Part shown: piece after piece, positions 1 through 64,000 of the stretch
Numbering within the stretch: position 1 is the stretch's first letter
Layout of the letters: each line of letters opens with the position of its first letter
DNA from: Actinomycetospora straminea
GTDB taxonomy: Bacteria; Actinomycetota; Actinomycetes; Mycobacteriales; Pseudonocardiaceae
Direction: 5' to 3'
DNA: 64,000 bases
Assembly: GCF_028737255.1 (NCBI RefSeq)
Contig: NZ_JAQZAN010000012.1
Location: 62,001-126,000 of the forward strand
The notes under the pieces: model-generated
Told to the model about the DNA's origin: nothing
What the model saw: the letters and a program-made list of their open reading frames with translations, nothing else
Databases searched by the model: none
Made by a program: the position numbers and the translations under genes

Positions 1-1390
1 GGTTGTCCTCCAGCAGGTGGCGCATCGCGGCGAAGAACGGCTGCCGGCGCTGCGCGACCTGCAGGAGCATGGCCGTCGACACCCGGAACTGGCTGGTCAG
101 CGGCTCGGGCTGGGCCTCGACGAGGCGCTCGAGCGTCTTCTCCGACCACGACACGAACCCCTCGGGCGGCTTCACCCGCACCACCCGGCGCTGCTTCTTG
201 ACGTCGTCGCCGGCCTTCGCGAGCCGCTTGGCGTTCTCCACCTCGTGCTCGGGGGCCTGGGCGACGACGTAGCCGGCGACGTCGTGCCCGGCGCGTCCGG
301 CACGGCCGGCGACCTGGTGGAACTCGCGGGCGCGCAGGTGGCGCACGCGCTGGCCGTCGAACTTGGTCAGCGCGGTGAACAGCACCGTGCGGATGGGGAC
401 GTTGATGCCGACGCCGAGGGTGTCGGTGCCGCAGATGAGCTTGAGCAGCCCCGCCTGGGCGAGCGTCTCCACCAGGCGCCGGTACTTGGGCAGCATGCCG
501 GCGTGGTGCACGCCGATGCCGTGGCGCACCAGGCGCGAGAGCGTCCGGCCGAAGCCCGCGGTGAAGCGGAACGAGCCGATGAGCTCGGCGATCTGCTCCT
601 TCTCGGCCTTCGACGACACGTTGAGGCTCATGAGCGCCTGGGCCTGCTCGATCGCCGCGGCCTGCGTGGTGTGCACGACGTAGACCGGCGCCTGCTGGCC
701 GGCGAGCAGCTCGGTGATCGTCTCGTGGAGCGGGGTGCGCGCGTAGCGGAACGACAGCGGGACCGGGCGCTCGGTGTGGGCGACGACGGCGGTCTCGCGT
801 CCCGTGCGCCGGCTCAGGTCCTGCTGGAAGAAGGTGACGTCGCCGAGCGTCGCCGACATCAGCAGGAACTGCGCCTGCGGCAGCTCGAGCAGCGGCACCT
901 GCCAGGCCCAGCCGCGCTCGGGGTCGGCGTAGTAGTGGAACTCGTCGATGACGACCTGGCCGATCTGCGCGTCGGGCCCCTCGCGCAGCGCCCAGTTGGC
1001 GAGCACCTCGGCGGTGCAGCAGATGACCGGCGCCTCGGGGTTCACCGCGGCGTCGCCGGTGAGCATGCCGACCGACGCGTAGCCCAGCTGCGCCCCGAGC
1101 GCGAAGAACTTCTCCGAGACCAGCGCCTTGATCGGCGCGGTGTAGACGGTGCGCTCGCCCCGTGACAGCGCCGCGACGTGCGCACCCAGCGCGACCAGCG
1201 ACTTTCCCGACCCGGTCGGCGTCGAGAGGATCACGTTCGAGCCGGAGACCAGCTCGATGAGCGCTTCGGACTGCGCCGGGTAGAGATCGAGGCCCCGCTC
1301 GGCGGCCCAGTCCGCGAACCCCTCGTAGATCTCGTCCGGGTCCGCGCCGGGAGCGGGCAGGAGCGCCGTCGAGGTGGTCACGCCCTCCAT
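1..1390 (-). CDS. DEAD/DEAH-box RNA helicase, DUF3516 type (3' end outside window)
   Basis: Superfamily II helicase, likely an ATP-dependent RNA helicase. About 463 N-terminal residues are visible; the rest lies beyond the window edge. Motif I (PTGSGKS) is near residues 58-64, motif II is DEFH near 149-152, and motif III is SAT near 179-181. The second RecA domain carries VHHAGMLP and a QVAGRAGRAG motif VI. The start ATG is chosen because residues before motif I match a helicase N-terminus; a short gap separates it from the divergent TetR gene. The long plus-strand frame opposite is a GC-bias shadow. The DUF3516 assignment is from family memory of the actinobacterial proteins with this layout. 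Confidence 0.9.
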   Translation of the reverse strand, partial: MEGVTTSTALLPAPGADPDEIYEGFADWAAERGLDLYPAQSEALIELVSGSNVILSTPTGSGKSLVALGAHVAALSRGERTVYTAPIKALVSEKFFALGAQLGYASVGMLTGDAAVNPEAPVICCTAEVLANWALREGPDAQIGQVVIDEFHYYADPERGWAWQVPLLELPQAQFLLMSATLGDVTFFQQDLSRRTGRETAVVAHTERPVPLSFRYARTPLHETITELLAGQQAPVYVVHTTQAAAIEQAQALMSLNVSSKAEKEQIAELIGSFRFTAGFGRTLSRLVRHGIGVHHAGMLPKYRRLVETLAQAGLLKLICGTDTLGVGINVPIRTVLFTALTKFDGQRVRHLRAREFHQVAGRAGRAGHDVAGYVVAQAPEHEVENAKRLAKAGDDVKKQRRVVRVKPPEGFVSWSEKTLERLVEAQPEPLTSQFRVSTAMLLQVAQRRQPFFAAMRHLLEDN

Positions 1391-1493
1391 TGTCGGCGAT
1401 CGACGGCGCGGCCCGTCGCACCCGGCGGGTTACGATGCGTCACCACTGCGCGGACCCGTCGTTGGGCCGGCGGTGGCGAGGAGGTCGACAGCT

Positions 1494-2144
1494 GTGACCC
1501 AGGGTTGCGAGCCGGCGGCGCGGACGGCGGGCCCGCCGCTGGGTCGGCGGGCGGCGACGAAGGCGCGCACCCGGGAGGCGCTGCTCGACGCCGCGCGCCG
1601 GGTGTTCGCCGAGCGCGGGTACGGGCCGGCGTCGGTGGAGGAGATCGCGCGCACCGCAGGGGTGTCGGTCGGCTCGGTCTACGTGCACTTCGCGAGCAAG
1701 GACGCGCTGTTCACGGCGCTCGTCGAGACCCAGACCTCCGCCGACGTCGACACCCGGGCGTCGCTCGTCCGGGACGATCCGCAGGAGACGTTCGACGCCC
1801 TCGACCGGCTGGTCGGCGAGGTCGCCGACTCCCGCGAGGAGGCCCTGCTCGACGCCGAGATCTGGCTCTACGCGGTGCGCCACCCCGAGTTCGTCGGGCG
1901 GCTCGCGGAGCACGAGGTGCGTCTGGCCCGGTTCGCGAGCGAGCAGCTCTCGCCCAACTGGGAGGGCGTCGACCCCGCCGTGCGCGCGACGGTCCGCGAC
2001 GACGAGTTCATCGTCGCCGCCGCGGCGCTCTACCACGGTCTGATCCGCCTGCGTCGCGTCCTCGGCGAGGACGCCGTGCCGGCCGACCTCTACAGCCGCG
2101 TCCTGCGCCTGGTCCTGCGCCTGCCCGAGCAGTCGGGGGAGTAG
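1494..2144 (+). CDS. TetR/AcrR family transcriptional regulator
   Basis: 216 residues. The N-terminal helix-turn-helix is clear: RREALLDAARRVFAERGYG-like recognition region, then VEEIARTAGVSVGSVYVHF and SKDALF, the classic TetR DNA-binding fold. The C-terminal ligand domain is not assignable. The frame is open about 40 codons upstream, but the GTG used here has a GAGGAGG ribosome-binding site at 1477-1483 and removes low-complexity residues. It diverges from the helicase and precedes a small membrane protein gene by 25 bases, which may be its target. The ligand is unknown. Confidence 0.88.
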   Translation: MTQGCEPAARTAGPPLGRRAATKARTREALLDAARRVFAERGYGPASVEEIARTAGVSVGSVYVHFASKDALFTALVETQTSADVDTRASLVRDDPQETFDALDRLVGEVADSREEALLDAEIWLYAVRHPEFVGRLAEHEVRLARFASEQLSPNWEGVDPAVRATVRDDEFIVAAAALYHGLIRLRRVLGEDAVPADLYSRVLRLVLRLPEQSGE

Positions 2145-2169
2145 ATCGGCGAACGGGGTACAGGAGCCC

Positions 2170-2562
2170 GTGCGCTCCTCCTCGCGGTCCCGCGACCTGA
2201 CCTGGATCCCCCGCCTGCTCGGCCTCGCCACGGCCGGCTACAGCGTGGCGATCATCGCCGACCCGTCGCTCTTCGCGAAGCCCACCGGCCTGCAGGCCGA
2301 GGGCGCGCCGCTGCCGACGGCCACGGCGATCGGGGTGCGTGCGCTCGGCGGCCGCGACCTCGCCTCGGGGCTCGCGATGGCGCTGGCGCCCGCGGGCCGG
2401 GCACTGCGGACCGCGATCGCCGTGCGGGTCGGTGCCGACCTCGCCGACCTCGCCGTGCTGGGCACCTCGCTGCCGGACCAGCGGTACCGCGCGAAGGCCG
2501 CCGGGGTCGCGGCGGCGTGGGGCACCCTGTGCGGGCTGAGCTACCTCGCCGCCGGCGACTGA
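2170..2562 (+). CDS. small integral membrane protein, DUF4267-like
   Basis: 130 residues, starting at GTG behind AGGAG. There are three to four short hydrophobic segments (around residues 14-30, 55-75, 83-100 and 110-127), with a GGRDLASGL motif reminiscent of DUF4267 membrane proteins. No enzymatic motif is visible. It directly follows the TetR gene and is probably co-transcribed with it. Its 3' end overlaps the convergent small gene by 22 bases. The family call is by resemblance only. Confidence 0.65.
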   Translation: MRSSSRSRDLTWIPRLLGLATAGYSVAIIADPSLFAKPTGLQAEGAPLPTATAIGVRALGGRDLASGLAMALAPAGRALRTAIAVRVGADLADLAVLGTSLPDQRYRAKAAGVAAAWGTLCGLSYLAAGD

Positions 2563-2810
2563 TCGACCGCCACCTCGGCCGCGCGCAGGTGGTAGACACC
2601 GGCGGCCGGGGTGAGCGCGTGCAGGTCGTAGACGTGGACGACCTTGGGGCCGTCGTGGAGGTGGGTGTGGGTGACCACCGGGAGCGGCGCGCCGTGCCGC
2701 GCCTCGCGGACCTCCACGCGCCCGTCGAGCGGGCCGCCCACGTAGAGCAGCACCGCGTCCTCGTCGGCGGGGACGGGACCGAGCGGGGCCGGGCCGGACG
2801 GGTGGGTCAT
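2541..2810 (-). CDS. conserved small hypothetical protein, 89 aa
   Basis: The ATG is preceded by GAGGAGG eight bases upstream, which fixes the start even though the frame is open further. The protein contains LLYVGGPLDGRVEVRE followed by VVTHTHLHDGPKVVHVYDLH, a pattern seen in short actinobacterial proteins of unknown function (a VGGPLDG opening and a final Y/H-rich strand). No signal peptide or membrane segment. It is divergent from the methyltransferase gene and convergent with the membrane protein gene. No function is proposed. Confidence 0.65.
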   Translation of the reverse strand: MTHPSGPAPLGPVPADEDAVLLYVGGPLDGRVEVREARHGAPLPVVTHTHLHDGPKVVHVYDLHALTPAAGVYHLRAAEVAVDQSPAAR

Positions 2811-2952
2811 GACGGCCTCCTCGAACGGCTCGGGGGTGGGCTGCGCGGACGTGGACGCATCCTGCGTCGAATCCAGCGTAGGGATCAACGCCGTCCGGCG
2901 CTGCGTCCCTTCGGAGCAGCTGTGCCTCTCCGGAGGCGGTCGGCGACGGACG

Positions 2953-3597
2953 GTGACCGTGACGGACGGTGACGACGAGGGTGAGGACGCCGTCCGCGCC
3001 TGGACCGCGCCCGGCACCGCACCGCTGGTCGGCGAGATCACGCTGCTGCTCGCCGACGACATCCACCGCACCTGGTCGGCCCTCGACGAGGAGGCGCCGC
3101 CGTTCTGGGCGTTCGCGTGGGTCGGCGGGCAGGCCCTCGCGCGCCACGTCCTCGACCACCCCGACCTCGTCCGCGGGCGCCGCGTGCTCGACCTGGCCTC
3201 GGGCTCGGGGATCGTCGCGATCGCCGCGGCCCTCGCCGGCGCCGAGGACGTCATCGCCTCGGACACCGACGCCCGCTCCCGCACGGCCATCACCCTCAAC
3301 GCGGCCGCGAACGGTGTCGAGGTGGCGGTGGTCGGTGACGTCCTCGGCGGCGAGCACGACCTCGACGTGGACGTGGTCCTCGCCGGCGACGTCTTCTACG
3401 AGCAGCCGATGGCCCGGCACATGGAGCGCTTCTGTGACGAGGCGAGCGCGGCGGGCGTCGACGTCGTCGTCGGGGACCCCGGCCGCGAGTACCTGCCGCG
3501 GCGCCGGTGCACCGCCCTGGCGGGCTACGACGTCACCGACACCGCCGACCTCGAGGGCGGGGCGACGACCCGGACGACGGTCTACCGGTTCACCTGA
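2953..3597 (+). CDS. class I SAM-dependent methyltransferase (METTL20/nicotinamide N-methyltransferase-like)
   Basis: About 214 residues. SAM-binding motif I is VLDLASGSGIVAIAAA, motif II is VIASDTD, and the post-motif region DVVLAGDVFYEQPMA matches the ETFB-lysine/NNMT-like branch annotated in actinobacteria as nicotinamide N-methyltransferase-like. A PPFWAFAWVGGQALARH segment before motif I is typical of that branch. Two GTG starts lie at 2953 and 2959, behind GGAGG at 2932; the frame upstream looks non-coding. The substrate cannot be read from sequence. Confidence 0.82.
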   Translation: MTVTDGDDEGEDAVRAWTAPGTAPLVGEITLLLADDIHRTWSALDEEAPPFWAFAWVGGQALARHVLDHPDLVRGRRVLDLASGSGIVAIAAALAGAEDVIASDTDARSRTAITLNAAANGVEVAVVGDVLGGEHDLDVDVVLAGDVFYEQPMARHMERFCDEASAAGVDVVVGDPGREYLPRRRCTALAGYDVTDTADLEGGATTRTTVYRFT

Positions 3598-3658
3598 ACC
3601 GCGCCTCTGCTGTAGAAACCGTCCCGACTGACGGTTCCAGGCGCGGGGAGGTGTCGCG

Positions 3659-4633
3659 GTGCGCGCGGTGCAGGTCGTCCGGCTCGACGGACCGGAGGCG
3701 GTCGAGGTCAACGAGGTCGAGGAGCCGAAGGCCGGCGGGGACCAGGTGCTCATCGACGTGGAGGCCGCCGGCGTCGTCTTCCCCGACCTGCTGCTCACGC
3801 GTGGGCAGTACCAGATGCGCCCCGAGCTGCCGTTCCTGCTCGGCAGCGAGGTGGCGGGGACCGTGCGCGAGGCCCCGGACGGCTCCGGGTTCGCCGCGGG
3901 CGACCGGGTGGCCGCGCTGCCGGTGCTCGGCGGTTTCGCCACCACCGTCGCGTCGTCCACCGAGACCGTCTTCCCGCTGCCCGACGGCGTCTCGTTCGAC
4001 GTCGGCGCGGGCCTGCCGATGAACTACCTGACCGCGCACTTCGTCCTCGACACCCGCGCCCACCTGCAGGCGGGGGAGACGGTGCTCGTGCACGGCGCGG
4101 CGGGCGGCGTGGGTGTGGCCTGCATCCAGTTCGCGAAGGCCCGCGGGGCGACGGTGATCGCCGTGGTGTCCTCGGCGGGCAAGGGCGAGGTGGCGACGTC
4201 CGCCGGCGCCGACCACTGGGTGCCGGTCGAGGGCTTCAAGGACGCCGCCAGGGAGCTCACGGGCGGGCAGGGCGTCGACGTCGTCGTCGACCCGGTCGGC
4301 GGCGACCGCTTCACCGACTCGCTGCGCAGCCTGGGCGACGACGGGCGCCTCGCGGTCGTCGGGTTCACCGCGGGCGACATCCCGACGGTCAAGGTCAACC
4401 GCCTGCTGCTCAACAACACCTCCGTCGTCGGCGCCGGCTGGGGTGCCTACGCGTCGAAGCGCCCGGGCTTCATGCGCCGGCAGTGGGACGCGATCCGCGA
4501 CGACGTCGCGAGCGGCCGGCTCGCCCCGCCGATCAGCGCGACCTACCCGCTGGCCGAGGCCGCGTCCGCCATCGGCGAGCTCGCCGAGCGCCGCGTCACG
4601 GGCAAGGTCGTCATCCACCCGAGGGAGCACTGA
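3659..4633 (+). CDS. NADPH:quinone oxidoreductase, zinc-free MDR family
   Basis: 324 residues, the usual length for quinone oxidoreductase (Qor-like) medium-chain reductases. The catalytic GroES-like domain lacks zinc-ligand cysteines. The Rossmann domain has HGAAGGVG near residues 143-150 and VDPVGGD. GTG start with GGGGAGG just upstream. It is followed three bases later by an alpha/beta hydrolase, so the two are probably co-transcribed. It likely reduces quinones or enoyl substrates with NADPH; the physiological substrate is unknown. Confidence 0.87.
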   Translation: MRAVQVVRLDGPEAVEVNEVEEPKAGGDQVLIDVEAAGVVFPDLLLTRGQYQMRPELPFLLGSEVAGTVREAPDGSGFAAGDRVAALPVLGGFATTVASSTETVFPLPDGVSFDVGAGLPMNYLTAHFVLDTRAHLQAGETVLVHGAAGGVGVACIQFAKARGATVIAVVSSAGKGEVATSAGADHWVPVEGFKDAARELTGGQGVDVVVDPVGGDRFTDSLRSLGDDGRLAVVGFTAGDIPTVKVNRLLLNNTSVVGAGWGAYASKRPGFMRRQWDAIRDDVASGRLAPPISATYPLAEAASAIGELAERRVTGKVVIHPREH

Positions 4634-4636
4634 CCC

Positions 4637-5428
4637 GTGGACCTCGCGCACACGCGCACCGGCACGGGCGAGCCCGTCCTGCTCCTGCACGGCATCACCC
4701 ACCGGCGGCAGGGCTGGGACCGCGTGGTGCCGCTGCTCGCCGGCGAGCGGGAGCTGTGGGCGATCGACCTGCCCGACCACGGCGAGTCGCCCGACCTGCC
4801 CGGCGACTACGGCGGCGACATCGCCCCGCTCGCCGACGCGGTCGAGGCGTTCTGCCGGACCCAGGGCCTGGACCGCCCGCACGTCGTCGGGAACTCGTTG
4901 GGCGGGCTGGTCGCGCTCGAGCTGGCGGCGCGCGGGTCGGTGCGCTCGGCGACGGCGCTCTCGCCGGCCGGCTTCTGGTCGGGGCTCGAGCGGACCTACG
5001 CCCGCGCGATCCTCGGCGGCGCGCACGCCGCGCTGGCGCTGATCCCGTCGGCGCGCCTCGAGCGCATGCTGGGCTCGCCCGTGCTGCGGACCGCGCTCGT
5101 CGGCCTGCTCCTGGCGCACCCCTCGCGCATCGACCCCGCCGAGATCGGCGCCGACCTCCAGGGCCTGAGCCACCCGCGCCGGTCGTTCGCGACGATGCTC
5201 CGGCACCTCGACACGTGGGTGCCGCCGGCCCGGTCGTCGGTGCCCACCACGGTCGGCTGGGGCTCACGCGACCTCCTGCTGCCGCGCTGGCAGTCGGGTC
5301 GACTGCGCCGCGCGCTGCCCGACGCCTCGGTCTACATCCTGCCGGGCTGCGGGCACGTCCCGATGGGCGACGACCCGGCGCTCGTCGCCGACCTCGTCCT
5401 CGCCGCGACCCGCCCGCGGCCGGCCTGA
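4637..5428 (+). CDS. alpha/beta hydrolase
   Basis: 263 residues with a complete catalytic triad pattern: nucleophile elbow GNSLGG near residue 91, acid in GWGSRD near 213, and histidine in GCGHVP near 238. The oxyanion-hole strand is LLLHGITH. The lid region contains WSGLERTYAR. No signal peptide, so cytoplasmic. It sits between the oxidoreductase and a kinase-like gene whose start overlaps its stop, so all three probably form one transcript. Substrate unknown. Confidence 0.88.
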   Translation: MDLAHTRTGTGEPVLLLHGITHRRQGWDRVVPLLAGERELWAIDLPDHGESPDLPGDYGGDIAPLADAVEAFCRTQGLDRPHVVGNSLGGLVALELAARGSVRSATALSPAGFWSGLERTYARAILGGAHAALALIPSARLERMLGSPVLRTALVGLLLAHPSRIDPAEIGADLQGLSHPRRSFATMLRHLDTWVPPARSSVPTTVGWGSRDLLLPRWQSGRLRRALPDASVYILPGCGHVPMGDDPALVADLVLAATRPRPA

Positions 5429-6312
5429 GCCCCACCCTGTACCTGACCCGCGGCCTGCCGGCCTCGGGGAAGTCGACGTGGGCGCGGGCCCTCGTCGCGT
5501 CGCGGCGGCCGGGCTCGATCCTGCGGGTCAACCGCGACGACCTGCGGCGCAGCATGGTCGACCCCACCTACGCGGCGCCGGTCGACGCCGTGGAGCGGCG
5601 GATCTCCGAGGCGGAGTGGCGCCTCGTGCGCGGGGCGCTGCAGGACGGCGTGGACGTCGTGGTCGACGCGACCAACCTGCGCGCCGGGCCGGCGCGGCGC
5701 TGGCTCGCGCTGGCCGCCGCGTGCGGGGCGGGGGTGCACGTCGAGGACGTGGTGGCCGACGTCGAGGAGTGCGTGCGCCGCGACGCGGCCCGCCCCGCCG
5801 TCGAGCGCGTGGGGGAGGAGATGCTGCGCGACCTCGCCGCCCGCTTCCTCGACCCCGACACCGGCCGCCCGGCGCCGCTCGGCGAGCCGGGGCGCCTGTC
5901 CTCGGCCGGTGGCGCGCCGTACCGGCCGGTGCCCGGCACCCCGCCCGCCGTGCTCGTGGTGGTCGAGGGCATCACCGGGCCCGACGGCGCGCCGGTCGAC
6001 GCCGCCGTCGCGGTGGTGCGCACGCTCGCCGGCGCCGGGCACCGCGTGATCGCCTGCTCGCCGCGCCCGGAGGACGAGCGCGCCGTCGTCGCGTCCTGGC
6101 TCGCCGCGCACGTCTCGGTGCCGGTCGAGGCGCTCCTGCTGCGGCCCCCGCGCGATCGGCGCCGCGACGGCACCGCGCTGCTGGCGCTGTTCGACGCCCA
6201 CGTCCGCGACCACTACACGGTGACCGCGGTGGTCGAGGGCCGCCCGCGCCCCGCCCGCGTGTGGGCGCGCACCGGGCTCGCCGTCCTCGGGGTCGCGCCC
6301 GGCGAGGTGTGA
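5425..6312 (+). CDS. polynucleotide kinase-like P-loop kinase with degenerate HAD phosphatase domain
   Basis: About 295 residues with T4 Pnkp architecture. The N-terminal kinase has GLPASGKS at about residues 10-17, a RVNRDDLR segment and DATNL. The C-terminal half aligns with the Pnkp HAD phosphatase, including LLLRPPRDRRRDG and a terminal GVAPGE, but the DxDGT nucleophile loop is VVVEGITG (about 175) and the distal DDR motif is VVEGR (about 268). Catalytic aspartates are therefore missing. No ATG or GTG lies between the hydrolase stop and the P-loop; the only fitting start is CTG, overlapping the upstream TGA, so the start is uncertain and translation is probably coupled. Confidence 0.75.
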   Translation: MSPTLYLTRGLPASGKSTWARALVASRRPGSILRVNRDDLRRSMVDPTYAAPVDAVERRISEAEWRLVRGALQDGVDVVVDATNLRAGPARRWLALAAACGAGVHVEDVVADVEECVRRDAARPAVERVGEEMLRDLAARFLDPDTGRPAPLGEPGRLSSAGGAPYRPVPGTPPAVLVVVEGITGPDGAPVDAAVAVVRTLAGAGHRVIACSPRPEDERAVVASWLAAHVSVPVEALLLRPPRDRRRDGTALLALFDAHVRDHYTVTAVVEGRPRPARVWARTGLAVLGVAPGEV

Positions 6313-6347
6313 GGCACGCGCACGCATGGTCGTGCCAGCATGTGCCC

Positions 6348-6521
6348 GTGGCCCACGAGAACGAGTGGTACTACTGCCTCAAGCACCACCGGGTGGAGCC
6401 GTGGGACGGCTGCCGCGCGGCGGACCGCCTCGGCCCGTACCCCGACAAGGAGACCGCCGAGCACGCGCTGGAGATCGCGAAGCAGCGCACCGAGGAAGCG
6501 GACCGCTACGACGAGAGCTAG
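6348..6521 (+). CDS. SPOR-like small protein, 57 aa
   Basis: Encodes NEWYYCLKHHRVEPWDGC then RLGPYPDKETAEHALEIA, a compact fold known from many actinobacterial genomes as a short SPOR-domain-containing protein: a WYYCLKH opening, two cysteines, and an LGPY turn before a helix. Two in-frame GTG codons (6342, 6348) could start it; the later one leaves the conserved MAHENEW-like beginning. Its TAG stop overlaps the TAG of the convergent IclR gene by four bases. Function unknown. Confidence 0.75.
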   Translation: MAHENEWYYCLKHHRVEPWDGCRAADRLGPYPDKETAEHALEIAKQRTEEADRYDES

Positions 6522-7348
6522 CGGTACCAGCGCCGGTGCGCCGTGCGGGCGACGTCGGTGACGTCGGCGACGAGGCGGTCCTGCTCCGCGCGCAGGCGTG
6601 ACGCCGGGAGCGAGACGGCGATCGCCGCGCTGACCCGTCCGCCGGGGTCGGCGATCGGGGCGCACACGCACGCGAACCCGGTGGCGTACTCCTCGCGGTC
6701 GAGCGCGTAGCCGTCCCGGCGCACCCGGGCGAGCTCGGCGTCGTAGGCCGCGGGCGAGGTGATCGTCCACGGCGTGTAGGCCGTCCAGCGCTGCGGGTCG
6801 AGCCGCGCGCGCCGGTCGGGGGCGTGGGCGACGAGCACCTTGCTCACCGCCAGCGCGTGCGCCATCGACGGCGGGATGCGGGCGGGGAGCTCGGGGACCA
6901 GCCCGAGGCCCTGGTGGCCGCGGATGTCGACGACGTCGAGGTGGTCGTCGTCGGCCCACTCGACGAGGTACGCCCACGCGCGGGCGCGCCGGTAGAGCTC
7001 GCCGACCGCCTCCGAGAGCACCGCGGGCAGCTCGCGGGACAGCGGCACCGCGGGCGAGCCCGCCGCCCCCGGCGCGGCCCCCCACCGCGGGCCGGGGCGC
7101 AGCCGGTACGCGCCCGCCGGGGTGCGCTCCGCGTGCCCGGTGCGCAGCAGGCCCTGGACGACGGGCAGCACGCCCGTGCTCGTCCGTCCGAGGTGCCCGC
7201 CGAGCGCGGCGAGGTCCACCCCTTCCGGGTGGGCGGCCAGCATCCGCAGGACACGCAACGTGCCCGGCGCGACGACGCCGCGCGGTGCCGTGGGCGTCGC
7301 GGGCCGCCGAACATCGCCCGACCGGGGGAGCGGGACGTCGATCGTCAC
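6518..7348 (-). CDS. IclR family transcriptional regulator
   Basis: 276 residues. N-terminal winged helix: TLRVLRMLAAHPEGVDLAAL then GRTSTGVLPVVQGLLRTGHA. The C-terminal IclR effector-binding domain includes PPSMAHALAVSKVLVA, REEYATGFACVCAPI and a SAAIAVSLP segment. The GTG start gives a conventional N-terminus; the frame continues 15 codons further upstream. It is the last gene before a small zinc-ribbon gene on the same strand. The regulated pathway is not apparent because neighbours are unrelated small genes. Confidence 0.85.
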   Translation of the reverse strand: MTIDVPLPRSGDVRRPATPTAPRGVVAPGTLRVLRMLAAHPEGVDLAALGGHLGRTSTGVLPVVQGLLRTGHAERTPAGAYRLRPGPRWGAAPGAAGSPAVPLSRELPAVLSEAVGELYRRARAWAYLVEWADDDHLDVVDIRGHQGLGLVPELPARIPPSMAHALAVSKVLVAHAPDRRARLDPQRWTAYTPWTITSPAAYDAELARVRRDGYALDREEYATGFACVCAPIADPGGRVSAAIAVSLPASRLRAEQDRLVADVTDVARTAHRRWYR

Positions 7349-7435
7349 GGCTCGTGATCCTAGACAGACCGGGCGCGGACCGGAACGGATCACCCTCCGG
7401 GAGGCTCTGAGGACTCCCTGAGATCGCTCCCGAGG

Positions 7436-7594
7436 TCAGACGGCCTCGAGCCGCGCACCGCAGCCCGGGCAGGTCGTCGGCGGGTCCTCGTCGGCGAGCC
7501 GGCCGCACTCGTCGCAGACCCGGTGCATCCAGCACGCCGGGTCCCCGCCGGCGTCGTCGGGGAGCTCGGCGGGCGACCGCTCGGAGGACGTCAT
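7436..7594 (-). CDS. small zinc-ribbon protein, 52 aa
   Basis: Contains CDECGRLADEDPPTTCPGCG, two CxxC knuckles separated by 12 residues that would bind one zinc ion, plus an extra cysteine in CWMHRV. ATG start. Comparable tiny zinc-ribbon proteins are widespread in actinobacteria without assigned function. It is transcribed in the same direction as the SnoaL gene upstream and the IclR gene downstream. Confidence 0.65.
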   Translation of the reverse strand: MTSSERSPAELPDDAGGDPACWMHRVCDECGRLADEDPPTTCPGCGARLEAV

Positions 7595-7626
7595 CGCACC
7601 ATCGTCCCCCGAGCGGGCCCCTCGGG

Positions 7627-8001
7627 TCAGCGCTGGGCGAACGGGTCGTCGAAGGCCAGGAGCCAGCTGCCGTCGGTCTGCCGGCGCAGCATGACGATCG
7701 CCTGGCCGTCCATGCGCGTGGGACCGTCGTCGCCGGTGCCCGTCATGGTCCAGTCCGAGTAGACGATGGCCTCGGCGTCGCGCTCGTGGACGGCATGGGT
7801 CCGGAGATCGATCTGCGGGTCCCGCAGCGGGAAGCCGGTCATCCACTCGCGGATGGCCTCGGGGCCGACGATCGCCGTGCCGCGCGGCTCGGGCACGAGG
7901 AGCGCGTCCTTCTCGTACAGGTCCAGGAGCCCGTCGAGGTCACCCTTGTTGAACAGGTCCATCCAGACCTGGTCGGCCTCGCGCGGGTTGTCGATCGCCA
8001 T
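7627..8001 (-). CDS. SnoaL/YybH-like NTF2-fold protein
   Basis: 124 residues of the NTF2-like (SnoaL/YybH) fold: an N-terminal helix with MDLFNKGDLDGLLDLYEKDA, then strands with the typical GPEAIREWMTGF and the final WLLAFDDPFA. Such proteins bind small hydrophobic ligands or act as isomerases/hydrolases. The ATG is fixed by GGAGGAGG about 8 bases upstream; the frame upstream of it lacks a ribosome-binding site. Catalytic residues cannot be assigned. Confidence 0.82.
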   Translation of the reverse strand: MAIDNPREADQVWMDLFNKGDLDGLLDLYEKDALLVPEPRGTAIVGPEAIREWMTGFPLRDPQIDLRTHAVHERDAEAIVYSDWTMTGTGDDGPTRMDGQAIVMLRRQTDGSWLLAFDDPFAQR

Positions 8002-8100
8002 CGGGGGGACCTCCTCCGGGAACGGTGTGGTGCAGGTCACCCAGCGTGGCACCGTCCGAGATCGGCAGCACGAGTCGTCACCGAGACGGCGCAGCCGTGC

Positions 8101-8754
8101 TCACTCCCCGACGTCGACACCCTCCACCAGCGTCGCGACCCACAGCCGGGCGAGCCAGCCGGCGTAGTCCTCGTCGGACCAGCCCCGGCGCTCGACGAGG
8201 GTGCGCCACAGCGCGCCGTCGGTCGTGGCGACGAGGACGTCCTGGCACGTCGCCTCCGGCACCGCGAGCCGACCGGTGGCCGCCGCGGCCCGCGCGTGGA
8301 CGCCCATGGCGTCGAGGCGCGCCCGATCGATCTCGGCGAGGAGCTCGCCGGCCGCGGGGTCGCCGTCGGCCGCGTGCTCGACGGCGAGGCGCAGCCCGGC
8401 CGTCCGCTGCATGATCGCCGTGTTGACGCGGGCGAACCGGGCGAGACGGGCGCGGAGGTCGGGCTCGTCGAACACCTCGCGCAGCTCGGGTCGCTCGAGG
8501 AGGTGGACCTCGCGATCGTCGCCGCCGACGGCGAGGTCCCAGGCGCGGCGCAGCAGGGTCAGCTTGGTGCGGAAGGCGGCGTAGACCGTCTCCGGGGCGA
8601 CCCCGGCCGCGGCCGCGACCTCGGCGACGGTGGTGGCGCCGTAGCCCTGCGCGACGAACAGCGCGTGCGCGGCCTCGAGGATCCGGAGCCGGTTCTCGTG
8701 GGCCTGCGCCGTACGGCGGGTGGAGTCGTACCGCCTCTTGACGCCCTCGGCCAT
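8101..8754 (-). CDS. TetR/AcrR family transcriptional regulator
   Basis: 217 residues. Helix-turn-helix: RILEAAHALFVAQGYG, TTVAEVAAAAGVAPETVYAAF, then TKLTLLRRAWD. It is divergent from a SnoaL-like gene, and a GTG three codons upstream would overlap the probable operator, so the ATG is preferred. The intergenic repeats suggest autoregulation and control of the SnoaL gene. Confidence 0.86.
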   Translation of the reverse strand: MAEGVKRRYDSTRRTAQAHENRLRILEAAHALFVAQGYGATTVAEVAAAAGVAPETVYAAFRTKLTLLRRAWDLAVGGDDREVHLLERPELREVFDEPDLRARLARFARVNTAIMQRTAGLRLAVEHAADGDPAAGELLAEIDRARLDAMGVHARAAAATGRLAVPEATCQDVLVATTDGALWRTLVERRGWSDEDYAGWLARLWVATLVEGVDVGE

Positions 8755-8797
8755 CCGATACACCCTCTCTGTATTGAACCAAGTCCGACTGTATCGG
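8755..8797. promoter_or_regulatory. probable TetR operator between divergent genes
   Basis: CCGATACA at the left and TGTATCGG at the right are perfect inverted 8-mers, and an inner TGTAT at 8770-8774 pairs with the ATACA of the left arm across 7 bases. The block fills the gap between the TetR gene and the divergent SnoaL-like gene, the expected site for an autorepressor. Confidence 0.55.
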
Positions 8798-8807
8798 AGG
8801 GGTCGGG

Positions 8808-9260
8808 ATGTCCGAGGTCGAGGAGTTCCTGGACGAGATGCTGCCGCGCCAGCTCGCGGCGGACCGCGCCCTGTGCCGCGGTGACGCGAGCGGGCGGGCG
8901 GCGACGTGGTCGCGCCGCGACCCCGTCACCCTGTTCGGGGCCGCGGCCCGGGTGCGCCGGGGCCGGGACGCGGTCGACGCCGTGGCCCGGTGGCTCGCCG
9001 GCCGCTTCACCGACGTCCGGGCGTTCGACCTCGAGCTGGTGGCGGCGGGGGCGAGCGGCGACCTCGCCTACACGGTCGGGTTCGAGCACAAGACCGTCGT
9101 CGTCGACGGGTCTCCGGCGACCTACACGCTGCGCGTCACCCACGTCTACCGGCGTGAGGACGGCGAGTGGCGGATCGTGCACCGCCACGGCGACCACCCG
9201 CCGACGACCGACCGGGCGCCCGACGCTGCTCCGGCCGGTGGTGCCCCGGCTGCGGGGTGA
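8808..9260 (+). CDS. SnoaL-like (NTF2 superfamily) protein
   Basis: 150 residues with an NTF2-like fold: FLDEMLPRQLAADRALCRGD helix, WSRRDPVTLFGAA, GRDAVDAVARWLAGRF, and a final TYTLRVTHVYRREDGEWRIVHRHGDH. The last strand pair with HRHGDH is typical of ketosteroid-isomerase-like family members of unknown substrate. ATG start behind GGAGGGG. Divergent from a TetR repressor gene, which probably controls it. Confidence 0.8.
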   Translation: MSEVEEFLDEMLPRQLAADRALCRGDASGRAATWSRRDPVTLFGAAARVRRGRDAVDAVARWLAGRFTDVRAFDLELVAAGASGDLAYTVGFEHKTVVVDGSPATYTLRVTHVYRREDGEWRIVHRHGDHPPTTDRAPDAAPAGGAPAAG

Positions 9261-9269
9261 GGAACGACG

Positions 9270-9313
9270 AAAGCCCTGGTCTCGACCCGTTCTCGGGTTC
9301 TGACCAGGGCTTT
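9270..9313 (-). terminator. hairpin terminator of the tRNA cluster
   Basis: AAAGCCCTGGTC and GACCAGGGCTTT are perfect 12-base inverted arms separated by 20 bases. It lies 7 bases beyond the 3' end of tRNA-Val(GAC). In the minus direction the second arm ends in T residues, so it fits a Rho-independent terminator; it could also stop the convergent SnoaL transcript. Confidence 0.75.
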
Positions 9314-9319
9314 CCGGGG

Positions 9320-9391
<72 letters not shown>

Positions 9392-9392
9392 G

Positions 9393-9464
9393 AGGCGCAG
9401 GCGGGAATCGAACCCGCGTACAGGGCTTTGCAGGCCCTTGCCTAAGCCACTCGGCCACTGCGCC
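9393..9464 (-). tRNA. tRNA-Cys(GCA)
   Basis: Cloverleaf with acceptor GGCGCAG/CTGCGCC, anticodon loop CTGCAAA (GCA), and T-arm GCGGG/CCCGC with TTCGATT. Separated from tRNA-Val by one base and from tRNA-Gly by about 50 bases on the same strand, so the three are processed from one transcript. Confidence 0.95.
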
Positions 9465-9515
9465 AGGCCGGAGGTCGTCCGGCTCACCTGGTGTAGTACA
9501 GCCGAGAGCCTCCCG

Positions 9516-9588
9516 AGCGGACGACGGGACTCGAACCCGCGACCCTCACCTTGGCAAGGTGATGCGCTACCAACTGCGCTACGTCCGC
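9516..9588 (-). tRNA. tRNA-Gly(GCC)
   Basis: Cloverleaf with acceptor GCGGACG/CGTCCGC, anticodon stem TCACC/GGTGA with loop TTGCCAA (GCC), and T-arm GCGGG/CCCGT with TTCGAGT. First gene of the Gly-Cys-Val transcript. Confidence 0.95.
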
Positions 9589-9697
9589 GTGTGGCCGGCG
9601 GGTGTCGGAAGTCTTGCTGATCTCCGACCCGCCGTTGCCGACGAAGAGAACACTACTGCATCGTGCGCCCCCCGCTCATCGCGGGGGGGGGGGCTCG

Positions 9698-10123
9698 TCA
9701 GCTCGGGTCGCTCGACAGCAGCAGTCCGAGAGCGTGCTCCAGGTCCAGCCAGTCGTCCTCGCACCCGGGGGCGACGATCTCGTGGGTGCGGGTCAGGAAC
9801 TCCGACACCTCACGGCTCGCGGCGCGGAAGGTGGCGTGCCCCGAGGGCGAGCTGAGCTCGATCTCGATCGACTCGGCGTCGCCGTCGGCCGGGCGGATGC
9901 GGACGTCGCCGGCACCGGAGGCGCCCAGGAGCCCCTCGGTCAGCAGGTCACGCGAGAAGACCCACTCCACCCAGCCGGCGCGGCCGGTCCGGAACGCCGC
10001 CTGCACGGCGTACGGGTCGCGCGTGTCGTACCGCATCTCGACCTGGACGGGCACGGGCGGGTTCGGCGGGCCGACGAGGTCGAAGACCGCCGTGGAGCGG
10101 ATCGTCGTGTGGTCGTTGAGCAT
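9698..10123 (-). CDS. SsgA family sporulation/cell division regulator (SsgB-like)
   Basis: 141 residues with family features: an N-terminal VFDLVGPPNPPVPVQVEMRYD strand pair, RDPYAVQAAFRTG, WVFSRDLLTEGLLG, GDVRIRP and a C-terminal FLTRTHEIVAPGCE. SsgA-like proteins are actinomycete-specific; SsgB recruits FtsZ to sporulation septa in Streptomyces. This is the clearest indicator that the organism belongs to the morphologically complex actinomycetes. Downstream, a C6-loop-G11 hairpin (about 9668-9693) may terminate it. Confidence 0.9.
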   Translation of the reverse strand: MLNDHTTIRSTAVFDLVGPPNPPVPVQVEMRYDTRDPYAVQAAFRTGRAGWVEWVFSRDLLTEGLLGASGAGDVRIRPADGDAESIEIELSSPSGHATFRAASREVSEFLTRTHEIVAPGCEDDWLDLEHALGLLLSSDPS

Positions 10124-10357
10124 GAGGCTGCCTTTCGCACGCTGCTGTCGTCGGGGGAAACGACTGGCGGACGACCCTGTGACGCCGGTTCACCCGGCTC
10201 ACTCACGCATCACACCGGACGAGCACTCGGACAGGCGCTTACCCGGTTCGGTTCCGTAACGAACCACCCTCCCCGGGCGGGCGTCCACCTCCGCCACGGG
10301 AGCACTAGCCTGACAGCCGTCTGACCCGGACAAACCAGCGGAGGAAAGGTCCGACCA

Positions 10358-11008
10358 GTGACGGACGCGTCGCGAGGAGTCCCCGAGGCGACTCCGGAGC
10401 GTGACGATGCCCGCGACGGTGCTGTGACCGATGCCACATTGCTCGAACGGATCGGCCGGCGCGAGACGGAAGCCCTCGCGCAGCTCTACGACCGCTTCGG
10501 GCGGCCCGCGTACTCCCTCGCCCGTCGTATCTGCGTGGACGAGGGGTTGGCGGAGGACGTGGTGCAGGAGGCGTTCCTCGTGGTGTGGCGGGAGCCGGCG
10601 CGCTTCGACCCCACCCGCGGGGCGGTGTCGAGCTGGCTGCTCACCCTCGTGCACCACCGGGCCGTCGACGCCGTGCGCCGCGAGGCCACCCGCCGCCGGC
10701 GCACCGTCGCCGCCGACGGTGCCGACCGACCCGACGGCGCGGAGTGGCGCGTACCCGCGGGACCGGGTGCCGACCAGGCGGCGCTCGGGGCGGTGATCGC
10801 GGGGCAGGTGCGCGAGGCGCTCGCCGAGCTCCCGGCGGAGCAGCGCGAGGCGCTGGCCCTCGCCTACTTCGGGGGTTACACGCAACGCGAGGTGGCGAGC
10901 CTCGTCGGCGTCCCGCTGGGGACGGTGAAGTCCCGGATGTTCAGCGGCACACAGAAGCTCCGGGCCCTGCTGGGCCCGCACGTCGAGGTGGAGGGGGAGG
11001 AGCGATGA
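10358..11008 (+). CDS. ECF-type RNA polymerase sigma factor (SigK-like)
   Basis: 216 residues. Sigma2 region: LAQLYDRFGRPAYSLARRI, EDVVQEAFLVVWREPARFDP and VSSWLLTLVHHRAVDAVRRE. Sigma4 region: ALAELPAEQREALALAYFGG, YTQREVASLVGVPLGTVKSR. GTG start behind GGAGGAAAGG. The stop overlaps the start of the anti-sigma gene (ATGA), which implies stoichiometric coupling. The pairing with an RskA-like anti-sigma suggests a SigK/SigL-type ECF group. Confidence 0.92.
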   Translation: MTDASRGVPEATPERDDARDGAVTDATLLERIGRRETEALAQLYDRFGRPAYSLARRICVDEGLAEDVVQEAFLVVWREPARFDPTRGAVSSWLLTLVHHRAVDAVRREATRRRRTVAADGADRPDGAEWRVPAGPGADQAALGAVIAGQVREALAELPAEQREALALAYFGGYTQREVASLVGVPLGTVKSRMFSGTQKLRALLGPHVEVEGEER

Positions 11009-11952
11009 GCGACCACGCCGCCCCCGGCGCGCCCGCCGACCACACCGCCGACCACGACGCCCTCGCCGTCGCCCACGCCCTCCACGCGCTGGACCACGAC
11101 GAGGAGACGGCGTTCGGCGCCCACCTCGCGGGCTGCCCCGTCTGCCGGCGCACCGTCGACGACACCACCGCGGTCCTCGGCGACCTCGCGGGTGCCGTCG
11201 AGCCCGTCGACCCCCCGGCCGGGCTGCGCCAGCGGCTCCTCGACGCCGCCGAGGCGGAGGAGGCCGGGATCGTGCCCGGGCCGGTGCCGCCGTCGCGGAC
11301 GGCGGACTCCTCGCGCTCCTCGCGCTCCTCGCGTCCGGAGCCCGCCGAGCCGTCGTCCTCCGGATCGACCGCGCCGAGGCACGCCAGGGACGACGCCGAC
11401 GACGCCGGGGACACCGACGACGGGACCGTCGTCCCGCTCGCGCCCCGCCGCCGCCGCGCCACCCGCTGGCTCGCGGCCGCGGCCGCCGTGGTCGTCGTGA
11501 TCGCGATCGGCGGGCTCACCGCGGCCAACCAGTCCCTGCGCGCCGAGCGCGACAGCGCCCAGGCCGCGGCGGCGGCCCAGGCGCAGCGCGAGGCGGCGAT
11601 CACGGACGTGCTGGCGGACGCCGGGACGCCCGGGGTGCCGCACGCCGTCCTGGCCACGCCGCAGGGCGGGCTGGTGGGCGTGGTCGTCGACGACGGCACC
11701 GGACGCCGCGTGCTGGCGACGGGTCTCGGCCCCAACGGGAGCGACGAGGTCTACGTCCTCTGGGGCCTCGCCGACGGAACCCCACGCCCGCTCGGCACGT
11801 TCGACATCGGGGGACAGGGTCCGGACGTCCGTTCCGTACCCTCGACGCCCGAGGCGGTGCCGTACGCCGGGTTCGCGGTCTCGCTCGAGCCCGGCCGGAC
11901 CGCGCCCGCCTCGCCGACCAGAGTCGTCGCGAGTGGGCAGGTGGGACGTTGA
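11005..11952 (+). CDS. anti-sigma factor, RskA-like, membrane-anchored
   Basis: 315 residues. The N-terminal anti-sigma zinc-type domain has HALDHDEETAFGAHLAGCPVC (H and CxxC ligands, residues about 26-45). A low-complexity Ser/Asp linker precedes a single membrane span near residues 152-172 (WLAAAAAVVVVIAIGGL) and an extracytoplasmic RskA C-terminal domain (VYVLWGLADGTPRPLGTF, FAVSLEPG). It would hold the sigma factor at the membrane until proteolysis. The start overlaps the sigma stop; its own stop overlaps the next start. Confidence 0.88.
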   Translation: MSDHAAPGAPADHTADHDALAVAHALHALDHDEETAFGAHLAGCPVCRRTVDDTTAVLGDLAGAVEPVDPPAGLRQRLLDAAEAEEAGIVPGPVPPSRTADSSRSSRSSRPEPAEPSSSGSTAPRHARDDADDAGDTDDGTVVPLAPRRRRATRWLAAAAAVVVVIAIGGLTAANQSLRAERDSAQAAAAAQAQREAAITDVLADAGTPGVPHAVLATPQGGLVGVVVDDGTGRRVLATGLGPNGSDEVYVLWGLADGTPRPLGTFDIGGQGPDVRSVPSTPEAVPYAGFAVSLEPGRTAPASPTRVVASGQVGR

Positions 11953-12464
11953 GCGAACCGGCCGAGCAGTCGACGGCGACCGCGCAGGCGGCACCGCCGG
12001 CTCAGCCGACCCAGCCGACGGAGCGGGAGCGGTCGACGCCGACCGCGGCGCCGCGCCACCGCACGCTGCGCACGCGGCTGCGGCACTTCCGGGCGCGGGT
12101 GCGGGCCAAGCCGAGGATGAACCAGGCCTGGCGGGTCGGCATCGGGGTCATCGGCACGATCGTGCTGATCCTCGGCATCATCGCCATCCCCTACCCGGGC
12201 CCCGGCTGGTTGATCGTCTTCGCGGGCCTCGGCATCCTCGCCACCGAGTTCACCTGGGCCGGTCGCCTCCTGCGCTTCGCCCGGCGCCACTACGACCGCT
12301 GGATGGCGTGGGTGAGCCGCCAGCACGTCGTCGTCAAGGCGCTGCTGGCTCTGCTGACCTGCGCGATCGTGCTCGCGACGCTCTGGCTGCTCGGTGCCTT
12401 CGGTCTCGTCGCCGAGCTGGTGGGCCTCGGACACTGGACCTGGCTGCAGAGCCCGATCGTCTGA
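11949..12464 (+). CDS. PGPGW-motif membrane protein (TIGR02611-like)
   Basis: 171 residues. The diagnostic IPYPGPGWLIVFAGLGILATEF-type segment is near residue 82 (PYPGPGW), with two membrane spans before and around it and a third near 140-160. Start is a rare TTG overlapping the anti-sigma stop as TTGA, so it is probably translationally coupled and may belong to the same transcript. The function of PGPGW proteins is unknown. Confidence 0.8.
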   Translation: MSEPAEQSTATAQAAPPAQPTQPTERERSTPTAAPRHRTLRTRLRHFRARVRAKPRMNQAWRVGIGVIGTIVLILGIIAIPYPGPGWLIVFAGLGILATEFTWAGRLLRFARRHYDRWMAWVSRQHVVVKALLALLTCAIVLATLWLLGAFGLVAELVGLGHWTWLQSPIV

Positions 12465-12487
12465 TGGTCTAGGCTCGTGTGCGCTGC

Positions 12488-12559
12488 GGGCGATTAGCTC
12501 AGGGGGAGAGCGCTTCGTTCACACCGAAGAGGTCACTGGTTCGATCCCAGTATCGCCCA
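12488..12559 (+). tRNA. tRNA-Val(CAC), integration site of two AICEs
   Basis: Cloverleaf: acceptor GGGCGAT/ATCGCCC, D-arm GCTC/GAGC, anticodon stem CTTCG/CGAAG with loop TTCACAC (anticodon CAC), T-arm ACTGG/CCAGT. Discriminator A is followed by CCA. Everything from the anticodon loop to the 3' end is now supplied by element 1, because the integration core begins at base 12518 in the anticodon loop. The tRNA remains intact, as expected for tRNA-targeting tyrosine integrases. Confidence 0.96.
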
Positions 12560-12579
12560 CCAGCAAAACCCCTGGTCAC
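12518..12579 (+). repeat. attachment site copy 1 (tRNA-side junction)
   Basis: 62 bases identical to 38200-38261; the first 44 are also identical to 25431-25474. The core begins TTCACACCGAAG in the anticodon loop and runs through the tRNA 3' end. Beyond the tRNA it covers the left arm of a terminator hairpin. This copy joins chromosomal tRNA 5' half to element 1, whose integrase gene starts next to it. Confidence 0.93.
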
Positions 12580-12611
12580 AGGCCCACACGGAGCCACAGG
12601 CCAGGGGTTTT
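12565..12611 (+). terminator. tRNA-Val(CAC) terminator carried by element 1
   Basis: AAAACCCCTGG pairs with CCAGGGGTTTT, with a T-rich 3' end, immediately after the tRNA. The same hairpin with a different loop follows attachment copy 3, so the element brings its own replacement terminator. It also faces the 3' end of the integrase gene. Confidence 0.85.
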
Positions 12612-12653
12612 CTCGTGTCCGGGCCCTGATAACGAACATCTGACGAACATGGC

Positions 12654-13931
12654 TCACGGCGTCACCACTCCTGGGTCCTCCTCGTCGGGGTCGTCGTCGC
12701 CGTCCGCGCTCGTCGGCGCGGGGTCGTCGGCCGCGGGCGTGGGCAGGCCGCCGAGGGCGTCGAGGATGCGGTCGTGGTGCTCGGTGCGCCGGGTGTAGAG
12801 CTGCAGCGTCGTGGTCACGTTCTCGTGGCCCATGACCCGCTGCACCATGTTGGGCGGCACCCCGTCGTCGACCAGCCACGTCGCGTAGGAGTGGCGCAGG
12901 TCGTGGAAGCGCAGGCCGGCACCGGCCTCCCGCGCCACCGCCTTCACGGCTTCGTCGTACGACCCGCAGGTGGCCGAGTCCTCGTCGTCGTCCTCGTCGG
13001 TCCACCGCGCCTCGAACTTGTGACCGTCGATCTCGGCGACCTCCCCGAGCAGCCCCGCCCGAACCAGCGCCGGCCGCCACACCCGGGACCGGAAGAGGGT
13101 GCGGCGCAGCGGCTTGCCAACGGCGTTCGGGAAGACGAGCCCGTGGTCCCCGAGCCCGTACCGGTCGGTGTGCTCGCCGATCATCGTGACGAGCCACGCG
13201 GGCAGCGGCACGGTCCGGCGGCCGGCGGCGGACTTCGGAAAGGGCTTGAACGCGGTGTTGCCGCTGACCTCCACGACCACGCGGATCACTCGGAGCCTGC
13301 CGGCCTCGAGGTCGAGCGCGTCGGCGCGGAGGCCGGCGACCTCACCCCACCGGAGACCGGCCCAGGCCGTGGTCGCGACGAAGGCTCGGTAGCGCTCGGG
13401 GAGGGCGGGGAGCAGCAGCCGGCTCAGGTCCTCCCGCGAGATCACGCGGTCGTCGTGGTCGTGCTTGCGCCGCTTCGGGAGCCTGATGTCCTCGCAGGGA
13501 TTGAAGGCGATCAGTCGGTTGCGGACCGCCGAGCGCAGCACGGCGGACGTGAGGCGGAACGCCTCGGCGGTTGTGGCGGGGGAGCGGCGGGTCCCGAGCT
13601 CGGTCACCCAGCCCTGCACCGACAGGTGATCGATCTTGCCGAGCTGCCACGACCCCCACTGCGGGATCACGTGGTTGTGCATGATCGACGCGTCACGGGC
13701 CTTCGTGGTCGCCTCGTCGTTGCGGCTCGCGAGCCACGCCCGCGCATGGGTCTCGAATCGCTGGCGGCCGGCGTGCGGGTCGACGTAGTTGCCGCGACGC
13801 AGGGTCGTCGCCATCTCGGCGAGGAAGTCCTTGGCCTCACGCTTGGTCGGGAAGTTCTTGGACCGCTGGCGCCCCGAGGGATCACGCCACTTGGCCTCCC
13901 ACCGGCCCCGCGGTGTCTTGTGGATGCTCAC
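12654..13931 (-). CDS. int: tyrosine recombinase (AICE 1 integrase)
   Basis: 425 residues. N-terminal AP2-like arm-binding region (SIHKTPRGRWEAKWRD), SAM-like core-binding domain, and a catalytic domain with Arg near 194 (AWAGLRWGE), HDLRHS near 343-348, GHEN near 369 and Tyr near 379 (LQLYTRR), so the R-H-R-H-Y set is complete. It should integrate and, with Xis, excise the element at the tRNA. The GTG start overlaps the xis stop (GTGA). An acidic, low-complexity tail follows the tyrosine. Closely similar to the element 2 integrase across its whole length. Confidence 0.95.
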   Translation of the reverse strand: MSIHKTPRGRWEAKWRDPSGRQRSKNFPTKREAKDFLAEMATTLRRGNYVDPHAGRQRFETHARAWLASRNDEATTKARDASIMHNHVIPQWGSWQLGKIDHLSVQGWVTELGTRRSPATTAEAFRLTSAVLRSAVRNRLIAFNPCEDIRLPKRRKHDHDDRVISREDLSRLLLPALPERYRAFVATTAWAGLRWGEVAGLRADALDLEAGRLRVIRVVVEVSGNTAFKPFPKSAAGRRTVPLPAWLVTMIGEHTDRYGLGDHGLVFPNAVGKPLRRTLFRSRVWRPALVRAGLLGEVAEIDGHKFEARWTDEDDDEDSATCGSYDEAVKAVAREAGAGLRFHDLRHSYATWLVDDGVPPNMVQRVMGHENVTTTLQLYTRRTEHHDRILDALGGLPTPAADDPAPTSADGDDDPDEEDPGVVTP

Positions 13932-14173
13932 GCCGAGGCCTCTAGGTCGGAGAGCCACGTGTGGAATGCCTCGCGCGGGACGATCCACCGCCGCCCGATC
14001 TGCTTGGCCGGAATCTTCCCGGCGCGGATCAGCTCGTAGGCCGTCCCGCGGCCGACACCGAGCAGCCCGGCGACCTGGGCCACCGTGTAGACCTGCGGTG
14101 CCGGGATGTCTCTCAACGACGTCGGGTCCTCCCGATCGCGCAGCTTCGTCAACAGCTCGTGCCCGTTCATCAC
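13928..14173 (-). CDS. xis: excisionase, MerR-like helix-turn-helix
   Basis: 81 residues with YTVAQVAGLLGVGRGTAYELI, AGKIPAKQIGRRWIVPREAFHTWL, the winged-helix motif of excisionases in AICEs. It probably bends DNA at the attachment region to promote excision. The stop overlaps the int start, and the gene upstream ends right at its ATG, so expression is from the leftward operon. Confidence 0.92.
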   Translation of the reverse strand: MMNGHELLTKLRDREDPTSLRDIPAPQVYTVAQVAGLLGVGRGTAYELIRAGKIPAKQIGRRWIVPREAFHTWLSDLEASA

Positions 14174-14527
14174 TCAGTCCTCCGTCATCACGCGGCCGAG
14201 GTGGCCGAGGTGGTTGTGGGCGGTGGCCAGATGGCGGCCCGCCACGTCGAGAGCGGCCCGGGCGTCGCGGAGTTCGTCCTGCACCGCGAACAGGGCGCGG
14301 ATCGGGTCGTGGCCCCGGTCGTCGCGGTAGCCGGCGGCGTCGGTGCGACGCAGCGCGCCAGCGAGGTGCTCCACAACGTGAGGGATGCGGTGCACGAGCT
14401 CGTCGAGAGTGCCGACGACGTCGTAGGCGTGGCCGGCGGTCGTGGTCTCGTCCAGGCGGACGTGGTTGGCGGCACGGACGGCCTCGGAGGCGTCGTCGAG
14501 GCGGCGGTGCATGGTCTCGGCGCTCAC
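14174..14527 (-). CDS. hypothetical AICE protein, 117 aa
   Basis: Mostly helical, charged protein (RRLDDASEAVRAANHVRLDE; LDELVHRIPHVVEHLAGAL; ALFAVQDELRDARAALDVAG) with no membrane segment and no recognised domain. It is tightly packed between a small membrane gene (4-base overlap) and xis, so it belongs to the conjugation/excision operon. By position it could be a spread (Spd) or replication accessory protein; that is inference from synteny with pSAM2-like elements. Confidence 0.7.
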   Translation of the reverse strand: MSAETMHRRLDDASEAVRAANHVRLDETTTAGHAYDVVGTLDELVHRIPHVVEHLAGALRRTDAAGYRDDRGHDPIRALFAVQDELRDARAALDVAGRHLATAHNHLGHLGRVMTED

Positions 14528-14766
14528 GGCTGCTCGCCTCCCGTCTCCGCGGCGGCGGGGACGTCGGCGGCGCGATCCGTGGCGGCGCCGAGCTGGCGGG
14601 CGAACTCCCCGGCCGAGCTCGACACCGCCGGGCCGAGCGTGGGGAACGCGGCGAAGAGCAGGACGAGGGTCACGACGCCGGACACGAGCGCCGGCGCAGC
14701 GCGACGGCTCTTGATCAGCAGCGCCGTGACGAGCCCGGCGATGACGACGATGGCGAGAAGGTTCAT
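14524..14766 (-). CDS. small membrane protein, possible Spd-type spread protein
   Basis: 80 residues with two predicted membrane spans (residues about 3-17 and 25-45: LLAIVVIAGLVTALLI and ALVSGVVTLVLLFAAF), then an Ala/Glu-rich tail. Overlaps the translocase stop by 4 bases upstream and the next gene by 4 bases downstream. Small membrane proteins next to the translocase are typical plasmid-spread functions in Streptomyces elements; no direct motif proves it. Confidence 0.7.
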   Translation of the reverse strand: MNLLAIVVIAGLVTALLIKSRRAAPALVSGVVTLVLLFAAFPTLGPAVSSSAGEFARQLGAATDRAADVPAAAETGGEQP

Positions 14767-16016
14767 CGGGGCGCCCGCCGTCCGGAGCGCTGGACGCGGT
14801 CGACGTACTCGCCGTAGTCGCCGAGGTAGGGCACGCGGATGCGCTCGCAGTCGCGCCCGAGCCCGGAGAGGTACGCGATGCCGGGGTCGGCGTTGGCGTG
14901 CTCCTGGCCGAGGCGTCGGGCGTCGTCGCCGTGCAGCATCGCTAGCGAGTCCGCCGGAACCCGGAACGAGAGCCGCAGCGCGAACTGATCGCGGGCGTAG
15001 CCGCCGCCGACGGCCGTGGCCTCGAATCGCTGGGCCAGCATGAGCACCCGGAACGCGGCCTTCCGGCCCTCGCTCAGCAGTCGCAGGATCGCGGTGCGGA
15101 TGCGGTCACCGACCGGGATGCCGTCACCACGCTTGGGCTTGGGCAGGCCGTCGGCGGCCCGGAGCAGGCCCGGCACTTCCTCGAGCACGACGAGGACGGT
15201 GGGCGTGGCAGTCGTCGGCTCGATCTTGTCCTGGCGCGGCGGGAGGTGCTCGAGGCGACGATCCATCTCCGCGACGAGGTCCTCGAGCAGGACGGCGTGG
15301 GCGCCGAGGTCGCTCGTGCCGACCACCTGATGAGGACGGTGCGCGGTGTCGTCGAAGGCACGCCCGAGCAGGAGGCCGGTGATGTCGGAGCCGGCGATAA
15401 GGACATCGGGGGCGGCGACGAGCTGCGAGAGCAGCCCGTAGCAGAACGCGGACTTGCCCGAGCCGTTCTGTCCCTGCACGGCGAGGTGTGCGGGATCAGT
15501 GATCGCGTGGCCGAGCGTGATCCCGCCTTCGGTCCGCCCGAGGACCACCGACTCCGCGCCGGCCGCGACCGTGAGGGAGGGAAGTCCGAATCCGTCGGCC
15601 AGCGGGTCATGAGCAAGGACCACGAGTCGCACCCATCGGCCGGCGATGGGCTCGACACGCAATCCGTGCCCGCCGAGGGAGTGCGCGAGACGCGGGCCGT
15701 TCTCCTTGGCGGTGAAATCGCCGGGCTCCTGGCCGGGCAGCAGCTCAACCGTGAACGACAAGGGTGGTCCGGGTCGGACCTCGCCCACGCGGGGCGTGCG
15801 GACGGTGAGCCCAGCCGCGACGGAGACGTAGTGGCAGATGTGCAGTCCCTCGCACGCGGCGCGGAACTCGCCCTTCACCGCCGACGCGAACGTCAGGATC
15901 GAGGCCTCGTACTCGCGCTGCGCGCGCCGGGCTCGCTGCCGGCCGAGGAAGCCAGTACCGCCGGCGGTGCGGTGGTCGGAGGGCCGGACGGGTCGGAGGT
16001 GATGCAGCTCGGACAT
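14763..16016 (-). CDS. FtsK/SpoIIIE-like DNA translocase (TraB/TraSA-like)
   Basis: 417 residues. Walker A GQNGSGKS near 182-189 and Walker B TVLVVLEEVPGLL. After it come an arginine-containing LSEGRKAAFRVLMLAQRFEA segment and a LRLSFRVPADSLAMLHGDDA segment characteristic of the TraB/TraSA translocases that move double-stranded DNA in mycelial conjugation. The N-terminus lacks evident membrane spans, unlike larger TraB proteins, so membrane attachment may come from the neighbouring small membrane protein. Sits between whiB-like and spd-like genes in one operon. Confidence 0.88.
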   Translation of the reverse strand: MSELHHLRPVRPSDHRTAGGTGFLGRQRARRAQREYEASILTFASAVKGEFRAACEGLHICHYVSVAAGLTVRTPRVGEVRPGPPLSFTVELLPGQEPGDFTAKENGPRLAHSLGGHGLRVEPIAGRWVRLVVLAHDPLADGFGLPSLTVAAGAESVVLGRTEGGITLGHAITDPAHLAVQGQNGSGKSAFCYGLLSQLVAAPDVLIAGSDITGLLLGRAFDDTAHRPHQVVGTSDLGAHAVLLEDLVAEMDRRLEHLPPRQDKIEPTTATPTVLVVLEEVPGLLRAADGLPKPKRGDGIPVGDRIRTAILRLLSEGRKAAFRVLMLAQRFEATAVGGGYARDQFALRLSFRVPADSLAMLHGDDARRLGQEHANADPGIAYLSGLGRDCERIRVPYLGDYGEYVDRVQRSGRRAPR

Positions 16017-16019
16017 GGC

Positions 16020-16385
16020 TCAGGCCCCCTTCTCCTGGCGCTCGGCGCACGCCGAGCACAGCTGGCCGTCGAGGGCGGGCAGGGCAAACAGCAGCGAGCA
16101 CCCCGGGCACATCGGGTCGGCGTCGACCACGGGGTCCGGGACGCCGGCCGCGCGCTGGCGGCGGATCGCGCGCAGGTCGGCCGGGGTGTGGCCGGCCCAG
16201 ATGCCGTGCGCCTGGCCGGACTCCACGGCGTAGGTGAGGCACTCCCGGCGGACCGGGCAGCGTCCGCAGACTGCGCCCGCCACGAGGAGCTGACGGGCTG
16301 CCTCTGGTGCGGTGAAGTCGTCCGAGGTCGGGAAGAACAGGTCAGGGACGGTGTCTCGGCACGCCGCGTGCTGCTGCCAGCCCAT
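16020..16385 (-). CDS. WhiB-like iron-sulfur regulator with C-terminal zinc ribbon
   Basis: 121 residues. WhiB features: a first cysteine in HAACRD, then VCGRCPVRREC completing four cluster cysteines, and GIWAG, the beta-turn motif. Beyond the usual end is a second CPGC...CSAC ribbon near residues 93-115, an uncommon extension. WhiB-like proteins bind a [4Fe-4S] cluster and usually act through the housekeeping sigma factor. It lies between the Pra-like gene and the translocase, so it may tune transfer genes to host state. Confidence 0.88.
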   Translation of the reverse strand: MGWQQHAACRDTVPDLFFPTSDDFTAPEAARQLLVAGAVCGRCPVRRECLTYAVESGQAHGIWAGHTPADLRAIRRQRAAGVPDPVVDADPMCPGCSLLFALPALDGQLCSACAERQEKGA

Positions 16386-16386
16386 C

Positions 16387-16791
16387 TCAGGCCGCCTCGG
16401 ATTCGGCCTGGCGTCGTGTCGGGCGCGGGACCGAGCCGACGGCCGGCGCGATGCCGTCGGCGGAGAACGACACGTCGACGCCCTTGGCGCCGTTGCGGGC
16501 CTGGCGGACCTTCGCCCGGAGGCCGGGCAGCTCCACCGCCGAGTACGGCGTGAGCTCCGGGGCCTCGTGCGAGGTGATGCGGACGCCGTGGAGCTCGTGG
16601 CGCCCGTCGCGGCCGGTCGGGAGCATGACGTCGAAGATGCGTACCGGCGCGCCGGTCGCCTCGTCGATGAGCGGCTGGCCCGAGGACCGCCGACCCTGCG
16701 GCGTGTCCTCCCAGCGCTCCATGGTCTGTGCGTGGCCGGTGGCGATGGCCTGCAGCTGGCTGGTGTCGATGGGTGCGTTGAACTCGAACAT
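16387..16791 (-). CDS. Pra-like AICE protein (putative replication/integration/excision activator)
   Basis: 134 residues; first gene of the leftward operon. The sequence has the layout of the small first-gene proteins of pSAM2-like elements: an N-terminal strand pair, DEATGAPVRIFDVMLP, then a barrel-like run ending in VDVSFSADGIAP. The element 2 gene in the same position ends in GVSFKADAIDVV, so the two are positional homologues. The frame is open to a GTG at 16818; the ATG is preferred, although its GGAGG is very close. The Pra assignment is tentative. Confidence 0.55.
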   Translation of the reverse strand: MFEFNAPIDTSQLQAIATGHAQTMERWEDTPQGRRSSGQPLIDEATGAPVRIFDVMLPTGRDGRHELHGVRITSHEAPELTPYSAVELPGLRAKVRQARNGAKGVDVSFSADGIAPAVGSVPRPTRRQAESEAA

Positions 16792-16838
16792 GCCTCCAGG
16801 GTTGGCCCGAATCTCCACGACCCCGTAGTCCGAAACGC

Positions 16839-16869
16839 CAGTCCCGAACTAGTCCCGGAACTAGTCCCC
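16839..16869. promoter_or_regulatory. direct repeats in the divergent control region of AICE 1
   Basis: GAACTAGTCCC occurs twice, 12 bases apart (16846 and 16858), with a partial third GTCCC just before. They sit between the leftward transfer operon and the rightward XRE regulator gene, so they are likely binding sites for the XRE protein or the Pra-like protein. Confidence 0.5.
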
Positions 16870-16935
16870 ATCCGCGGACCACGTCGTCTAGAATAGTACC
16901 GCGTAACAGCGATCCGACGCGGCGGTGATGGCGGA

Positions 16936-18324
16936 ATGTCTGTAACTCACGCCCAGTGCGTACTGAAGGACGCTCGTCGCCGTCGTCATTGGACTCAGCG
17001 CTTTGTTGCTGAACAGCTCCAGGTTTTGGCTCACCACAAGTACCGCGACAGGTCTGCGGCCGTGAACGCCGACATGGTGTCGAAGTGGGAACGCGGCGAG
17101 AAAGGCGTCAGCCCGTATTACCGTGACTTGTTGTGCGTGCTGTTCGAGACCGACGCTGCGACACTCGGCCTCTCCATCGCTGCGCCGGCTCCGGCGGCCT
17201 CCTCTATGGTCGCCTCCGACGAGCCCGACGCCGACCTCGCAGGAGTCATCAGTGAGACCGCTGCCCTCCTCGAGCAGCTCGGGCCAGCAGCAACGATCCT
17301 CGAGAGCCGCATGGCGGACGTGTGGAGGGACGAGCTGATGCGCCGGCGAACCCTGGTCAAGCTCCTGGGACTGGCCCCCGTCTCGCCGGCTGTGTCGCGG
17401 CTGGTCGGTCCCGGTTCGCCCCCGGTCAGGGGCTCAGTTCATGACCTCGACGACCTCGCCGACCGCTACCAGACCCTCTACCACTCGGCCAGCCCGAGCG
17501 CCCTCATCCGGCCGGTGCTGGCACACCTGGACGCGGTCTCGGATGCCATCCGGGGGACGAAGGACCACCTCGCACGCACCAAGCTCCTGGCGAACCGTGC
17601 GCGGGTGGCGCTCTTGGCCGGCCGCCTGTCGTTCTTCGACTTCGATGACGCCATGTCCGCCCGCGGCTTCTACAACCTGTCCGTCGAGGCCGCATCCGAA
17701 GCCGGCGACCGGCACCAGGCGGCGGCCGCCCTGGGGCACATGGCGTTCATCCCCGCGGCCGAATACAGCATGACCTCTGCTCTGCAATACCTCGAAAGTG
17801 CGCGCCAGCAGATCGACCTCGATCCTCACGGACCGTTAAAGTCGTGGGCGTTCGCCATCGAGTCGGAATTCCACTCTCACGCCGGCGACCACTCGTCGGC
17901 CCTCCGAGCGATCGACGCGGCGAAGACGGCCTATTCGCGGTCGTCCATCAACGCCGACCTTCGATGGTTCGACTACTACGACGTGAACCGCCTCGCTGGC
18001 TTCGCCGGCTACGCCAACCTGCAAGCCGGCCGCTACGACGCCGCGGCGTCCGAGCTCACCGAGGCCCTGGACCTGCCTCTGTCGGCCATCAAGCAGCGCT
18101 CCGTCTTCCTCGCCGACCTCGCGACGGTGCACTACCACGCGGGCGACCTCGAGCAGGCTTGCTCGGTCGCCGTCGATGCCACGGACGAGCTCCGGCGCGC
18201 CGGCTACGCCACGGGCGCGGGCCGTCTGCGGGAGTTCCACGACCTCGTTTCCCCGCACAGCTCGACGCCGGCCGTGCGGGGGTTCTCCGAGCGACTGAGC
18301 ACGCTGCAACTCGAGGAGGCCTAG
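16936..18324 (+). CDS. XRE-family regulator with TPR-like C-terminal domain
   Basis: 462 residues. N-terminal helix-turn-helix: LKDARRRRHWTQRFVAEQL, then a VSKWERGEKGVSPYYRDLLC recognition end, as in actinomycete XRE proteins that regulate AICEs. The C-terminal two thirds is alpha-helical with repeated A-x-S-E-A/G-D-x-x-x-A motifs (EAASEAGDRHQAAAALGHMA; GYANLQAGRYDAAASELTEA; ADLATVHYHAGDLEQA), consistent with tetratricopeptide repeats that may bind a signal peptide or partner. Three bases from the HAD gene; probably the element's master switch. Confidence 0.85.
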   Translation: MSVTHAQCVLKDARRRRHWTQRFVAEQLQVLAHHKYRDRSAAVNADMVSKWERGEKGVSPYYRDLLCVLFETDAATLGLSIAAPAPAASSMVASDEPDADLAGVISETAALLEQLGPAATILESRMADVWRDELMRRRTLVKLLGLAPVSPAVSRLVGPGSPPVRGSVHDLDDLADRYQTLYHSASPSALIRPVLAHLDAVSDAIRGTKDHLARTKLLANRARVALLAGRLSFFDFDDAMSARGFYNLSVEAASEAGDRHQAAAALGHMAFIPAAEYSMTSALQYLESARQQIDLDPHGPLKSWAFAIESEFHSHAGDHSSALRAIDAAKTAYSRSSINADLRWFDYYDVNRLAGFAGYANLQAGRYDAAASELTEALDLPLSAIKQRSVFLADLATVHYHAGDLEQACSVAVDATDELRRAGYATGAGRLREFHDLVSPHSSTPAVRGFSERLSTLQLEEA

Positions 18325-18326
18325 GA

Positions 18327-18974
18327 GTGACCATCCGCGCCGTCTGGTTCGACGTCGGCGAAGCCCTCATCGACGAGACCCGCGAGTACGGCACCTGGGC
18401 GGACTGGCTCGGAGTCCCACGGCACACCTTCTCAGCCGTCTTCGGGGCCGTGATCGCGCGCGGTGGTGACTACCGCGAGGTCTTTCAGCACTTCCAGCCT
18501 GGATTCGACCTTCAGAAGGCACGGCAGGAGCGGATCGACTCAGGGCTCGGGGAGTACCTCAACGCCCGCGACCTGTACGACGACGTCCGGCCATGCCTAT
18601 TTACCCTGCGCGAAGCTGGCTACACAGTAGGTATTGCAGGGAATCAGACCGACCGGGCTGGACGTTTCATCCGCGAGCTAAACCTACCCGCAGATCACAT
18701 TGCAACTTCTGACGACTGGGGGGTGTCTAAGCCTGACAAAGCATTCTTCGATAAACTTGCAGCTGTTTCAGGTCACCACGTGGGGGACATCCTCTATGTC
18801 GGCGACCGGCTCGACAACGACATTGCACCTGCTGCCCAGGTCGGACTAAGAACCGCGTTGATCAAGAGAGGACCGTGGGGCTATATCCTCGACCAAGAGG
18901 GCTTCCCTGACGTTACTCCAACGATCGTAATCACGACGTTGGCCGACCTGCCCATGATTGCACCTGAATTGTAA
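18327..18974 (+). CDS. HAD-superfamily hydrolase
   Basis: 215 residues. Motif I is WFDVGEALIDE, where the usual DxD is DVG, so the second acidic residue is replaced by Gly, as in some dehalogenase-like members. The later motifs are present: GIAGNQ, SKPDKAFFDKL and ILYVGDRLDNDI. GTG start behind GAGGAGG inside the previous gene's end. The XRE-TPR plus HAD pair recurs in actinomycete elements; substrate unknown. Base composition drifts lower in GC toward its 3' end, where the NACHT cargo starts. Confidence 0.8.
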   Translation: MTIRAVWFDVGEALIDETREYGTWADWLGVPRHTFSAVFGAVIARGGDYREVFQHFQPGFDLQKARQERIDSGLGEYLNARDLYDDVRPCLFTLREAGYTVGIAGNQTDRAGRFIRELNLPADHIATSDDWGVSKPDKAFFDKLAAVSGHHVGDILYVGDRLDNDIAPAAQVGLRTALIKRGPWGYILDQEGFPDVTPTIVITTLADLPMIAPEL

Positions 18975-18988
18975 GAGAAGATGCGTGG

Positions 18989-21928
18989 GTGCCAGTTGGC
19001 CAGGAGGCGTTAGAGAGCGGGGGGACATTGCAGATAGAGCTTGGTGCAGCAGTCAGCAAGGTTGTAGGTACGGCTGTTGGAAGGATTATTGGTTCCGTCC
19101 TCGGTTCGTCGTTCTCCGATTTTCTATTTCGTCGGGAGGTAAAGGAGCAGGCTGCCGTTGAGATCGAGAAAGAGATCGATTCGGAGCTGCAGGATCTAAC
19201 ATTGGCTGAGAGCCGCGATCTCGTGGCCTTCATTGAGGGATCAGAGTTCGAGGACTACACGCGTAGGCTGTTTAGTAACTCGATCATCGCGAGGAAGAGC
19301 GATCCTCACGTTGACAAATATCGCGAGGAGCTGTCGGAGCGCATTCGTCTGCTCCTCCCGTCACAGCCGAGAGCTGCAACACAGAAAATCGCTCTCGCTT
19401 TGTACGGAGATGTCTCAGCTAACGTCGCTGCATCTATCGTAGCCACGGAAGTTGCGACGAAGGTGGGTAGGGCCCGTCTTGCACAGCTGCTGCCGAAGTT
19501 GGACCTCGCTCTCCAAAGAACTGAAGGCCATCTCAACAACCTCTCACGCGTGTTATCCCTTAAGCCGATTAACGACTTTGAGCATGCGCTCCGTCCTCAG
19601 GTAGCATTCGGACACGAGAAGATTAGGCTCCCCCAGCTGGGATCAACCCGGTGGGTGCCGCTTGAACAGCTATATGTCCGACCACGGCTTCACTATGGCG
19701 ACGGCTCGCTTGCACCATCCATCGATAGTCTTGAGCGGCACCATCGCCTGGTAATTCTAGGTGATCCAGGTGGTGGTAAGACTACGTTGGCCTCCTATAT
19801 ATGTCTTAACGGAACAGCGAGATCAAGTGAGGCAAAGGTAAGCAGCCCCACACCAGTCATGGTAATTTTAAGGGATCACATCACAAGCCTAGAGGCCGCG
19901 AATACTTCGTTATCGGAAGTCGTGCTGCACTCATGCAGCTCGAAGTACAATGTAGGAACAGATGTCGAGTCAGTCGAGTATCTCCTCCTAAATGGACGCC
20001 TAACGGTAGTATTCGACGGTCTCGACGAATTGGTTGACGTTGCGCTGCGTGTCCGAGTTGCGGGGGCAATAGACTCATTTGCCAACCGCTTCTATCGCGC
20101 TAGAGTCATCGTCACGTCTCGAAAGATCGGCTACATTGCAGCGCCACTAGACCCTTCGCAGTTCACGCGCGTTGACCTCGATGCGTTTGACGATGGCGCC
20201 GTCCGAGACTACGCGCAAAAGTGGTTCACCTTTGACGACACAGGGGCTTCGTCGTCGTCAGCTGACCGGGCTGCGGCATTCAACCGCGATAGCGCACACG
20301 TACCTGATATCAGAACAAACCCATTGATGCTGGCGCTCATGTGTAGTGTCTATACAGTTGAAGGCTTCATACCACAGAACCGTCCAGAGCTGTACGAGAA
20401 ATGCTCCACGCTGCTCATCGAGCGCTGGGATCGCGATCGCCGTCTTCTTGTTCGACTTCCGGCTGAATCTGCCGTGAAACCTGCAATATATGCAATGGCT
20501 GAGTGGATTCTAGGCAGCGCAGATAGAGAGAAGGGTGTTCGTCGATCAGAGTTGATCTCCTTTATATCTCATTTCTTGCATCCCCGACGGTTCGAGGATT
20601 ATGACGAAGCCAGTGCTGCCGCGACTAGCTTTGTAGACTGGTTCACGGGACGAGCCTGGGTCCTGACCGATGTTGGCTCTACCAAAACTGAGCCGCTTTA
20701 CGGTTTCACACATCGCACATTCCTTGAGTACTTCGCGGCCAAGAAGTTGCTTCGAGATATGCGCAGTGGTCATGACTTGTTCGAGGCTCTCATTCCGCGA
20801 ATAGAGCGCGCTGAACGAGATATTATCTCCCAAATGGCTTTTCAGATGCTCTTTGACGACTCCGAGAGTGAAGGAGAGGTTTTCGCTGCCAAGTTACTTG
20901 ATGCTGCCTCCACCACGGTTGACAGCCAGCGTCAGGCTGTCCTCTCGTTCCTGGCGCGATCTCTAGACTTCGTGGTTCCTTCTCCTGCTATTACCCGTAA
21001 AGTCGTTGCGAGGGCTTTCGAGTCCTTTTCAACGAGTCACGAGGTGAAGGGCAAGGTTCCGTCTTTCCCGGAGCAGTCTCCCTCCCACGGGCCGTTATAC
21101 GACTTGATGGCTGCGGCCGACGAGAATCTTGCAACCATCTCGAGCGAGATGCAGCGCCAGTTGGAGAACTATATGGAGTCGCGCCAATGGAAGGCGTCGA
21201 CTATGCAGCTGGAAGTGCTAGCGCTGGCTGCTTATCCAGACGGATTTGCTCGGATGAGGGGAAACTCGACTGCTCGCAGCGTGTCGTTCTGGGAGGGCGA
21301 GGTCGATGCATTTCGCCAAACCATCGACAGAGTGGCCGACTTGCGCAGTGTCGCAAAGTACGCGGAATGGATATCTGATTATCTTCTCGAAACCGGCGAA
21401 ATGGGGTTTGCCGAGTTCCTCGACGCGCGGAACGTGAGAAGGATCTTTATTGCGAATAAGGCCGAGTGGGCCCTCACTCAGCCCTTAGCCACTAAGATTC
21501 TCCTCGCCATGGCCCGGTCTCGAAAGGTGTCGCATGGCAAGTTCCGCAAGAGCGTACCCATCGATTCAGATAGGATTCTATTGGTGAGGGCGCTGTTAGC
21601 AATTCGGCCACCGTGGGCTGTGGTGGCTCCCGGCGAGCGCTACTTCCTTTCTGCGCAGGACCGCTTCGTGCGTGCTTATCCGTTTTCAACTGCAGTGGAC
21701 CGTACTTTGCAGGGACTCTTAGCGGCTTTTGTAACAGACTATGCTTTTGCTGTTGAACCGGATATCGATGCGGGTAGAGCAAGCCGTCGGGAGTATTGGC
21801 ACGTGCTGATGGGAAAGGAAAACGGCGAGCTTCAATCTCGGACGACTGCGGACATGTTGCCGGCAGCCGCAGACTTCTTCTCGAGGTGGCTCGGGGGCGG
21901 TTGGCAGACCGTAATAAGGCAGCGCTAG
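18989..21928 (+). CDS. NACHT-domain STAND NTPase, putative antiphage NLR-like protein
   Basis: 979 residues. NACHT core: Walker A GDPGGGKTT near residue 258, Walker B TVVFDGLDEL near 340, then VIVTSRK, TNPLMLALMCSVYTVEG and a FTHRTFLEYFAAKKL winged-helix-type end. The N-terminal region (1-240) begins with a glycine-rich hydrophobic helix (VGTAVGRIIGSVLGSSFSDF) and is otherwise helical, with no recognised effector. The C-terminal 400 residues are helical and unassigned, possibly the sensor. Visibly AT-richer than neighbours. Bacterial NACHT proteins are established antiphage factors; here that role is inferred from domain and mobile context. Start GTG chosen for an upstream purine-rich AAGAGAAG. 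Confidence 0.83.
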   Translation: MPVGQEALESGGTLQIELGAAVSKVVGTAVGRIIGSVLGSSFSDFLFRREVKEQAAVEIEKEIDSELQDLTLAESRDLVAFIEGSEFEDYTRRLFSNSIIARKSDPHVDKYREELSERIRLLLPSQPRAATQKIALALYGDVSANVAASIVATEVATKVGRARLAQLLPKLDLALQRTEGHLNNLSRVLSLKPINDFEHALRPQVAFGHEKIRLPQLGSTRWVPLEQLYVRPRLHYGDGSLAPSIDSLERHHRLVILGDPGGGKTTLASYICLNGTARSSEAKVSSPTPVMVILRDHITSLEAANTSLSEVVLHSCSSKYNVGTDVESVEYLLLNGRLTVVFDGLDELVDVALRVRVAGAIDSFANRFYRARVIVTSRKIGYIAAPLDPSQFTRVDLDAFDDGAVRDYAQKWFTFDDTGASSSSADRAAAFNRDSAHVPDIRTNPLMLALMCSVYTVEGFIPQNRPELYEKCSTLLIERWDRDRRLLVRLPAESAVKPAIYAMAEWILGSADREKGVRRSELISFISHFLHPRRFEDYDEASAAATSFVDWFTGRAWVLTDVGSTKTEPLYGFTHRTFLEYFAAKKLLRDMRSGHDLFEALIPRIERAERDIISQMAFQMLFDDSESEGEVFAAKLLDAASTTVDSQRQAVLSFLARSLDFVVPSPAITRKVVARAFESFSTSHEVKGKVPSFPEQSPSHGPLYDLMAAADENLATISSEMQRQLENYMESRQWKASTMQLEVLALAAYPDGFARMRGNSTARSVSFWEGEVDAFRQTIDRVADLRSVAKYAEWISDYLLETGEMGFAEFLDARNVRRIFIANKAEWALTQPLATKILLAMARSRKVSHGKFRKSVPIDSDRILLVRALLAIRPPWAVVAPGERYFLSAQDRFVRAYPFSTAVDRTLQGLLAAFVTDYAFAVEPDIDAGRASRREYWHVLMGKENGELQSRTTADMLPAAADFFSRWLGGGWQTVIRQR

Positions 21929-22081
21929 TGGCGTCGTTCAAAGGCAGCGTGGGCGCCGGGCTCGCGAATTCGCGACGTTCCGGATGAGGACCCTTCTCTC
22001 CAGGGGACTGGCCTCTTCTAGCTGGCCCGTAGTGCGGATACGCGACGAAGGAGGGCTCAACCTGACGGTCGGTCCGTGACT

Positions 22082-22861
22082 CTAAAGCTCGCTATATACG
22101 GAGCTGTATGCCGCCTCGACGTTGGTCACGAAAGTCGGCGCCCACTGCGCAAGATTGTAGACCTCGTACCTGCGGACATGCACGCCGATTTGAGCGGCGT
22201 GGGTGCCCGGGCGAGGTCGACGGATAGCTATTTCGTGCTCAACGTAAAGGGCGCTGAGCCACGCAGAGAGACTCTCTGTCGTGGTCACGCGGTGAGTCTC
22301 AGCGAGCGCCCCGTCTCGCCACCAAGTGAGACCTCTGTAAGATATCTCGACGGCTGCGCGACTCAGGAACCCGACGAGAGCCCGCTGGGCAGCACGCTCC
22401 TTGTCGGACAGCAAGCCCCCGCGCTCCTTATGCCGATAGTAGCTGGCGAGGGCGGAGGCTCGCGTGTGCTCGCGGCGTGCGACGTCCTTGGCGGGGTCGG
22501 GGTCGCCGCCGCAGTCCCAGCAGTTCTGCTGGTCCTTTTCGGCGTTCCTGCGCTGAACGGTCAGGGTGTGTCCGCACCCGGGGTAGGTGTGGACGGTGAG
22601 CCGGGTGGGTGAGCGGATGCATTCGGGGCAGGCGGCGACGTCGCCGTTCTTCCACTTCGGCATGCCGGTGCGGGTGGCGACCTTGTCTTGCCACTCGTGG
22701 CCCTCTGAGCAGCGCCACCACACGACGGCCGACGAGCTGGCCAGGATCGTGTCCGGGGCGTACCGGGCGGGTCCTCGGCCGTTCCGCTCGGCGTGCCACT
22801 GAGCGGCGAGGGCAGGGAATCGGGCAGCGAGCGTGCGGTTGGGATCGAGGCTGCGAGGCAT
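22082..22861 (-). CDS. treble-clef zinc-ribbon protein (DUF4379-like)
   Basis: 259 residues. The N-terminus has PALAAQWHAERNGRGPARYA and SSAVVWWRCSEGHEWQDKV, then CPEC, matching the probable zinc-ribbon repeat (W-x-C...GH-x-W...CPxC). A second CGHTLTV...CWDCGG ribbon follows. The C-terminal 130 residues are helical and unassigned and look lower in GC. Located 15 bases downstream of the Rep gene on the same strand. Such domains occur fused to homing or Vsr-like nucleases, but no nuclease motif is seen here. Confidence 0.7.
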   Translation of the reverse strand: MPRSLDPNRTLAARFPALAAQWHAERNGRGPARYAPDTILASSSAVVWWRCSEGHEWQDKVATRTGMPKWKNGDVAACPECIRSPTRLTVHTYPGCGHTLTVQRRNAEKDQQNCWDCGGDPDPAKDVARREHTRASALASYYRHKERGGLLSDKERAAQRALVGFLSRAAVEISYRGLTWWRDGALAETHRVTTTESLSAWLSALYVEHEIAIRRPRPGTHAAQIGVHVRRYEVYNLAQWAPTFVTNVEAAYSSVYSEL

Positions 22862-22876
22862 CAGTCGGGATCTCCT

Positions 22877-24298
22877 TCAGGCCGCCTGCGGATATGGGAC
22901 GGACGGTGGCGGTGGGTCCGCGCCGGCGCGCTTGTGGTGTAGCCGGGTGCCGTGGTCAGTGAGGTCGAGGGCCAGGCCGCGGTGGTCGAACCAGGCGACG
23001 ATGGCGGGCATCCCGCCGGCGCGGCCGGCGGCCTTGAGGGTGTCGAGCTCGTAGGCCACGACGGAGCCGTAGTCGGCGACGGAGATGTAGGCGACGGTCT
23101 CGGTGCCGAGCTCTTCGGCGTCGGCGAGTTCCTGTTCGGTGGCCTCGTCCTCGAGCAGCGGGCCGGCGATGCCGAGCTCGCGGGCTTTCTCGGCGAACCA
23201 GCCGCGCATCAGCGGGGGCCACTGGCACTGCCGGAACCGCATCTCGGTCGCCGTCTTCGACCACTCGCCGATCAGCCGGGCGTCGGCCTCGGCGGCCTGG
23301 TAGTCGCCTTCAGCTATGGCGACGGCGCAAGACTCCATGACCTCGAACGGGGTGCGGTGGCGGCGGCCGGGCTCCTGCCGGCCGTGCTTGAACACCGACC
23401 CGACCGCTTCGAGCGCCATCTTGAACGGGTAGCGGGCCAGCTCGGTGCTGCTGGTGTCGGGGCCGATGTCCAGGACCTTGACGTCGAACCCGGCGGATTC
23501 CTGCTGTCCGCCGCGCAAGACGTAGCTGATGGCGTCGAGACCGTGTTCGGCCAGGCCCTCGCACCAGCGCTCCCAGCACTCGGCGAGCACGGTTTCCGCG
23601 TAGGGAGTGGTGATGCCGACCGGATCACCGATGGGCTGGTCAAGCACGGTGCGGGTACGGCCTTCGGTGCCCCACGGGACCTTCTTGGTGGTCCATTCGC
23701 GGGGATCGCAGAGCAGGAACACGTGCATGTGCGGATGCCAGCCGGCCTCGTCGCCGACGGTGCACTCGAAGGCGCGCAGCACGAACCGCACCCCGAGCCG
23801 TTCCTTGAGCCGGCGCCACGGCCGGTCACTGGTCACGTGCTTCCACGCGGTGCGCTGTGCCTGCACGAGGGTGCGCAGCGAGTGCCCGAGGTGATGGCGG
23901 GCGGAGAACGTCGCGAGCACGACGGTGCCGCCGAGCGCTTCCCACACCGAGAAGGCGTGTGCGAGGTCGCGGGCGCGTCCGACGGCGATCTTCGCGCCGC
24001 AGCACACGCACGAGTGCCAGGTCGCGCAGGTCTGCAGGCCGCCGACGCCGACGTCGAGGGAGCCGCGGTCGTCGGTCTCGAGCCCGCGCAGCGGCAGCTC
24101 CTCGGCCTGGGCGTCGAACCGGAACCGGCGACAGGTGCGGACCTTGCGCAGCGGGGACACGCTCCACATCGCGCGGTGCACCGCCCACCGCACGTCGGCG
24201 TCGTCCGGGGGCGGCACCGCGACCGGAGCGGGCCCGGCGGCGGTGTCGTTCGGGGCGGGGGAGCTAAACCCCTCATTCCCAAGGCGCGGTGCGCTCAC
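22877..24298 (-). CDS. rolling-circle replication initiator, HUH family
   Basis: 473 residues. The metal-binding HUH motif is HPHMH at about residues 188-192, following ERLGVRFVLRAFECTVGDEAGW. A candidate catalytic tyrosine is Y290 in ARYPFKMALE (YxxK). An N-terminal CATWHSCVCCGAKI cysteine cluster is typical of actinobacterial pIJ101/RepSA-like initiators. GTG start behind GGAGGTG, with a hydrophobic upstream frame ending in a GTGA overlap. It differs in layout from the element 2 RepSA-like protein, so the two elements use unlike replication modules. Confidence 0.85.
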   Translation of the reverse strand: MSAPRLGNEGFSSPAPNDTAAGPAPVAVPPPDDADVRWAVHRAMWSVSPLRKVRTCRRFRFDAQAEELPLRGLETDDRGSLDVGVGGLQTCATWHSCVCCGAKIAVGRARDLAHAFSVWEALGGTVVLATFSARHHLGHSLRTLVQAQRTAWKHVTSDRPWRRLKERLGVRFVLRAFECTVGDEAGWHPHMHVFLLCDPREWTTKKVPWGTEGRTRTVLDQPIGDPVGITTPYAETVLAECWERWCEGLAEHGLDAISYVLRGGQQESAGFDVKVLDIGPDTSSTELARYPFKMALEAVGSVFKHGRQEPGRRHRTPFEVMESCAVAIAEGDYQAAEADARLIGEWSKTATEMRFRQCQWPPLMRGWFAEKARELGIAGPLLEDEATEQELADAEELGTETVAYISVADYGSVVAYELDTLKAAGRAGGMPAIVAWFDHRGLALDLTDHGTRLHHKRAGADPPPPSVPYPQAA

Positions 24299-24523
24299 GG
24301 TGCATCACCTCCAGTGGCGTAGGCCGGCGCTGGCGCGCCGGTGCCCGGCCCTTCCGGGCCGGGCACGCTTCCGCTCCTGTCTTCGACCCGCGGCGCGCGC
24401 CCGGCCCGAGGGCCGGGCGGGGCAACGGCAGCGGCGACCACGACCACGGCGAGAAGCACGTAGAGCAGCCCGGCCCGGAGAACGCCGGGGAGAGCTCGCG
24501 CGCCCGACTCACCAGCCGTGGGG

Positions 24524-24755
24524 CTGCTCAAGGCCGCGCGGCCGAGACCCCGGAGGAACCGCCTATGGCGGGGCGGGGCGGCGGCACGCGAGCTTGTACG
24601 GCCGTCCCTCACCAGCAAGGGCCGCCAACCATCTTCACCGGCCGGCCGTCGACGAGCGCCGCGGATCAGGACGAGGGGCCGATGAAGATCGTTGGCTTCC
24701 TCCCTTGCTGGCGAGCCTCCGACGGCCGAAGGGCCCGCAGGCGCGGTGGGGCCGG
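24524..24755. other. conserved structured noncoding segment, copy in AICE 1
   Basis: The gap 24299-24820 has no convincing gene. This part is closely matched in element 2 (33611-33850). It holds the palindrome GGCCGCGCGGCC, a small CGCC-TAT-GGCG hairpin, and a long imperfect stem: CCAGCAAGGG...GCCAACCATCTT (24612-24635) against AAGATCGTTGGC...CCCTTGCTGG (24685-24711). Candidate roles are origin of replication, the clt transfer locus, or a small RNA. It lies upstream of the Rep gene here but not in element 2. Confidence 0.7.
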
Positions 24756-24820
24756 GACGGACCCCACCCGGGGCGCGCACCGCCGCCCCGCCGATCTCAC
24801 GGGCGTAGGAGGTGGCCGGG

Positions 24821-25159
24821 ATGCGAGTCCTCGTAGCCGGCTCGAAGTTCTGGACCGACGGGCAGACCCTCATGGCCGCGCTTGCCGATGTGTGGGAGCC
24901 CGACGCCGCACTCGTCACCGGCGCGTGCCCGGAGGGCGCCGAGGACCTGGCGGCGCGCTGCTGGCGGCGCTGGGGCGGACGGGTCGAGCGGTGGGAGTTC
25001 GACTGGGACCAACCGGCGGGGACCGTGGTCGAGAGCCGGCACCGGCGGATGCTCGAGGCGGGCGCCGACGTCTGCCTGACCTTCGGCAGCTTGACCGGGC
25101 CGCGGTCGCTGGAGGCGATGAGCCGCGCAGCCGGCGTCCCGACGTACGGATGGACGTGA
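24821..25159 (+). CDS. DUF2493/SLOG-type nucleotide-binding protein (YspA-like)
   Basis: 112 residues. Starts MRVLVAGSKFWTDG and continues with VTGACPEGAEDLAARCWRRW, ESRHRRMLEAGADVCLTF and a final GVPTYGW, the DUF2493 (cpYpsA-related SLOG) pattern, a Rossmannoid domain thought to bind a nucleotide-like ligand. ATG preceded by GTAGGAGG with 9-base spacing; a GTG three codons earlier is less likely. DUF2493 genes are frequent passengers on actinobacterial plasmids and phages; here it lies between the conserved noncoding segment and the right end of element 1. Confidence 0.8.
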   Translation: MRVLVAGSKFWTDGQTLMAALADVWEPDAALVTGACPEGAEDLAARCWRRWGGRVERWEFDWDQPAGTVVESRHRRMLEAGADVCLTFGSLTGPRSLEAMSRAAGVPTYGWT

Positions 25160-25430
25160 GCGCCCCGAGGGTCGCGTGACAGCCGGCGGCGACGAGGCAC
25201 CACCGGTTCCTGCGCGACTCGGGACGACGGGTCAGGCGCCGCCATTGGACGGGCCAGGGCGCCCGGGGTGACCTACGTGGGCACCGTCGAGCGGACGGGC
25301 CGACGACGAACACGCGACGAACACAGCCCGCAGACGGGTCCGGACAACGACGAGCCGATCCGGCACGAAACCGCAGCTCCAGGGCTCATCCGTGACACCG
25401 CGCGGCACGCCGCGGGTAACCCGGGGGACC

Positions 25431-25474
25431 TTCACACCGAAGAGGTCACTGGTTCGATCCCAGTATCGCCCACC
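25431..25474 (+). repeat. attachment site copy 2 (junction of AICE 1 and AICE 2)
   Basis: 44 bases identical to copies 1 and 3, starting at the anticodon-loop TTCACAC and ending CCCACC. It is only the 3' half of the tRNA; the 5' half is absent, so it cannot make a tRNA. It separates the two elements and is followed by element 2's integrase gene. Confidence 0.93.
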
Positions 25475-25483
25475 GCAGGTCAG

Positions 25484-25515
25484 AGGCCCGATCCCGAACC
25501 TTGGGGTCGGGCCTT
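25484..25515 (+). terminator. hairpin after attachment copy 2
   Basis: AGGCCCGA pairs with TCGGGCCT, with extra CCC/GGG pairs inside. It occupies the same place as the hairpins after copies 1 and 3 but has a different sequence. If element 2 were integrated alone, it would terminate the tRNA. It also faces the integrase gene end. Confidence 0.6.
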
Positions 25516-25552
25516 CGCCGTTCCAGCGGGAGCACTTCGGGAACATCGGCCC

Positions 25553-26827
25553 TCACTTGATGATCGCTAGCGAGCCGGCCGGGCCGTCCTCGTCGTCATC
25601 GTCGGGCCCGTCCTCGTCGTCCTCCCGAGCCGGCGCCTGCCCGCCGCCAAGGGCGTCGAGGATGCGGTCATGGTGCTCGGTGCGCCGCGTGTAGAGCTGC
25701 AGCGTCGTGGTCACGTTCTCGTGGCCCATCACACGCTGCACCATGTTCGGCGGGACTCCGTCATCCACGAGCCACGTCGCGTAGGAGTGGCGCAGGTCGT
25801 GGAAGCGCAACGCGGCGCCGGCCTCCCGAGCGGCTACCTTCACCGCCTCGTCGTAGGACCCGCAGACCTGGACGACGGACTCGCCGTCCTCGTCGGTCCA
25901 GTGGGCTTCGAACTTGTGACCGTCGATCTCGGCGACCTGGCCGAGTAGTCCCGCCCGCACCAGCGCGGGACGCCAGACGCGGGAGCGGAAGAGCGTCCGG
26001 CGCAGCGGTTTGCCGACCGCGTTGGGGAACACCAGGCCGTGATCACCGACCCCGAACCGCGCCGTGTGGTCGCCGATCATCGTAGTGAGCCATTCCGGCA
26101 AGGGCACGGTTCGTCGCCCGGCGCCGGACTTCGGGTAGGGCTTGAACGCCGTGGTGCCGCTGACCTCCACCACGACTCGGACCACCCGGAGCCGGCGGCG
26201 GTGGAGGTCCAACGCGTCCATCCGGAGACCGGCGATCTCACCCCAACGCAGCCCGGCCCACGCGGCGGTGGCGACGAACGCCCGGTAGCGCTCGGGCACG
26301 GCGGGCAGCAGTAGCTCTGACAGGTCCTCCTTCGCGATCACGCGGTCGTCGTGGTCGTGCTTACGCCGCTGAGGGAGCCGTACCTCCTCGCAGGGGTTGA
26401 AGGCGATGAGCCGGTTCCTGACCGCAGATCGCAGCACCGACGACGTGAGCCGGTACGCCTCGGCCACAGTGGCGGGGGAGCGACGCCCTGCCAGCTGCGT
26501 CACCCACCTCTGTACCGACAGGTGATCGATCTTCGCGAGCTGCCAGTGCTCCCACTGCGGGAGCACGTGGGTCCGCATGATCGATGCGTCCCGGGCCTGC
26601 GTCGTCGCCTCGCTGTTGCGGCTGTCGAGCCAGGCCTGGGCATGCACCGCGAATCGGAGCCGGCCAGCCTGGGGGTCGACGTACTGACCTCGCGCCTTCG
26701 CCGTCTCTTGCTCGGCCAGGAACGTCTTGGCCTCTCGTCTGGTCGTGAAGTTCTTCGATCGCTGACGGTTGGACGGGTCGCGCCACTTGGCCCGATAAGT
26801 GCCTTCCGGGGTCCGGTGGATGCTCAC
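25553..26827 (-). CDS. int: tyrosine recombinase (AICE 2 integrase)
   Basis: 424 residues, closely similar to the element 1 integrase throughout, including arm-binding SIHRTPEGTYRAKWRD, Arg in AWAGLRWGE near 194, HDLRHS, GHEN and Tyr in LQLYTRR. The main differences are in the acidic tail and the linker after WTDEDGES. Both enzymes probably recognise the same tRNA-Val(CAC) core, which explains the tandem arrangement. GTG start overlaps the xis stop (GTGA). Confidence 0.95.
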   Translation of the reverse strand: MSIHRTPEGTYRAKWRDPSNRQRSKNFTTRREAKTFLAEQETAKARGQYVDPQAGRLRFAVHAQAWLDSRNSEATTQARDASIMRTHVLPQWEHWQLAKIDHLSVQRWVTQLAGRRSPATVAEAYRLTSSVLRSAVRNRLIAFNPCEEVRLPQRRKHDHDDRVIAKEDLSELLLPAVPERYRAFVATAAWAGLRWGEIAGLRMDALDLHRRRLRVVRVVVEVSGTTAFKPYPKSGAGRRTVPLPEWLTTMIGDHTARFGVGDHGLVFPNAVGKPLRRTLFRSRVWRPALVRAGLLGQVAEIDGHKFEAHWTDEDGESVVQVCGSYDEAVKVAAREAGAALRFHDLRHSYATWLVDDGVPPNMVQRVMGHENVTTTLQLYTRRTEHHDRILDALGGGQAPAREDDEDGPDDDDEDGPAGSLAIIK

Positions 26828-27072
26828 GAGGCCACCGCCGACACCTCGGAGAGCCATGCGTGGAAGGCCTCACGCGGCACGAGCCAGCGCCGGCCGAGTC
26901 GCTTGGCCGGAATCTCGCCCTTGCGGATCAGCTCGTACGTGATCCCGAGGTTGATCCCGAGAGCCGCGGCGACCTGGCGCACGGTGTAGACCTGCAGCGC
27001 CGGAATGTCGTTCAACGACACCGGGTCGTCGGAGCGGTCGGCCAGCTTCTTCAGCAGTTCGTCGCCCTGCAT
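26824..27072 (-). CDS. xis: excisionase, MerR-like helix-turn-helix
   Basis: 82 residues: YTVRQVAAALGINLGITYELI, KGEIPAKRLGRRWLVPREAFHAWL, like the element 1 Xis with substitutions concentrated at the recognition helix. ATG start 21 bases from the RepSA-like stop. Expected to work with the adjacent integrase; different recognition-helix residues may give element-specific excision. Confidence 0.92.
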   Translation of the reverse strand: MQGDELLKKLADRSDDPVSLNDIPALQVYTVRQVAAALGINLGITYELIRKGEIPAKRLGRRWLVPREAFHAWLSEVSAVAS

Positions 27073-27093
27073 TGTCCTTCTCCTTCTCCGTGG

Positions 27094-28623
27094 TCATGCG
27101 GTGATCGAGTCGAGTTCGTCGCGCGCGGCTCGTCGTTGCGCTCGCGCGTTGGCGGCCGAGGTATTCGCCAGCAGGGCGTCGGCACTGGTGTGCCAGCCGA
27201 TGCCGGCGTAGGCCAGAGAGCTGACGACGATCTCGGTTCTGTCCTCGTCGCCGGGCTCGTCGTCCTGGTCGGGCCCGTGCTGGTGCTGGGCGAGGCGCCA
27301 TTCCCGGCGTGCCCGGCGAAGGGCGCCGAGGGTGGTGGAGTAGCGGCGGCTGCGGGTGGAGAAGTGGCCGCCGAAGCCGAGCATGTGCGCCCAGCGCTGG
27401 AGCCGGCCCCAGCCGGCGGCCCATTCCTTGGCGTCGGCGCGTTCGGGGCGGGTGCCGAGGTGCCAGCAAGCGTCGACCTGTCGGCCGGGGTGGGTGTCGA
27501 GAGTGGCGTGGTCTCGCACGGTGTCGGGGCGCAGCCGACGCGAGGTGTGGCCGGCGAGTTCGGCGGCTTTGGTGGCGTACTTGGCGAGGTAGCCGGCCAC
27601 GGCGGTGGTGGTGATCTCTCCGGCGTCATCGAGGTCGAGCCGCGAGAGCCGGACGGGACGGGGGTCGACCTGCTCGCCCCACACGACCGGCCACCCCTGC
27701 TCGCGGGCGGGGTGGCTGGCGGTGGTGAACCGGGTTTCGACGACGGCGTCTCGGAGGATGGTGGCGAGGTGGTTGGCGCCGACGCGGGGGTCGGGCGGGA
27801 TGACTGCGTCGGGGTCGCGGGGCTCGAGCCCGTCGAGGCGCACGAGGGCGTGGAAGTGCACGGCGCCGCGGTGCTGGAACTCGGCGACCTTGGTGTAGGA
27901 CAGGCGCAGCTTGATGCCGTGTCGCTTCGCGAGCGCAGTGACCGCCCGGCGGGCGGCGATCATGGTGCGGCGCCACAGCTCCCCGGAGTGCAGGTTCCAC
28001 ACCGCCTGGGCCGGGTGGTCGTAGCAATCCAGGCACAGCGGCCGTCCCCGCTCGGCCGCGTCGTCGTCGTGACGCTGGAAACAGGCCAGGGGAATACCGT
28101 GGGGGCAGTGCTCGAGGTCGCGGCGCGGCCGGCACGGGGCGGGGCGTCCGGCGCGGTCGGTGCGGTGCGTGTGCACGGGGCCGAAGGACGGGGCGGTGGC
28201 GGTCAGGAACACGCACGGGTGCTCGCCCACGCTGGCGGGGACCCCTTTGCCGCCGACCAGGCCGGCGGTGACGAGCTGGTAAGTATCGGCGCGGTAGGTC
28301 TCCGCGCAGCCCGGGCAGACGGAGGCGCGGCGGTTGCCGCACGGGGTGTAGAGCACCCCGTCGGGCATGTCGGTGGTGTGCCGCTCCCCGGTGACCCGGC
28401 CGGTCGCCTGCTCGACGTGCTGGACCAGGCCCACGAGCCGGATAGGGTGCGAGCAGCCGGCGGCGCCGGCCACGTGCGCGGTCCAGGCGTCGTAGTCCCG
28501 CGTGAGGGAGGCCGCGAGCTCGTCGAACGACACCGACCCGGCCGCCTTCGCGAGCCGGCGGGCGGCGAGCTCGTCGACCGTCGCCCCCGTTGGCCGCATG
28601 GCGGGCCCCGTGGTGGTGGTCAT
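27094..28623 (-). CDS. repSA: RepSA-like rolling-circle replication initiator
   Basis: 509 residues. HUH motif HFH at about 256-258 in QHRGAVHFHALVRLDG, and a tyrosine motif YLAKYATK at 345-352 with two candidate tyrosines. N-terminal cysteine clusters (CGNRRASVCPGC; CLDCYD) and a conserved PCVFLTATAPSFGPVHT are hallmarks of pSAM2 RepSA. It sits inside the transfer operon between the translocase block and xis, the canonical pSAM2 order. Start ATG overlaps the upstream small gene. Nicks the element's origin to start rolling-circle copying after excision. Confidence 0.92.
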   Translation of the reverse strand: MTTTTGPAMRPTGATVDELAARRLAKAAGSVSFDELAASLTRDYDAWTAHVAGAAGCSHPIRLVGLVQHVEQATGRVTGERHTTDMPDGVLYTPCGNRRASVCPGCAETYRADTYQLVTAGLVGGKGVPASVGEHPCVFLTATAPSFGPVHTHRTDRAGRPAPCRPRRDLEHCPHGIPLACFQRHDDDAAERGRPLCLDCYDHPAQAVWNLHSGELWRRTMIAARRAVTALAKRHGIKLRLSYTKVAEFQHRGAVHFHALVRLDGLEPRDPDAVIPPDPRVGANHLATILRDAVVETRFTTASHPAREQGWPVVWGEQVDPRPVRLSRLDLDDAGEITTTAVAGYLAKYATKAAELAGHTSRRLRPDTVRDHATLDTHPGRQVDACWHLGTRPERADAKEWAAGWGRLQRWAHMLGFGGHFSTRSRRYSTTLGALRRARREWRLAQHQHGPDQDDEPGDEDRTEIVVSSLAYAGIGWHTSADALLANTSAANARAQRRAARDELDSITA

Positions 28624-28907
28624 CGTCGGTCCCAGCGGGAGGTGTCGATGCTGGGGTCCCGGCTGGCGAGATAGCGAGCGTTGGCTCGCAGGTCGCGCCC
28701 GAGCAGGTCGGCCTCGTCCGGGGAGAGGATCACTTCCACGGTGGTGTCGGGCAGGACGGTCAGGCGGACGACGAGCACGACCGCCGCGGCGTCCATGACC
28801 GGGGCGATGTTCGCCGCGCACAGCCGGAACAGCAGCGGCTGGCCGTCGTCCACCGGGTCGGCAGCGGGCGCGAGCTGCACGGGCTCCCGGCGGGCGGGGG
28901 CGTTCAC
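28620..28907 (-). CDS. small AICE protein between translocase and RepSA, 95 aa
   Basis: Carries LPDTTVEVILSPDEADLLGRDLRANARYL in its second half and a hydrophobic strand PVMDAAAVVLVVRLTVL in the middle. No recognised domain. GTG start overlaps the translocase stop (GTGA), and its stop overlaps the RepSA ATG, so coupling on both sides is nearly certain. By position it corresponds to small genes between traSA and repSA in pSAM2-like elements; function unknown. Confidence 0.75.
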   Translation of the reverse strand: MNAPARREPVQLAPAADPVDDGQPLLFRLCAANIAPVMDAAAVVLVVRLTVLPDTTVEVILSPDEADLLGRDLRANARYLASRDPSIDTSRWDRR

Positions 28908-29788
28908 GATGCCCACCCGGCGCGCAGAATGGTGGCGCGGTCGGCGAGGGCATAGACCTGCTCGTCGGACAGGTACGCGGACTTGATCCGACGGGGTTCG
29001 CCGCCTTCGGCCAGGAGAAGCCCGACGCCCTTGTCTTCGGGGGCGATGGCGGCGGCGGTGTACCCGCGGGTGGCCCACCCGGCGCCGAGCACGATGTCCG
29101 AGGACGAGTCTGTGGTGCAGCGGAACGCCCACCGATAGCCGAACAGGTCCCGCAGCGAGGTGGGGATGATGTCCGAGCTGGGCCGCTGGGTGGCGGCGAC
29201 GACGATGATGCCGGCGGCGCGACCGCGGGCGACGAGGTCGCGCACGGCCACGGAGAAGGCTTCGCGCTGGGACTTGGTGCCGACGGTGGCCGAGTAGTAG
29301 GCGACCTCATCGAACACCGCGACCACGGGCGAGATGCCGTGCGCGGCGTCGTCGGGGGTGATCTTGCGGCGGCGCTGCGCGTCGAGGAGGTCATACCGGC
29401 GGTCCATCTCGACCTGAAGGTCACTGAGCGCGGTGATGGCGTCATCGAGGTCAGGGCCGACGAAGCGTTCCGCGCAAGTGCGCCAAAGTCCGAGTTCGAC
29501 GAGCTTGCCGTCGAACAGCCACAGGTCGCAGTCGGTCGACAAGGCGGCATGGCCGACCGGGAGGTTCAGTGCGACCGACTTGCCAGCGCCCGGCTCCCCG
29601 GCCACGAGCAGGTTCCGGTAGGTCAGCGTCGCCCGGACCGGCTGGCCGTGTTCGTCGACCCCGAGGTGGATCGGGTCCCAGATCGACAGTGCCAGGGGCT
29701 CTGGCGCCTCGTCGCAGATCGCGGCGGGAGTGGTCACGGCGCTGAGCCAGTCGCGGAGCAGGACGCGCAGGCGGGTTGGGTCAGACAT
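28904..29788 (-). CDS. FtsK/SpoIIIE-like DNA translocase (TraSA-like)
   Basis: 294 residues. Walker A GEPGAGKS near 64-71, Walker B VVAVFDEVAYY, then AAGIIVVAATQRPSSDIIPTSLRD and a FRCTTDSSSDIVLGAGWA sensor-like region, all typical of the FtsK motor domain of TraSA proteins. ATG chosen 16 codons into the open frame; it overlaps the membrane protein gene end. Shorter than and only distantly similar to the element 1 translocase, so the motors are not recent duplicates. Confidence 0.92.
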   Translation of the reverse strand: MSDPTRLRVLLRDWLSAVTTPAAICDEAPEPLALSIWDPIHLGVDEHGQPVRATLTYRNLLVAGEPGAGKSVALNLPVGHAALSTDCDLWLFDGKLVELGLWRTCAERFVGPDLDDAITALSDLQVEMDRRYDLLDAQRRRKITPDDAAHGISPVVAVFDEVAYYSATVGTKSQREAFSVAVRDLVARGRAAGIIVVAATQRPSSDIIPTSLRDLFGYRWAFRCTTDSSSDIVLGAGWATRGYTAAAIAPEDKGVGLLLAEGGEPRRIKSAYLSDEQVYALADRATILRAGWAS

Positions 29789-30620
29789 AGTCCGACCAGT
29801 CCCCGCCACGGTCGGGCACCGCGGTCCGCTCATTCTCGGCGCCCTCGGGCTGTGCGGGTTCGGGATGGTCGATGACGACGGGGGCGTCGTCGCGGTCGTC
29901 GAGCGTGGGCCTCGGCGTCGGGACGCCGTTCGAGCCGGCGGCGCGACTGGTGCCGGAGTGGTGCTGGTTGACCGGCTTCGGCGGGACGATCACGGTGCCG
30001 CGCGGGGGCGCCGCGCCGGTGGCGGCGGTCCAGTCGTCCAGCTCGGAGGCGATCAGGTCGCGGGCGAGCGGGTCACGACGGATCACGTCGACCCGCACCA
30101 GGGCGGTCATCCGTCGGGTCGGGGTCACCCGGGCGTCGCGGGCGAAGCACCCCGAGGCAATCCATTCGACCTGATCCTCGACGTCGGACGGGCTGATCCC
30201 CGCGCGCAGGAGCAGCCAGACGGACTCGCCGACCTCAGTGGGATGCGACCAGAGGAACAGCGGGGCGTGGCGGGAGAAGTTCAAGCAGCGCCGCTCGACG
30301 AGCACCTGACGCAGCCGATGCCGGGTCATCACCGCCGACGCCCGCCGCGAGACGAACCGGCGCAGCACCGGCACCGCGACGAAGACGGCCACCGTCACGG
30401 CGATGATCGCCGACGCCGCCGCGGGTGGGAGCCAGGAGTATGCGAGCGCGAGGAACGCGAATACGAGCGCCACGGCGAGCAGTTCCACCCGCAGCCGGAT
30501 CAGCAACCCAGCCACGCGCGCGGCCGGGTACGTGGCCGGCGCGGTGATCAGTTCGAAACCGTCCGTACGCGCGACGCGAATCGACCGGCGGGACGTGAGG
30601 CGGGAAGTCGAGCGAGCCAT
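29781..30620 (-). CDS. AICE membrane protein next to the translocase
   Basis: 279 residues. Two membrane spans near residues 35-72 (LAVALVFAFLALAYSWLP and AIIAVTVAVFVAVPVL), flanked by basic residues, then a cytoplasmic domain with WLLLRAGISPSDVEDQVEWIASGCFARDA and a Pro-rich, acidic tail. It is probably the membrane anchor that pairs with the translocase, a common gene in pSAM2-like elements. ATG with GGAG 8 bases upstream; the frame is open 29 codons further. Confidence 0.75.
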   Translation of the reverse strand: MARSTSRLTSRRSIRVARTDGFELITAPATYPAARVAGLLIRLRVELLAVALVFAFLALAYSWLPPAAASAIIAVTVAVFVAVPVLRRFVSRRASAVMTRHRLRQVLVERRCLNFSRHAPLFLWSHPTEVGESVWLLLRAGISPSDVEDQVEWIASGCFARDARVTPTRRMTALVRVDVIRRDPLARDLIASELDDWTAATGAAPPRGTVIVPPKPVNQHHSGTSRAAGSNGVPTPRPTLDDRDDAPVVIDHPEPAQPEGAENERTAVPDRGGDWSDYV

Positions 30621-30725
30621 CAGAGCACTCCGAGACGAGAAAGCCGACGAGGTGAAAGCGAATGGGAAGAAGGGGGTCGGGACTGCGGGGAAGCCAGCCC
30701 CGACCACCGGGGCGAGAGCGGGCGG

Positions 30726-30947
30726 TCAGGGCCAGGCCAGGGCGGCGCAGATGCCCACGCAGGCGAAGACCTGCGATCCGGTGTCGGTCGAGACGCCGAC
30801 CGGCACGTGCGGGACGGCGGGGTCCGGGACGCTGGGGTGCAGGTAGTTGGTCTCGCACATCACGCACTCCAGGCCGTCGGCCTGCGCGGCGTTGAGCCCG
30901 GACCAGCGCTGCTCGCGCTGCTCGTCCTTGGTGGGAAAGCGGATCAC
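30726..30947 (-). CDS. small CxxC AICE protein, 73 aa
   Basis: ECVMCETNYL and a C-terminal GSQVFACVGICA provide two cysteine pairs, a layout shared by small conserved proteins after the first gene of actinobacterial integrative elements. Probably a zinc-stabilised fold. ATG overlaps the upstream stop. A 105-base gap separates it from the membrane protein gene. Function unknown. Confidence 0.72.
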   Translation of the reverse strand: MIRFPTKDEQREQRWSGLNAAQADGLECVMCETNYLHPSVPDPAVPHVPVGVSTDTGSQVFACVGICAALAWP

Positions 30948-31272
30948 GCCGCACCGCCCTTGCCGGCCGAGGCCGTGACGACGTCAATGGCGTCGGCCTT
31001 GAACGACACCCCGGAACGGCCGTCCTGGTTCCACGGGATCGCGATGAGGTTCCGGGGGCGGACCTCGTCGCCGACCTTCACCTCGGGCACGCCCGCGGTC
31101 ACGCAGTTCAGGACCTCCGCGCCCTCGGGGCCGATCTTGACCAGCTGCGTGGTCGACAGGCCGATCCCGGTGACCCGGTCGGTGCGCTGGCGGCCCTGCA
31201 TGTCGGTCTTCGGCTTCGGCTCCGATCCGACGCTGTACGGTCCTGCGAGATGTCCACCCTGATTGCTGCCAT
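30944..31272 (-). pseudogene. Pra-like first gene of the AICE 2 operon, frame disrupted
   Basis: An ATG at 31270-31272 with GGAGG 9 bases upstream opens MAAIRVDISQ, a typical start for this family. The remainder (GPYSVGSEPKPKTDMQGR, TDRVTGIGLSTTQLV, GVSFKADAIDVV) is in another frame, joined near 31243-31250. One missing base (for example a G, restoring an S-A-G-P junction) would explain it. Either a real frameshift, a sequence error, or initiation at the internal ATG 31201 giving 84 residues. Confidence 0.6.
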
Positions 31273-31354
31273 GGCTGCGGTCCTCCAGGGACTCGATACG
31301 AGAGCTTCCGATCCGTTCGGTCGGACAACTCAAGAACACCATCGCAATTCATCC

Positions 31355-31404
31355 GTCGTAAGTGACACGACGTAGCACGACGTAATACGACAGTTCTTAC
31401 GTCT
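31355..31404. promoter_or_regulatory. repeat cluster in the divergent control region of AICE 2
   Basis: CACGACGTA occurs twice 10 bases apart (31366, 31376), followed by TACGAC, and is flanked by TCGTAAG and CTTACGTC as an outer inverted pair. Helical-phase repeats between the leftward operon and the rightward XRE gene suggest cooperative binding of the XRE regulator. The sequence differs from the element 1 repeats, consistent with non-interchangeable regulators. Confidence 0.55.
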
Positions 31405-31467
31405 TCGCGATCAGATCTCGGTGTGCGATAATCGTCGGGCGACTCGTCGCGTCTTGGGGGTTCGATC

Positions 31468-32622
31468 ATGACCACTGAGCTCAGGGAGGTCCGGCGCCGC
31501 CGGGGGTGGACGCAGGACCAGCTCCAGCACGAGATGCGCCGCTCGGCGGCTCGTCTCGGCCTCACGCTGCCCGGGGGCCAACAGAGCTTGCGTGTGATGA
31601 TTTCTAGCTGGGAGAACGCCCGGCACACCCCGAGCGCGGACCACGTGCTGGTCCTCTGCGCCGCCTACGACGTCCCGGCCGACGCGCTTGGGCTGACCGC
31701 CGCCCCGGAACCGGAGCCCGACGAGGCGCCGGTGCGCTCGTTACTACGCCGCCGCACCGCCAACGCCGGCCCCGAGGTCGCCGACTACTTCACGCGTCAG
31801 ATGACCGAGCACGCTCGGATGGACAACCTGACCGGCCCGCTGTTCGTCGTCGACACCGTTCTGACGCAGTTCGAGCAGCTCGTCGCGTTGCCCGGCCGAG
31901 AGCCCAAGCGGGCCGCCTCGCGGTACGCCGAGCTGGCCGGGTGGCTTCTGCACGACTCCGGCGAGACCGAGAAGGCGCTCACCTACACCGACCGCTCCGT
32001 CCAGCTGGCCGACGCCGCCGGTGACGACGCCCTCGCGGTCTACAACCTCATGCGCAAGGGCAACGTCCTCTACGCCCTCGACCGCGTCGACGAGGCCGCT
32101 GCGGTCGCTCGCCGCGCCGTCGCACTCGCCCAGGTTCACGCCCCGGATCAGCTCGCCGTGTGTTTGCGCCAGGAGGCGCTCACCTCAGCTCGCCGAGGCG
32201 ACGAGGCCGCCACACGTCAGATGTTCGAGCGCGCCGTCGAGCTGACCGCACCGACCCTGACCGGCGACGAGTTCTCGTCGTACTGCACGACCGGCTACCT
32301 CCACATGGAAGCCGCGTTGTGCTGGCTCACCCTGCGCCGCCCGGCCGACGCCGTCCAGGCGTGCACGGCCGCTCTGACCCGGTGGCCCACCGAGCTCGTC
32401 CGCGACGAAGCGCTGTGCCGGACGCGACTGGCCGTCGCCCACCTGCAGCTCCGGCAGATCGACGAGGCTCGGGAAGCAACATCGACCGCACTGGACCGGG
32501 CCCGCACGGCACCATCCGCCCGGACCTTGCACATGCTCCAGCTCATCGCGACACGGCTGGCGCCGTATCGCCAGGACCGCCGTATACGGGACCTGGCCCG
32601 CGAGATCGCCGAGGTCGCCTGA
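31468..32622 (+). CDS. XRE-family regulator with TPR-like repeats
   Basis: 384 residues. N-terminal helix-turn-helix: LREVRRRRGWTQDQLQHEM with VMISSWENARHTPSADHV. The C-terminal helical repeats (DSGETEKALTYTDRSVQLAD; ALDRVDEAAAVARRAVALA; LRQIDEAREATSTALDRA) are TPR-like. It is the counterpart of the element 1 XRE protein but clearly diverged. Likely controls the divergent transfer/replication operon. Only a weak GGGGG precedes the ATG. Confidence 0.87.
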   Translation: MTTELREVRRRRGWTQDQLQHEMRRSAARLGLTLPGGQQSLRVMISSWENARHTPSADHVLVLCAAYDVPADALGLTAAPEPEPDEAPVRSLLRRRTANAGPEVADYFTRQMTEHARMDNLTGPLFVVDTVLTQFEQLVALPGREPKRAASRYAELAGWLLHDSGETEKALTYTDRSVQLADAAGDDALAVYNLMRKGNVLYALDRVDEAAAVARRAVALAQVHAPDQLAVCLRQEALTSARRGDEAATRQMFERAVELTAPTLTGDEFSSYCTTGYLHMEAALCWLTLRRPADAVQACTAALTRWPTELVRDEALCRTRLAVAHLQLRQIDEAREATSTALDRARTAPSARTLHMLQLIATRLAPYRQDRRIRDLAREIAEVA

Positions 32623-32718
32623 CCGTCCGGGTCGGCGGCGGCGTCCGTCGTCGCTGGCTCGCTAGGCTCGCAACCAGAGCCGAGCTAGTCCCGGCCGAAC
32701 CGGGAGGGAAGGACGACG

Positions 32719-33420
32719 ATGTTCATCACTACGGCGTCGTCGCACGACGAGGCCGCCCGCGGCGCCGACGTCGCGGTCCTGCCCGTCGGGAGCTTCGAGC
32801 AGCACGGCGCACACCTCCCCCTCGCAACCGACGCCCTCATCGCCTCCGCCATCGCCTCCCGGCTCGCCGCTGACTACGACCTGTTCCTCCTGCCGCCGGT
32901 CACCCTCGGGTGCTCCCACGAGCACGCCGACTTCCCCGGCACGGTCTCCATCAGCTCGAGCACACTGGCCGCGATCCTGGGCGACGTCCTCGAATCGCTC
33001 GCCGGGTCCGACATCCACCGTCTCGCGATCATCAACGCGCACGGCGGCAACTACGTGCTCTCCCACGTCGCCCAGGAGGCCAACGTCCACGCACGACGGG
33101 TCGTGCTGTTCCCATCGTCGAAAGAGTGGGACACGGCCCGCGAGCACGCCGGCTGCCAGACCACCGCGAGCCAGGACATGCACGCCGGCGAGGGTGAGAC
33201 CTCGATCCTTCTCGACCAGTGCCCCGAGGTCGTTCGCGGGAGTTACCGCGAGGCCGATCACCGCGCCGACCACCGGCCACATCTGCTCACCCTCGGCATG
33301 GGTGGCTACACAGACTCCGGGGTCATCGGCGAACCCTCCGCAGCGAGTGCGGAGAAGGGCCGCCTGTTGCTCGACGCGTTCTCCGCGCAGTTCAAGGACT
33401 ATCTCGACGTCCTGCGGTAG
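32719..33420 (+). CDS. creatininase-family amidohydrolase
   Basis: 233 residues with metal-ligand motifs of the creatininase fold: PVGSFEQHGAHLPLATDA, CSHEHADFPGTVS, INAHGGN and DMHAGEGETS, then a GVIGEPSAAS end. The family includes creatinine amidohydrolase and enzymes acting on riboflavin-derived or mycofactocin-related amides. GGAGGGAAGG precedes the ATG. It follows the XRE regulator, an association seen in other actinomycete elements. Substrate unknown; all metal ligands appear intact. Confidence 0.85.
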   Translation: MFITTASSHDEAARGADVAVLPVGSFEQHGAHLPLATDALIASAIASRLAADYDLFLLPPVTLGCSHEHADFPGTVSISSSTLAAILGDVLESLAGSDIHRLAIINAHGGNYVLSHVAQEANVHARRVVLFPSSKEWDTAREHAGCQTTASQDMHAGEGETSILLDQCPEVVRGSYREADHRADHRPHLLTLGMGGYTDSGVIGEPSAASAEKGRLLLDAFSAQFKDYLDVLR

Positions 33421-33610
33421 GCCGAGAGCGATCTGCACGCCCTCGTTGTCGGTGAGGACTTTCTTTACGTCTTCAAGCCGGCCCTGACGGGCCGGACCGG
33501 GCGGCTCCGCTGCCGGACCGCCTCTTGTCTTCGACCCGGCGGCCGGCGCGGGCACGCCCGGCCACACCCGTAGATCAGCAGCAGACGCGCAAGCCTCACC
33601 GATCGCGAGG

Positions 33611-33850
33611 CAGCTCAAGGCCGCGCGGCCAAGACGAGGAACACCAGAACCGCCTCCGGCGGTGCTCTGACGGCGATGCGTCGGCGCGAGCTTGACCGGC
33701 CGTCCCTCACCAGCAAGGGCCGCAAACCATCTTGCCGGCGACACCGCGAGGACGTGATCGGTCAGCAGGAGGGGCCGTCCAAGATCGTTCACTTCCTCCC
33801 TTGCTGGCGAGCCTCCGACGACCGAAGCGCCCGCGTGCGCGGTGGGGCCA
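33611..33850. other. conserved structured noncoding segment, copy in AICE 2
   Basis: Part of the gene-free gap 33421-33908. It aligns with 24524-24755 of element 1: the same GGCCGCGCGGCC palindrome, a CGCC-TCC-GGCG hairpin with a changed loop, and the same arms CCAGCAAGGG (33710) and CCCTTGCTGG (33798-33807), with CATCTT/AAGATC between. Upstream, CTTGTCTTCGACCCG (from about 33521) is also shared with about 24380. In this element it lies far from the Rep gene, between the creatininase-like gene and the cargo genes. Confidence 0.7.
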
Positions 33851-33908
33851 AGAACGGGCCCCCACCCACAACGCGCCGACGCACCGCCGCTCTGGTTGGA
33901 GGCCCCCA

Positions 33909-34217
33909 TCATGCGAGGTCCTGGCGCCCATCAGCCCTCTCGCGCTCTGCGATCACACTGCCGCGCACGATGGACCGGCCGCTCAGGTCCACACGTCGGG
34001 CCGCGGGCACAAGTAGAACCTGGCCGTGTTCGTCTTCCGGGCCTACAAACACGACCCGCTCTAGAACACTGCTTCCGTCTCCGAGGCCGTATCGCGTAAG
34101 TAGCTCGTGCGGTGAGAGGAGCGTGCGTCTTCCCTTCTCTGGGTCGGAAAGAAGAAGCTCAAGGCCGTCTGGCCTTGGAATTACTCGCTCAACCACGGCT
34201 GGTTGCCAGCCAGACAT
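33909..34217 (-). CDS. hypothetical protein, 102 aa, third gene of the CHAT cargo
   Basis: Starts MSGWQPAVVERVIPRPDGLE and continues with a beta-rich sequence (RTLLSPHELLTRYGLGDGSS; ERVVFVGPEDEHGQVLLVPA; RSIVRGSVIAER). No membrane segment or catalytic motif. The ATG lies 5 bases beyond the upstream stop, preceded by AAGGA; the frame is open into the upstream gene but a start there would overlap it by about 50 bases. It may be an accessory or regulator of the CHAT/zinc-ribbon pair. Confidence 0.65.
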   Translation of the reverse strand: MSGWQPAVVERVIPRPDGLELLLSDPEKGRRTLLSPHELLTRYGLGDGSSVLERVVFVGPEDEHGQVLLVPAARRVDLSGRSIVRGSVIAERERADGRQDLA

Positions 34218-34222
34218 TTCCT

Positions 34223-35383
34223 TCAGCTCGCACACGCCAGCATGTTGGGGCTGACGCAGTTCGGTTCGCCGCATTCGTAGACGAGTTCAGCCCCGACAGA
34301 TGGATCATCTGGGTTGAAGCTGTTATGAACAAGTCGGTGGATGTCGTGCATGCTTCCATCCTCAGGAAACTGCACAGCGAAGGTATTCGACCAGGCTGGT
34401 TGCTCATCCTCGGTGATCTGTGCTGCTGCAGCCTGTAAAGCTGCCCGCGCCTGCCCTGGAGTGAGAAAGATGCCGAAGTCTTGGAGAGGTATGCAGTCAT
34501 CCGGGTCGATCTCCTCCTCTCGCGGCTCCGGGGAAGCACGAGCAGGTGAAGGGCCGGGTGGGTCAGTCTGGCGAGACCAACCGCACGTCGAGCAGACTAG
34601 CAGCCATCCTTCTCCGGGTTCGGCCATTTGCTTCTCGACCTGATACGAGGAACACGCTGGGCAGCGCTCAAGCGCTTCACGTTCTGCCCGAGCAAGTGCG
34701 AACAGGAACAACTCCACAAGGGAGTTCGCCGCTACCAAAGCAAGCCGGCCATCGAGATGACTAGCATTGCGAGCATGAGTCAGCCAGCCGAGAAGTTCCC
34801 AAGTGCTGTCGCTCTGCGATTTCAATAGCTTTCGTAGATGTGCGAGGCTCCGTCCCGGGGCAATCGCGTTTGAAAATACCGCTGCCCACTCCTTGAAATT
34901 ACCATTCTGAGATGGCAAGGTAGATTCTGGAGGCAGACTGAGACTGATCTCGCGCATCTTGGAGACAAGACTAAGTAGACATTCGCGAAGTCTCATGCCA
35001 ACTGCTTGAACGTCCTCGACTTCTTTTGCTCTGTCCAGGTTGTCGCTAGCAGTCTCGATGCGGCGTAGGACCTCAAGCACCCAAGTCCGGTCTTCGGCCT
35101 CTCTAAAGATGACCGGGTTCCGAGCCTCCATGCGGGTCATCAGTCCGATATGGAAGGAGAGGGCGATGTCCATGCTCTTGATCTGTTCTTGGCTGTAGAG
35201 GTTGGTTGGCGGTGTGATCACCCACCAACGGCCTTCGTTCGTGTGCGCGTCCCAAACGTCGTAATCACGCCCTAGGATCGACTCGCTGTTCACCTTCTCG
35301 ACGTGCTCGACTGCGAAATCGGGGCCTGACTGAGATCGTAGGTACTCATCGATGGCGCGACGCTGGCCTTCCGGGCTCTCCAT
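34223..35383 (-). CDS. hypothetical zinc-ribbon protein, 386 aa, partner of the CHAT protease
   Basis: Not a family I can name. An N-terminal region (1-85) has DYDVWDAHTNEGRWWVITPP then TNLYSQEQIKSMDIALSFHI. A helical middle (100-235) ends with WLTHARNASHLDGRLALVAA, loosely HEPN-like but without a clean RxxxxH motif. A zinc ribbon follows with Cys 241, 244, 264 and 267 (CPACS; CSTCGW), then an acidic Pro-rich linker and a C-terminal domain of about 100 residues. Six bases downstream of the CHAT gene and AT-richer than the element core. It may be the protease's substrate or sensor (inference). Confidence 0.7.
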   Translation of the reverse strand: MESPEGQRRAIDEYLRSQSGPDFAVEHVEKVNSESILGRDYDVWDAHTNEGRWWVITPPTNLYSQEQIKSMDIALSFHIGLMTRMEARNPVIFREAEDRTWVLEVLRRIETASDNLDRAKEVEDVQAVGMRLRECLLSLVSKMREISLSLPPESTLPSQNGNFKEWAAVFSNAIAPGRSLAHLRKLLKSQSDSTWELLGWLTHARNASHLDGRLALVAANSLVELFLFALARAEREALERCPACSSYQVEKQMAEPGEGWLLVCSTCGWSRQTDPPGPSPARASPEPREEEIDPDDCIPLQDFGIFLTPGQARAALQAAAAQITEDEQPAWSNTFAVQFPEDGSMHDIHRLVHNSFNPDDPSVGAELVYECGEPNCVSPNMLACAS

Positions 35384-35389
35384 GACGTA

Positions 35390-36433
35390 CTAATCCCCTT
35401 CGGCGGGAGGTGATACCAAGCGGAAATCGATCGCGCTCACACCGTCGACCGTGATCAATTCTGCCTTATCGCCCTCGCCTGTGACGGCATCAAGAGCCAA
35501 CTTGGCCTGGTTGAACGAGGACTGCAGCGACTGTCCGCTGCCAATCGCTGCGTAGAGCTTCGCCGCGAATGCCTTGGCGCCAATGTCGGTAACGGATTCG
35601 GTCATTGCAACAACGGCGGGTGTCGCCGACAGAACGTCTTCGACGCCACTGAAGGAATAACAAGCGTTCAGCACTACCAGTTTGGGTGTCCAGTCGGTCG
35701 CAGCGAAGGCCCTTCCTAGGTAGCTATACGAGTACTCAACACCATCAGCGCCCACGTCATCCGGTTCATCAAAATACAACCCTTCTTCGGAGCCATGACC
35801 CGAGAAGTGGACAATGTCGGGATGGTCGTCATTCAGGGCGTGGAGTACGTCATCGGTCGTCGCTGCCGGCCAGACAGTTACCTCAATGTCAGTGCCGACA
35901 ACAGCTCGCTTCAGCGCTTCGCGGATCTCGCGGGCTTCCTGGTCGACCCTGATGCGTTCTTCACCTGCTGGGCTCGCGGTGAGCAGGGCCAACCGGACCT
36001 TGGTGCGGGGCGGGAGGACGGCAGGACTGACGGCTGTTCCGCTCGTGCGTTCACTTGCCAAGCGCCGGGCGTGAGCTAGCTCCTCTTTCCGTCGCCTCTT
36101 GTCAGCGAGTTCATCTCGTCGGCGCTCCGATACGACGGAAGATCGGAGACTGTCCTCGGCTCGCCCTGCGCGCACCGAAGCCTTGGCTTCTTGCTTAGAT
36201 TCCGCCGCTGCGGCTTTGTCGAGGGCTGCTGCTTTTTGTTCGCTTCGGTTGGCGGCCCGTGCACGTTGCCTTGCAACGCTTGGGGATTTGGCACGGGTTG
36301 CAGACTCTGCCTTCTTCTGCGCCTTCTCGCGTTCCTTGGCGGCGCTCTCCCGCTTGTTCGCCGCCTTGTCTGCGTGCTTAGATTCGGCCTTTTTCTCTTT
36401 CGCAACTCGTCGCCGATCGTTGGACGAAGACAC
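35390..36433 (-). CDS. CHAT-domain caspase-like protease with lysine/alanine-rich coiled-coil N-terminus
   Basis: 347 residues. Residues 1-130 are a highly charged helical/coiled-coil stretch rich in K, A, E and R. Residues 145-347 form a CHAT domain: catalytic His213 in HFSGHG and Cys258 in VLNACYS, with LALLTASPAGEERIRVDQEA at its start and QSSFNQAKLALD near the end. CHAT proteases act in bacterial defence, for example with CRISPR type III-E and gasdermin systems. GTG start behind GAGGAGG. First gene of a three-gene leftward unit; upstream 36434-36732 shows no gene. Confidence 0.88.
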   Translation of the reverse strand: MSSSNDRRRVAKEKKAESKHADKAANKRESAAKEREKAQKKAESATRAKSPSVARQRARAANRSEQKAAALDKAAAAESKQEAKASVRAGRAEDSLRSSVVSERRRDELADKRRRKEELAHARRLASERTSGTAVSPAVLPPRTKVRLALLTASPAGEERIRVDQEAREIREALKRAVVGTDIEVTVWPAATTDDVLHALNDDHPDIVHFSGHGSEEGLYFDEPDDVGADGVEYSYSYLGRAFAATDWTPKLVVLNACYSFSGVEDVLSATPAVVAMTESVTDIGAKAFAAKLYAAIGSGQSLQSSFNQAKLALDAVTGEGDKAELITVDGVSAIDFRLVSPPAEGD

Positions 36434-36732
36434 CGCACACCTCCTCGTGGGCGACCGCCGCCCCCATCACGACCATCGCATGGAGCACCGACAACGTCGG
36501 TTCGCGCGGCCGCAAGCCCCGCCTGAGGCAGCCGTGTTGGGGACCAGTCGGGGACCACACTCCGGGCACAGGGCGTAGACCTATACACGTCGTGCTCGCC
36601 AGTGACGGGTTGCGCTCAGGCGCGACGTGCAGCACCGCGTCGGGGCTCGTCCTGGGGGTCAAGGGGGCGAGTTCGCCGAGCTGACTGTTATGTGGAGCGA
36701 TAGCCGCACGGCGGCTCGGTCGGCCAGATGAA

Positions 36733-37905
36733 CTACGACGAGGACGCATCCTCGGTGTTCTCGCTGTCCTGGCCGATCTCGTCACGGCGTTGGCGCTCGC
36801 GGTAGCCGTAGGCCGCCCGGCGCACGGCGTCCTCGCTGTCGAGCCCGGAGCCCAGGGCGCCGGCGACGGTGGCGAGGCCGGTGGTCAGCAAGGCGAGCGC
36901 GAGGTGGTCGCCGAACGTCGGTGGGCGGCCGAGGTAGGAGCCGAGTACCGAGGGCTCGAGGAAGAACAGTGACCCGAGCAGGGTGAGCACGTAGACCGTG
37001 GCGGACATGGCGAGTACGCCCATGCTTAGGGTGATCACGGTGGAGGCGTTGTAGAGGAACGTCTCCTCGCGCTCGCCCTCGTCGCGAGCTCGTTCCCAGA
37101 GGTGGTGGGCGCCGATGATCCAGGCGACCATCAGCGCGACCGCTACCAGCAGGGTCAGAGCGAGCTTGCCGGCCCCGAGGCGGGTGGCGAGTACCCAGGT
37201 CGTCGTGGAGGTCAGGGTCAGGTAGGCGCTGGTGCCCAGCACGGCGGCGAGCGCGCTGCGCATGCCCAGCACGAGGCGCCAGGGTTCGTTGGTGCGCACC
37301 ATGCCGGCGAGCAGGCGCGCCCGCCCGCGCCACGGGGTGGTCACGTAGCGCCTGGTGTGCTGGCCGTCTCCGGCCTGGACGACGTGCACCGGCTGCAGGT
37401 GCTGGGCGGGGGCGCGTCCGAGGCGGTTGGGGTGGTGCTGTCCGTGGTCGAGGCCGGCGTCGGCGGTGCCGGTGAGGTCGGCGACCAGGCGGACGATCGC
37501 GTGGCGCACCTTGTGGTGCTGCAGGAACGGGCCGAACCCGGGGAGCGAGAGCCCAGCGACGCGGCGGTCGTGGTCGAGGTCGGCGAGGATCGGCTGCTGC
37601 CCGTGCTGCATCGGCAGGTCGGTGAGGTAGACGCCGATGTCCCAGTCGGTGTCGGCGGTCTTGTCGGCGACGGCCCCGAGCACCTCCTCGGGGTCCTGCA
37701 CCGAGGCGGTCACCGGGTGGGTCATCGTGCGGACGTCCCAGGTGATGTGGCTGTCGACGTGGGTGCCGAGCTCGTCGGGGAGCTCGTCGACTAGCTTGGC
37801 GGCGATCTCCGCAGGAGTGTCGGGATCGGCGAGCAGGCCCACCACCAGCGTGCGGCGACCGGCGGCCACCGCATTCGGGCTCTGTCCCCGTTCGAGGTCG
37901 GTCAT
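36733..37905 (-). CDS. multi-span membrane protein near the right end of AICE 2
   Basis: 390 residues. The first 210 are soluble (TLVVGLLADPDTPAEIAAKL, WDIGVYLTDLPMQ, HHKVRHAIVRLVADLTG). About four membrane spans then follow: near 220-235 (ALAAVLGTSAYLTL), 245-265 (LALTLLVAVALMVAWIIGAH), 300-325 and 335-355. An acidic Ser-rich tail ends the protein. No named family. The ATG overlaps (ATGA) the end of a short upstream frame encoding a membrane-like peptide without a good start codon. High GC unlike the CHAT cargo. Confidence 0.7.
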   Translation of the reverse strand: MTDLERGQSPNAVAAGRRTLVVGLLADPDTPAEIAAKLVDELPDELGTHVDSHITWDVRTMTHPVTASVQDPEEVLGAVADKTADTDWDIGVYLTDLPMQHGQQPILADLDHDRRVAGLSLPGFGPFLQHHKVRHAIVRLVADLTGTADAGLDHGQHHPNRLGRAPAQHLQPVHVVQAGDGQHTRRYVTTPWRGRARLLAGMVRTNEPWRLVLGMRSALAAVLGTSAYLTLTSTTTWVLATRLGAGKLALTLLVAVALMVAWIIGAHHLWERARDEGEREETFLYNASTVITLSMGVLAMSATVYVLTLLGSLFFLEPSVLGSYLGRPPTFGDHLALALLTTGLATVAGALGSGLDSEDAVRRAAYGYRERQRRDEIGQDSENTEDASSS

Positions 37906-38199
37906 CGGTCCTCCTGATCGCGCGCCACTCGGCTGCTGATGGCCTTGAGGGTGAACAGCGCAGCGGGGACGGCAAACCAGAGTCGGCCAACGACTTTGAC
38001 CTCGCCGCTGCTCAGTCTCGGTCTCCGCTCACTCGTGATGGAGTTGTCAAAGATCAGGCCTAGCCTCGCTCACCCGGGAACATCACGGGAACGTGCGGCG
38101 TGGCCGGCCGTGCTAGTCCCCAGGGCTACTCGACACGAACGCCCAGCTCAGCTCGACTCGGCGACCCGCGGTGGCGGTCGACAGCACGGCGGGGCAGGC

Positions 38200-38261
38200 T
38201 TCACACCGAAGAGGTCACTGGTTCGATCCCAGTATCGCCCACCAGCAAAACCCCTGGTCAC
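38200..38261 (+). repeat. attachment site copy 3 (right junction with chromosome)
   Basis: 62 bases identical to copy 1. Only the tRNA 3' half is present. What follows is the original chromosomal continuation of the tRNA-Val(CAC) locus, so this is the displaced native 3' end. Confidence 0.93.
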
Positions 38262-38292
38262 CGGCTTGACAGAGCCGCCGGCCAGGGGTTTT
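38247..38292 (+). terminator. original terminator of tRNA-Val(CAC), displaced
   Basis: AAAACCCCTGG and CCAGGGGTTTT enclose a loop that contains its own CGG/CCG pairs. It is the same hairpin as at 12565-12611 with a different loop, and was presumably the native tRNA terminator before integration. Confidence 0.8.
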
Positions 38293-39239
38293 CTCGTCTC
38301 TGTCGAGGGTCGTCGAGGCCCGCTCGTGGCTCACGACCTGCTGGACCGTGGTCGGTGCCGACGGTGACCCACGCGCAGGACGGCGCGAGCTCCTGATCGG
38401 CCCGCATGCGCCCGTGACGCCATGCCGCTGATGGGCCAAGGTCTTCGCTAAGAGTCCGTTGACCTGCGGCGATGCTCTGGAATAGTGCTGGGCAGACGTT
38501 CGGAGGGCGCGCTGATCGCGGGGGGCGGCGGGGGGCGGGGCGGCCTCGTGCTCCGCTACTCCTCGGCGCGCGAGGCCGTCACCGGCCGCACCATGAGCGC
38601 CCACGAGCTCGGTGACGACCCCGCCGAAGACGATGGATCCCCGCGCCGACGCCACCTCAGCGTGTACACGGGCCCGACGTGGCGGCCGGGCGCTCCGCCC
38701 TGGGTCGAGGACCGAACCTCGAGTGGGCCCCACCGCGTCGGTCGGGTGAGGGTTTCTTCCCTGCGTGAGAGTGGGCAGCTCGGACCAACCGGTCCACCTC
38801 GAGCGCCGGCTCCTGGATCAGCCAGCAGCCCGCCACCTCGGGGGAGATGCCGATGCGACGGAAGCCAGAGCAGCTCAGCGCCGGCGCGGCCTTCTCCCAC
38901 GCGGCCGAAGCGACCGCTGCCGCCCGTGCAGCGCGGCTGCGCAGCAGCGCGATCAGGCTCGAACAACAGCTCGCGGCACGACCGCGCAGACCTGTCGATC
39001 TCGACTCCGAGACGGAGGCCCTCCTCCGAGCGCGCCTCACGAAGTCGGGATACGCCTCGGCAGGCAGGACCCGGTGACGGCGTGCGGTGTCCGCAGGCCT
39101 CGGGCACAGGGCGCGCAGACACGCTGGAACACCGATCCGTCCGGGACGATCATCACCGTCCGATTCCTCGGCTCGGCCCGCCGATCCGGCGAAGATCGAA
39201 GCAGAGATGCAGCAGTGATCGCGGTCTCCCTCGTCGTCG
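38293..39239. other. gene-poor chromosomal stretch after AICE 2
   Basis: About 950 bases with no strong coding signal on either strand; the long open frames here are composition artefacts without family motifs. A short frame at 38847-39077 is the only candidate gene. The remainder may be an eroded region at the integration hot spot. Confidence 0.5.
38847..39077 (+). CDS. possible small hypothetical protein, 76 aa
   Basis: ATG preceded by GGGGGAG. Helical, Arg/Ala-rich: RRKPEQLSAGAAFSHAAEAT, ARAARLRSSAIRLEQQLAAR and LDSETEALLRARLTKSGYAS. The LARL-TKSGYA-like end looks protein-like, but there is no recognised domain. Low confidence because the region is otherwise non-coding. Confidence 0.35.
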   Translation: MPMRRKPEQLSAGAAFSHAAEATAAARAARLRSSAIRLEQQLAARPRRPVDLDSETEALLRARLTKSGYASAGRTR

Positions 39240-40406
39240 TCACGCGCGAGAACGGACCATGCCCGCGAACACGACCACACATCCCCACGCGGCCGCCGCC
39301 ACGACGAGGAACGCCAGGTAGACCCGGTCGTAGCCGAGTGTGGGGGCCAGCGTCGCGGCGGCCACGGGCGCGAGCAGGCCGGCGATGCCCCAGGCGGTGA
39401 ACACCAGGCCGTAGGTGGTGCCGAAGCGCTCGGGCGGGACCACGTCGGAGGTGGCCGCCGGGGTGAGGGTCGAGAGCGCGCCGTACTGGGTGCCGAGCAG
39501 GAGCAGGGCCGCCAGGGCGACGGGTCCGCTCGCGCCGAGGGCCAACGGGAGGCAGGCGAGCACGAGGAGCGCCGAGTTGGCGTGCAGCGCGGCGCGTCGG
39601 CCGATGCGGTCGGAGACAGGTCCGGCGATGAGCCGGCCCGCGAAGTTGCCGAGGTTGAGCAGGACGACCGCGAGGGTCACCACGGCCACGTCTCCGGCGA
39701 GGTTGCCGGCCTGGGCGAAGGCCGCGAGGGCGGGCGCGCTGCCGAGGCCGAAGGCGAGCCACAGCACGACGACGGGTCCACCCGGCCGCGTCGGTCCGTC
39801 GCCGGCCTCGCGCCGCGGGCCCGAGCGGGGCGCGGCACCCGGTACGAGGAAGGCCGCCACGGCGAGCAGGACACCGAGGGCGCCGGCCAGGACGACGAAG
39901 GTCCCGACGCGGCCGACCGCGTCGATCAGGGTGGAGGCGACCGGGGCGAGAACGGCCGTGCCGGCGGCGTAGGCGCTCACGACCAGGCCGAGGGCGAGCC
40001 CGCGGCCGGTGGCGACGGTGCCGGCGACACGGACGGCGGTGGCGTAGCCGAGTCCGGTGGAGCCGCCGACCAGCACACCGAAGGTCAGGAACAGCACCAC
40101 CACGGAGGACGCGGCGGCGCTGCCCGACAGTCCGAGGACCGTGCCGGCGAGGGCGACGAGGGCGAGCCGCCGCGGCGCGAACCGGTCGGCGGCACGTCCC
40201 CCGGCGAGGACGCCGAGCATGAAGGCGGCCAGGCCGACGGAGAACACACCCGCGAGCACCGCGTGGCCCACGCCGAGATCGCGGCCGAGCGAGTCCGTGA
40301 AGACGTCCCAGGCGAACAGCGGACTGACCGCGAGGTCGAGCAGCACGGCGCCGGTGAGCGCGCGTCGCTTGCTGCCCGCTGCAGCGCCGGTGTCGGCCAC
40401 GGTCAC
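39240..40406 (-). CDS. MFS transporter (OFA-like), arsenic cluster
   Basis: 388 residues with about 12 membrane spans. The loop 2-3 motif is GGRAADRFAPRR, and the second half has AGPVSDRIGRRAALH. The GLGYATAVRVAGTVATGRGLALGL segment resembles the oxalate/formate-antiporter-like branch. The start overlaps the arsC stop (ATGA), so it is translated with the arsenate reductase and controlled by the upstream ArsR. It takes the place normally held by ArsB/Acr3, so it is a candidate arsenite or organoarsenical exporter (inference). Confidence 0.8.
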   Translation of the reverse strand: MTVADTGAAAGSKRRALTGAVLLDLAVSPLFAWDVFTDSLGRDLGVGHAVLAGVFSVGLAAFMLGVLAGGRAADRFAPRRLALVALAGTVLGLSGSAAASSVVVLFLTFGVLVGGSTGLGYATAVRVAGTVATGRGLALGLVVSAYAAGTAVLAPVASTLIDAVGRVGTFVVLAGALGVLLAVAAFLVPGAAPRSGPRREAGDGPTRPGGPVVVLWLAFGLGSAPALAAFAQAGNLAGDVAVVTLAVVLLNLGNFAGRLIAGPVSDRIGRRAALHANSALLVLACLPLALGASGPVALAALLLLGTQYGALSTLTPAATSDVVPPERFGTTYGLVFTAWGIAGLLAPVAAATLAPTLGYDRVYLAFLVVAAAAWGCVVVFAGMVRSRA

Positions 40407-40816
40407 ATGGTGGTGGCGGGGACCAGCTCGGTCAGCAACTCGCGGACGCGGCGGTCGATGTCGTCGCGGATCGGGCGGACGTCGTCGATGCCCTTGCCGG
40501 CCGGGTCGGTGAGCTCCCAGTCCAGGTACCGCTTGCCGGGGAAGATCGGGCAGGCGTCGCCGCAGCCCATGGTGATGACGACGTCGGCGGCGGCGACGGC
40601 GTCGGTGGTCAGCGGCTTGGGGAACTCACGGGAGAGGTCGAGACCGAGTTCGGCCATGACCTCGCGGACCGCGGGGTTGATCTCGTCGGCCGGGGCGGAG
40701 CCCGCGGAGCGGACGTGGACGGCGCCCCGGGCGTGGTGGTCGAGCAGGGCGGCGGCCATCTGGGATCGGCCGGCGTTGTGGACGCAGACGAACAGGACCT
40801 CGGGGACGTCGGACAC
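40403..40816 (-). CDS. arsC: arsenate reductase, LMW-phosphatase-like thioredoxin/mycothiol type
   Basis: 137 residues. P-loop CVHNAGRSQ with nucleophile Cys11 and the resolving pair Cys85/Cys89 in GCGDACPIFPGKRY, then WELTDPAGK, the canonical ArsC pattern. Reduces arsenate to arsenite for export. It follows arsR by 79 bases and overlaps the MFS gene. In actinobacteria the reductant may be thioredoxin or mycothiol; three conserved cysteines favour the thioredoxin-type mechanism, but sequence alone does not settle it. Confidence 0.93.
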   Translation of the reverse strand: MSDVPEVLFVCVHNAGRSQMAAALLDHHARGAVHVRSAGSAPADEINPAVREVMAELGLDLSREFPKPLTTDAVAAADVVITMGCGDACPIFPGKRYLDWELTDPAGKGIDDVRPIRDDIDRRVRELLTELVPATTM

Positions 40817-40895
40817 GAGTGCTCCCTGGGCTCGGGCGGCGGCGGTCAGGCGCTCGCGGGCGGATCACCCGCGGTGTCGGTGGCGTCCGGATCGC

Positions 40896-41324
40896 TCACG
40901 CGTCGACCACCGGCAGCTCGTCGCGGTCGGCGGGCATCGTGGCGGGGCTGTCCGGGGCCGCGGGCACGAGGACGGCCGACAGCTGGTCCAGCAGCTCGGG
41001 GCGCACTCGGTAGTAGACCCAGGTGCCGCGACGCTCGCCCGTGATCAGCCCGGCCTCGCGCAGCACCTTGAGGTGGTGCGAGATCGTCGGGCCGGACAGG
41101 TCGAAGACGTCGGTCAGGTCGCAGACGCACGCCTCGCCGCCCGCGTGCGACGCGATCAGCGAGAGCAGCCGCAACCGCACCGGATCGCCCATCGCCTTGA
41201 ACACCCGCGCGAGCTCGGTGGACTGCCGAGCGGACAGCGGCTCGCGCGCGAGCGGCTCGCAGCACCCGACGACCGCGGCGAGGTCGGCGAGCATCCGCTC
41301 CTGCGCCCCATCCTGCTTTGACAT
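40896..41324 (-). CDS. arsR: ArsR/SmtB arsenic-responsive repressor
   Basis: 142 residues. Winged helix: LARVFKAMGDPVRLRLLSLI, CVCDLTDVFDLSGPTISHHL, KVLREAGLITGERRGTWVYY. Cys66 and Cys68 in EACVCDL are the classic arsenite-binding pair at the DNA-binding helix; two more N-terminal cysteines (21, 22) could supply a third thiol. Divergent from arsI, with operator-like repeats across the gap, so it should repress both the arsC-MFS and arsI-arsM units. Confidence 0.93.
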   Translation of the reverse strand: MSKQDGAQERMLADLAAVVGCCEPLAREPLSARQSTELARVFKAMGDPVRLRLLSLIASHAGGEACVCDLTDVFDLSGPTISHHLKVLREAGLITGERRGTWVYYRVRPELLDQLSAVLVPAAPDSPATMPADRDELPVVDA

Positions 41325-41382
41325 ACGTCTACCTTGACATGCGTCGAACCACGAGGCAACCTTTGGTTCGATAGACGTCGAA
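41318..41382. promoter_or_regulatory. ArsR operator region between arsR and arsI
   Basis: TTGACATACGTCT and TTGACATGCGTCGAA are direct repeats 16 bases apart, the first overlapping the arsR start codon. A palindrome-like TTCGATAGACGTCGAA follows at 41367. Position and repetition fit two ArsR dimers controlling divergent promoters. Confidence 0.65.
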
Positions 41383-41414
41383 ACAGGCGCCGGAACGTGT
41401 TCGAGGAGGACGCC

Positions 41415-41963
41415 GTGTCCCGTGTGCAGCTCGCCCTGCGGGTCTCCGACCTGGAGGGCTCGATCCGCTTCTACTCCCAGCTCTTCGGTGTCGAGCCGGC
41501 CAAGCGCCGTCCCGGCTACGCCAACTTCGCGGTCACCGAGCCGCCCCTCAAGCTGGTCCTGCTCGAGGGTGAGGCCGACCGCCCGACCGTGATGGACCAC
41601 CTCGGGGTGGAGGTCGCGTCGACCGCCGAGGTCGACGACGCCACGGCGCGCCTCTCGGAGCTGGGGCTGTTCACCCAGGTCGAGGACGACACCACCTGCT
41701 GCTACGCCCGCCAGGACAAGGTGTGGGTGCGGGGCCCGGGCCGCGAGCCCTGGGAGGTCTACACCGTCAAGGAGGACTCCGCGGACTTCGGCACCAGCGG
41801 CATCGGTGCCACGATGCCCGACGACGCCACCGCCGAGACCGCCGGCGGCCAGACCGCGTGTTGCGGGGTCACCGCCTGCTGCTCCCACGACGAGCACGCC
41901 ACCGAGCCCGGCGTGACCGTCACCGAGGCCACGACCGCCGCCGGCTGCGGGTGCGTCGCGTGA
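41415..41963 (+). CDS. arsI: ArsI C-As lyase (CadI-like dioxygenase) with Cys-rich tail
   Basis: 182 residues. Vicinal-oxygen-chelate fold: VQLALRVSDLEGSIRFYSQL, DHLGVEV (metal His62), and DDTTCCYARQDKVWV, where Cys95-Cys96 bind the trivalent organoarsenical, then EPWEVYT with the metal Glu. Cleaves methyl- or aryl-As(III) bonds. The C-terminal 35 residues add ACCGVTACC and GCGC, a cysteine-rich tail. GTG start behind GAGGAGG; the stop overlaps arsM as GTGA. Confidence 0.9.
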   Translation: MSRVQLALRVSDLEGSIRFYSQLFGVEPAKRRPGYANFAVTEPPLKLVLLEGEADRPTVMDHLGVEVASTAEVDDATARLSELGLFTQVEDDTTCCYARQDKVWVRGPGREPWEVYTVKEDSADFGTSGIGATMPDDATAETAGGQTACCGVTACCSHDEHATEPGVTVTEATTAAGCGCVA

Positions 41964-42706
41964 CCACGGAGTCCGCGGACGGGTCGGCCGTGGCACGCGA
42001 GCGGGTCCGCGCCCGCTACGCCGCCGCGGCCGACCAGGTCCGCGCCGGCCGGACCCCGAGCTGCTCGGGGTCCGACCCGGCCGGGATGTGCGGCGACGCC
42101 TACGACCCGTCCGACCTCGCCGACGCCGCGGGGGCCGGGGTCGCCAGCCTCGGCTGCGGGAACCCGCTCGCCGTCGCGGAGCTGCTCGCCGGGGAGACCG
42201 TGCTCGACCTCGGGTCCGGCGCCGGGCTGGACGTGCTGCTCTCCGCCCGCCGCGTCGGACCCACCGGGTTCGCCTACGGGCTGGACATGACCGACGAGAT
42301 GCTCGACCTCGCCCGCCAGAACGCCGCCGACGCGGGCGTCACCAACGTCGAGTTCCTGCGCGGGCACATCGAGGCGATCCCGCTGCCCGACGCCTCGGTC
42401 GACGTCGTCATCTCCAACTGCGTGATCAACCTGTCCACGGACGCGCCGGCCGTGTTCGGCGAGATCGCGCGAGTGCTGCGGCCCGGCGGGCGCCTCGGCG
42501 TCTCCGACCTCGTCGCGGACGACGAGGCCGACCGCGCGACGGTCGCCGACGGGGCGGCATCGGTCGGGGCGATCACCGGTGTCCTCCGTCGGGCCGAGTA
42601 CCGGGCCCAGCTCCGGGAGGCCGGCCTCTCCGAGGTCGCGATCACCCTCACCCAGGAGGTCGCCGGCGGTGTCTTCTCGGCCGTCATCCAGGCCTCGCGC
42701 ACCTGA
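41960..42706 (+). CDS. arsM: arsenite S-adenosylmethionine methyltransferase
   Basis: 248 residues. SAM motif [37 protein letters not shown], and the ArsM signature [17 protein letters not shown]. Cysteines in [14 protein letters not shown] and [10 protein letters not shown] correspond to the arsenite-binding set. Methylates As(III); with ArsI in the same transcript the pair could both make and demethylate organoarsenicals. Start overlaps the arsI stop. Confidence 0.92.
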
Positions 42707-42730
42707 CGAGGCCGGGCGCACACTGCCCGG

Positions 42731-43252
42731 ATGGACCGACACGCGGTTCATCGGGACCTCGAGCGCGCGCGCTCGACGTTCCACGAACTGCACGCCCGGG
42801 CGACACCCGCGGCTCTGGCGCGCCGCTCGAACGGCACGCGGTGGTCCAACCAGCAACTGCTGTTCCACATGCTGCTCGGCTACCTGATCATTCGGGCGCT
42901 CGGCAACCTCGTCCGCATCGTCGGACGGCTCCCGCCCGGCGTGGGTCGGGCCTGGGCGAGGGTCCTGGACGCCGGCACACGCCCCTTCGACGTCGTCAAC
43001 TACGCCGGCTCGTGGGCCGGGGGCAGCACTCTCGGGCCGCGGGGGCAGACGGCGCTCTTCGACCGGGTGATCGCCGCGTTGCACCGCCGCCTGGACCGGG
43101 AGACCGACGCCGACCTCGCGCGGGGGATGCACTACCCCACGCGCTGGGACCCGTACTTCACGCCGTACATGACCCTCGCCGACGTCTACGCGTACCCCAC
43201 CCGGCACTTCGACCACCACCGACGACAGCTCACCCTCGACGGCCCTCCGTGA
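42731..43252 (+). CDS. DinB-like four-helix protein
   Basis: 173 residues. [39 protein letters not shown] and a C-terminal FDHHRRQL suggest a DinB/YfiT-like four-helix bundle with histidines positioned to bind metal. It is 24 bases downstream of arsM, so it may be co-transcribed, although its direct role in arsenic handling is not evident. DinB-family proteins often act as mycothiol- or bacillithiol-dependent transferases. Confidence 0.72.
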
Positions 43253-43297
43253 GGGTCGTCGCCGCGGCCAGGCCGGATCACGAGACGGCCGGCGCGC

Positions 43298-43837
43298 TCA
43301 GTCCTCGGGGTCCCGCACGGCGACTCGCGGTGGTCGTCGATCGGGGTCGGTCCGGGTCTCATCGGCGAGGACCCGGCCGCGCGGCTTGTAGACGTTGAGC
43401 ACCGCGACGACGAGCAGGACGACCAGGCCGGCGCCGGGATGGACGACGTCACCGCCCAGGCGGAGCACCTCCTCCGCCGGCGCGGTCGCCGCGCGTCGTG
43501 CGGTCTCGCTGACGTCCCGCATGTGGAGCACCGTGATCAGCGTGGCCACGCTCGTCAGGACGAGGCTCACGACGACCCACCAGTGCCTGACGAGGCCCCA
43601 GGCGGTGCTGAGAGAGACGGCCACGCCGGTGACCAGTGCTCCGACGGCCAGAGGGACCACCACGGTCCACCCCACGGTCTCCAGCATCTGCCACGCGGCG
43701 CGGACCACGTCCGGCTCGTCACTCGAGCCCGCGACGATCCCGAGGACGAGGTAGCACGCGGCGGCACCCACCCAGCCGACCGAGGCCACCAGGTGGACCG
43801 TCAGGAGGCCCAGCCGCACACGCCGATCGATCCTCAC
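43298..43837 (-). CDS. DUF2269-like integral membrane protein
   Basis: 179 residues with four membrane spans: near 7-30 (LLTVHLVASVGWVGAAACYL), 55-75 (VVVPLAVGALVTGVAV), 85-105 (WWVVVSLVLTSVATLITVLH) and 133-150 (GAGLVVLLVVAVLNVY). The first span pattern with LVASVGWVGAAA recalls DUF2269 proteins. The GTG overlaps the stop of the small membrane protein upstream (GTGA). Both lie opposite a TetR gene that probably represses them. Confidence 0.75.
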   Translation of the reverse strand: MRIDRRVRLGLLTVHLVASVGWVGAAACYLVLGIVAGSSDEPDVVRAAWQMLETVGWTVVVPLAVGALVTGVAVSLSTAWGLVRHWWVVVSLVLTSVATLITVLHMRDVSETARRAATAPAEEVLRLGGDVVHPGAGLVVLLVVAVLNVYKPRGRVLADETRTDPDRRPPRVAVRDPED

Positions 43838-44061
43838 GACATCGCCACCCGCGTCGGGACCGTCCCGACGTGGACCAGGGCGGCGGAGCCGTGCTGCGCC
43901 GGCCCGTGCGAGCCGCCGCCCACGATCGTGTGGACGAGCAGGGCGAGGGCGATCGCCAGCACGACCAGCACGAACACCGTGACCCATCGCGGGACGAGCA
44001 CGCGGCGGCCGGCCCGTCCGCGAGCGGTGTCCGGCGGGTGGGGGTCGTCGGCCATGAGCAC
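43834..44061 (-). CDS. small single-span membrane protein, 75 aa
   Basis: One membrane helix (VTVFVLVVLAIALALLVHTIVG) after an Arg-rich cytoplasmic start; a short His/Gly-rich extracytoplasmic tail (GGGSHGPAQHGSAALVHVG). An alternative ATG two codons in gives MADDPH. Coupled to the DUF2269-like gene by a 4-base overlap and divergent from TetR. The histidine-containing tail recalls small proteins found with metal-resistance genes, but this is only a resemblance. Confidence 0.65.
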   Translation of the reverse strand: MLMADDPHPPDTARGRAGRRVLVPRWVTVFVLVVLAIALALLVHTIVGGGSHGPAQHGSAALVHVGTVPTRVAMS

Positions 44062-44073
44062 CTCCGAAGTTTC

Positions 44074-44109
44074 GTGGACAGTGTGTCTACACCACGACAG
44101 ACTGTCTAC
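44074..44109. promoter_or_regulatory. probable TetR operator, duplicated half-sites
   Basis: GTGGACA-GTG-TGTCTAC and ACAG-A-CTGTCTAC lie head to tail, giving TGTCTAC twice (44084 and 44103). They fill the gap between the TetR gene and the divergent small membrane operon. Confidence 0.6.
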
Positions 44110-44138
44110 AGGAGCGCGATCGGCGGTACCGTCGGCGC

Positions 44139-44855
44139 GTGCCGAAGCTCTGGGACGAGACCGTCGAGTCCCACCGCCGCGTGGTGCGCGAGGCGATCGA
44201 GGACGCCGCGTGGGCGCTCGCCGACGAGCACGGGCTCCGGGCCGTCACCATGGCCGGGATCGCCACCGCCGCGGGGATCTCCCGGGCGACGATCTACAAG
44301 TACTTCCCCGACGTCGAGTCCGTCCTCGCGGCCTGGCACCAGCGCCAGGTCGACGCGCACCTCGAGCAGCTGACCGCGATGAGCGAGTCCGCCGACGACC
44401 CGGAGCAAGCCCTGCGATCGGTCCTCGGCGCCTACGCCGGGATGATCGCTCGTCGTGGACGGCACGGCCCCGAGCTCGCCGCGTCGCTGCACCGGCCGGG
44501 CGATCACCGGACGAGCGAGGCACGGGTCGACGACCTCCTGCGGCGACTGATCACGTCCCGCGTCGAGGCGGGCCACGTGCGGGCGGACATCGAGGTCGAC
44601 CTCCTCGTCCGCTTCTGCCGGCACGCCCTGGGAGCAGCAGCCGAGCTTCACTCACCGGAGGGCGTCGACCGCCTCGTCGAGCTCACGCTCGCCGGACTGG
44701 AGCCGGAGGCCGCCGGTCCGGGCTCGGTGTCACGACGCGACGAAGACGGGCAGGACCAGGCCGGCGGCGATGCCGAGGACCAGGGAGAGAAGGGCGGCGG
44801 TGACGGCGCCGTGGCGTGCGGTCCGGGACTCACGGATCCCGTCCGCGGACCCTGA
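44139..44855 (+). CDS. TetR/AcrR family transcriptional regulator
   Basis: 238 residues. Helix-turn-helix: REAIEDAAWALADEHGLRAV, TMAGIATAAGISRATIYKYF, then PDVESVLAAWH. The last 45 residues (after AGLEPEAAG) are low-complexity and lie antisense to the 3' end of nuoN, so the frame overlaps that convergent gene by 126 bases; the protein core ends before this. GTG start. Likely autoregulated through the adjacent repeats and acting on the divergent membrane genes. Confidence 0.84.
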   Translation: MPKLWDETVESHRRVVREAIEDAAWALADEHGLRAVTMAGIATAAGISRATIYKYFPDVESVLAAWHQRQVDAHLEQLTAMSESADDPEQALRSVLGAYAGMIARRGRHGPELAASLHRPGDHRTSEARVDDLLRRLITSRVEAGHVRADIEVDLLVRFCRHALGAAAELHSPEGVDRLVELTLAGLEPEAAGPGSVSRRDEDGQDQAGGDAEDQGEKGGGDGAVACGPGLTDPVRGP

Positions 44856-46136
44856 TGGCTCGTCCCGGAACAGCGGGGCGATCCAGCGCAGGTAGTAGAA
44901 GAGCGAGGCGACGGTGTTGATCGCGGCGAGGACGGCGAGCCAGGCCATCCCGCCGTCGAAGGCCGCGGCGAAGGCGGTGAGCTTGCCGACGAAGACGGCC
45001 GTGGGCGGTGTCCCGACCAGGCCGAGCAGGCTCACGACGAGGGCGCTCGCGAGCAGGGGACGACGTCGGCCGAGCCCCCGGAACTCCTCGATGGTGCGCG
45101 CGGGGTGGGCCGCGACCACGGCGAAGGCCGCGACGTTCGTGAGCGTGTAGGCGGCGAGGTAGAAGAGCAGGGCGGGCAGCGCCTGCGGGGCACGGGCGCC
45201 CACGGCGATGATCATCAGCACGTAGCCGACCTGGGAGACCGTGGAGTAGGCGAGCAGCCGCAGGACGGACGTCTGGGCGAACGCGGCGAGGTTGCCCAGG
45301 GTCATGCTGAGCGCTGCCAGCACCGCGACCAGCAACGGCCAGGGGACGATCTGGTCCGGGACGGCCAGGAGGAGCCGCCACATCGCGGCCAGCGCGCCGA
45401 CCTTGGGAATGGTCGTCAGGACGGCGGCGACAGCCGGCGGCGTGCCGTCGGTGACGTCGGGGACCCAGAAGTGCGCGGGGACGGCGCCGGCCTTGAAGGC
45501 CAGGCCGGCCAGCACCGCGACGAGTCCGACGGCCGCCGGCCCGGCCGCTCCCGTCGCGAGTCCGCCGGGCAGGGCCTCGTAGCCGGTCGTCCCGCCGGCT
45601 CCGTACAGCAGGGTGGTGCCGGCGAGCATCGTGACTCCGGCGAAGGCACCGGAGAGGTAGTACTTCAACGCGGCCTCGGTCGTCGCGCCCGACTTGGCCC
45701 ACCCGGTCAGGGCGTAGAGCGGGACGCTCGCGAGAAGGAACGCGGCGAACAGCAGCAGGAGATCGCAGGCACCGGCCATCAGCACCGCTCCGAGACCGCC
45801 GAGCAGGACGAGCGCGGTGAACTCGCTCTCGCGCGGGTGCGCGGCGACGGCGTCGCGGGACCACCAGAGGATCAGGGCGACCGCGACCAGGACGATCGCG
45901 CGCACCGCATGGGTGGTCGTGTCGAGGACGTAGGTGTCGAAGGTGGTGCTGGGCGGCCTCGTCGCGGCGACGACCGTCGCGACCACGCCGACGCCCACGG
46001 CGAGCAGGGCGAGGACGCGCACCCGCCCCTGCCGGCGGCGTGGTGTCCATGCCCCGACGAGGACGGCGAGCACCGCGCCTCCGAGCAGCGCGAGCTCGGG
46101 GACCAGCGTCGTGGGGTCCTCGGTCATCATCACCAC
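44730..46136 (-). CDS. nuoN: NuoN-like proton-translocating subunit
   Basis: 468 residues, about 13-14 membrane spans, Proton_antipo_M domain. Key segments: LKYYLSGAFAGVTMLAGTTL, LAFKAGAVPAHFWVPDVTDG (lysine and histidine of the half-channel), AFAQTSVLRLLAYSTVSQVGYVL, and VSLLGLVGTPPTAVFVGKLT. Last gene of the leftward nuo-like operon. Its ATG cluster (three near-consecutive Met) leaves the start within a few codons uncertain. 3' end overlaps the convergent TetR gene. Confidence 0.92.
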   Translation of the reverse strand: MVMMTEDPTTLVPELALLGGAVLAVLVGAWTPRRRQGRVRVLALLAVGVGVVATVVAATRPPSTTFDTYVLDTTTHAVRAIVLVAVALILWWSRDAVAAHPRESEFTALVLLGGLGAVLMAGACDLLLLFAAFLLASVPLYALTGWAKSGATTEAALKYYLSGAFAGVTMLAGTTLLYGAGGTTGYEALPGGLATGAAGPAAVGLVAVLAGLAFKAGAVPAHFWVPDVTDGTPPAVAAVLTTIPKVGALAAMWRLLLAVPDQIVPWPLLVAVLAALSMTLGNLAAFAQTSVLRLLAYSTVSQVGYVLMIIAVGARAPQALPALLFYLAAYTLTNVAAFAVVAAHPARTIEEFRGLGRRRPLLASALVVSLLGLVGTPPTAVFVGKLTAFAAAFDGGMAWLAVLAAINTVASLFYYLRWIAPLFRDEPSGSADGIRESRTARHGAVTAALLSLVLGIAAGLVLPVFVAS

Positions 46137-46179
46137 GGCGGCTCCCCCCGACGGGGCACTGACGCCTCCGACACGTCCC

Positions 46180-47685
46180 TCATCGGGACACCAGCTCGTT
46201 GACCACCCGCGCCGCGGGCTCGATCAGGTCGAGGAGGAAGCGCGGCACCACGCCGATCAGGGTGGCCAGCAGGAGCAGCGGGACGACGGCCCCGAGCTCC
46301 CGGGCCCGCAGGTCGGGGAAGGGACGTGGCGTGCCCGGCGCGTCGGGGAAGCGCAGCTCGCCGAGCAACATCCGGGAGAGCGCGAGCAGGAACAGCCCGG
46401 CGGTGACGAGGATGCCGACGACGGCGATCGCGGTCGCCACGGGTGCCGCGCCCAGCGCGCCGGTGAAGATCTGGAACTCGGCGATGAACCCGGAGAAGCC
46501 GGGGAGCCCGAGCGAGGCGAAGGCGGCCACCGCGAACAGGCCGGCGAACCGCGGCGTGCGCGCCGCCAGGCCGCCGTAGGCGCTCATGTCGTAGGTGCGG
46601 CCGCGGTCGTGCAGCGCGCCGGCGAGCAGGAACAGGGCGCCGGTGATGAGGCCGTGCGACACCATCTGGGTGACCGCGCCGGTCGTCGCGAGCTGCCGGG
46701 CCTGGGCGTCGCTCCCGGCGACCAGGCCGGCGGCGCCGACGCCGAGCAGGACGTAGCCCATGTGGTTCACCGAGGTGTAGGCGATCATGCGCTTCAGGTC
46801 GGTCTGGGCGAGCGCGACCATCGCGCCGTAGATCACCGACACGACGCCGAGCACCACGACGACACCGGCGAACTGCCGCCACGACGCGGGCAGCAGCGGC
46901 ATCGCGATGCGGACGAAGCCGTAGGTCCCCATCTTCAGCAGCACGCCGGCCAGCACGGCGGAACCTGCGGCCGGGGCCTCCGTGTGGGCCGGCGGCAGCC
47001 AGGTGTGGAACGGGACGAGCGGGGTCTTCACCGCCAGCCCGACACCGATCGCGAGCAGGGCGGCGCCGGCCACGGGGCCTCCGGCCGCGAGCGGGTTCTG
47101 CGCGGCGAGGGCGGGGATGTCGAAGGTGTGGGGGGTCGCGGCGAGGTAGATCAGGATGAAGCCGAGGAGAAGCGCCAGCGAGCCCAGGAAGGTGTACAGG
47201 AAGAACGTCAGGGCCGCCGAGCGTGCGCGGGCGCCGTGGCCCCAGCCGGCGATGACGAAGTACATGAACACGATCGACAGGTCGAAGAACAGGAAGAACA
47301 GGATCAGGTCGAGGGCGACGAAGACACCGACGCTGACGGTCTGCAGGGCCAGGAACAGCAGCACGTACGACTTCGGGCGTCGGTCCTCGCGCAACGACCA
47401 GACCGCGGCCGCGGTGAACACGACGACCGTCATCGCCACGAGCGGGAGCGAGAGCCCGTCGACCCCCAGGTGGTACGAGATGCCCGCGCTCGGGATCCAG
47501 GCGACCTGCTCGACGAACCCGTAGCCGCCGGCGGGCAGCTGCCGCCACATCACGGCGACGAGGGCGAGCTGCACGAGCCCGGTGGCCACCCACGGCACGG
47601 TGTAGCGGCGCGGTCGGCTCGTGGCCGGCAGCGCGGCGAGGGCGAGCGCGACGACGACGGGCAGGAACACGACGACGGAGAGCAC
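46180..47685 (-). CDS. nuoM: NuoM-like proton-translocating subunit
   Basis: 501 residues with about 14 membrane spans. Contains FFDLSIVFMYFVIAGWGHG, GLAVKTPLVPFHTWLPPAHT, LLKMGTYGFVRIAMPLLP, and AQTDLKRMIAYTSVNHMGYV, all standard NuoM motifs; functional lysine and glutamate positions look intact. One base downstream of the nuoL stop. It would form an antiporter-like proton channel in the membrane arm. Confidence 0.95.
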   Translation of the reverse strand: MLSVVVFLPVVVALALAALPATSRPRRYTVPWVATGLVQLALVAVMWRQLPAGGYGFVEQVAWIPSAGISYHLGVDGLSLPLVAMTVVVFTAAAVWSLREDRRPKSYVLLFLALQTVSVGVFVALDLILFFLFFDLSIVFMYFVIAGWGHGARARSAALTFFLYTFLGSLALLLGFILIYLAATPHTFDIPALAAQNPLAAGGPVAGAALLAIGVGLAVKTPLVPFHTWLPPAHTEAPAAGSAVLAGVLLKMGTYGFVRIAMPLLPASWRQFAGVVVVLGVVSVIYGAMVALAQTDLKRMIAYTSVNHMGYVLLGVGAAGLVAGSDAQARQLATTGAVTQMVSHGLITGALFLLAGALHDRGRTYDMSAYGGLAARTPRFAGLFAVAAFASLGLPGFSGFIAEFQIFTGALGAAPVATAIAVVGILVTAGLFLLALSRMLLGELRFPDAPGTPRPFPDLRARELGAVVPLLLLATLIGVVPRFLLDLIEPAARVVNELVSR

Positions 47686-47686
47686 G

Positions 47687-49501
47687 TCAGCTCACCCCGA
47701 TCAGGATCACGGCGAGGGCGGCCAGCACGCCGAAACCGACGGCGGCCTGGGCGTAGTACTGGTGGAGCTGGCCGGTCTGGGGTCGGCGGGCAGTACGGCC
47801 GAGAGCTCGGGCGCCGGCCGCCACACCGTCGACGCCCCGGTCGAGACCCCGCTCGACACGTCGATCGACCACGTCGGCGGCGCGGACCGCGGCGCGGCCC
47901 GCTCCGAGCACGACGCGGTGGTGGAACCGGTCGTCGAGGCGGGCGAGGGCGGTGGCGAGCCGGAGGGCCGGCCGGACGGAGACGGCGACGGCGAGCCGCT
48001 CGAGGCCCAGCCACGCGCGGAGTGCCGCCGGGGCCGGGAACCGGCCGGCCGCGCGCCACGTCACCCCGACGCCGACGAGAGCGATCGCCCCGGACACGAC
48101 GAGCTCGAGAACGGTCGGTTCCGGAGCCGGCCGGAGGATGTCCGGGCCGAGGGCGAGCAGCCCCGCCGCCGCTGCCGTCACCGCGAGGGTCACGGCGACG
48201 GCGGCCTGGAGCCGCGCCCCGGCGCGCCCGATCGCAGCGTCCTCGGTGGCCGGGGGCGAGGGTCGCCACACGAACCACAGCGCCTTCGTGGCGTAGCCGG
48301 CCGAGACGAGGCCGGCGGCCAGACCGACGGCGTAGAGCGCGGGACTGCTCGCCGCCGCGCCCGCGAGGACGGCGTCCTTGCTCACCCAGAGGCCCGTCGG
48401 TGGCACGCCGGCCAGGGCCACGGCGCCGACGGTGAAGCTCACGCCGAGGACGGGATGGCGCCGCGCGGCGCCACGCAGATCGTCGAGCTCCCGGCTGCCG
48501 ACCCGCACCAGCCACGCGCCGGCCACCAGGAACAGCAGGCTCTTGGTCGCGCCGTGCGCGACGGTCTGGAGCACCCCGCCCGGCACGGCGCCGACCCCGG
48601 CGGCGAGCACCATGTACCCGATCTGGGCCGAGGTCGAGGCGGCGAGCAGTTGCTTGAGGTCGCTCTGGGCGAGCGCGACGAGACCGAGCAGCAGGGCGGT
48701 CGCCACGCCGACCCACGCCACCAGCGGCCCGGCCCAATCGGTCGCGTCCAGCCCGGCAGCTGTCCGCAGGAGCAGATAGGCACCGGCGGCGACCATCGTC
48801 GCCGAGTGCAGCAGCGCCGACACCGGGCTCGGGCCGTGCATGGCGCCCGCGAGCCAGAAGCTGAACGGCAGCTGCGCGGACTTGCCGACCGCGGCGACCA
48901 CGACGCCGGCCACGGCGAGGTCTCGCCAGCCACCGGCCACCACGGGTAGTGCGTCGATCGCGAGTGTCGGGACGCCGCCCGCCAGGATGGCGCCCGCCGC
49001 GAGGTAGAGCCCGAGATCGGCCGTGCGCGTGGTGAGGAAGGCCGTCCTCGCGCCGCGGGCCGCCGCCGGGTCGCCGGTGTGGTGGGCGATGAGCGCCCAG
49101 CTGGTCGCGCCCATGACCTCCCACGCGGCGAGCAGCGGCGGCAGCGTCGTCGCGGTGACCGTCGCCAGCATCGCGCCGGCGAAGACCAGCACGAGGCCGA
49201 CGAAGCGGCCCGATCGCAGGGCCGGCTCGCCCGCGGCGAACGCCAGCACCGCGAGGAGCGCGACCGCGACGAGCACGATCATCACCGCCGACAGGTCGTC
49301 GACCGCGAAACCGGCGGCGATGCCGTCGAGGAGCGGCACGACACCCACCGGGCGTTGCCGGGCGGCGGCCACCGCCAGCCCGACGGTCGCCGCGGCGATC
49401 AGGAGTCCCGCGGGGACGGCGCCGCGCGGAGGACGCACCACGATCAGGGCGATGCCGCCGACGAGGGGGACGGCGAGCAGGGCGACGAGGAGGACGCTCA
49501 T
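47687..49501 (-). CDS. nuoL: NuoL-like proton-translocating subunit
   Basis: 604 residues. Proton_antipo_N and _M regions: LLAAWEVMGATSWALIAHHT, VGKSAQLPFSFWLAGAMHGP, SPVSALLHSATMVAAGAYLL, LAQSDLKQLLAASTSAQIGY and VAHGATKSLLFLVAGAWL. The C-terminus holds a long amphipathic region and a final span (QYYAQAAVGFGVLAALAVIL), consistent with the lateral helix of NuoL. The ATG is two bases past the nuoK stop; the open frame upstream is antisense artefact. Confidence 0.93.
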   Translation of the reverse strand: MSVLLVALLAVPLVGGIALIVVRPPRGAVPAGLLIAAATVGLAVAAARQRPVGVVPLLDGIAAGFAVDDLSAVMIVLVAVALLAVLAFAAGEPALRSGRFVGLVLVFAGAMLATVTATTLPPLLAAWEVMGATSWALIAHHTGDPAAARGARTAFLTTRTADLGLYLAAGAILAGGVPTLAIDALPVVAGGWRDLAVAGVVVAAVGKSAQLPFSFWLAGAMHGPSPVSALLHSATMVAAGAYLLLRTAAGLDATDWAGPLVAWVGVATALLLGLVALAQSDLKQLLAASTSAQIGYMVLAAGVGAVPGGVLQTVAHGATKSLLFLVAGAWLVRVGSRELDDLRGAARRHPVLGVSFTVGAVALAGVPPTGLWVSKDAVLAGAAASSPALYAVGLAAGLVSAGYATKALWFVWRPSPPATEDAAIGRAGARLQAAVAVTLAVTAAAAGLLALGPDILRPAPEPTVLELVVSGAIALVGVGVTWRAAGRFPAPAALRAWLGLERLAVAVSVRPALRLATALARLDDRFHHRVVLGAGRAAVRAADVVDRRVERGLDRGVDGVAAGARALGRTARRPQTGQLHQYYAQAAVGFGVLAALAVILIGVS

Positions 49502-49503
49502 CG

Positions 49504-49809
49504 TCAGCCCCGCAGCTCGGCGGCGTCGTCGGTCATGTCGATGCGCTTCGCCCGGTAGATCGCGGTCGTGACCGCGAAGCCGGCCGCCATCTCGATGGCC
49601 ATCGCCGTGACGACGATGACGATCAGCACCTGGCCCTCCGTGCCGGCGGGGGCCAGGAAGTACCAGAACGCGGCCGCGGCGAGGACGACGCCGTTGAGCA
49701 GGAGCTCGAGGCCCATCATCAGCATGACGATGGATTGCTGGGTGAGCGCCCCGAACAGGCCGACGGCGACGAGCGCGGCGGCGACGACGAGGAAGGCCTG
49801 GAGGTTCAT
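49504..49809 (-). CDS. nuoK: NuoK-like subunit
   Basis: 101 residues, three membrane spans: NLQAFLVVAAALVAVGLFGA, MMGLELLLNGVVLAAAAFWY (the second with the conserved glutamate) and GQVLIVIVVTAMAIEMAAGF, which also carries a conserved glutamate. Normal NuoK length. The start overlaps the nuoJ stop (ATGA). Confidence 0.94.
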   Translation of the reverse strand: MNLQAFLVVAAALVAVGLFGALTQQSIVMLMMGLELLLNGVVLAAAAFWYFLAPAGTEGQVLIVIVVTAMAIEMAAGFAVTTAIYRAKRIDMTDDAAELRG

Positions 49810-50366
49810 CGTCCGACACCGCCGCGGTCGCGGTCGTCGGACGCCGGGGCGTCGAGCTCGTCGCCCAGCCGGTCGTACCGGCCCCGGCCGGCGGCCAGGA
49901 CGACCGTGCCGACGATCGTCGCGAACAGCGTCACGCCCAGGGTCATCATCGTCAGCATCTGGCCGCCCATGAGGCTCTCGCCGAGGGCCATCGTGAGGTC
50001 CGCCGCCGGCCGGCCCCCGCGCACCGGCCAGTCCACGAGGAGCGCGCCCCCGGCGAGGGCCACGAAGGTGGTCACGGCGATGACTGCGGCCCCACGGGTG
50101 TTGTGGAACATCGACATCGGCATGAGCCCGGCCGGGTTCATCATGTACATGATCATGAAGATGGCCATGACGACCATCTCGATGACCATCATCAGCACGA
50201 TGACCACGCCGAGGTACTGGAGTCCCGTCATGAGCACCAGTCCGGCGACGGCGAGGAACGAGAGGAGCAGCAGGAACGTCGCGCGCGCCATCGAGTCGAC
50301 GCGGAACACCAGCGCGCCGGCGACGACGGCGGTCACGGCGAGCACCACGAACAGGGCAGTCGTCAT
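49806..50366 (-). CDS. nuoJ: NuoJ-like subunit
   Basis: 186 residues, five membrane spans, including LLLLSFLAVAGLVLMTGLQY and LGVVIVLMMVIEMVVMAIFM, the conserved span with its glutamate. A Met-rich stretch follows (MIMYMMNPAGLMPMSMFHNT), unusual for NuoJ and potentially copper-binding. ATG overlaps the nuoH stop by one base. The C-terminal tail is acidic. Confidence 0.9.
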   Translation of the reverse strand: MTTALFVVLAVTAVVAGALVFRVDSMARATFLLLLSFLAVAGLVLMTGLQYLGVVIVLMMVIEMVVMAIFMIMYMMNPAGLMPMSMFHNTRGAAVIAVTTFVALAGGALLVDWPVRGGRPAADLTMALGESLMGGQMLTMMTLGVTLFATIVGTVVLAAGRGRYDRLGDELDAPASDDRDRGGVGR

Positions 50367-51307
50367 CAGAAGCCTCCTTCGCCGAGCACGACGAGGGTCA
50401 CGACGAGGGCCTGCGCGATGGTGGCGGGTGTGAGGACCACCAGGGAGAACTCGGTCCAGCGCTCCATGCGGATGGTCGGGATCCGGTGGCGCAGGGCGAC
50501 GAGTGCCACGAGCACGGCCAGGGTCTTCACCAGCACCCAGGCCCAGGCCGGCAGCCACGGCCCGTGCCCCCCGCCGAGGAACAGCGGCACCGCCATTGCC
50601 GCTGCCGCCACCAGCAGGAGCCACCGCCCGGCCACGAAGACGAGCCGGTCGACACCTGCGAGCTCCGCCGCCGCCCCGCCGGCCACGTCTCGTCCGACGG
50701 GCGCCGAGAACGGGCCCCAGAACGCCATCGCCGCCACGCTGAGCAGAAAGGCCACGAAGGCCACCGGCATGATCAGGACGAACCACAGGCCCCCCTGGGC
50801 GGCGACCACGTCGGTGACGCGGAGGCTCTGCGCCCCGACGGCGGCCGTGATGAGGGCGAACATGTGCGGGAGCTCCCAGGCCAGGCCCTGGGCCACGAAC
50901 CGGTAGCCGCCGATCAGCGACAGCGTGCTGTTGGAACCCCACCCGACCAGCCACACCGCGGCCCACGCGAAGACCTCCATCGCGTTGAACCAGACGACGC
51001 CGGCGCCGAGGTCCGCCACGGGGCGCATGCCGAGCGGGAGGACGGCGGCGGCCAGCAGCGCGGCGATCGGGAGGACGGCGCCACCGACGCCGCGCAGCAG
51101 CTCGTCGCCGCCCACGGTGCGCCGGCGTTGACCCACGAGCAGCCGCAGGGCCTCGCGGGCGGGCGTCACCGCGGCCACGGCCCACGGCACGGGGCGACCC
51201 GCCGCTCGCCCGGCGGCGAGGACGTCCGCGGCGACGGCCGCCCACGCCACGGCGAGCAGCAGGATCGGCAGGAGGATCGAGAGGCCGAGGGGCGGTGCGG
51301 CGCTCAC
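50366..51307 (-). CDS. nuoH: NuoH-like quinone-channel subunit
   Basis: 313 residues, about eight spans. The quinone-chamber region is VGWGSNSTLSLIGGYRFVAQ then GLAWELPHMFALITAAVG, where canonical NuoH has a SYE-x-P segment; here ELPH replaces it. Further on, WGPFSAPVGRDVAGGAAAEL, then VLVKTLAVLVALVALRHRIP. GTG start overlaps the stop of the NuoB/D-like gene. Together with that protein it would form the quinone site interface. Confidence 0.88.
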   Translation of the reverse strand: MSAAPPLGLSILLPILLLAVAWAAVAADVLAAGRAAGRPVPWAVAAVTPAREALRLLVGQRRRTVGGDELLRGVGGAVLPIAALLAAAVLPLGMRPVADLGAGVVWFNAMEVFAWAAVWLVGWGSNSTLSLIGGYRFVAQGLAWELPHMFALITAAVGAQSLRVTDVVAAQGGLWFVLIMPVAFVAFLLSVAAMAFWGPFSAPVGRDVAGGAAAELAGVDRLVFVAGRWLLLVAAAAMAVPLFLGGGHGPWLPAWAWVLVKTLAVLVALVALRHRIPTIRMERWTEFSLVVLTPATIAQALVVTLVVLGEGGF

Positions 51308-52419
51308 GACGCACCGCCCGGAGCCGTCGGCAGGTCCGGTGCAGGCCGGGGCTGCGGGTCCGCCACGGCGACGACGAGTCTGGCCGCGGCGAACTGAGCG
51401 CCGACCAGCCGGGCATCCAGCGTCGCGAGATCGATCCCGACGTGCCCCTCTTCGCCGGTGCCCGCGACCGCGACCCCGGCCGAGGCCAGCACGTCGTCGA
51501 GGGCGTCGAGGATCTCGCTGCGTCCGGCCCCGGCCGACCGGAACGTCCACCGCAGCAGTCGAGACCGCCGGACCCGGCGACGCAGGTCGTCGAGCTCCTC
51601 GGGGACGTGCGCGGTGTCCGCGCCGGAGAGCAACGCGTCGCGCAGTCCGCGGGCGCGCGCGGCGGGGCCTTCCCAGCCGGCGAGGGCGAGGACGCGCGCC
51701 GCGGTGTCGAGCGCTCGGGCGGCGTCGGGCAGGCGCTCCGTGGCTCCCTGTTCGTCGAGGTCGAGGAAGCGCGACCGGGCCTCCTGGATGACGTCGCCCT
51801 GGAGGACGACGTCGATGACGAGCCCGCTCGGCCATTCCGGCAGGACCGGTCCGAGGCTCACGTGGAGCTGGTCGAGAGCCAGGCCGTCGCGATCTTCGCC
51901 CAGGTCGGCCATGGCCAGCCCTCCGGGGAGCTCCATCCCGCCGCCGTGGTGGTGGTGACCACCGTCGCTCGCCGTGTGCGCGCTGTGATCATCGTGCTCA
52001 CCCGGCCCGAGCTCGTCGTGCCCGCCGTCGCCGTGGCTCCGACCGCCGGGGGAGGGGTCGGGAGGGCGTGCGCGCGACCCGCTGCGGGATGCGGCCGCCC
52101 GTTGTGCGTCGGCATCCGCCAGTCGCCGGACGACCCCGTCGAGGGCCGCGGCGACCTCATCCTCGTCCGCGATCCGGACCAGGGTGCGGGGGGCGGGCAC
52201 CCCGACCCAGATGTCGTCGACGACGGCGGCGAGCTCTCGGCCCGGTCGTCCCACGACCACCACGAGATCCGCGTCCGCCGGCGCGGACGCGATCGGCCAC
52301 CGCCGCCGGGCCAGCTCCTGCTCGACGCGTGCCCGCAGCCGGTCGGTGCCCGGGGCGGGAACGACGAGGGCGTGCGGGCAGCCGACGGCCGCACGCAGGA
52401 GCGCGCTCCTCAGGTCCAT
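51304..52419 (-). CDS. fused NuoB-like/NuoD-like protein with His-rich linker
   Basis: 371 residues between nuoA and nuoH, where nuoB-nuoG would normally lie. Residues 1-100 look like a NuoB-type alpha/beta domain (ADADLVVVVGRPGRELAAVV) but with one cysteine (C14) instead of four cluster ligands. Residues 105-160 are a Gly/Ser/His-rich linker (HDDHSAHTASDGGHHHH). From 162, MELPGGLAMADLGEDRDGLA, then LHVSLGPVLPEWPSGLVIDV resembles the start of NuoD (GPQHPSTHG region), followed by helical sequence. The assignment rests on motif likeness and gene position; electron transfer through cluster N2 seems impossible. Confidence 0.6.
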   Translation of the reverse strand: MDLRSALLRAAVGCPHALVVPAPGTDRLRARVEQELARRRWPIASAPADADLVVVVGRPGRELAAVVDDIWVGVPAPRTLVRIADEDEVAAALDGVVRRLADADAQRAAASRSGSRARPPDPSPGGRSHGDGGHDELGPGEHDDHSAHTASDGGHHHHGGGMELPGGLAMADLGEDRDGLALDQLHVSLGPVLPEWPSGLVIDVVLQGDVIQEARSRFLDLDEQGATERLPDAARALDTAARVLALAGWEGPAARARGLRDALLSGADTAHVPEELDDLRRRVRRSRLLRWTFRSAGAGRSEILDALDDVLASAGVAVAGTGEEGHVGIDLATLDARLVGAQFAAARLVVAVADPQPRPAPDLPTAPGGAS

Positions 52420-52760
52420 CGCAGTGCTCCCTCACGCCAGGCGTAGAGCACTCCTGCCACGAGGAGAGCCAGGAAGCCGAACATCTCGATGACCGCCGCC
52501 GGACCCCTCTGGGCGACGACCAGGGTCCAGGGGTACATGAAGATCATCTCCATGTCGAAGGCCAGGAAGACCATGGTCACGACGTACCAACGGACGTGGA
52601 ACCTCGAGACGGGGTGCTCGAGCGGCGGCAGCCCACCGGCGTGCGGCACGACGTCGGCCAGTGGGGCCGCCACGACGACGCCCCGCGCGAGCGTGCGCAG
52701 GGCGACGGTCAGCAGGACACCGACGCCGAGCACCGCCAGCAGCGGGGTCAGTTCGTCCAT
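52410..52760 (-). CDS. nuoA: NuoA-like subunit
   Basis: 116 residues, three spans, with the diagnostic RFHVRWYVVTMVFLAFDMEM then IFMYPWTLV, equivalent to the FxxFDxExxFLYPW of NuoA. First gene of the leftward operon; its 3' end overlaps the next gene by 10 bases. ATG behind GAGAGG. A CsoR-type palindrome lies 47 bases upstream. Confidence 0.92.
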   Translation of the reverse strand: MDELTPLLAVLGVGVLLTVALRTLARGVVVAAPLADVVPHAGGLPPLEHPVSRFHVRWYVVTMVFLAFDMEMIFMYPWTLVVAQRGPAAVIEMFGFLALLVAGVLYAWREGALRWT

Positions 52761-52806
52761 CACTCGTGCCTCTCGGATCGTGGTCGGTCGGCCTACCCGG
52801 AGTTGT

Positions 52807-52823
52807 ATACCCCCAGGGGGTAT
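52807..52823. promoter_or_regulatory. CsoR-type operator upstream of the nuo-like operon
   Basis: ATACCCCCAGGGGGTAT, a perfect 17-base palindrome around a central A, identical to the copy before csoR. It sits 47 bases from the nuoA start. On the minus strand a TATACA follows it as a possible -10 element; no good -35 is visible. Confidence 0.8.
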
Positions 52824-52978
52824 CTGTTGCCCAGCAAGGTACGAGGTAGGGGTATCCGGTGCAAGGAGTGGTGGTGTGCTCGACGAGCGGAGGTGTCCTC
52901 GGGGATGCCCGTCGAGCTGGGCTGGCCAAGCCCCTGGACCCTCCCGCGGGGGTGGCCCGCTCGTGCCGGGTTGACGAG

Positions 52979-52995
52979 ATACCCCCAGGGGGTAT
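52979..52995. promoter_or_regulatory. CsoR operator in the csoR-copZ-copA promoter
   Basis: The same ATACCCCCAGGGGGTAT palindrome. It exactly fills the spacer between a TTGACG -35 (52971-52976) and a TATGTT -10 (52993-52998), so bound CsoR would block the promoter. The G-tract palindrome matches known CsoR boxes. Confidence 0.88.
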
Positions 52996-53022
52996 GTTGG
53001 AGACGTCGAGAGGAGCCGAGCG

Positions 53023-53304
53023 ATGAACGGCTACGCGGGGGAGAAGGACGCCTACGTCAAGCGGCTGCGCCGGATCGAGGGTCAGGTGCGCGGTATCGCG
53101 AAGATGGTCGAGGACGACAAGTACTGCATCGACATCCTGACCCAGGTCTCGGCGGCCACCCGGGCACTCGAGAACGTCGCCCTCGGGCTGCTCGACGATC
53201 ACCTCGGCCACTGCGTGGCCCAGGCCGCTGCCGAGGGCGGTGACGTGGCCGACGAGAAGATCGCCGAAGCCACCGCGGCCATCGCGCGCCTGGTCAAGTC
53301 CTGA
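53023..53304 (+). CDS. csoR: CsoR copper-sensing repressor
   Basis: 93 residues, all-helical CsoR/RcnR family. Cu(I) ligands Cys35 (DDKYCIDIL), His60 and Cys64 (DDHLGHC) are at the canonical spacing, and RLRRIEGQVRGIAKMVE is the DNA-binding helix. Releases DNA when it binds Cu(I). First gene of the copper operon, with an operator overlapping its promoter; GAGAGGAG precedes the ATG. Confidence 0.95.
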   Translation: MNGYAGEKDAYVKRLRRIEGQVRGIAKMVEDDKYCIDILTQVSAATRALENVALGLLDDHLGHCVAQAAAEGGDVADEKIAEATAAIARLVKS

Positions 53305-53442
53305 TCCACCCTGCGAGCCCCGACGCGGACACCGCGACATCGGTGGCTCGGTCCTGCCGGTCCTGCCGGCCACCACCGGGAGCCGGCGAGCCCCGAACCG
53401 ACACGCCGCGTCCGGGCGGCCACCGAGAACGGAGACGACCCC

Positions 53443-53667
53443 ATGAGCCAGACCCGCACCTACACGGTCACCGGCATGACCTGCAGCCACTGCGTGACGT
53501 CGGTGCTAGAGGAGGTCGGCGAGGTGCCGGGTGTGACGGGTGTCGACGTCGACCTCGCCGGCGGCCGGGTCGTCGTCACCGCGGAGGCGCCGATCGACGA
53601 CGACGCGGTCGCGGCCGCCGTGGAGGAGGCCGGCTACCGGCTCGAGAACTCGGGGAGCAGCTCGTGA
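53443..53667 (+). CDS. copZ: CopZ-like copper chaperone
   Basis: 74 residues, a single heavy-metal-associated domain: YTVTGMTCSHCVTSVLEEVG with the Cu(I)-binding CSHC, then VPGVTGVDVDLAGGRVVVTA. Delivers Cu(I) to CopA. 138 bases after csoR; the stop overlaps the next gene (GTGA). Confidence 0.95.
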   Translation: MSQTRTYTVTGMTCSHCVTSVLEEVGEVPGVTGVDVDLAGGRVVVTAEAPIDDDAVAAAVEEAGYRLENSGSSS

Positions 53668-54737
53668 GCACCGCGAGCCCCGCGGCGACAGCGACCCCGC
53701 CGTCGGGAGCCGTCGACGGGGACACCGACGACCGGGCGCAGCCCGAGCGGCTATCCTCGCGGCGCTCACGGTTCGATCGTCCCGTCATCCGGTTGGCCGG
53801 GTTCGGCCTCGCCCTGGCGCTGGCCCTCGTCGGCGGTGGCGGGCTCGGCCTCCTGGCCGGACCCGGCCCGACCCCACAGGCCGAGCCGCCGGGTCCGGCG
53901 GGCCCCGCGGTGCCGGCCGCGACCAGCACCCCGGCCGGGGGCCCGGACGTGAGCGGCCTCGCCGTGTCCGAGGACGGCTACACCCTCGACGTCCGCGCCA
54001 CACCGGCACGGGCCGACACACCCGGCGAGCTGGCGTTCCGCATCGTCGGACCGGGCGGTGCCCCGGTCACGGCCTTCACCCCCACGCACGACGAGCCGCT
54101 GCACCTGATCGTGGTGCGACGGGACCAATCCGGCTTCCAGCACCTCCATCCGGCGATGGGCCCGGACGGGACCTGGCGGATCACCACCAGCCTGGCGCCG
54201 GGGGATCACAGGGTCTTCGCCGACTTCGCTCCCGACGGGCGGACCGAGGCCATGACCCTCGGCCGCGACATCGCGGTGGGCGGCCTCTACAGCCCGACGC
54301 CGCTTCCCCCGCCCTCCACCACCGCGACCACCGCGGACGGCTACACGGTGACCTTGACCGGGGCTCTGGTGCCCGGGACGGCGAGCCCGGTGACCCTGTC
54401 CGTGTCGCGGAACGGGGCACCGGTCACCGATCTGCAGCCGTACCTCGCCGCGTACGGCCACCTCGTCGCCCTCCGCACCGGTGACCTCGCCTACCTCCAC
54501 GTCCACCCGACCGGCTCGCCCGGGGACGGGCGTACCCCGGCGGGACCGGCCGTCGAGTTCCTCGCCGAGGTGCCGTCCGCTGGTCCTTATCGGCTCTACC
54601 TCGACTTCGCCCACGACGGCGTCGTGCGCACGGCGGAGTTCACGGTCGTGGCCACGGCGGGCGCGGGGACACCGGTGGCCGGTGTCCCCACCACCTCGAG
54701 CGGCCACGGCGAGTCGGGTGCACCCCATGGCCACTGA
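53664..54737 (+). CDS. membrane-anchored extracytoplasmic protein of the copper operon
   Basis: 357 residues. One membrane span near 45-68 (LAGFGLALALALVGGGGLGL) after a basic cytoplasmic start; then a Pro-rich linker and two beta-sandwich-like domains. Histidine pairs recur at equivalent places: EPLHLIVVRRDQSGFQHLHP and YGHLVALRTGDLAYLHVHP, which look like metal-binding HxH sites, and the C-terminus ends SGHGESGAPHGH. Between copZ and copA, so likely a periplasmic-side copper-binding factor; no named family. Confidence 0.75.
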   Translation: MSTASPAATATPPSGAVDGDTDDRAQPERLSSRRSRFDRPVIRLAGFGLALALALVGGGGLGLLAGPGPTPQAEPPGPAGPAVPAATSTPAGGPDVSGLAVSEDGYTLDVRATPARADTPGELAFRIVGPGGAPVTAFTPTHDEPLHLIVVRRDQSGFQHLHPAMGPDGTWRITTSLAPGDHRVFADFAPDGRTEAMTLGRDIAVGGLYSPTPLPPPSTTATTADGYTVTLTGALVPGTASPVTLSVSRNGAPVTDLQPYLAAYGHLVALRTGDLAYLHVHPTGSPGDGRTPAGPAVEFLAEVPSAGPYRLYLDFAHDGVVRTAEFTVVATAGAGTPVAGVPTTSSGHGESGAPHGH

Positions 54738-54797
54738 CCACGCACCAGCAGCAGTCGTCGGTGGCCTCGACGAGGTCACCGAGGGAGGGCACTCGGG

Positions 54798-57095
54798 ATG
54801 AGCACCGCCATGCACGACACCAGCCCGGTCGCGAAGGATGTCGCGACCACCCACGACGTCGAACTCGTGCTCGGCGGCATGACCTGCGCCTCGTGTGCGA
54901 ACCGCATCGAGCGCAAGCTCAACAAGCTCGACGGCGTCGAGGCGACGGTGAACTTCGCGACGGAGAAGGCGCGCGTCACCCTCACCTCCGAGGTGACCAC
55001 GAACGACCTGATCGGGGCCGTGGAGGCCGCCGGCTACACGGCGTCCGTCCCGGAGCCCCCGACGAGCGGGGCCGACGGCGATGCCGAGCCCGACGGAGAG
55101 CGCGCGGGCGAGGCCGACGGCCTCCGCACCCGGCTCCTCGTGTCGCTCGTCCTGTCCGTCCCCGTGGTCGCCCTGGCGATGGTGTCGGCGCTGCAGTTCA
55201 CCTACTGGCAGTGGGCGTCGCTCGCGCTGGCGGCTCCGGTGGTGGTCTGGGGCGCGCTGCCGTTCCACCGGGCCGCCTGGGCCAACCTGCGCCACGGCAC
55301 CGCGACCATGGACACCCTCATCTCGCTCGGCACCCTCGCCGCCCTCGGCTGGTCGCTCTACGCCCTCTTCCTGGGCACGGCCGGCGTGCCGGGGATGACG
55401 CATCCCTTCGAGCTGTCCATCGCGCCGACCGACGGCGCGGGCAACATCTACCTCGAGGTCGCGGCCGGGGTCACGACGTTCATCCTGGCCGGCCGCTGGT
55501 TCGAGGCCCGCGCCAAGCGCCGCGCCGGGTCGGCGCTGCGGGCACTGCTCGAGCTCGGTGCGAAGGACGTCGCCGTCCTGCGTGACGGTGTCGAGCACCG
55601 CATCCCGGTCGACCAGCTCGCCGTCGGCGATCGCTTCGTCGTGCGCCCGGGCGAGAAGATCGCCACCGACGGCGAGGTCGAGGACGGCAGCTCCGCCGTC
55701 GACGCCTCCATGGTCACCGGCGAGTCGGTGCCGGTCGAGGTCGCAGCGGGCGACAGCGTCACCGGCGCGACCGTCAACGCCGGCGGCCGCCTCGTCGTCA
55801 GGGCGACCCGGGTCGGCGCGGACACCCAGCTGGCGCAGATGGCGCGCCTGGTCGAGGACGCCCAGACCGGCAAGGCCGCTGTCCAGCGCCTGGCCGACCG
55901 CGTGTCCGGTGTCTTCGTCCCCGTCGTCATCCTGCTCGCCGCCGCCACCCTCGGCTTCTGGCTCGCCGCCGGCGTCGGTGCGGCGGGCGCGTTCACCGCG
56001 GCGGTCGCGGTCCTGATCATCGCGTGCCCCTGCGCGCTGGGATTGGCCACGCCGATGGCGTTGATGGTCGGCACCGGGCGAGGGGCAGCGATGGGCATCC
56101 TCATCAAGGGTCCGGAGGTGCTCGAGTCGACCCGCCGTGTCGACACGGTCGTCCTGGACAAGACCGGCACCATCACCGAGGGCCGCATGTCCGTGGTCGA
56201 CGTCGTCCCGGCGTCCGGCGAGGACGCCGACGAGGTCCTCCGTCTCGCCGGCGCGCTGGAGGACGCTTCCGAGCACCCCATCGCCCGAGCGATCGCGTCC
56301 GCCGCGCGAGAGCGATCGGGACGACTCCCGGCCGTCGAGGGATTCGGCAGCGACGAGGGCCTGGGTGTGCACGGCTCCGTCGAGGGTGCCGCCGTCCTCG
56401 TGGGCCGGCCGCGCCTCCTGCAGGACTGGTCGGTGGCCACCTCGAACGACCTCACGACCGCGAAGCTCCAGGCCGAGGAACGCGGACACACCGTGGTGGC
56501 GGTGGCGTGGGACGGCGCGGCGCGCGGCCTCCTGGTCGTCGCCGACACCGTGAAGGACACCAGCGCCGAGGCCGTGCGAGGCCTGCGAGGACTCGGGCTC
56601 ACCCCGGTCCTGCTCACCGGCGACGCCGAACCAGCCGCCCGCGCGGTCGCCGCGGACGTCGGCATCGAGCCCGACCGGGTCATCGCCGAGGTGATGCCCG
56701 CCGACAAGGACGACGTCATCGGGCGCCTCCAGGCCGAGGGCAAGGTCGTCGCCATGATCGGGGACGGCGTCAACGACGCCGCTGCCCTCGCCCGCGCCGA
56801 CCTGGGTCTCTCCGTGGGAACCGGCACCGACGTCGCGATCGAGGCCAGCGACCTCACCCTGGTGCGCGGCGACCTGCGCGCCGCGGTCGACGCCATCCGG
56901 CTCTCCCGTCGCACGCTGTCGACCATCAAGGGCAACCTGTTCTGGGCCTTCGCCTACAACGTCGCGGCCCTGCCCCTGGCCGCCGCCGGCCTGCTCAACC
57001 CCATGCTGGCCGGAGCGGCCATGGCGTTCTCCTCGGTCTTCGTCGTGGCGAACAGCCTGCGCCTGCGTCGATTCCGCACCCGCGCGACGTCCTGA
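54798..57095 (+). CDS. copA: Cu(I)-exporting P1B-type ATPase
   Basis: 765 residues. N-terminal HMA domain GGMTCASC (Cys30, Cys33); actuator TGES near 312; membrane CPC motif in IIACPCALG near 410; phosphorylation site DKTGT near 454; SEHPIA near 493; hinge [14 protein letters not shown]. Start ATG behind GGAGGG. All catalytic and transport residues are present, so it is predicted to pump cytosolic Cu(I) outward using CopZ-delivered metal. Ends at a strong hairpin shared with the convergent DUF305 gene. Confidence 0.95.
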
Positions 57096-57166
57096 CACGG
57101 TGACCGGGGGGCGCCGGGTGCTGAGGGGCAGCGCCGCATGCCCGCGGGGGCTTCGTGGAACCGGTC

Positions 57167-57233
57167 CCGGGGACGGACGCGGCCCGAGCCGGCCCGCGGG
57201 GGGAGCGGGCGGGCGGGGGCGGTGCGTCCGTCC
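57167..57233. terminator. inverted repeat between copA and DUF305 gene
   Basis: CCGGGGACGGACGC and GCGTCCGTCCCCGG are perfect 14-base arms separated by 39 bases. Lies between convergent genes; there is no T tract, so it is an actinobacterial-type I-shaped hairpin terminator or a transcription barrier working both ways. Confidence 0.65.
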
Positions 57234-57241
57234 CCGGTCGG

Positions 57242-57898
57242 TCAGACCCTGCTGAGCAGGGCCTGCATCTCGGTGATCTCCCGCTGCTGGTCGGCCACGA
57301 TCGTGCCGGCGAGCTCCTCGGCCTGGGGGTTGAGACCCTGGGCCTGCTCGGTCTGGGCCATCTGCACGGCACCGGTGTGGTGCCCGATCATCATCTGCAG
57401 GAACATCCGGTCGAAGGCAGCGCCGGACTGTGTCGAGAGCTGCTGCATCTGCTCCTGGGACATCATGCCCTGCATGGGCATGCCACCCATCGGCATGCCG
57501 GGCATCCCGTGACCCGGCATGCCGGGCATCGCGGTGGAGCCGGGCTGCGGGCGAGGCGCGCCCCAGGCGTCGAGCATCCGGTTCATCTGCTCGATCTCCG
57601 GACCCTGCTTCTGGGCGATGCGGGCAGCCAGGTCCTTGACCTCCGGCGACGAAGCGCGGTCGGAGGCCTGCGACGACATGGTGATGGCCTGCTGGTGGTG
57701 GGGGATCATGCCCTGGGCGAACAGCACGTCCGCCTGGTTGTGCTCGGGCGAGATCGGGGCGGCCGCCGAGGGCGGCGTGGCCGCCGAGGACGGGGCCGGG
57801 GCGGCCGCGGGTGGCGCGGATCCGGAGTCGGAACATCCCGCGGCCACGAGGGCGGCGGTGGCGGCGGCGATGACGCCGCCGACGAGACGGGCACGCAC
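57242..57898 (-). CDS. DUF305 lipoprotein, Met/His-rich
   Basis: 218 residues. Lipoprotein signal with lipobox AAGC near residue 18. Two DUF305 repeats: VLFAQGMIPHHQQAITMSSQ and FDRMFLQMMIGHHTGAVQMA, each with paired histidines. Between them is a Met/His/Gly-rich stretch (MPGMPGHGMPGMPMGGMPMQ), well suited to Cu(I) binding. GTG start with AAGGAGA upstream. It faces copA and is probably part of copper handling outside the membrane. Confidence 0.9.
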   Translation of the reverse strand: MRARLVGGVIAAATAALVAAGCSDSGSAPPAAAPAPSSAATPPSAAAPISPEHNQADVLFAQGMIPHHQQAITMSSQASDRASSPEVKDLAARIAQKQGPEIEQMNRMLDAWGAPRPQPGSTAMPGMPGHGMPGMPMGGMPMQGMMSQEQMQQLSTQSGAAFDRMFLQMMIGHHTGAVQMAQTEQAQGLNPQAEELAGTIVADQQREITEMQALLSRV

Positions 57899-58017
57899 GA
57901 GGAGGTCTCCTTCGGCTGGGCACCGGCCGGTGCGCGAGGGGCCGGTGCTGGTGGCAGGTCGCGGCGCCGCTGCGCGGGTCACGTCCGGGACGTGGCTCGC
58001 GCAGACGGAGGGCCGGC

Positions 58018-58533
58018 CTACAGCCGGAGGACCTGGAGCTCCGCCAGTCTCGAGGAGGCGGGAGGGGTCCGCGGCGCGGTCGCCGAGGCGCCGCCCTCCG
58101 TGCCGACGTCCGGGACAGGCGGCCGCCACCACAGCGCGACGAGGACGAGCACCAGCAGGAAGACCGCGGCGCCCACGAGCGCGGCGAGGCACATGTGCAG
58201 CAGGGAGCCGGCGTGGTCGTGGCCGCCCTCGCCCGGGTGGTGGTGCAGGAGCGCCGTGCTGCTCGGTGCGGACACGCCGTTCGGCACGTCGGGCCGGGCC
58301 CCGCGCTGATCGACGCTGCCGGCGTGCGTCGTGGCGTCGACGTCGTGGTGGTGCTCGTGACCAGAGGGCGCGGCGTGATCGGCGATCGAGGGGGCCGGCG
58401 GCGGGGAGGAGTCGACGTCCGGTGTCGCGTGCTGGTGGGCCCCGACGACGTGGTGCATGAGCACCAGCCCGAGCGCGACCAGCAGGACGGCGAGGCGTCC
58501 GCACCAGCTCGCGGGCAGGAGGGTCGCCGACAC
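58018..58533 (-). CDS. DUF6153-like His-rich membrane protein
   Basis: 171 residues. N-terminal span (LAVLLVALGLVLMHHVVGAH), then a His/Asp-rich exterior (HQHATPD, HEHHHDVDATTH, LLHHHPGEGGHDHAG) and a second span (MCLAALVGAAVFLLVLVLVA). This layout is the one I recall for DUF6153 proteins often encoded near DUF305 genes in actinobacteria. GTG start inside a longer open frame whose upstream part is Arg-rich artefact. Probably binds metal at the cell surface. Confidence 0.72.
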   Translation of the reverse strand: MSATLLPASWCGRLAVLLVALGLVLMHHVVGAHQHATPDVDSSPPPAPSIADHAAPSGHEHHHDVDATTHAGSVDQRGARPDVPNGVSAPSSTALLHHHPGEGGHDHAGSLLHMCLAALVGAAVFLLVLVLVALWWRPPVPDVGTEGGASATAPRTPPASSRLAELQVLRL

Positions 58534-58772
58534 CGCGCCACCCGCGCGACGCCGCGAGCTCCCGTGCCAGCGGACCACGGCGACGACGGTACCGACGTCA
58601 CGCCATCGAGCGCGCGGGCCCGCCCCACCGCTCGCCGGCGGGGACGTCCGCGCCCGTCCACGCTCCGGACGGCGATGGCGAGCGACCGCCGTCCACGGTG
58701 CGAGGTCACGGCGCCCCGGCTCCACCGGACAGGCCTTCCGCCGCGCCTTCGGTCGGCCTAGACTTACCGTTC

Positions 58773-59141
58773 GTGTCAGCTTACCGAGACGCCGGGCTGG
58801 GGTTGCTGGGCGACCCGATGCGCCGTGCGATCTTCGAGATGCTGGCGCGTCGGCCCAGCTCGGTCGGTGAGCTCGCCGCCGAGCTCCCGATCAGCCGGCC
58901 GGCGGTGTCCCAGCACCTCAAGGCGCTCAAGGTCGGCGGCCTGGTCGTCGCCCACGCCGAGGGCACGCGGCGCATCTACCGCCTCGACCCGCGGGGCGTG
59001 GCCGCGCTGCGGACCTGGCTCGACGGCGTGTGGGAGCACGCCCTGGCCGACTTCCACAAGTTCGCCGAGAAGACCGTCGCCGACGAGACCGCCGGCACCG
59101 ACCACCCCGACACCGACCACTCCACCAGGGGGCAGCCATGA
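58773..59141 (+). CDS. ArsR-family winged-helix regulator
   Basis: 122 residues. LLGDPMRRAIFEMLARRPSS, VGELAAELPISRPAVSQHLK and LVVAHAEGTRRIYRLDPRGV form the winged helix. No metal-binding cysteine pair, so not a metal sensor; it matches ArsR proteins paired with SRPBCC (AHSA1) partners. GTG start. Stop overlaps the SRPBCC start (ATGA). Confidence 0.9.
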   Translation: MSAYRDAGLGLLGDPMRRAIFEMLARRPSSVGELAAELPISRPAVSQHLKALKVGGLVVAHAEGTRRIYRLDPRGVAALRTWLDGVWEHALADFHKFAEKTVADETAGTDHPDTDHSTRGQP

Positions 59142-59611
59142 CTTCGCCGATCCCGTCGATCGAGGGCAAGACCACCGTCAACGTCGGCCGCGACCGCGCG
59201 TTCGAGCTGTTCACCGGCCACTTCGGCGCCTGGTGGCCCCGGCGGTACCACATCGGTGCGGCCGAGGTCGCCGACGTGGTCCTGGAGCCGCGGGAGGGCG
59301 GTCGCTGGTTCGAGCGCGGCGTGGACGGCAGCGAGTGCGACTGGGGTCGCGTGCTCACCTGGGAGCCCCCGGAGCGGATCGTGTTCACCTGGCAGATCGG
59401 CGGGGACTGGCAGTTCGATCCCGACCCCGCGCACGCCAGCGAGATCGAGGTCCGCTTCCACGCCGACGGCCCCGAGCAGACCACCATCGAGGTCGAGCAG
59501 CGCCACTTCGAGCGTCTCGTCGGCGGCGAGGGTGTCTACGGCGCGATCGAGCACGGCGGCGGCGGGTGGGTCGCGCTGCTCGCGGCGTACAGCCAGATGG
59601 TGGAGCCGTGA
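59138..59611 (+). CDS. SRPBCC (AHSA1-like) protein
   Basis: 157 residues: KTTVNVGRDRAFELFTGHFG at the start, REGGRWFERGVDGSE in the core, VLTWEPPERIVFTWQIGG, and a C-terminal helix GGGGWVALLAAYSQMVEP, the classic START/AHSA1 hydrophobic-pocket fold. Coupled to an ArsR regulator, a common actinobacterial pair in which the SRPBCC protein may sense or modulate the regulator. Ligand unknown. Confidence 0.9.
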   Translation: MTSPIPSIEGKTTVNVGRDRAFELFTGHFGAWWPRRYHIGAAEVADVVLEPREGGRWFERGVDGSECDWGRVLTWEPPERIVFTWQIGGDWQFDPDPAHASEIEVRFHADGPEQTTIEVEQRHFERLVGGEGVYGAIEHGGGGWVALLAAYSQMVEP

Positions 59612-59695
59612 CCGCACCGCCGGGGCGCTCCCGTCGGGATCGATCGGGACGGGATGGTCCCCGCGCAGTGAGGACCGCCGCCGGGACGTCGCCGG

Positions 59696-60439
59696 TCAGG
59701 CCGCCGGCTCGCCGAACAGCTCGTGGACCAGGACCCGGGCCTCGTCGGGTGCGCGAACCTCGAGGCGGACCGGCGGGCCGAGGTGCAGGGCCAGGTCGAG
59801 GAAGGGGCAGCACCGCGCCTCGGCCGCGGCCAGCTCCGCCAGCTCGCCGAGCGCGACCCGGTCGGTGTCGACGGTGAGTCGCACGCCCCCGGGGATCGCG
59901 ACGCGCTCGACGACGGCGCCGAGGACGGTCCGCCAGTGCGCGGCCCGGTCCTCGCGGTCGGCGGCGTCGAGGCTGCACGCGATCACCTCGGTGCCGGGCC
60001 CGGCGACCGGGAGCGCGGGCGGCGTCGGGCCGACGACCGCCCCGGTCTGACCGAGACGCGTGCACGACGGCCCGCACGGTCCCTGCCGGTCCAGCACCTC
60101 GAGCTGGGCGCGGGCGCGGACGAGGTGATCGGCGAACGCGGTCAGCTCCAGGCCCCGCTCGCGGGTCTCCGCGAGGTGCCGCTCGACCAGCGGCACCAAC
60201 TCGTGGCGGACGTCCGGGCACGCGCCGTGCTGCCACGGCGCGAGCAGCCGGCGGATCTCGGGCAACGTCAGGCCGAGGCCCTTGGCCGTGGCGATGAACG
60301 CGAGCCGGTCGACGGCCCCCTCGTCGTAGAGCCGGTAGCCCGACGGCGAGCGGCGCGCCGGCAGCAGGCCCTCCCGCCCGTAGAAGCGCACCGTCGACGC
60401 CGGCACACCTGACCGGCCCGCCAGCTCCGAGACCGTCAT
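59696..60439 (-). CDS. MerR family regulator with cysteine motifs
   Basis: 247 residues. N-terminal MerR helix-turn-helix: MTVSELAGRSGVPASTVRFY, GREGLLPARRSPSGYRLYDE, then a dimerisation helix. QGPCGPSC near residue 130 could bind thiophilic metal at the dimer interface. The C-terminal 90 residues (ACSLDAADREDRAAHWRTVL; AEARCCPFLDLALHLG) look like an extra domain with a CC pair, seen in some actinobacterial MerR proteins. Target and inducer not evident. Confidence 0.85.
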   Translation of the reverse strand: MTVSELAGRSGVPASTVRFYGREGLLPARRSPSGYRLYDEGAVDRLAFIATAKGLGLTLPEIRRLLAPWQHGACPDVRHELVPLVERHLAETRERGLELTAFADHLVRARAQLEVLDRQGPCGPSCTRLGQTGAVVGPTPPALPVAGPGTEVIACSLDAADREDRAAHWRTVLGAVVERVAIPGGVRLTVDTDRVALGELAELAAAEARCCPFLDLALHLGPPVRLEVRAPDEARVLVHELFGEPAA

Positions 60440-60576
60440 GCCGTCCACGACGTCGACGCTAAGCCTGCGAGCCGGGTGACAGGTCAAGCACGGATCGGGT
60501 CGCCGCCGTCGCCGGGGCGCGGGCACCGGCGACGACCTGTGGACGGGCGCGGGCGCCGCACGGCAGGCTGCGCGCC

Positions 60577-61029
60577 ATGGGCAGTGACGACGCCGTGGTC
60601 GGCAGCACCGGGACGGCCGGCAGCGTCGCCGTCGCGGGCAGCGCGGACACCGTCGACAGCGTGGCCGTCGTGGGCAGCGTCGGCACACGCGGCAGCGTGG
60701 GCGTCGCCCGCAGCGCGGCGACCGCGGGCAGCGTCGCCGTGGCCGGCAGCGTCGCCACCGCCGGGAGCGTCGCGGTGGCGGGCAGCGTGGCGACGGCGGG
60801 GAGCGCGGCGGTCGCCGGCAGCGCGGCGACGGCCGGCAGCGTGGGTGTCGTGGCCAGCGCGGTCACGGCCTTCGGCGTCGCCCTGCGGCGCTGCGTCGCC
60901 ACGCTGGCGTGCGTGGACTGCGTGCGCTGCGTCGGGTGCATCGCCTGCGTCGACTGCGTGGACTGCGTGGGCTGCATCGGGTGCGTCGGGCTGCGCGGCG
61001 CGGTCGGGCAGCGCGGCGTCCGGGCCTGA
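60577..61029 (+). CDS. hexapeptide-repeat protein with cysteine ladder
   Basis: 150 residues built of six-residue repeats, mostly GS(V/A)(A/G)xA, from about residue 15 to 100 (GSVAVAGSVATAGSVAVAGS). The register continues into a segment where Cys falls at every third residue: 112, 115, 118, 121, 124, 127, 130, 133 and 136, plus Cys106. It would suit a beta-solenoid with a stacked cysteine face. No signal peptide or membrane span. No good ribosome-binding site. The coding strand is inferred; the opposite frame reads as Thr/Pro/Ala repeats. Function unknown. Confidence 0.5.
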   Translation: MGSDDAVVGSTGTAGSVAVAGSADTVDSVAVVGSVGTRGSVGVARSAATAGSVAVAGSVATAGSVAVAGSVATAGSAAVAGSAATAGSVGVVASAVTAFGVALRRCVATLACVDCVRCVGCIACVDCVDCVGCIGCVGLRGAVGQRGVRA

Positions 61030-61043
61030 GCCGGCCCGGCCCG

Positions 61044-62378
61044 TCAGCCGAGCCGCAGCGCCATCGCCACGACGTCGTCGCCGCTGCTGCGGGGCAGCTC
61101 CGCCATGACCGTGTCCACCACGGCGTCCGGTGCGATGGCGCCGAGGTCGGCGAGGCGGGCCCGGAGGGTCTCGGTCCGCTCGTCGGCGTCGGTGCCGCGG
61201 CCCTCGACGAGCCCGTCGCTGTGGAGGAAGAGCAGGCTGCCGGCGGGCAGGACGAGCTCCTGGTCGCGTCGGGGGCCGATGAGCCCGCGGGGGAGGCCGA
61301 ACAGTCGGCCGTGGCCCTCGAGGAGCTCGGCCCGCCCGTCGGGGGTGACGACGAGCGGTGGCGGGTGCCCGGCGTTCACCCAGCTCATGGCCCACTGCCC
61401 GTCCGGGCGGCGGCGCAGCCGGGCGACGACCGTCGTACCCGCCGCGTCCAGCCCGATGCCGGCGTTGGCCCGCTCGAAGGCCGCGACGATCGCCGAGGGC
61501 GGGCCGGCCGCCCGGTCCCACGCGGCCTGGCGCAGCATCGACCGGACCTGCCCCATCGTGATCGCCGCGTCGAGCTCGTGGCCGACGATGTCGCCCACCG
61601 ACACCACGACGACCGTCTCCTGGTCGCCCGTCGAGTCCTCCGCCGCGCCCACGAGCGGCAGGACGTCGAACCAGTCGCCCCCGACGTACTGCTCCGCGTC
61701 GGCCGGGGCGTAGCGGGTGGCGAACTCGAGGCCCGGCACCGCGGGCAGCGTCGTCAGCAGGGCCAGCTGCATCTCCCGCGCGACGGTGACGCTGCGTTCG
61801 ACCGAGTCGCGCAGCGACGCCTCGAGGGCGTCGCGGCGGGCCCGCTCCTCGTCGGCGTCGCGGCGCGCGAGGCGCAGCCGCAGCTCGGTCGCGCAGCCCG
61901 CGGCGAGGTCGGCGAGGGCGTCCAGCTCGGTGGACCGCCACCGGCGGGGCCGGACGTCGATGGCGCACAGGGATCCGAGGACGTTCCCGGCGGCGTCGGT
62001 CAGCGGCATCCCGGCGTAGGCGACGACGGCGAGGTCGCGGACGGCGAGGTTGTCGCGCACCAGGGGGTGGTCGCGGGAGTCCTCGACGACGAGCGGGGTG
62101 CCGGTCAGCACGACGTGCTGGCAGAACGAGTGCGACAGGGGGGTGCGCCGGGTGCTGCGGTACGGCTCGGCGAGCCCGGCCGCGCCGGGGAACACCTGCT
62201 CGTCGGGCCGCACGAGCGAGACGAGCGCGACGGGCACGTCGAGCCAGCGCCGCACGCGCTCGGCGTACCACTCCATGTCGGGGTCGGGGCGGGGTCCGAG
62301 CCCGGCCTCGGCGAGGGCCGCGAGGCGCCCCGGATCGGCGAGGTCGCCGCAGGTGACGACGTCGTCCACCGCGTGCAC
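61044..62378 (-). CDS. GAF-domain SpoIIE-type PP2C phosphatase
   Basis: 444 residues. A GAF sensor (about 45-190: VALVSLVRPDEQVFPGAAGL, SFCQHVVLTGTPLVVEDSRD, YAGMPLTDAAGNVLGSLCAI) is followed by a SpoIIE/RsbU phosphatase (about 225-440) with VGGDWFDVLPL, VSVGDIVGHELDAA, VNAGHPPPLVV and FLHSDGLVE. The metal-binding aspartates are retained. It probably dephosphorylates an anti-sigma-factor antagonist in response to a signal bound by GAF. GTG start behind GGAGGAC. Confidence 0.9.
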   Translation of the reverse strand: MHAVDDVVTCGDLADPGRLAALAEAGLGPRPDPDMEWYAERVRRWLDVPVALVSLVRPDEQVFPGAAGLAEPYRSTRRTPLSHSFCQHVVLTGTPLVVEDSRDHPLVRDNLAVRDLAVVAYAGMPLTDAAGNVLGSLCAIDVRPRRWRSTELDALADLAAGCATELRLRLARRDADEERARRDALEASLRDSVERSVTVAREMQLALLTTLPAVPGLEFATRYAPADAEQYVGGDWFDVLPLVGAAEDSTGDQETVVVVSVGDIVGHELDAAITMGQVRSMLRQAAWDRAAGPPSAIVAAFERANAGIGLDAAGTTVVARLRRRPDGQWAMSWVNAGHPPPLVVTPDGRAELLEGHGRLFGLPRGLIGPRRDQELVLPAGSLLFLHSDGLVEGRGTDADERTETLRARLADLGAIAPDAVVDTVMAELPRSSGDDVVAMALRLG

Positions 62379-62785
62379 CGGCTGTCCTCCGTCCACCGTC
62401 GGCGCCCCGTGCCGCCGACCTCCACCACCCCCGGGCCCTCCATCGTCCCCGTCCTGCCCGGTGTTGCACGAGATCCGGTCGGTGCGACCACGGGCACATC
62501 CGGCCGGCGGTCGCCCCGCCGCGGGCGGGCGGGGACGGGAGCCGTGTCCCGCGGTGCCGTCCACGGGACCGCCCACTAATATCGCTGCTCCGCGGTCGAC
62601 CAGCCGGCCGCTTCGTGGATCGGGGCACCGGCCGTCAGGCCGCGCGTGCCGGGTCCGACCGCCGTGGGGCAGACGCCCCTGCCCGTCGCCGGGTGGGGGC
62701 GAACGGTCGCGCGCCGGGGACCCGCGGCACGGCGGCGTGGCGGTGCTGCCCCGACTTCTCGGGGCGAGGAGATGGGGGACACCGC
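62379..62785. other. divergent control region, no gene seen
   Basis: About 400 GC-rich bases between two divergent GAF-containing signalling genes. No RNA gene, repeat or plausible short reading frame was found; it presumably holds both promoters. Confidence 0.5.
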
Positions 62786-63574
62786 GTGCAGCCGGGCCAG
62801 GCGGAGCAGCTCGTCGTCGAACTGCGCAGGGCAGCGCAGACCCTGCTCGGGCGGCGGAGCATCCGCGATCTCCAACGGACGCTCTCCGAGATCGTCGCGG
62901 CCGCCGTGGAGACGGTGCCCGGGGCGAGCGCCGGCGGGATCTCGGTGAGCGAGGACGGCATCGTCGACTCGCGCAACCCGACGAGCCGCGGGATCTCCGA
63001 GCTCGACCGGCTCCAGGGCGAGCTGCAGGAGGGCCCCTGCATCACCGCCCTCGAGAGCCCGGCCGAGGACGGCATCGTCATGGCCGACGACCTCGGCGGT
63101 GCCGACGCGGAGCGCTGGCCCCGCTTCGCCCCGGCGGCGGTCGCCGCGGGCTACCGGTCGATGCTCTCCACCCAGCTCGCCACGACCGGCCCGATGCGCG
63201 CCGCGCTCAACCTCTACGCGACCGAGCCCCACGTCTTCGACCCCGACGCGCGCCTGACCGCGGGGCTGTTCGCCGTGCAGGCGGCCATGCTCCTGTACGG
63301 CAGCGAGCAGGCCGTCCACCTGACGCGTGCGGTCGACAGCCGCGACGTGATCGGTCAGGCCAAGGGCATCCTCATGGAGCGGTTCGGCGTCGACGAGACC
63401 GAGGCGTTCCAGATGTTGGTCGAGTCGTCGCAGAGCACGAACCTCAAGCTCGTCGACGTGGCCCGCTGGCTCGTGGCGGAGGCGGGGCGGCGCCGGGGCC
63501 GGCGGGCGTCCGGCGACGGCGGCCGCGTCGAGGTCCCGTCCGACGGGCTGGTCCCGCCCGACGCGTCGGTGTAG
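62786..63574 (+). CDS. GAF-ANTAR RNA-binding antiterminator-type regulator
   Basis: 262 residues. GAF domain (about 20-165: GISVSEDGIVDSRNPTSRGI; ELQEGPCITALESPAEDGIV; GYRSMLSTQLATTGPMRAAL) and a C-terminal ANTAR domain (about 190-235: IGQAKGILMERFGVDETEAF then QMLVESSQSTNLKLVDVARW). ANTAR binds dual-hexaloop RNA to control termination. GTG start follows GAGGAG by several bases. Divergent from the SpoIIE-type phosphatase. Confidence 0.92.
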   Translation: MQPGQAEQLVVELRRAAQTLLGRRSIRDLQRTLSEIVAAAVETVPGASAGGISVSEDGIVDSRNPTSRGISELDRLQGELQEGPCITALESPAEDGIVMADDLGGADAERWPRFAPAAVAAGYRSMLSTQLATTGPMRAALNLYATEPHVFDPDARLTAGLFAVQAAMLLYGSEQAVHLTRAVDSRDVIGQAKGILMERFGVDETEAFQMLVESSQSTNLKLVDVARWLVAEAGRRRGRRASGDGGRVEVPSDGLVPPDASV

Positions 63575-63597
63575 GTACGAGAACCGTACCAAAAGGT

Positions 63598-63616
63598 TGT
63601 TCGACAGGATCGAACA
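63598..63616. promoter_or_regulatory. palindromic operator upstream of MFS gene
   Basis: TGTTCGACAGGATCGAACA has perfect 7-base arms around CAGGA. It lies about 40 bases before the MFS start. A second inverted repeat, GGTACG/CGTACC, is just upstream at 63574-63590. Typical of a TetR-family operator; the repressor is not in the window. Confidence 0.6.
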
Positions 63617-63657
63617 CTGCTAGCGTCCTCGGCGTCGACCACCCGAGGAGGCCGGAG

Positions 63658-64000
63658 ATGACGTCCACCGCGACGACCGAGCGCCGCGCATGGATCGGGC
63701 TCGCCGTCCTGGCGCTGCCGACGCTGCTGCTCTCGCTCGACATGAGCGTGCTCTACCTGGCGCTGCCGGCGCTGGCCGCCGACCTCGGCCTCGGACCGAC
63801 GGCCCAGCTCTGGGCGATGGACGTCTACGGCTTCATGATCGCCGGCTTCCTCGTCACCATGGGCACGCTCGGCGACCGCATCGGGCGCCGCCGGCTGCTG
63901 CTCATCGGCGCGGCGGCGTTCGGGGTGGCGTCGGTGGCCGCGGCGTTCTCGAGCGGGCCGGCGATGCTCATCGCCACCCGCGCGCTGCTCGGCGTCGCCG
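63658..64000 (+). CDS. MFS drug exporter, DHA2-type (3' end outside window)
   Basis: 114 residues visible. Spans start at WIGLAVLALPTLLLSLDMSV; the first-helix LDMSVLYLALPALAADLG pattern, WAMDVYGFMIAGFLVTMGTL and motif A (GTLGDRIGRRRLLLIG) match the 14-span DHA2 family (QacA/EmrB-like). Probable drug or small-molecule efflux. The ATG follows GGAGGCCGGAG. Controlled probably by the palindrome upstream. Confidence 0.9.
   Translation, partial: MTSTATTERRAWIGLAVLALPTLLLSLDMSVLYLALPALAADLGLGPTAQLWAMDVYGFMIAGFLVTMGTLGDRIGRRRLLLIGAAAFGVASVAAAFSSGPAMLIATRALLGVA

Follow-up and report, generated by a model that had tools for sequence, protein, structure and literature searches.

Predicted CsoR operators before csoR and before a divergent complex I-like gene cluster in Actinomycetospora straminea

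The window analyzed here, a stretch of 64,000 nucleotides from Actinomycetospora straminea (contig NZ_JAQZAN010000012.1, positions 62,001 to 126,000), carries a minus-strand cluster of nuo-like genes and, divergent from it, a csoR gene followed in order by a copZ-like gene, a gene for a protein without known family, and a copA-like gene. The main features, in window coordinates, are the following:

44730-46136, minus strand: nuoN-like gene, one transmembrane Glu replaced by Leu (TIGR01770 317.9 bits, under the cut-off of 332.6; PF00361 178.4 bits)
46180-47685, minus strand: nuoM-like gene, one transmembrane Glu replaced by Asp (TIGR01972 476 bits, cut-off 263.8)
47687-49507, minus strand: nuoL-like gene (PF00361 161.7 bits; E130, K209, H234, K322, and K377 present)
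49504-49809, minus strand: nuoK-like gene (PF00420 49 bits; E35 and E73 present)
49806-50366, minus strand: nuoJ-like gene (PF00499 44.2 bits)
50366-51274, minus strand: nuoH-like gene, start uncertain (PF00146 122.7 bits; E134 retained, some quinone-loop residues altered)
51304-52419, minus strand: nuoBD fusion, a NuoB-like half without Fe-S and a shortened NuoD-like half (profile and AlphaFold model)
51940-52050, minus strand: His-rich disordered linker of the fusion, residues 124-160 (pLDDT below 50; 9 His in a 40-residue stretch)
52410-52763, minus strand: nuoA-like gene, start GTG at 52763 or ATG at 52760 (PF00507 86 bits)
53023-53304, plus strand: csoR, CsoR-family copper repressor, RicR-like (PF02583 105.3 bits; Cys35, His60, and Cys64 in the sequence)
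53443-53667, plus strand: copZ-like copper chaperone (PF00403, HMA)
53664-54737, plus strand: protein without known family that reads as secreted (no Pfam or NCBIfam match; recurs near nuo-like clusters)
54798-57095, plus strand: copA-like heavy-metal P-type ATPase (PF00122, PF00702, PF00403)
57242-58504, minus strand: DUF305 protein, start uncertain (PF03713 168.7 bits)

The nuo-like operon is made up of contiguous genes for A, a NuoB-NuoD fusion (BD), H, J, K, L, M, and N. No NuoE, NuoF, NuoG, or NuoI gene is present in this contiguous cluster, which leaves no room between genes, so the electron-input subunits of complex I are missing. The label nuoA-N, used in the first-pass annotation, therefore holds for A, H, J, K, L, M, N, and the fusion but overstates the set with regard to E, F, G, and I, while its description of a complex I-like membrane arm with ion-pumping capacity fits. 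A canonical nuo operon is located elsewhere in the genome, in which B, C, D, E, F, G, H, J, and K match Pfam profiles, a 4Fe-4S protein takes the place of I, and A, L, M, and N are matched by tblastn.

The NuoBD protein has no match in Pfam or NCBIfam, and the profile of its family hits the NuoB subunit from Thermus complex I with E 2e-6. In the AlphaFold model (mean pLDDT 83.9), the first half is NuoB-like and the second half resembles the NuoD fold (Z 12.2 over about 180 residues). A Foldseek search with this model returned nothing below E 0.001; ranks 1-19 were all NuoB-type chains with probabilities of 0.96-1.00 and E values above 0.001. The canonical NuoB of the same genome contains FGLACCAIEMM and matches PF01058, whereas the window NuoBD does not match PF01058. 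A single cysteine is found in the window NuoBD and 0-4 in 69 relatives, so the NuoB Fe-S cysteines are lacking; this alignment covered 69 of the 77 fetched family loci, eight with fragments or misread starts being omitted. At least seven His within 40 residues occur in 56/112 BD proteins versus 58/1178 other ORFs, and the His-rich linker probably binds metal, although such a stretch is about equally frequent with copper linkage (29/53) and without it (27/59).

In contrast to the lost electron input, the positions in A, H, K, L, M, and N that align with what we take to be the complex I ion path are largely invariant, with few exceptions, among 72-74 members compared by alignment to the canonical copy (fetched family loci, near-copies retained). 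In NuoL, E130, K209, H234, and K322 are present in 72/72 and K377 in 71/72; in NuoM, K220 is present in 74/74 and both K251 and E403 in 73/74; in NuoN, K215, K245, and K385 are found in 65/72, 71/72, and 72/72, respectively. NuoK keeps E35 in 74/74 and E73 in 67/74 (Asp in 6), NuoA keeps E71 in 74/74 and D69 in 57/74 (Glu in 17), and NuoH keeps E134 in 73/74. One transmembrane Glu of complex I is replaced by Asp in NuoM (D135, 73/74) and another by Leu in NuoN (L134, 71/72), and these two substitutions form what is, judged from the alignments, a signature of the nuo-like family.

Compared with respiratory complex I (NDH-1), the window cluster thus shares A, H, J, K, L, M, and N with retained ion-path residues but lacks E, F, G, and I and has NuoB and NuoD merged into a single protein that is devoid of Fe-S cysteines and frequently carries a His-rich linker. 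The presence of all seven membrane subunits could suggest a second complex I through which copper adjusts genuine respiratory capacity. We regard this as very unlikely, given that the cluster has no NuoE, F, G, or I, that its NuoB-like half is without cysteines and its NuoD-like half shortened, and that a complete complex I without a CsoR-type box lies elsewhere in the genome (no TACCC-N5-GGGTA site with at most one mismatch in the 19.9-kb canonical nuo stretch). The candidate assignment as a second true complex I was rejected on account of the missing electron-input subunits. With these subunits and the Fe-S cysteines absent, the proposed link from copper stress to respiratory capacity, which had been put forward together with ion pumping, is not supported.

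Mrp antiporters, MBH/MBS, and DabAB are complex I relatives without NADH input, in which antiporter-like subunits work with another partner or none. The window cluster differs from them in its gene set A-BD-H-J-K-L-M-N and in its copper linkage. The Mrp antiporter is an MrpA-G set without NuoA, NuoH, or NuoB/D parts, whereas NuoA, NuoH, and the NuoB/NuoD fusion are all present in the cluster. Among 10 proteins scanned, there was no match for a DabA partner gene.

The intergenic region between nuoA and csoR contains the following elements:

52807-52823, unstranded: left CsoR box, proposed operator of the nuo-like operon (exact match; in 6/6 Actinomycetospora loci; S. lividans-type TAC-N9-GTA dyad)
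52836-52841, minus strand: predicted -10 TACCTT of the nuo-like promoter (TANNNT in 6/6, 17-bp spacing; by eye)
52840-52854, unstranded: second, degenerate TAC-N9-GTA site in the nuo promoter spacer (full dyad in 2/6 rows, the window and A. lutea; TACCCC half-site in 5/6)
52859-52864, minus strand: predicted -35 TTGCAC of the nuo-like promoter (TTGNNN in 6/6 aligned loci; by eye)
52971-52998, plus strand: csoR promoter TTGACG-16-TATGTT (promoter scan; conserved in the genus alignment)
52979-52995, unstranded: right CsoR box in the csoR promoter spacer (exact match; conserved across the genus; between TTGACG and TATGTT)

The 17-base palindrome ATACCCCCAGGGGGTAT occurs exactly at 52807-52823, before nuoA, and at 52979-52995, before csoR. 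The first-pass annotation had placed two exact copies within about 190 bases, the left one some 47 bases from nuoA and the right one in the csoR promoter spacer, and this is borne out by a measured span of 189 bases, a distance of 46 bases between the left box and the ATG at 52760, and the position of the right box within TTGACG-16-TATGTT. No other site with up to three mismatches exists in the window, and shuffles of the window yielded a mean of 0.02 matches, 0 of 100 shuffles equalling the observed count. The 6.29-Mb genome holds one further exact copy, three sites with one to three mismatches, and 0 matches to the reversed pattern. The third exact copy (L003, C40:841-857) lies 15 bases 5′ of a DUF4396 gene, which is likely a further regulon member. 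As for the mismatched sites, one (L005) sits between an HMA-domain ORF and another ORF, one (L004) between an AraC/DJ-1 regulator and a family-less ORF, and one, a weaker box (L006, C44:45102), 1.8 kb from a second csoR gene at C44:46944. Four of the six own-genome sites with up to three mismatches are therefore found at csoR, at nuoA beside csoR, at an HMA protein, or 1.8 kb from the second csoR. The ORF beside the L006 box contains a metal-binding MTCASC motif and is apparently truncated.

According to the accessible text of PMC3902906, the type-2 operator consensus of streptomycete CsoR is ATATACCCCTNAGGGGTATAT, and the operators share a conserved TAC-N9-GTA dyad, mutation of which leaves no detectable binding. 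By their sequence, both window boxes are of this type, with a TAC-N9-GTA dyad flanking two G/C tracts. The resemblance to the S. lividans operators extends to the ATACCCC-type pseudopalindrome and to sites before csoR and copZA, but the targets named in that text are csoR and copZA, and it mentions no complex I-like operon (PMC3902906). In M. tuberculosis, RicR is likewise a CsoR-family copper repressor with targets outside its own operon; those given in the available text, namely mymT, lpqS, rv2963, socAB, mmcO, and ricR, include, in contrast to the window, no nuo-like genes (PMC10961391).

The product of the window csoR gene scores 105.3 bits against PF02583 (cut-off 22.8) and 158.9 bits against the NCBIfam RicR model NF052430 (cut-off 175), and owing to the score under the RicR cut-off it is filed as CsoR-family only. 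Cys35, His60, and Cys64 are present by eye, and we take this Cys-His-Cys set to be the Cu(I) ligand fingerprint of CsoR and its residues to be the predicted ligands. As part of a joint explanation of the locus, we consider it fairly probable from the sequences that a single CsoR-family copper repressor uses both boxes as its operators. That the boxes instead serve a CsoR-family repressor with another ligand may be argued from the three CsoR-family genes in the genome and the missed RicR cut-off; the presumed copper-ligand residues in the repressor and the copZ- and copA-like genes that follow it speak against such a ligand, which we regard as highly improbable.

Alignment of the csoR-nuoA gap from six Actinomycetospora loci revealed three conserved blocks, the rest being poorly alignable. 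The first is the right box within TTGAC(A/G)-16-TATG.T-like elements. The second is the left box, with at least 11/12 consensus positions in 6/6 loci; the first-pass annotation had named absence of the left site in relatives of the same gene order as a possible counter-finding, and the box is kept in all six Actinomycetospora loci found with that order. The third block, at about 52834-52866, reads TTGNNN-17-TANNNT on the nuo strand in 6/6 loci and is a predicted nuo promoter, read by eye; a strict promoter scan gave the csoR promoter only. The left box begins 13 bases downstream of the predicted -10, and with a predicted start near 52829 it would span roughly +7 to +23. Another candidate nuo promoter, GGCAAC-16-TATACA with the box in its spacer, was rejected because neither hexamer is conserved in the six-locus alignment.

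To place these features in a broader context, loci were collected from around family hits, from a named collection, and from plasmids. A NuoBD homologue was found in 74/297 genomes of the taxonomic family and in 27/394 class genomes (family alignment, E 1e-10). From 151 loci with NuoA and NuoM, 115 were kept after dropping near-copies and those with NuoM shorter than 400 aa, and 114 of these had sufficient upstream sequence for box tests; one further locus (L185), whose contig ends before nuoM, stands outside the locus counts. The named loci, the best 80 of 87, came from a search whose query alignment was itself mostly copper-linked, and the proportion of copper linkage among them cannot be read as an unbiased frequency. 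Among the 115 non-redundant loci, csoR is divergent and close in 21, copA lies directly upstream in the same direction in 11, csoR or copA is elsewhere nearby in 22, only DUF305 or a multicopper oxidase is present in 11, and none of these is found in 50; neither csoR nor copA occurs in the fetched flanks of 60/115. The csoR neighbors were called at E 1e-4, a threshold at which a few may be distant CsoR-family members. As family genomes have 1-7 CsoR-family genes each, mostly 1-3 (60/60 genomes), a csoR flanking 43/115 loci is far above chance, with sampling biased to copper-linked relatives. Mapped on the NuoM tree, 4 changes are required for the copA-nuoA layout and 10 for the csoR-divergent one, which indicates that copper linkage was gained or lost several times.

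Boxes were scored by matches to 12 consensus positions and counted within 130 bases before nuoA. Boxes with at least 10/12 matches were present in 27/114 loci, where shuffles gave 0.3 and random windows an expectation of 0.8, and in 13/93 loci with csoR absent or more than 1 kb away, where 0.4 were expected; control upstreams of other genes in the same loci had a box in 11/367 cases (Fisher p 1e-10 for all loci and 2e-4 for those with csoR absent or distant). The TAC-N9-GTA dyad precedes nuoA in 24/114 loci versus 10/367 control upstreams (p 2e-9) and, where neither csoR nor copA is near, in 10/60 loci versus the same 10/367 (p 9e-5). Among the remaining spacings between 4 and 15, p 0.05 is reached by N15 alone (TAC-N15-GTA in 14/114 versus 6/367, and in 7/60 loci without csoR or copA near); this enrichment lies outside the predictions of the CsoR model and perhaps reflects tandem or overlapping dyads. 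At a threshold of at least 11/12 matches, 16/114 loci keep the box and only 5 of them are outside the csoR-divergent group, the boxes in csoR-distant loci being mostly weaker. Among all csoR-divergent loci, the box is within 130 bases of nuoA in 14/21, within 70 bases in 10/21, and absent from the 130-base interval in 7/21. No significant association between box and copper linkage emerged from a paired test on the tree (median p 0.22). In Streptomyces griseus (L132) and S. oceani (L177), where the fetched flanks contain neither csoR nor copA, a 10/12 box lies 45-54 bases before nuoA; both loci group within the copper-linked portion of the NuoM tree.

A different arrangement is observed in seven genomes of the genus (L080, L081, L084, L103, L106, L108, and L109), which are among the 11 loci with copA directly upstream. 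Here copA is divergent from csoR and is followed by nuoA, whose start lies no more than 9 bases past copA or overlaps with it. The csoR-copA gap holds one box in 7/7 of these loci, and a second, about 37 bases on, falls within that gap in 3/7 and over the called copA start, which is uncertain, in 4/7. On sequence grounds, we read these copA-nuoA operons as a second route to the same CsoR control. The copA-nuoA order also occurs in Arthrobacter, Curtobacterium, and Pseudonocardia oceani loci. Proximal boxes and copA-nuoA operons with an upstream box together place a predicted 37/115 loci under CsoR control.

The left box might instead be a second operator for csoR alone, acting in tandem or looping autoregulation, with the nuo-like operon as a passenger of a metal island. 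Both boxes do share one 189-base stretch, and the nuoA-csoR gap of some divergent loci (L127, L094) contains one box only. However, a box is found near nuoA even where csoR is 2.9 kb (L185, 11/12) or 2.6 kb (L141, 10/12) away, where nuoA stands behind copA (L202), and in the two Streptomyces loci without a csoR in the fetched flanks; in addition, the left box follows the conserved predicted nuo promoter, and the copA-nuoA operons would give the same control in another way. This autoregulatory alternative is accordingly judged unlikely. Copper-released CsoR control of the nuo-like operon is the best reading, to which we assign a probability of roughly 0.85; the copper control proposed in the first-pass annotation gains support from the left box in 6/6 loci, the N9 enrichment, and the boxed copA-nuoA operons in seven genomes.

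Under CsoR control of this kind, the repressor would, without copper, occupy the right box, within the csoR promoter spacer, and the left box just downstream of the predicted nuo promoter, repressing both csoR-copZ-copA and the divergent nuo-like operon (a roadblock model). Cu(I) binding would free CsoR from the boxes, and the efflux genes and nuo-like genes would then rise together. The product would be a full membrane arm (A, H, J, K, L, M, and N) with one cytoplasmic NuoB-NuoD fusion, in which ion movement through the antiporter-like subunits may be linked, at the NuoBD/H/A junction, to a conformational change or the loading of metal rather than to NADH oxidation. Such coupling could serve metal handling via the His-rich subunit or, more generally, proton/cation balance during copper stress. 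The boxes and their conservation, the gene content, the loss of electron input, the retained ion-path residues, and the repeated copper linkage are all sequence-based observations, from which we infer CsoR binding and copper induction as well as transport mechanism, direction, substrate, complex assembly, and a metal-binding role of the linker. Taken as a joint claim, a copper-derepressed, redox-less, complex I-like ion translocator serving copper resistance appears probable.

It is also conceivable that the core job of the cluster is not copper and that it is a general cation/proton translocator, recruited repeatedly by copper loci because copper stress disturbs proton/cation balance. This would accord with the 60 of 115 loci without csoR or copA near, with a His-rich linker independent of copper linkage, and with ion-path residues retained family-wide. 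Against it, the CsoR-type dyad is enriched even without nearby csoR or copA, so some such loci may belong to a copper regulon. We consider a general translocator a serious possibility, though at somewhat below even odds. Among 35 of the 77 named loci (from the best 80 of 87) that have neither csoR nor copA, copper markers, i.e., DUF305, F510, multicopper oxidase, and M56/BlaI or ArsR-like genes, were found in 10, and nothing of this kind in 25. A homologue of the family-less protein encoded at 53664-54737 is present at 25/77 named loci (again from the best 80 of 87).

Returning to the copper-resistance reading, plasmids point in the same direction. Ten of 15 plasmid records with a match were examined, and their gene tables are incomplete. 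Clusters lie beside copper-type genes in M. avium pMAH135, Arthrobacter sp. FB24, Pseudonocardia alni, Curtobacterium, and M. paragordonae, and the cluster genes at these copper-adjacent loci (L198, L199, L200, L202, and L205) are annotated as NADH-quinone oxidoreductase subunits. An Ornithinimicrobium plasmid has a DUF305 gene about 10 kb from its cluster. Four other records, from Rhodococcus pyridinivorans, Gordonia, Streptomyces NBC_00080, and R. oxybenzonivorans, have neither csoR nor copA annotated near the match in these incomplete tables, and those of Streptomyces NBC_00080 and R. oxybenzonivorans show few or no further nuo genes. We conclude that the nuo-like cluster is probably a copper-resistance accessory repeatedly joined to copper loci and plasmids.

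The accessible part of PMC12361115 reports Nuo subunits on plasmids of 57 species, mostly as partial sets, and reads them as possible complex I gene transfer; the word copper is absent from its main text as available. In the open-licence literature, no link between copper and a nuo-like cluster is described among the matches listed (the best 7-20 of up to 214), as far as titles and abstract starts go, nor in the available text of PMC6305408, PMC12361115, PMC10961391, PMC8525567, PMC4801387, and PMC3902906. The main text on plasmid pMAH135 (PMC4324632) contains none of the terms copper, NADH, nuo, metal, and P-type. Copper resistance may include an undescribed ion-moving machine. More tentatively, and with considerable doubt, the cluster might represent a new class of the complex I superfamily, a redox-free, metal-coupled translocator in which a His-rich NuoBD replaces the electron-transfer arm, ion flow drives or is gated by cytoplasmic copper handling, and the whole travels on plasmids and islands under CsoR as an actinobacterial copper-resistance accessory.

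If the copper-resistance reading is true, a bioenergetic machine would be added to copper resistance, and the family would offer a natural experiment on complex I, its membrane arm being strongly constrained though the redox part is gone, in which one can ask whether the antiporter-like arm works without electron transfer. It would also account for the NADH-quinone oxidoreductase annotations on actinobacterial plasmids. Elsewhere in the window, the ORFs at 40403-42706 resemble an arsenic group, with putative genes for arsenate reductase, ArsR, and a methyltransferase.
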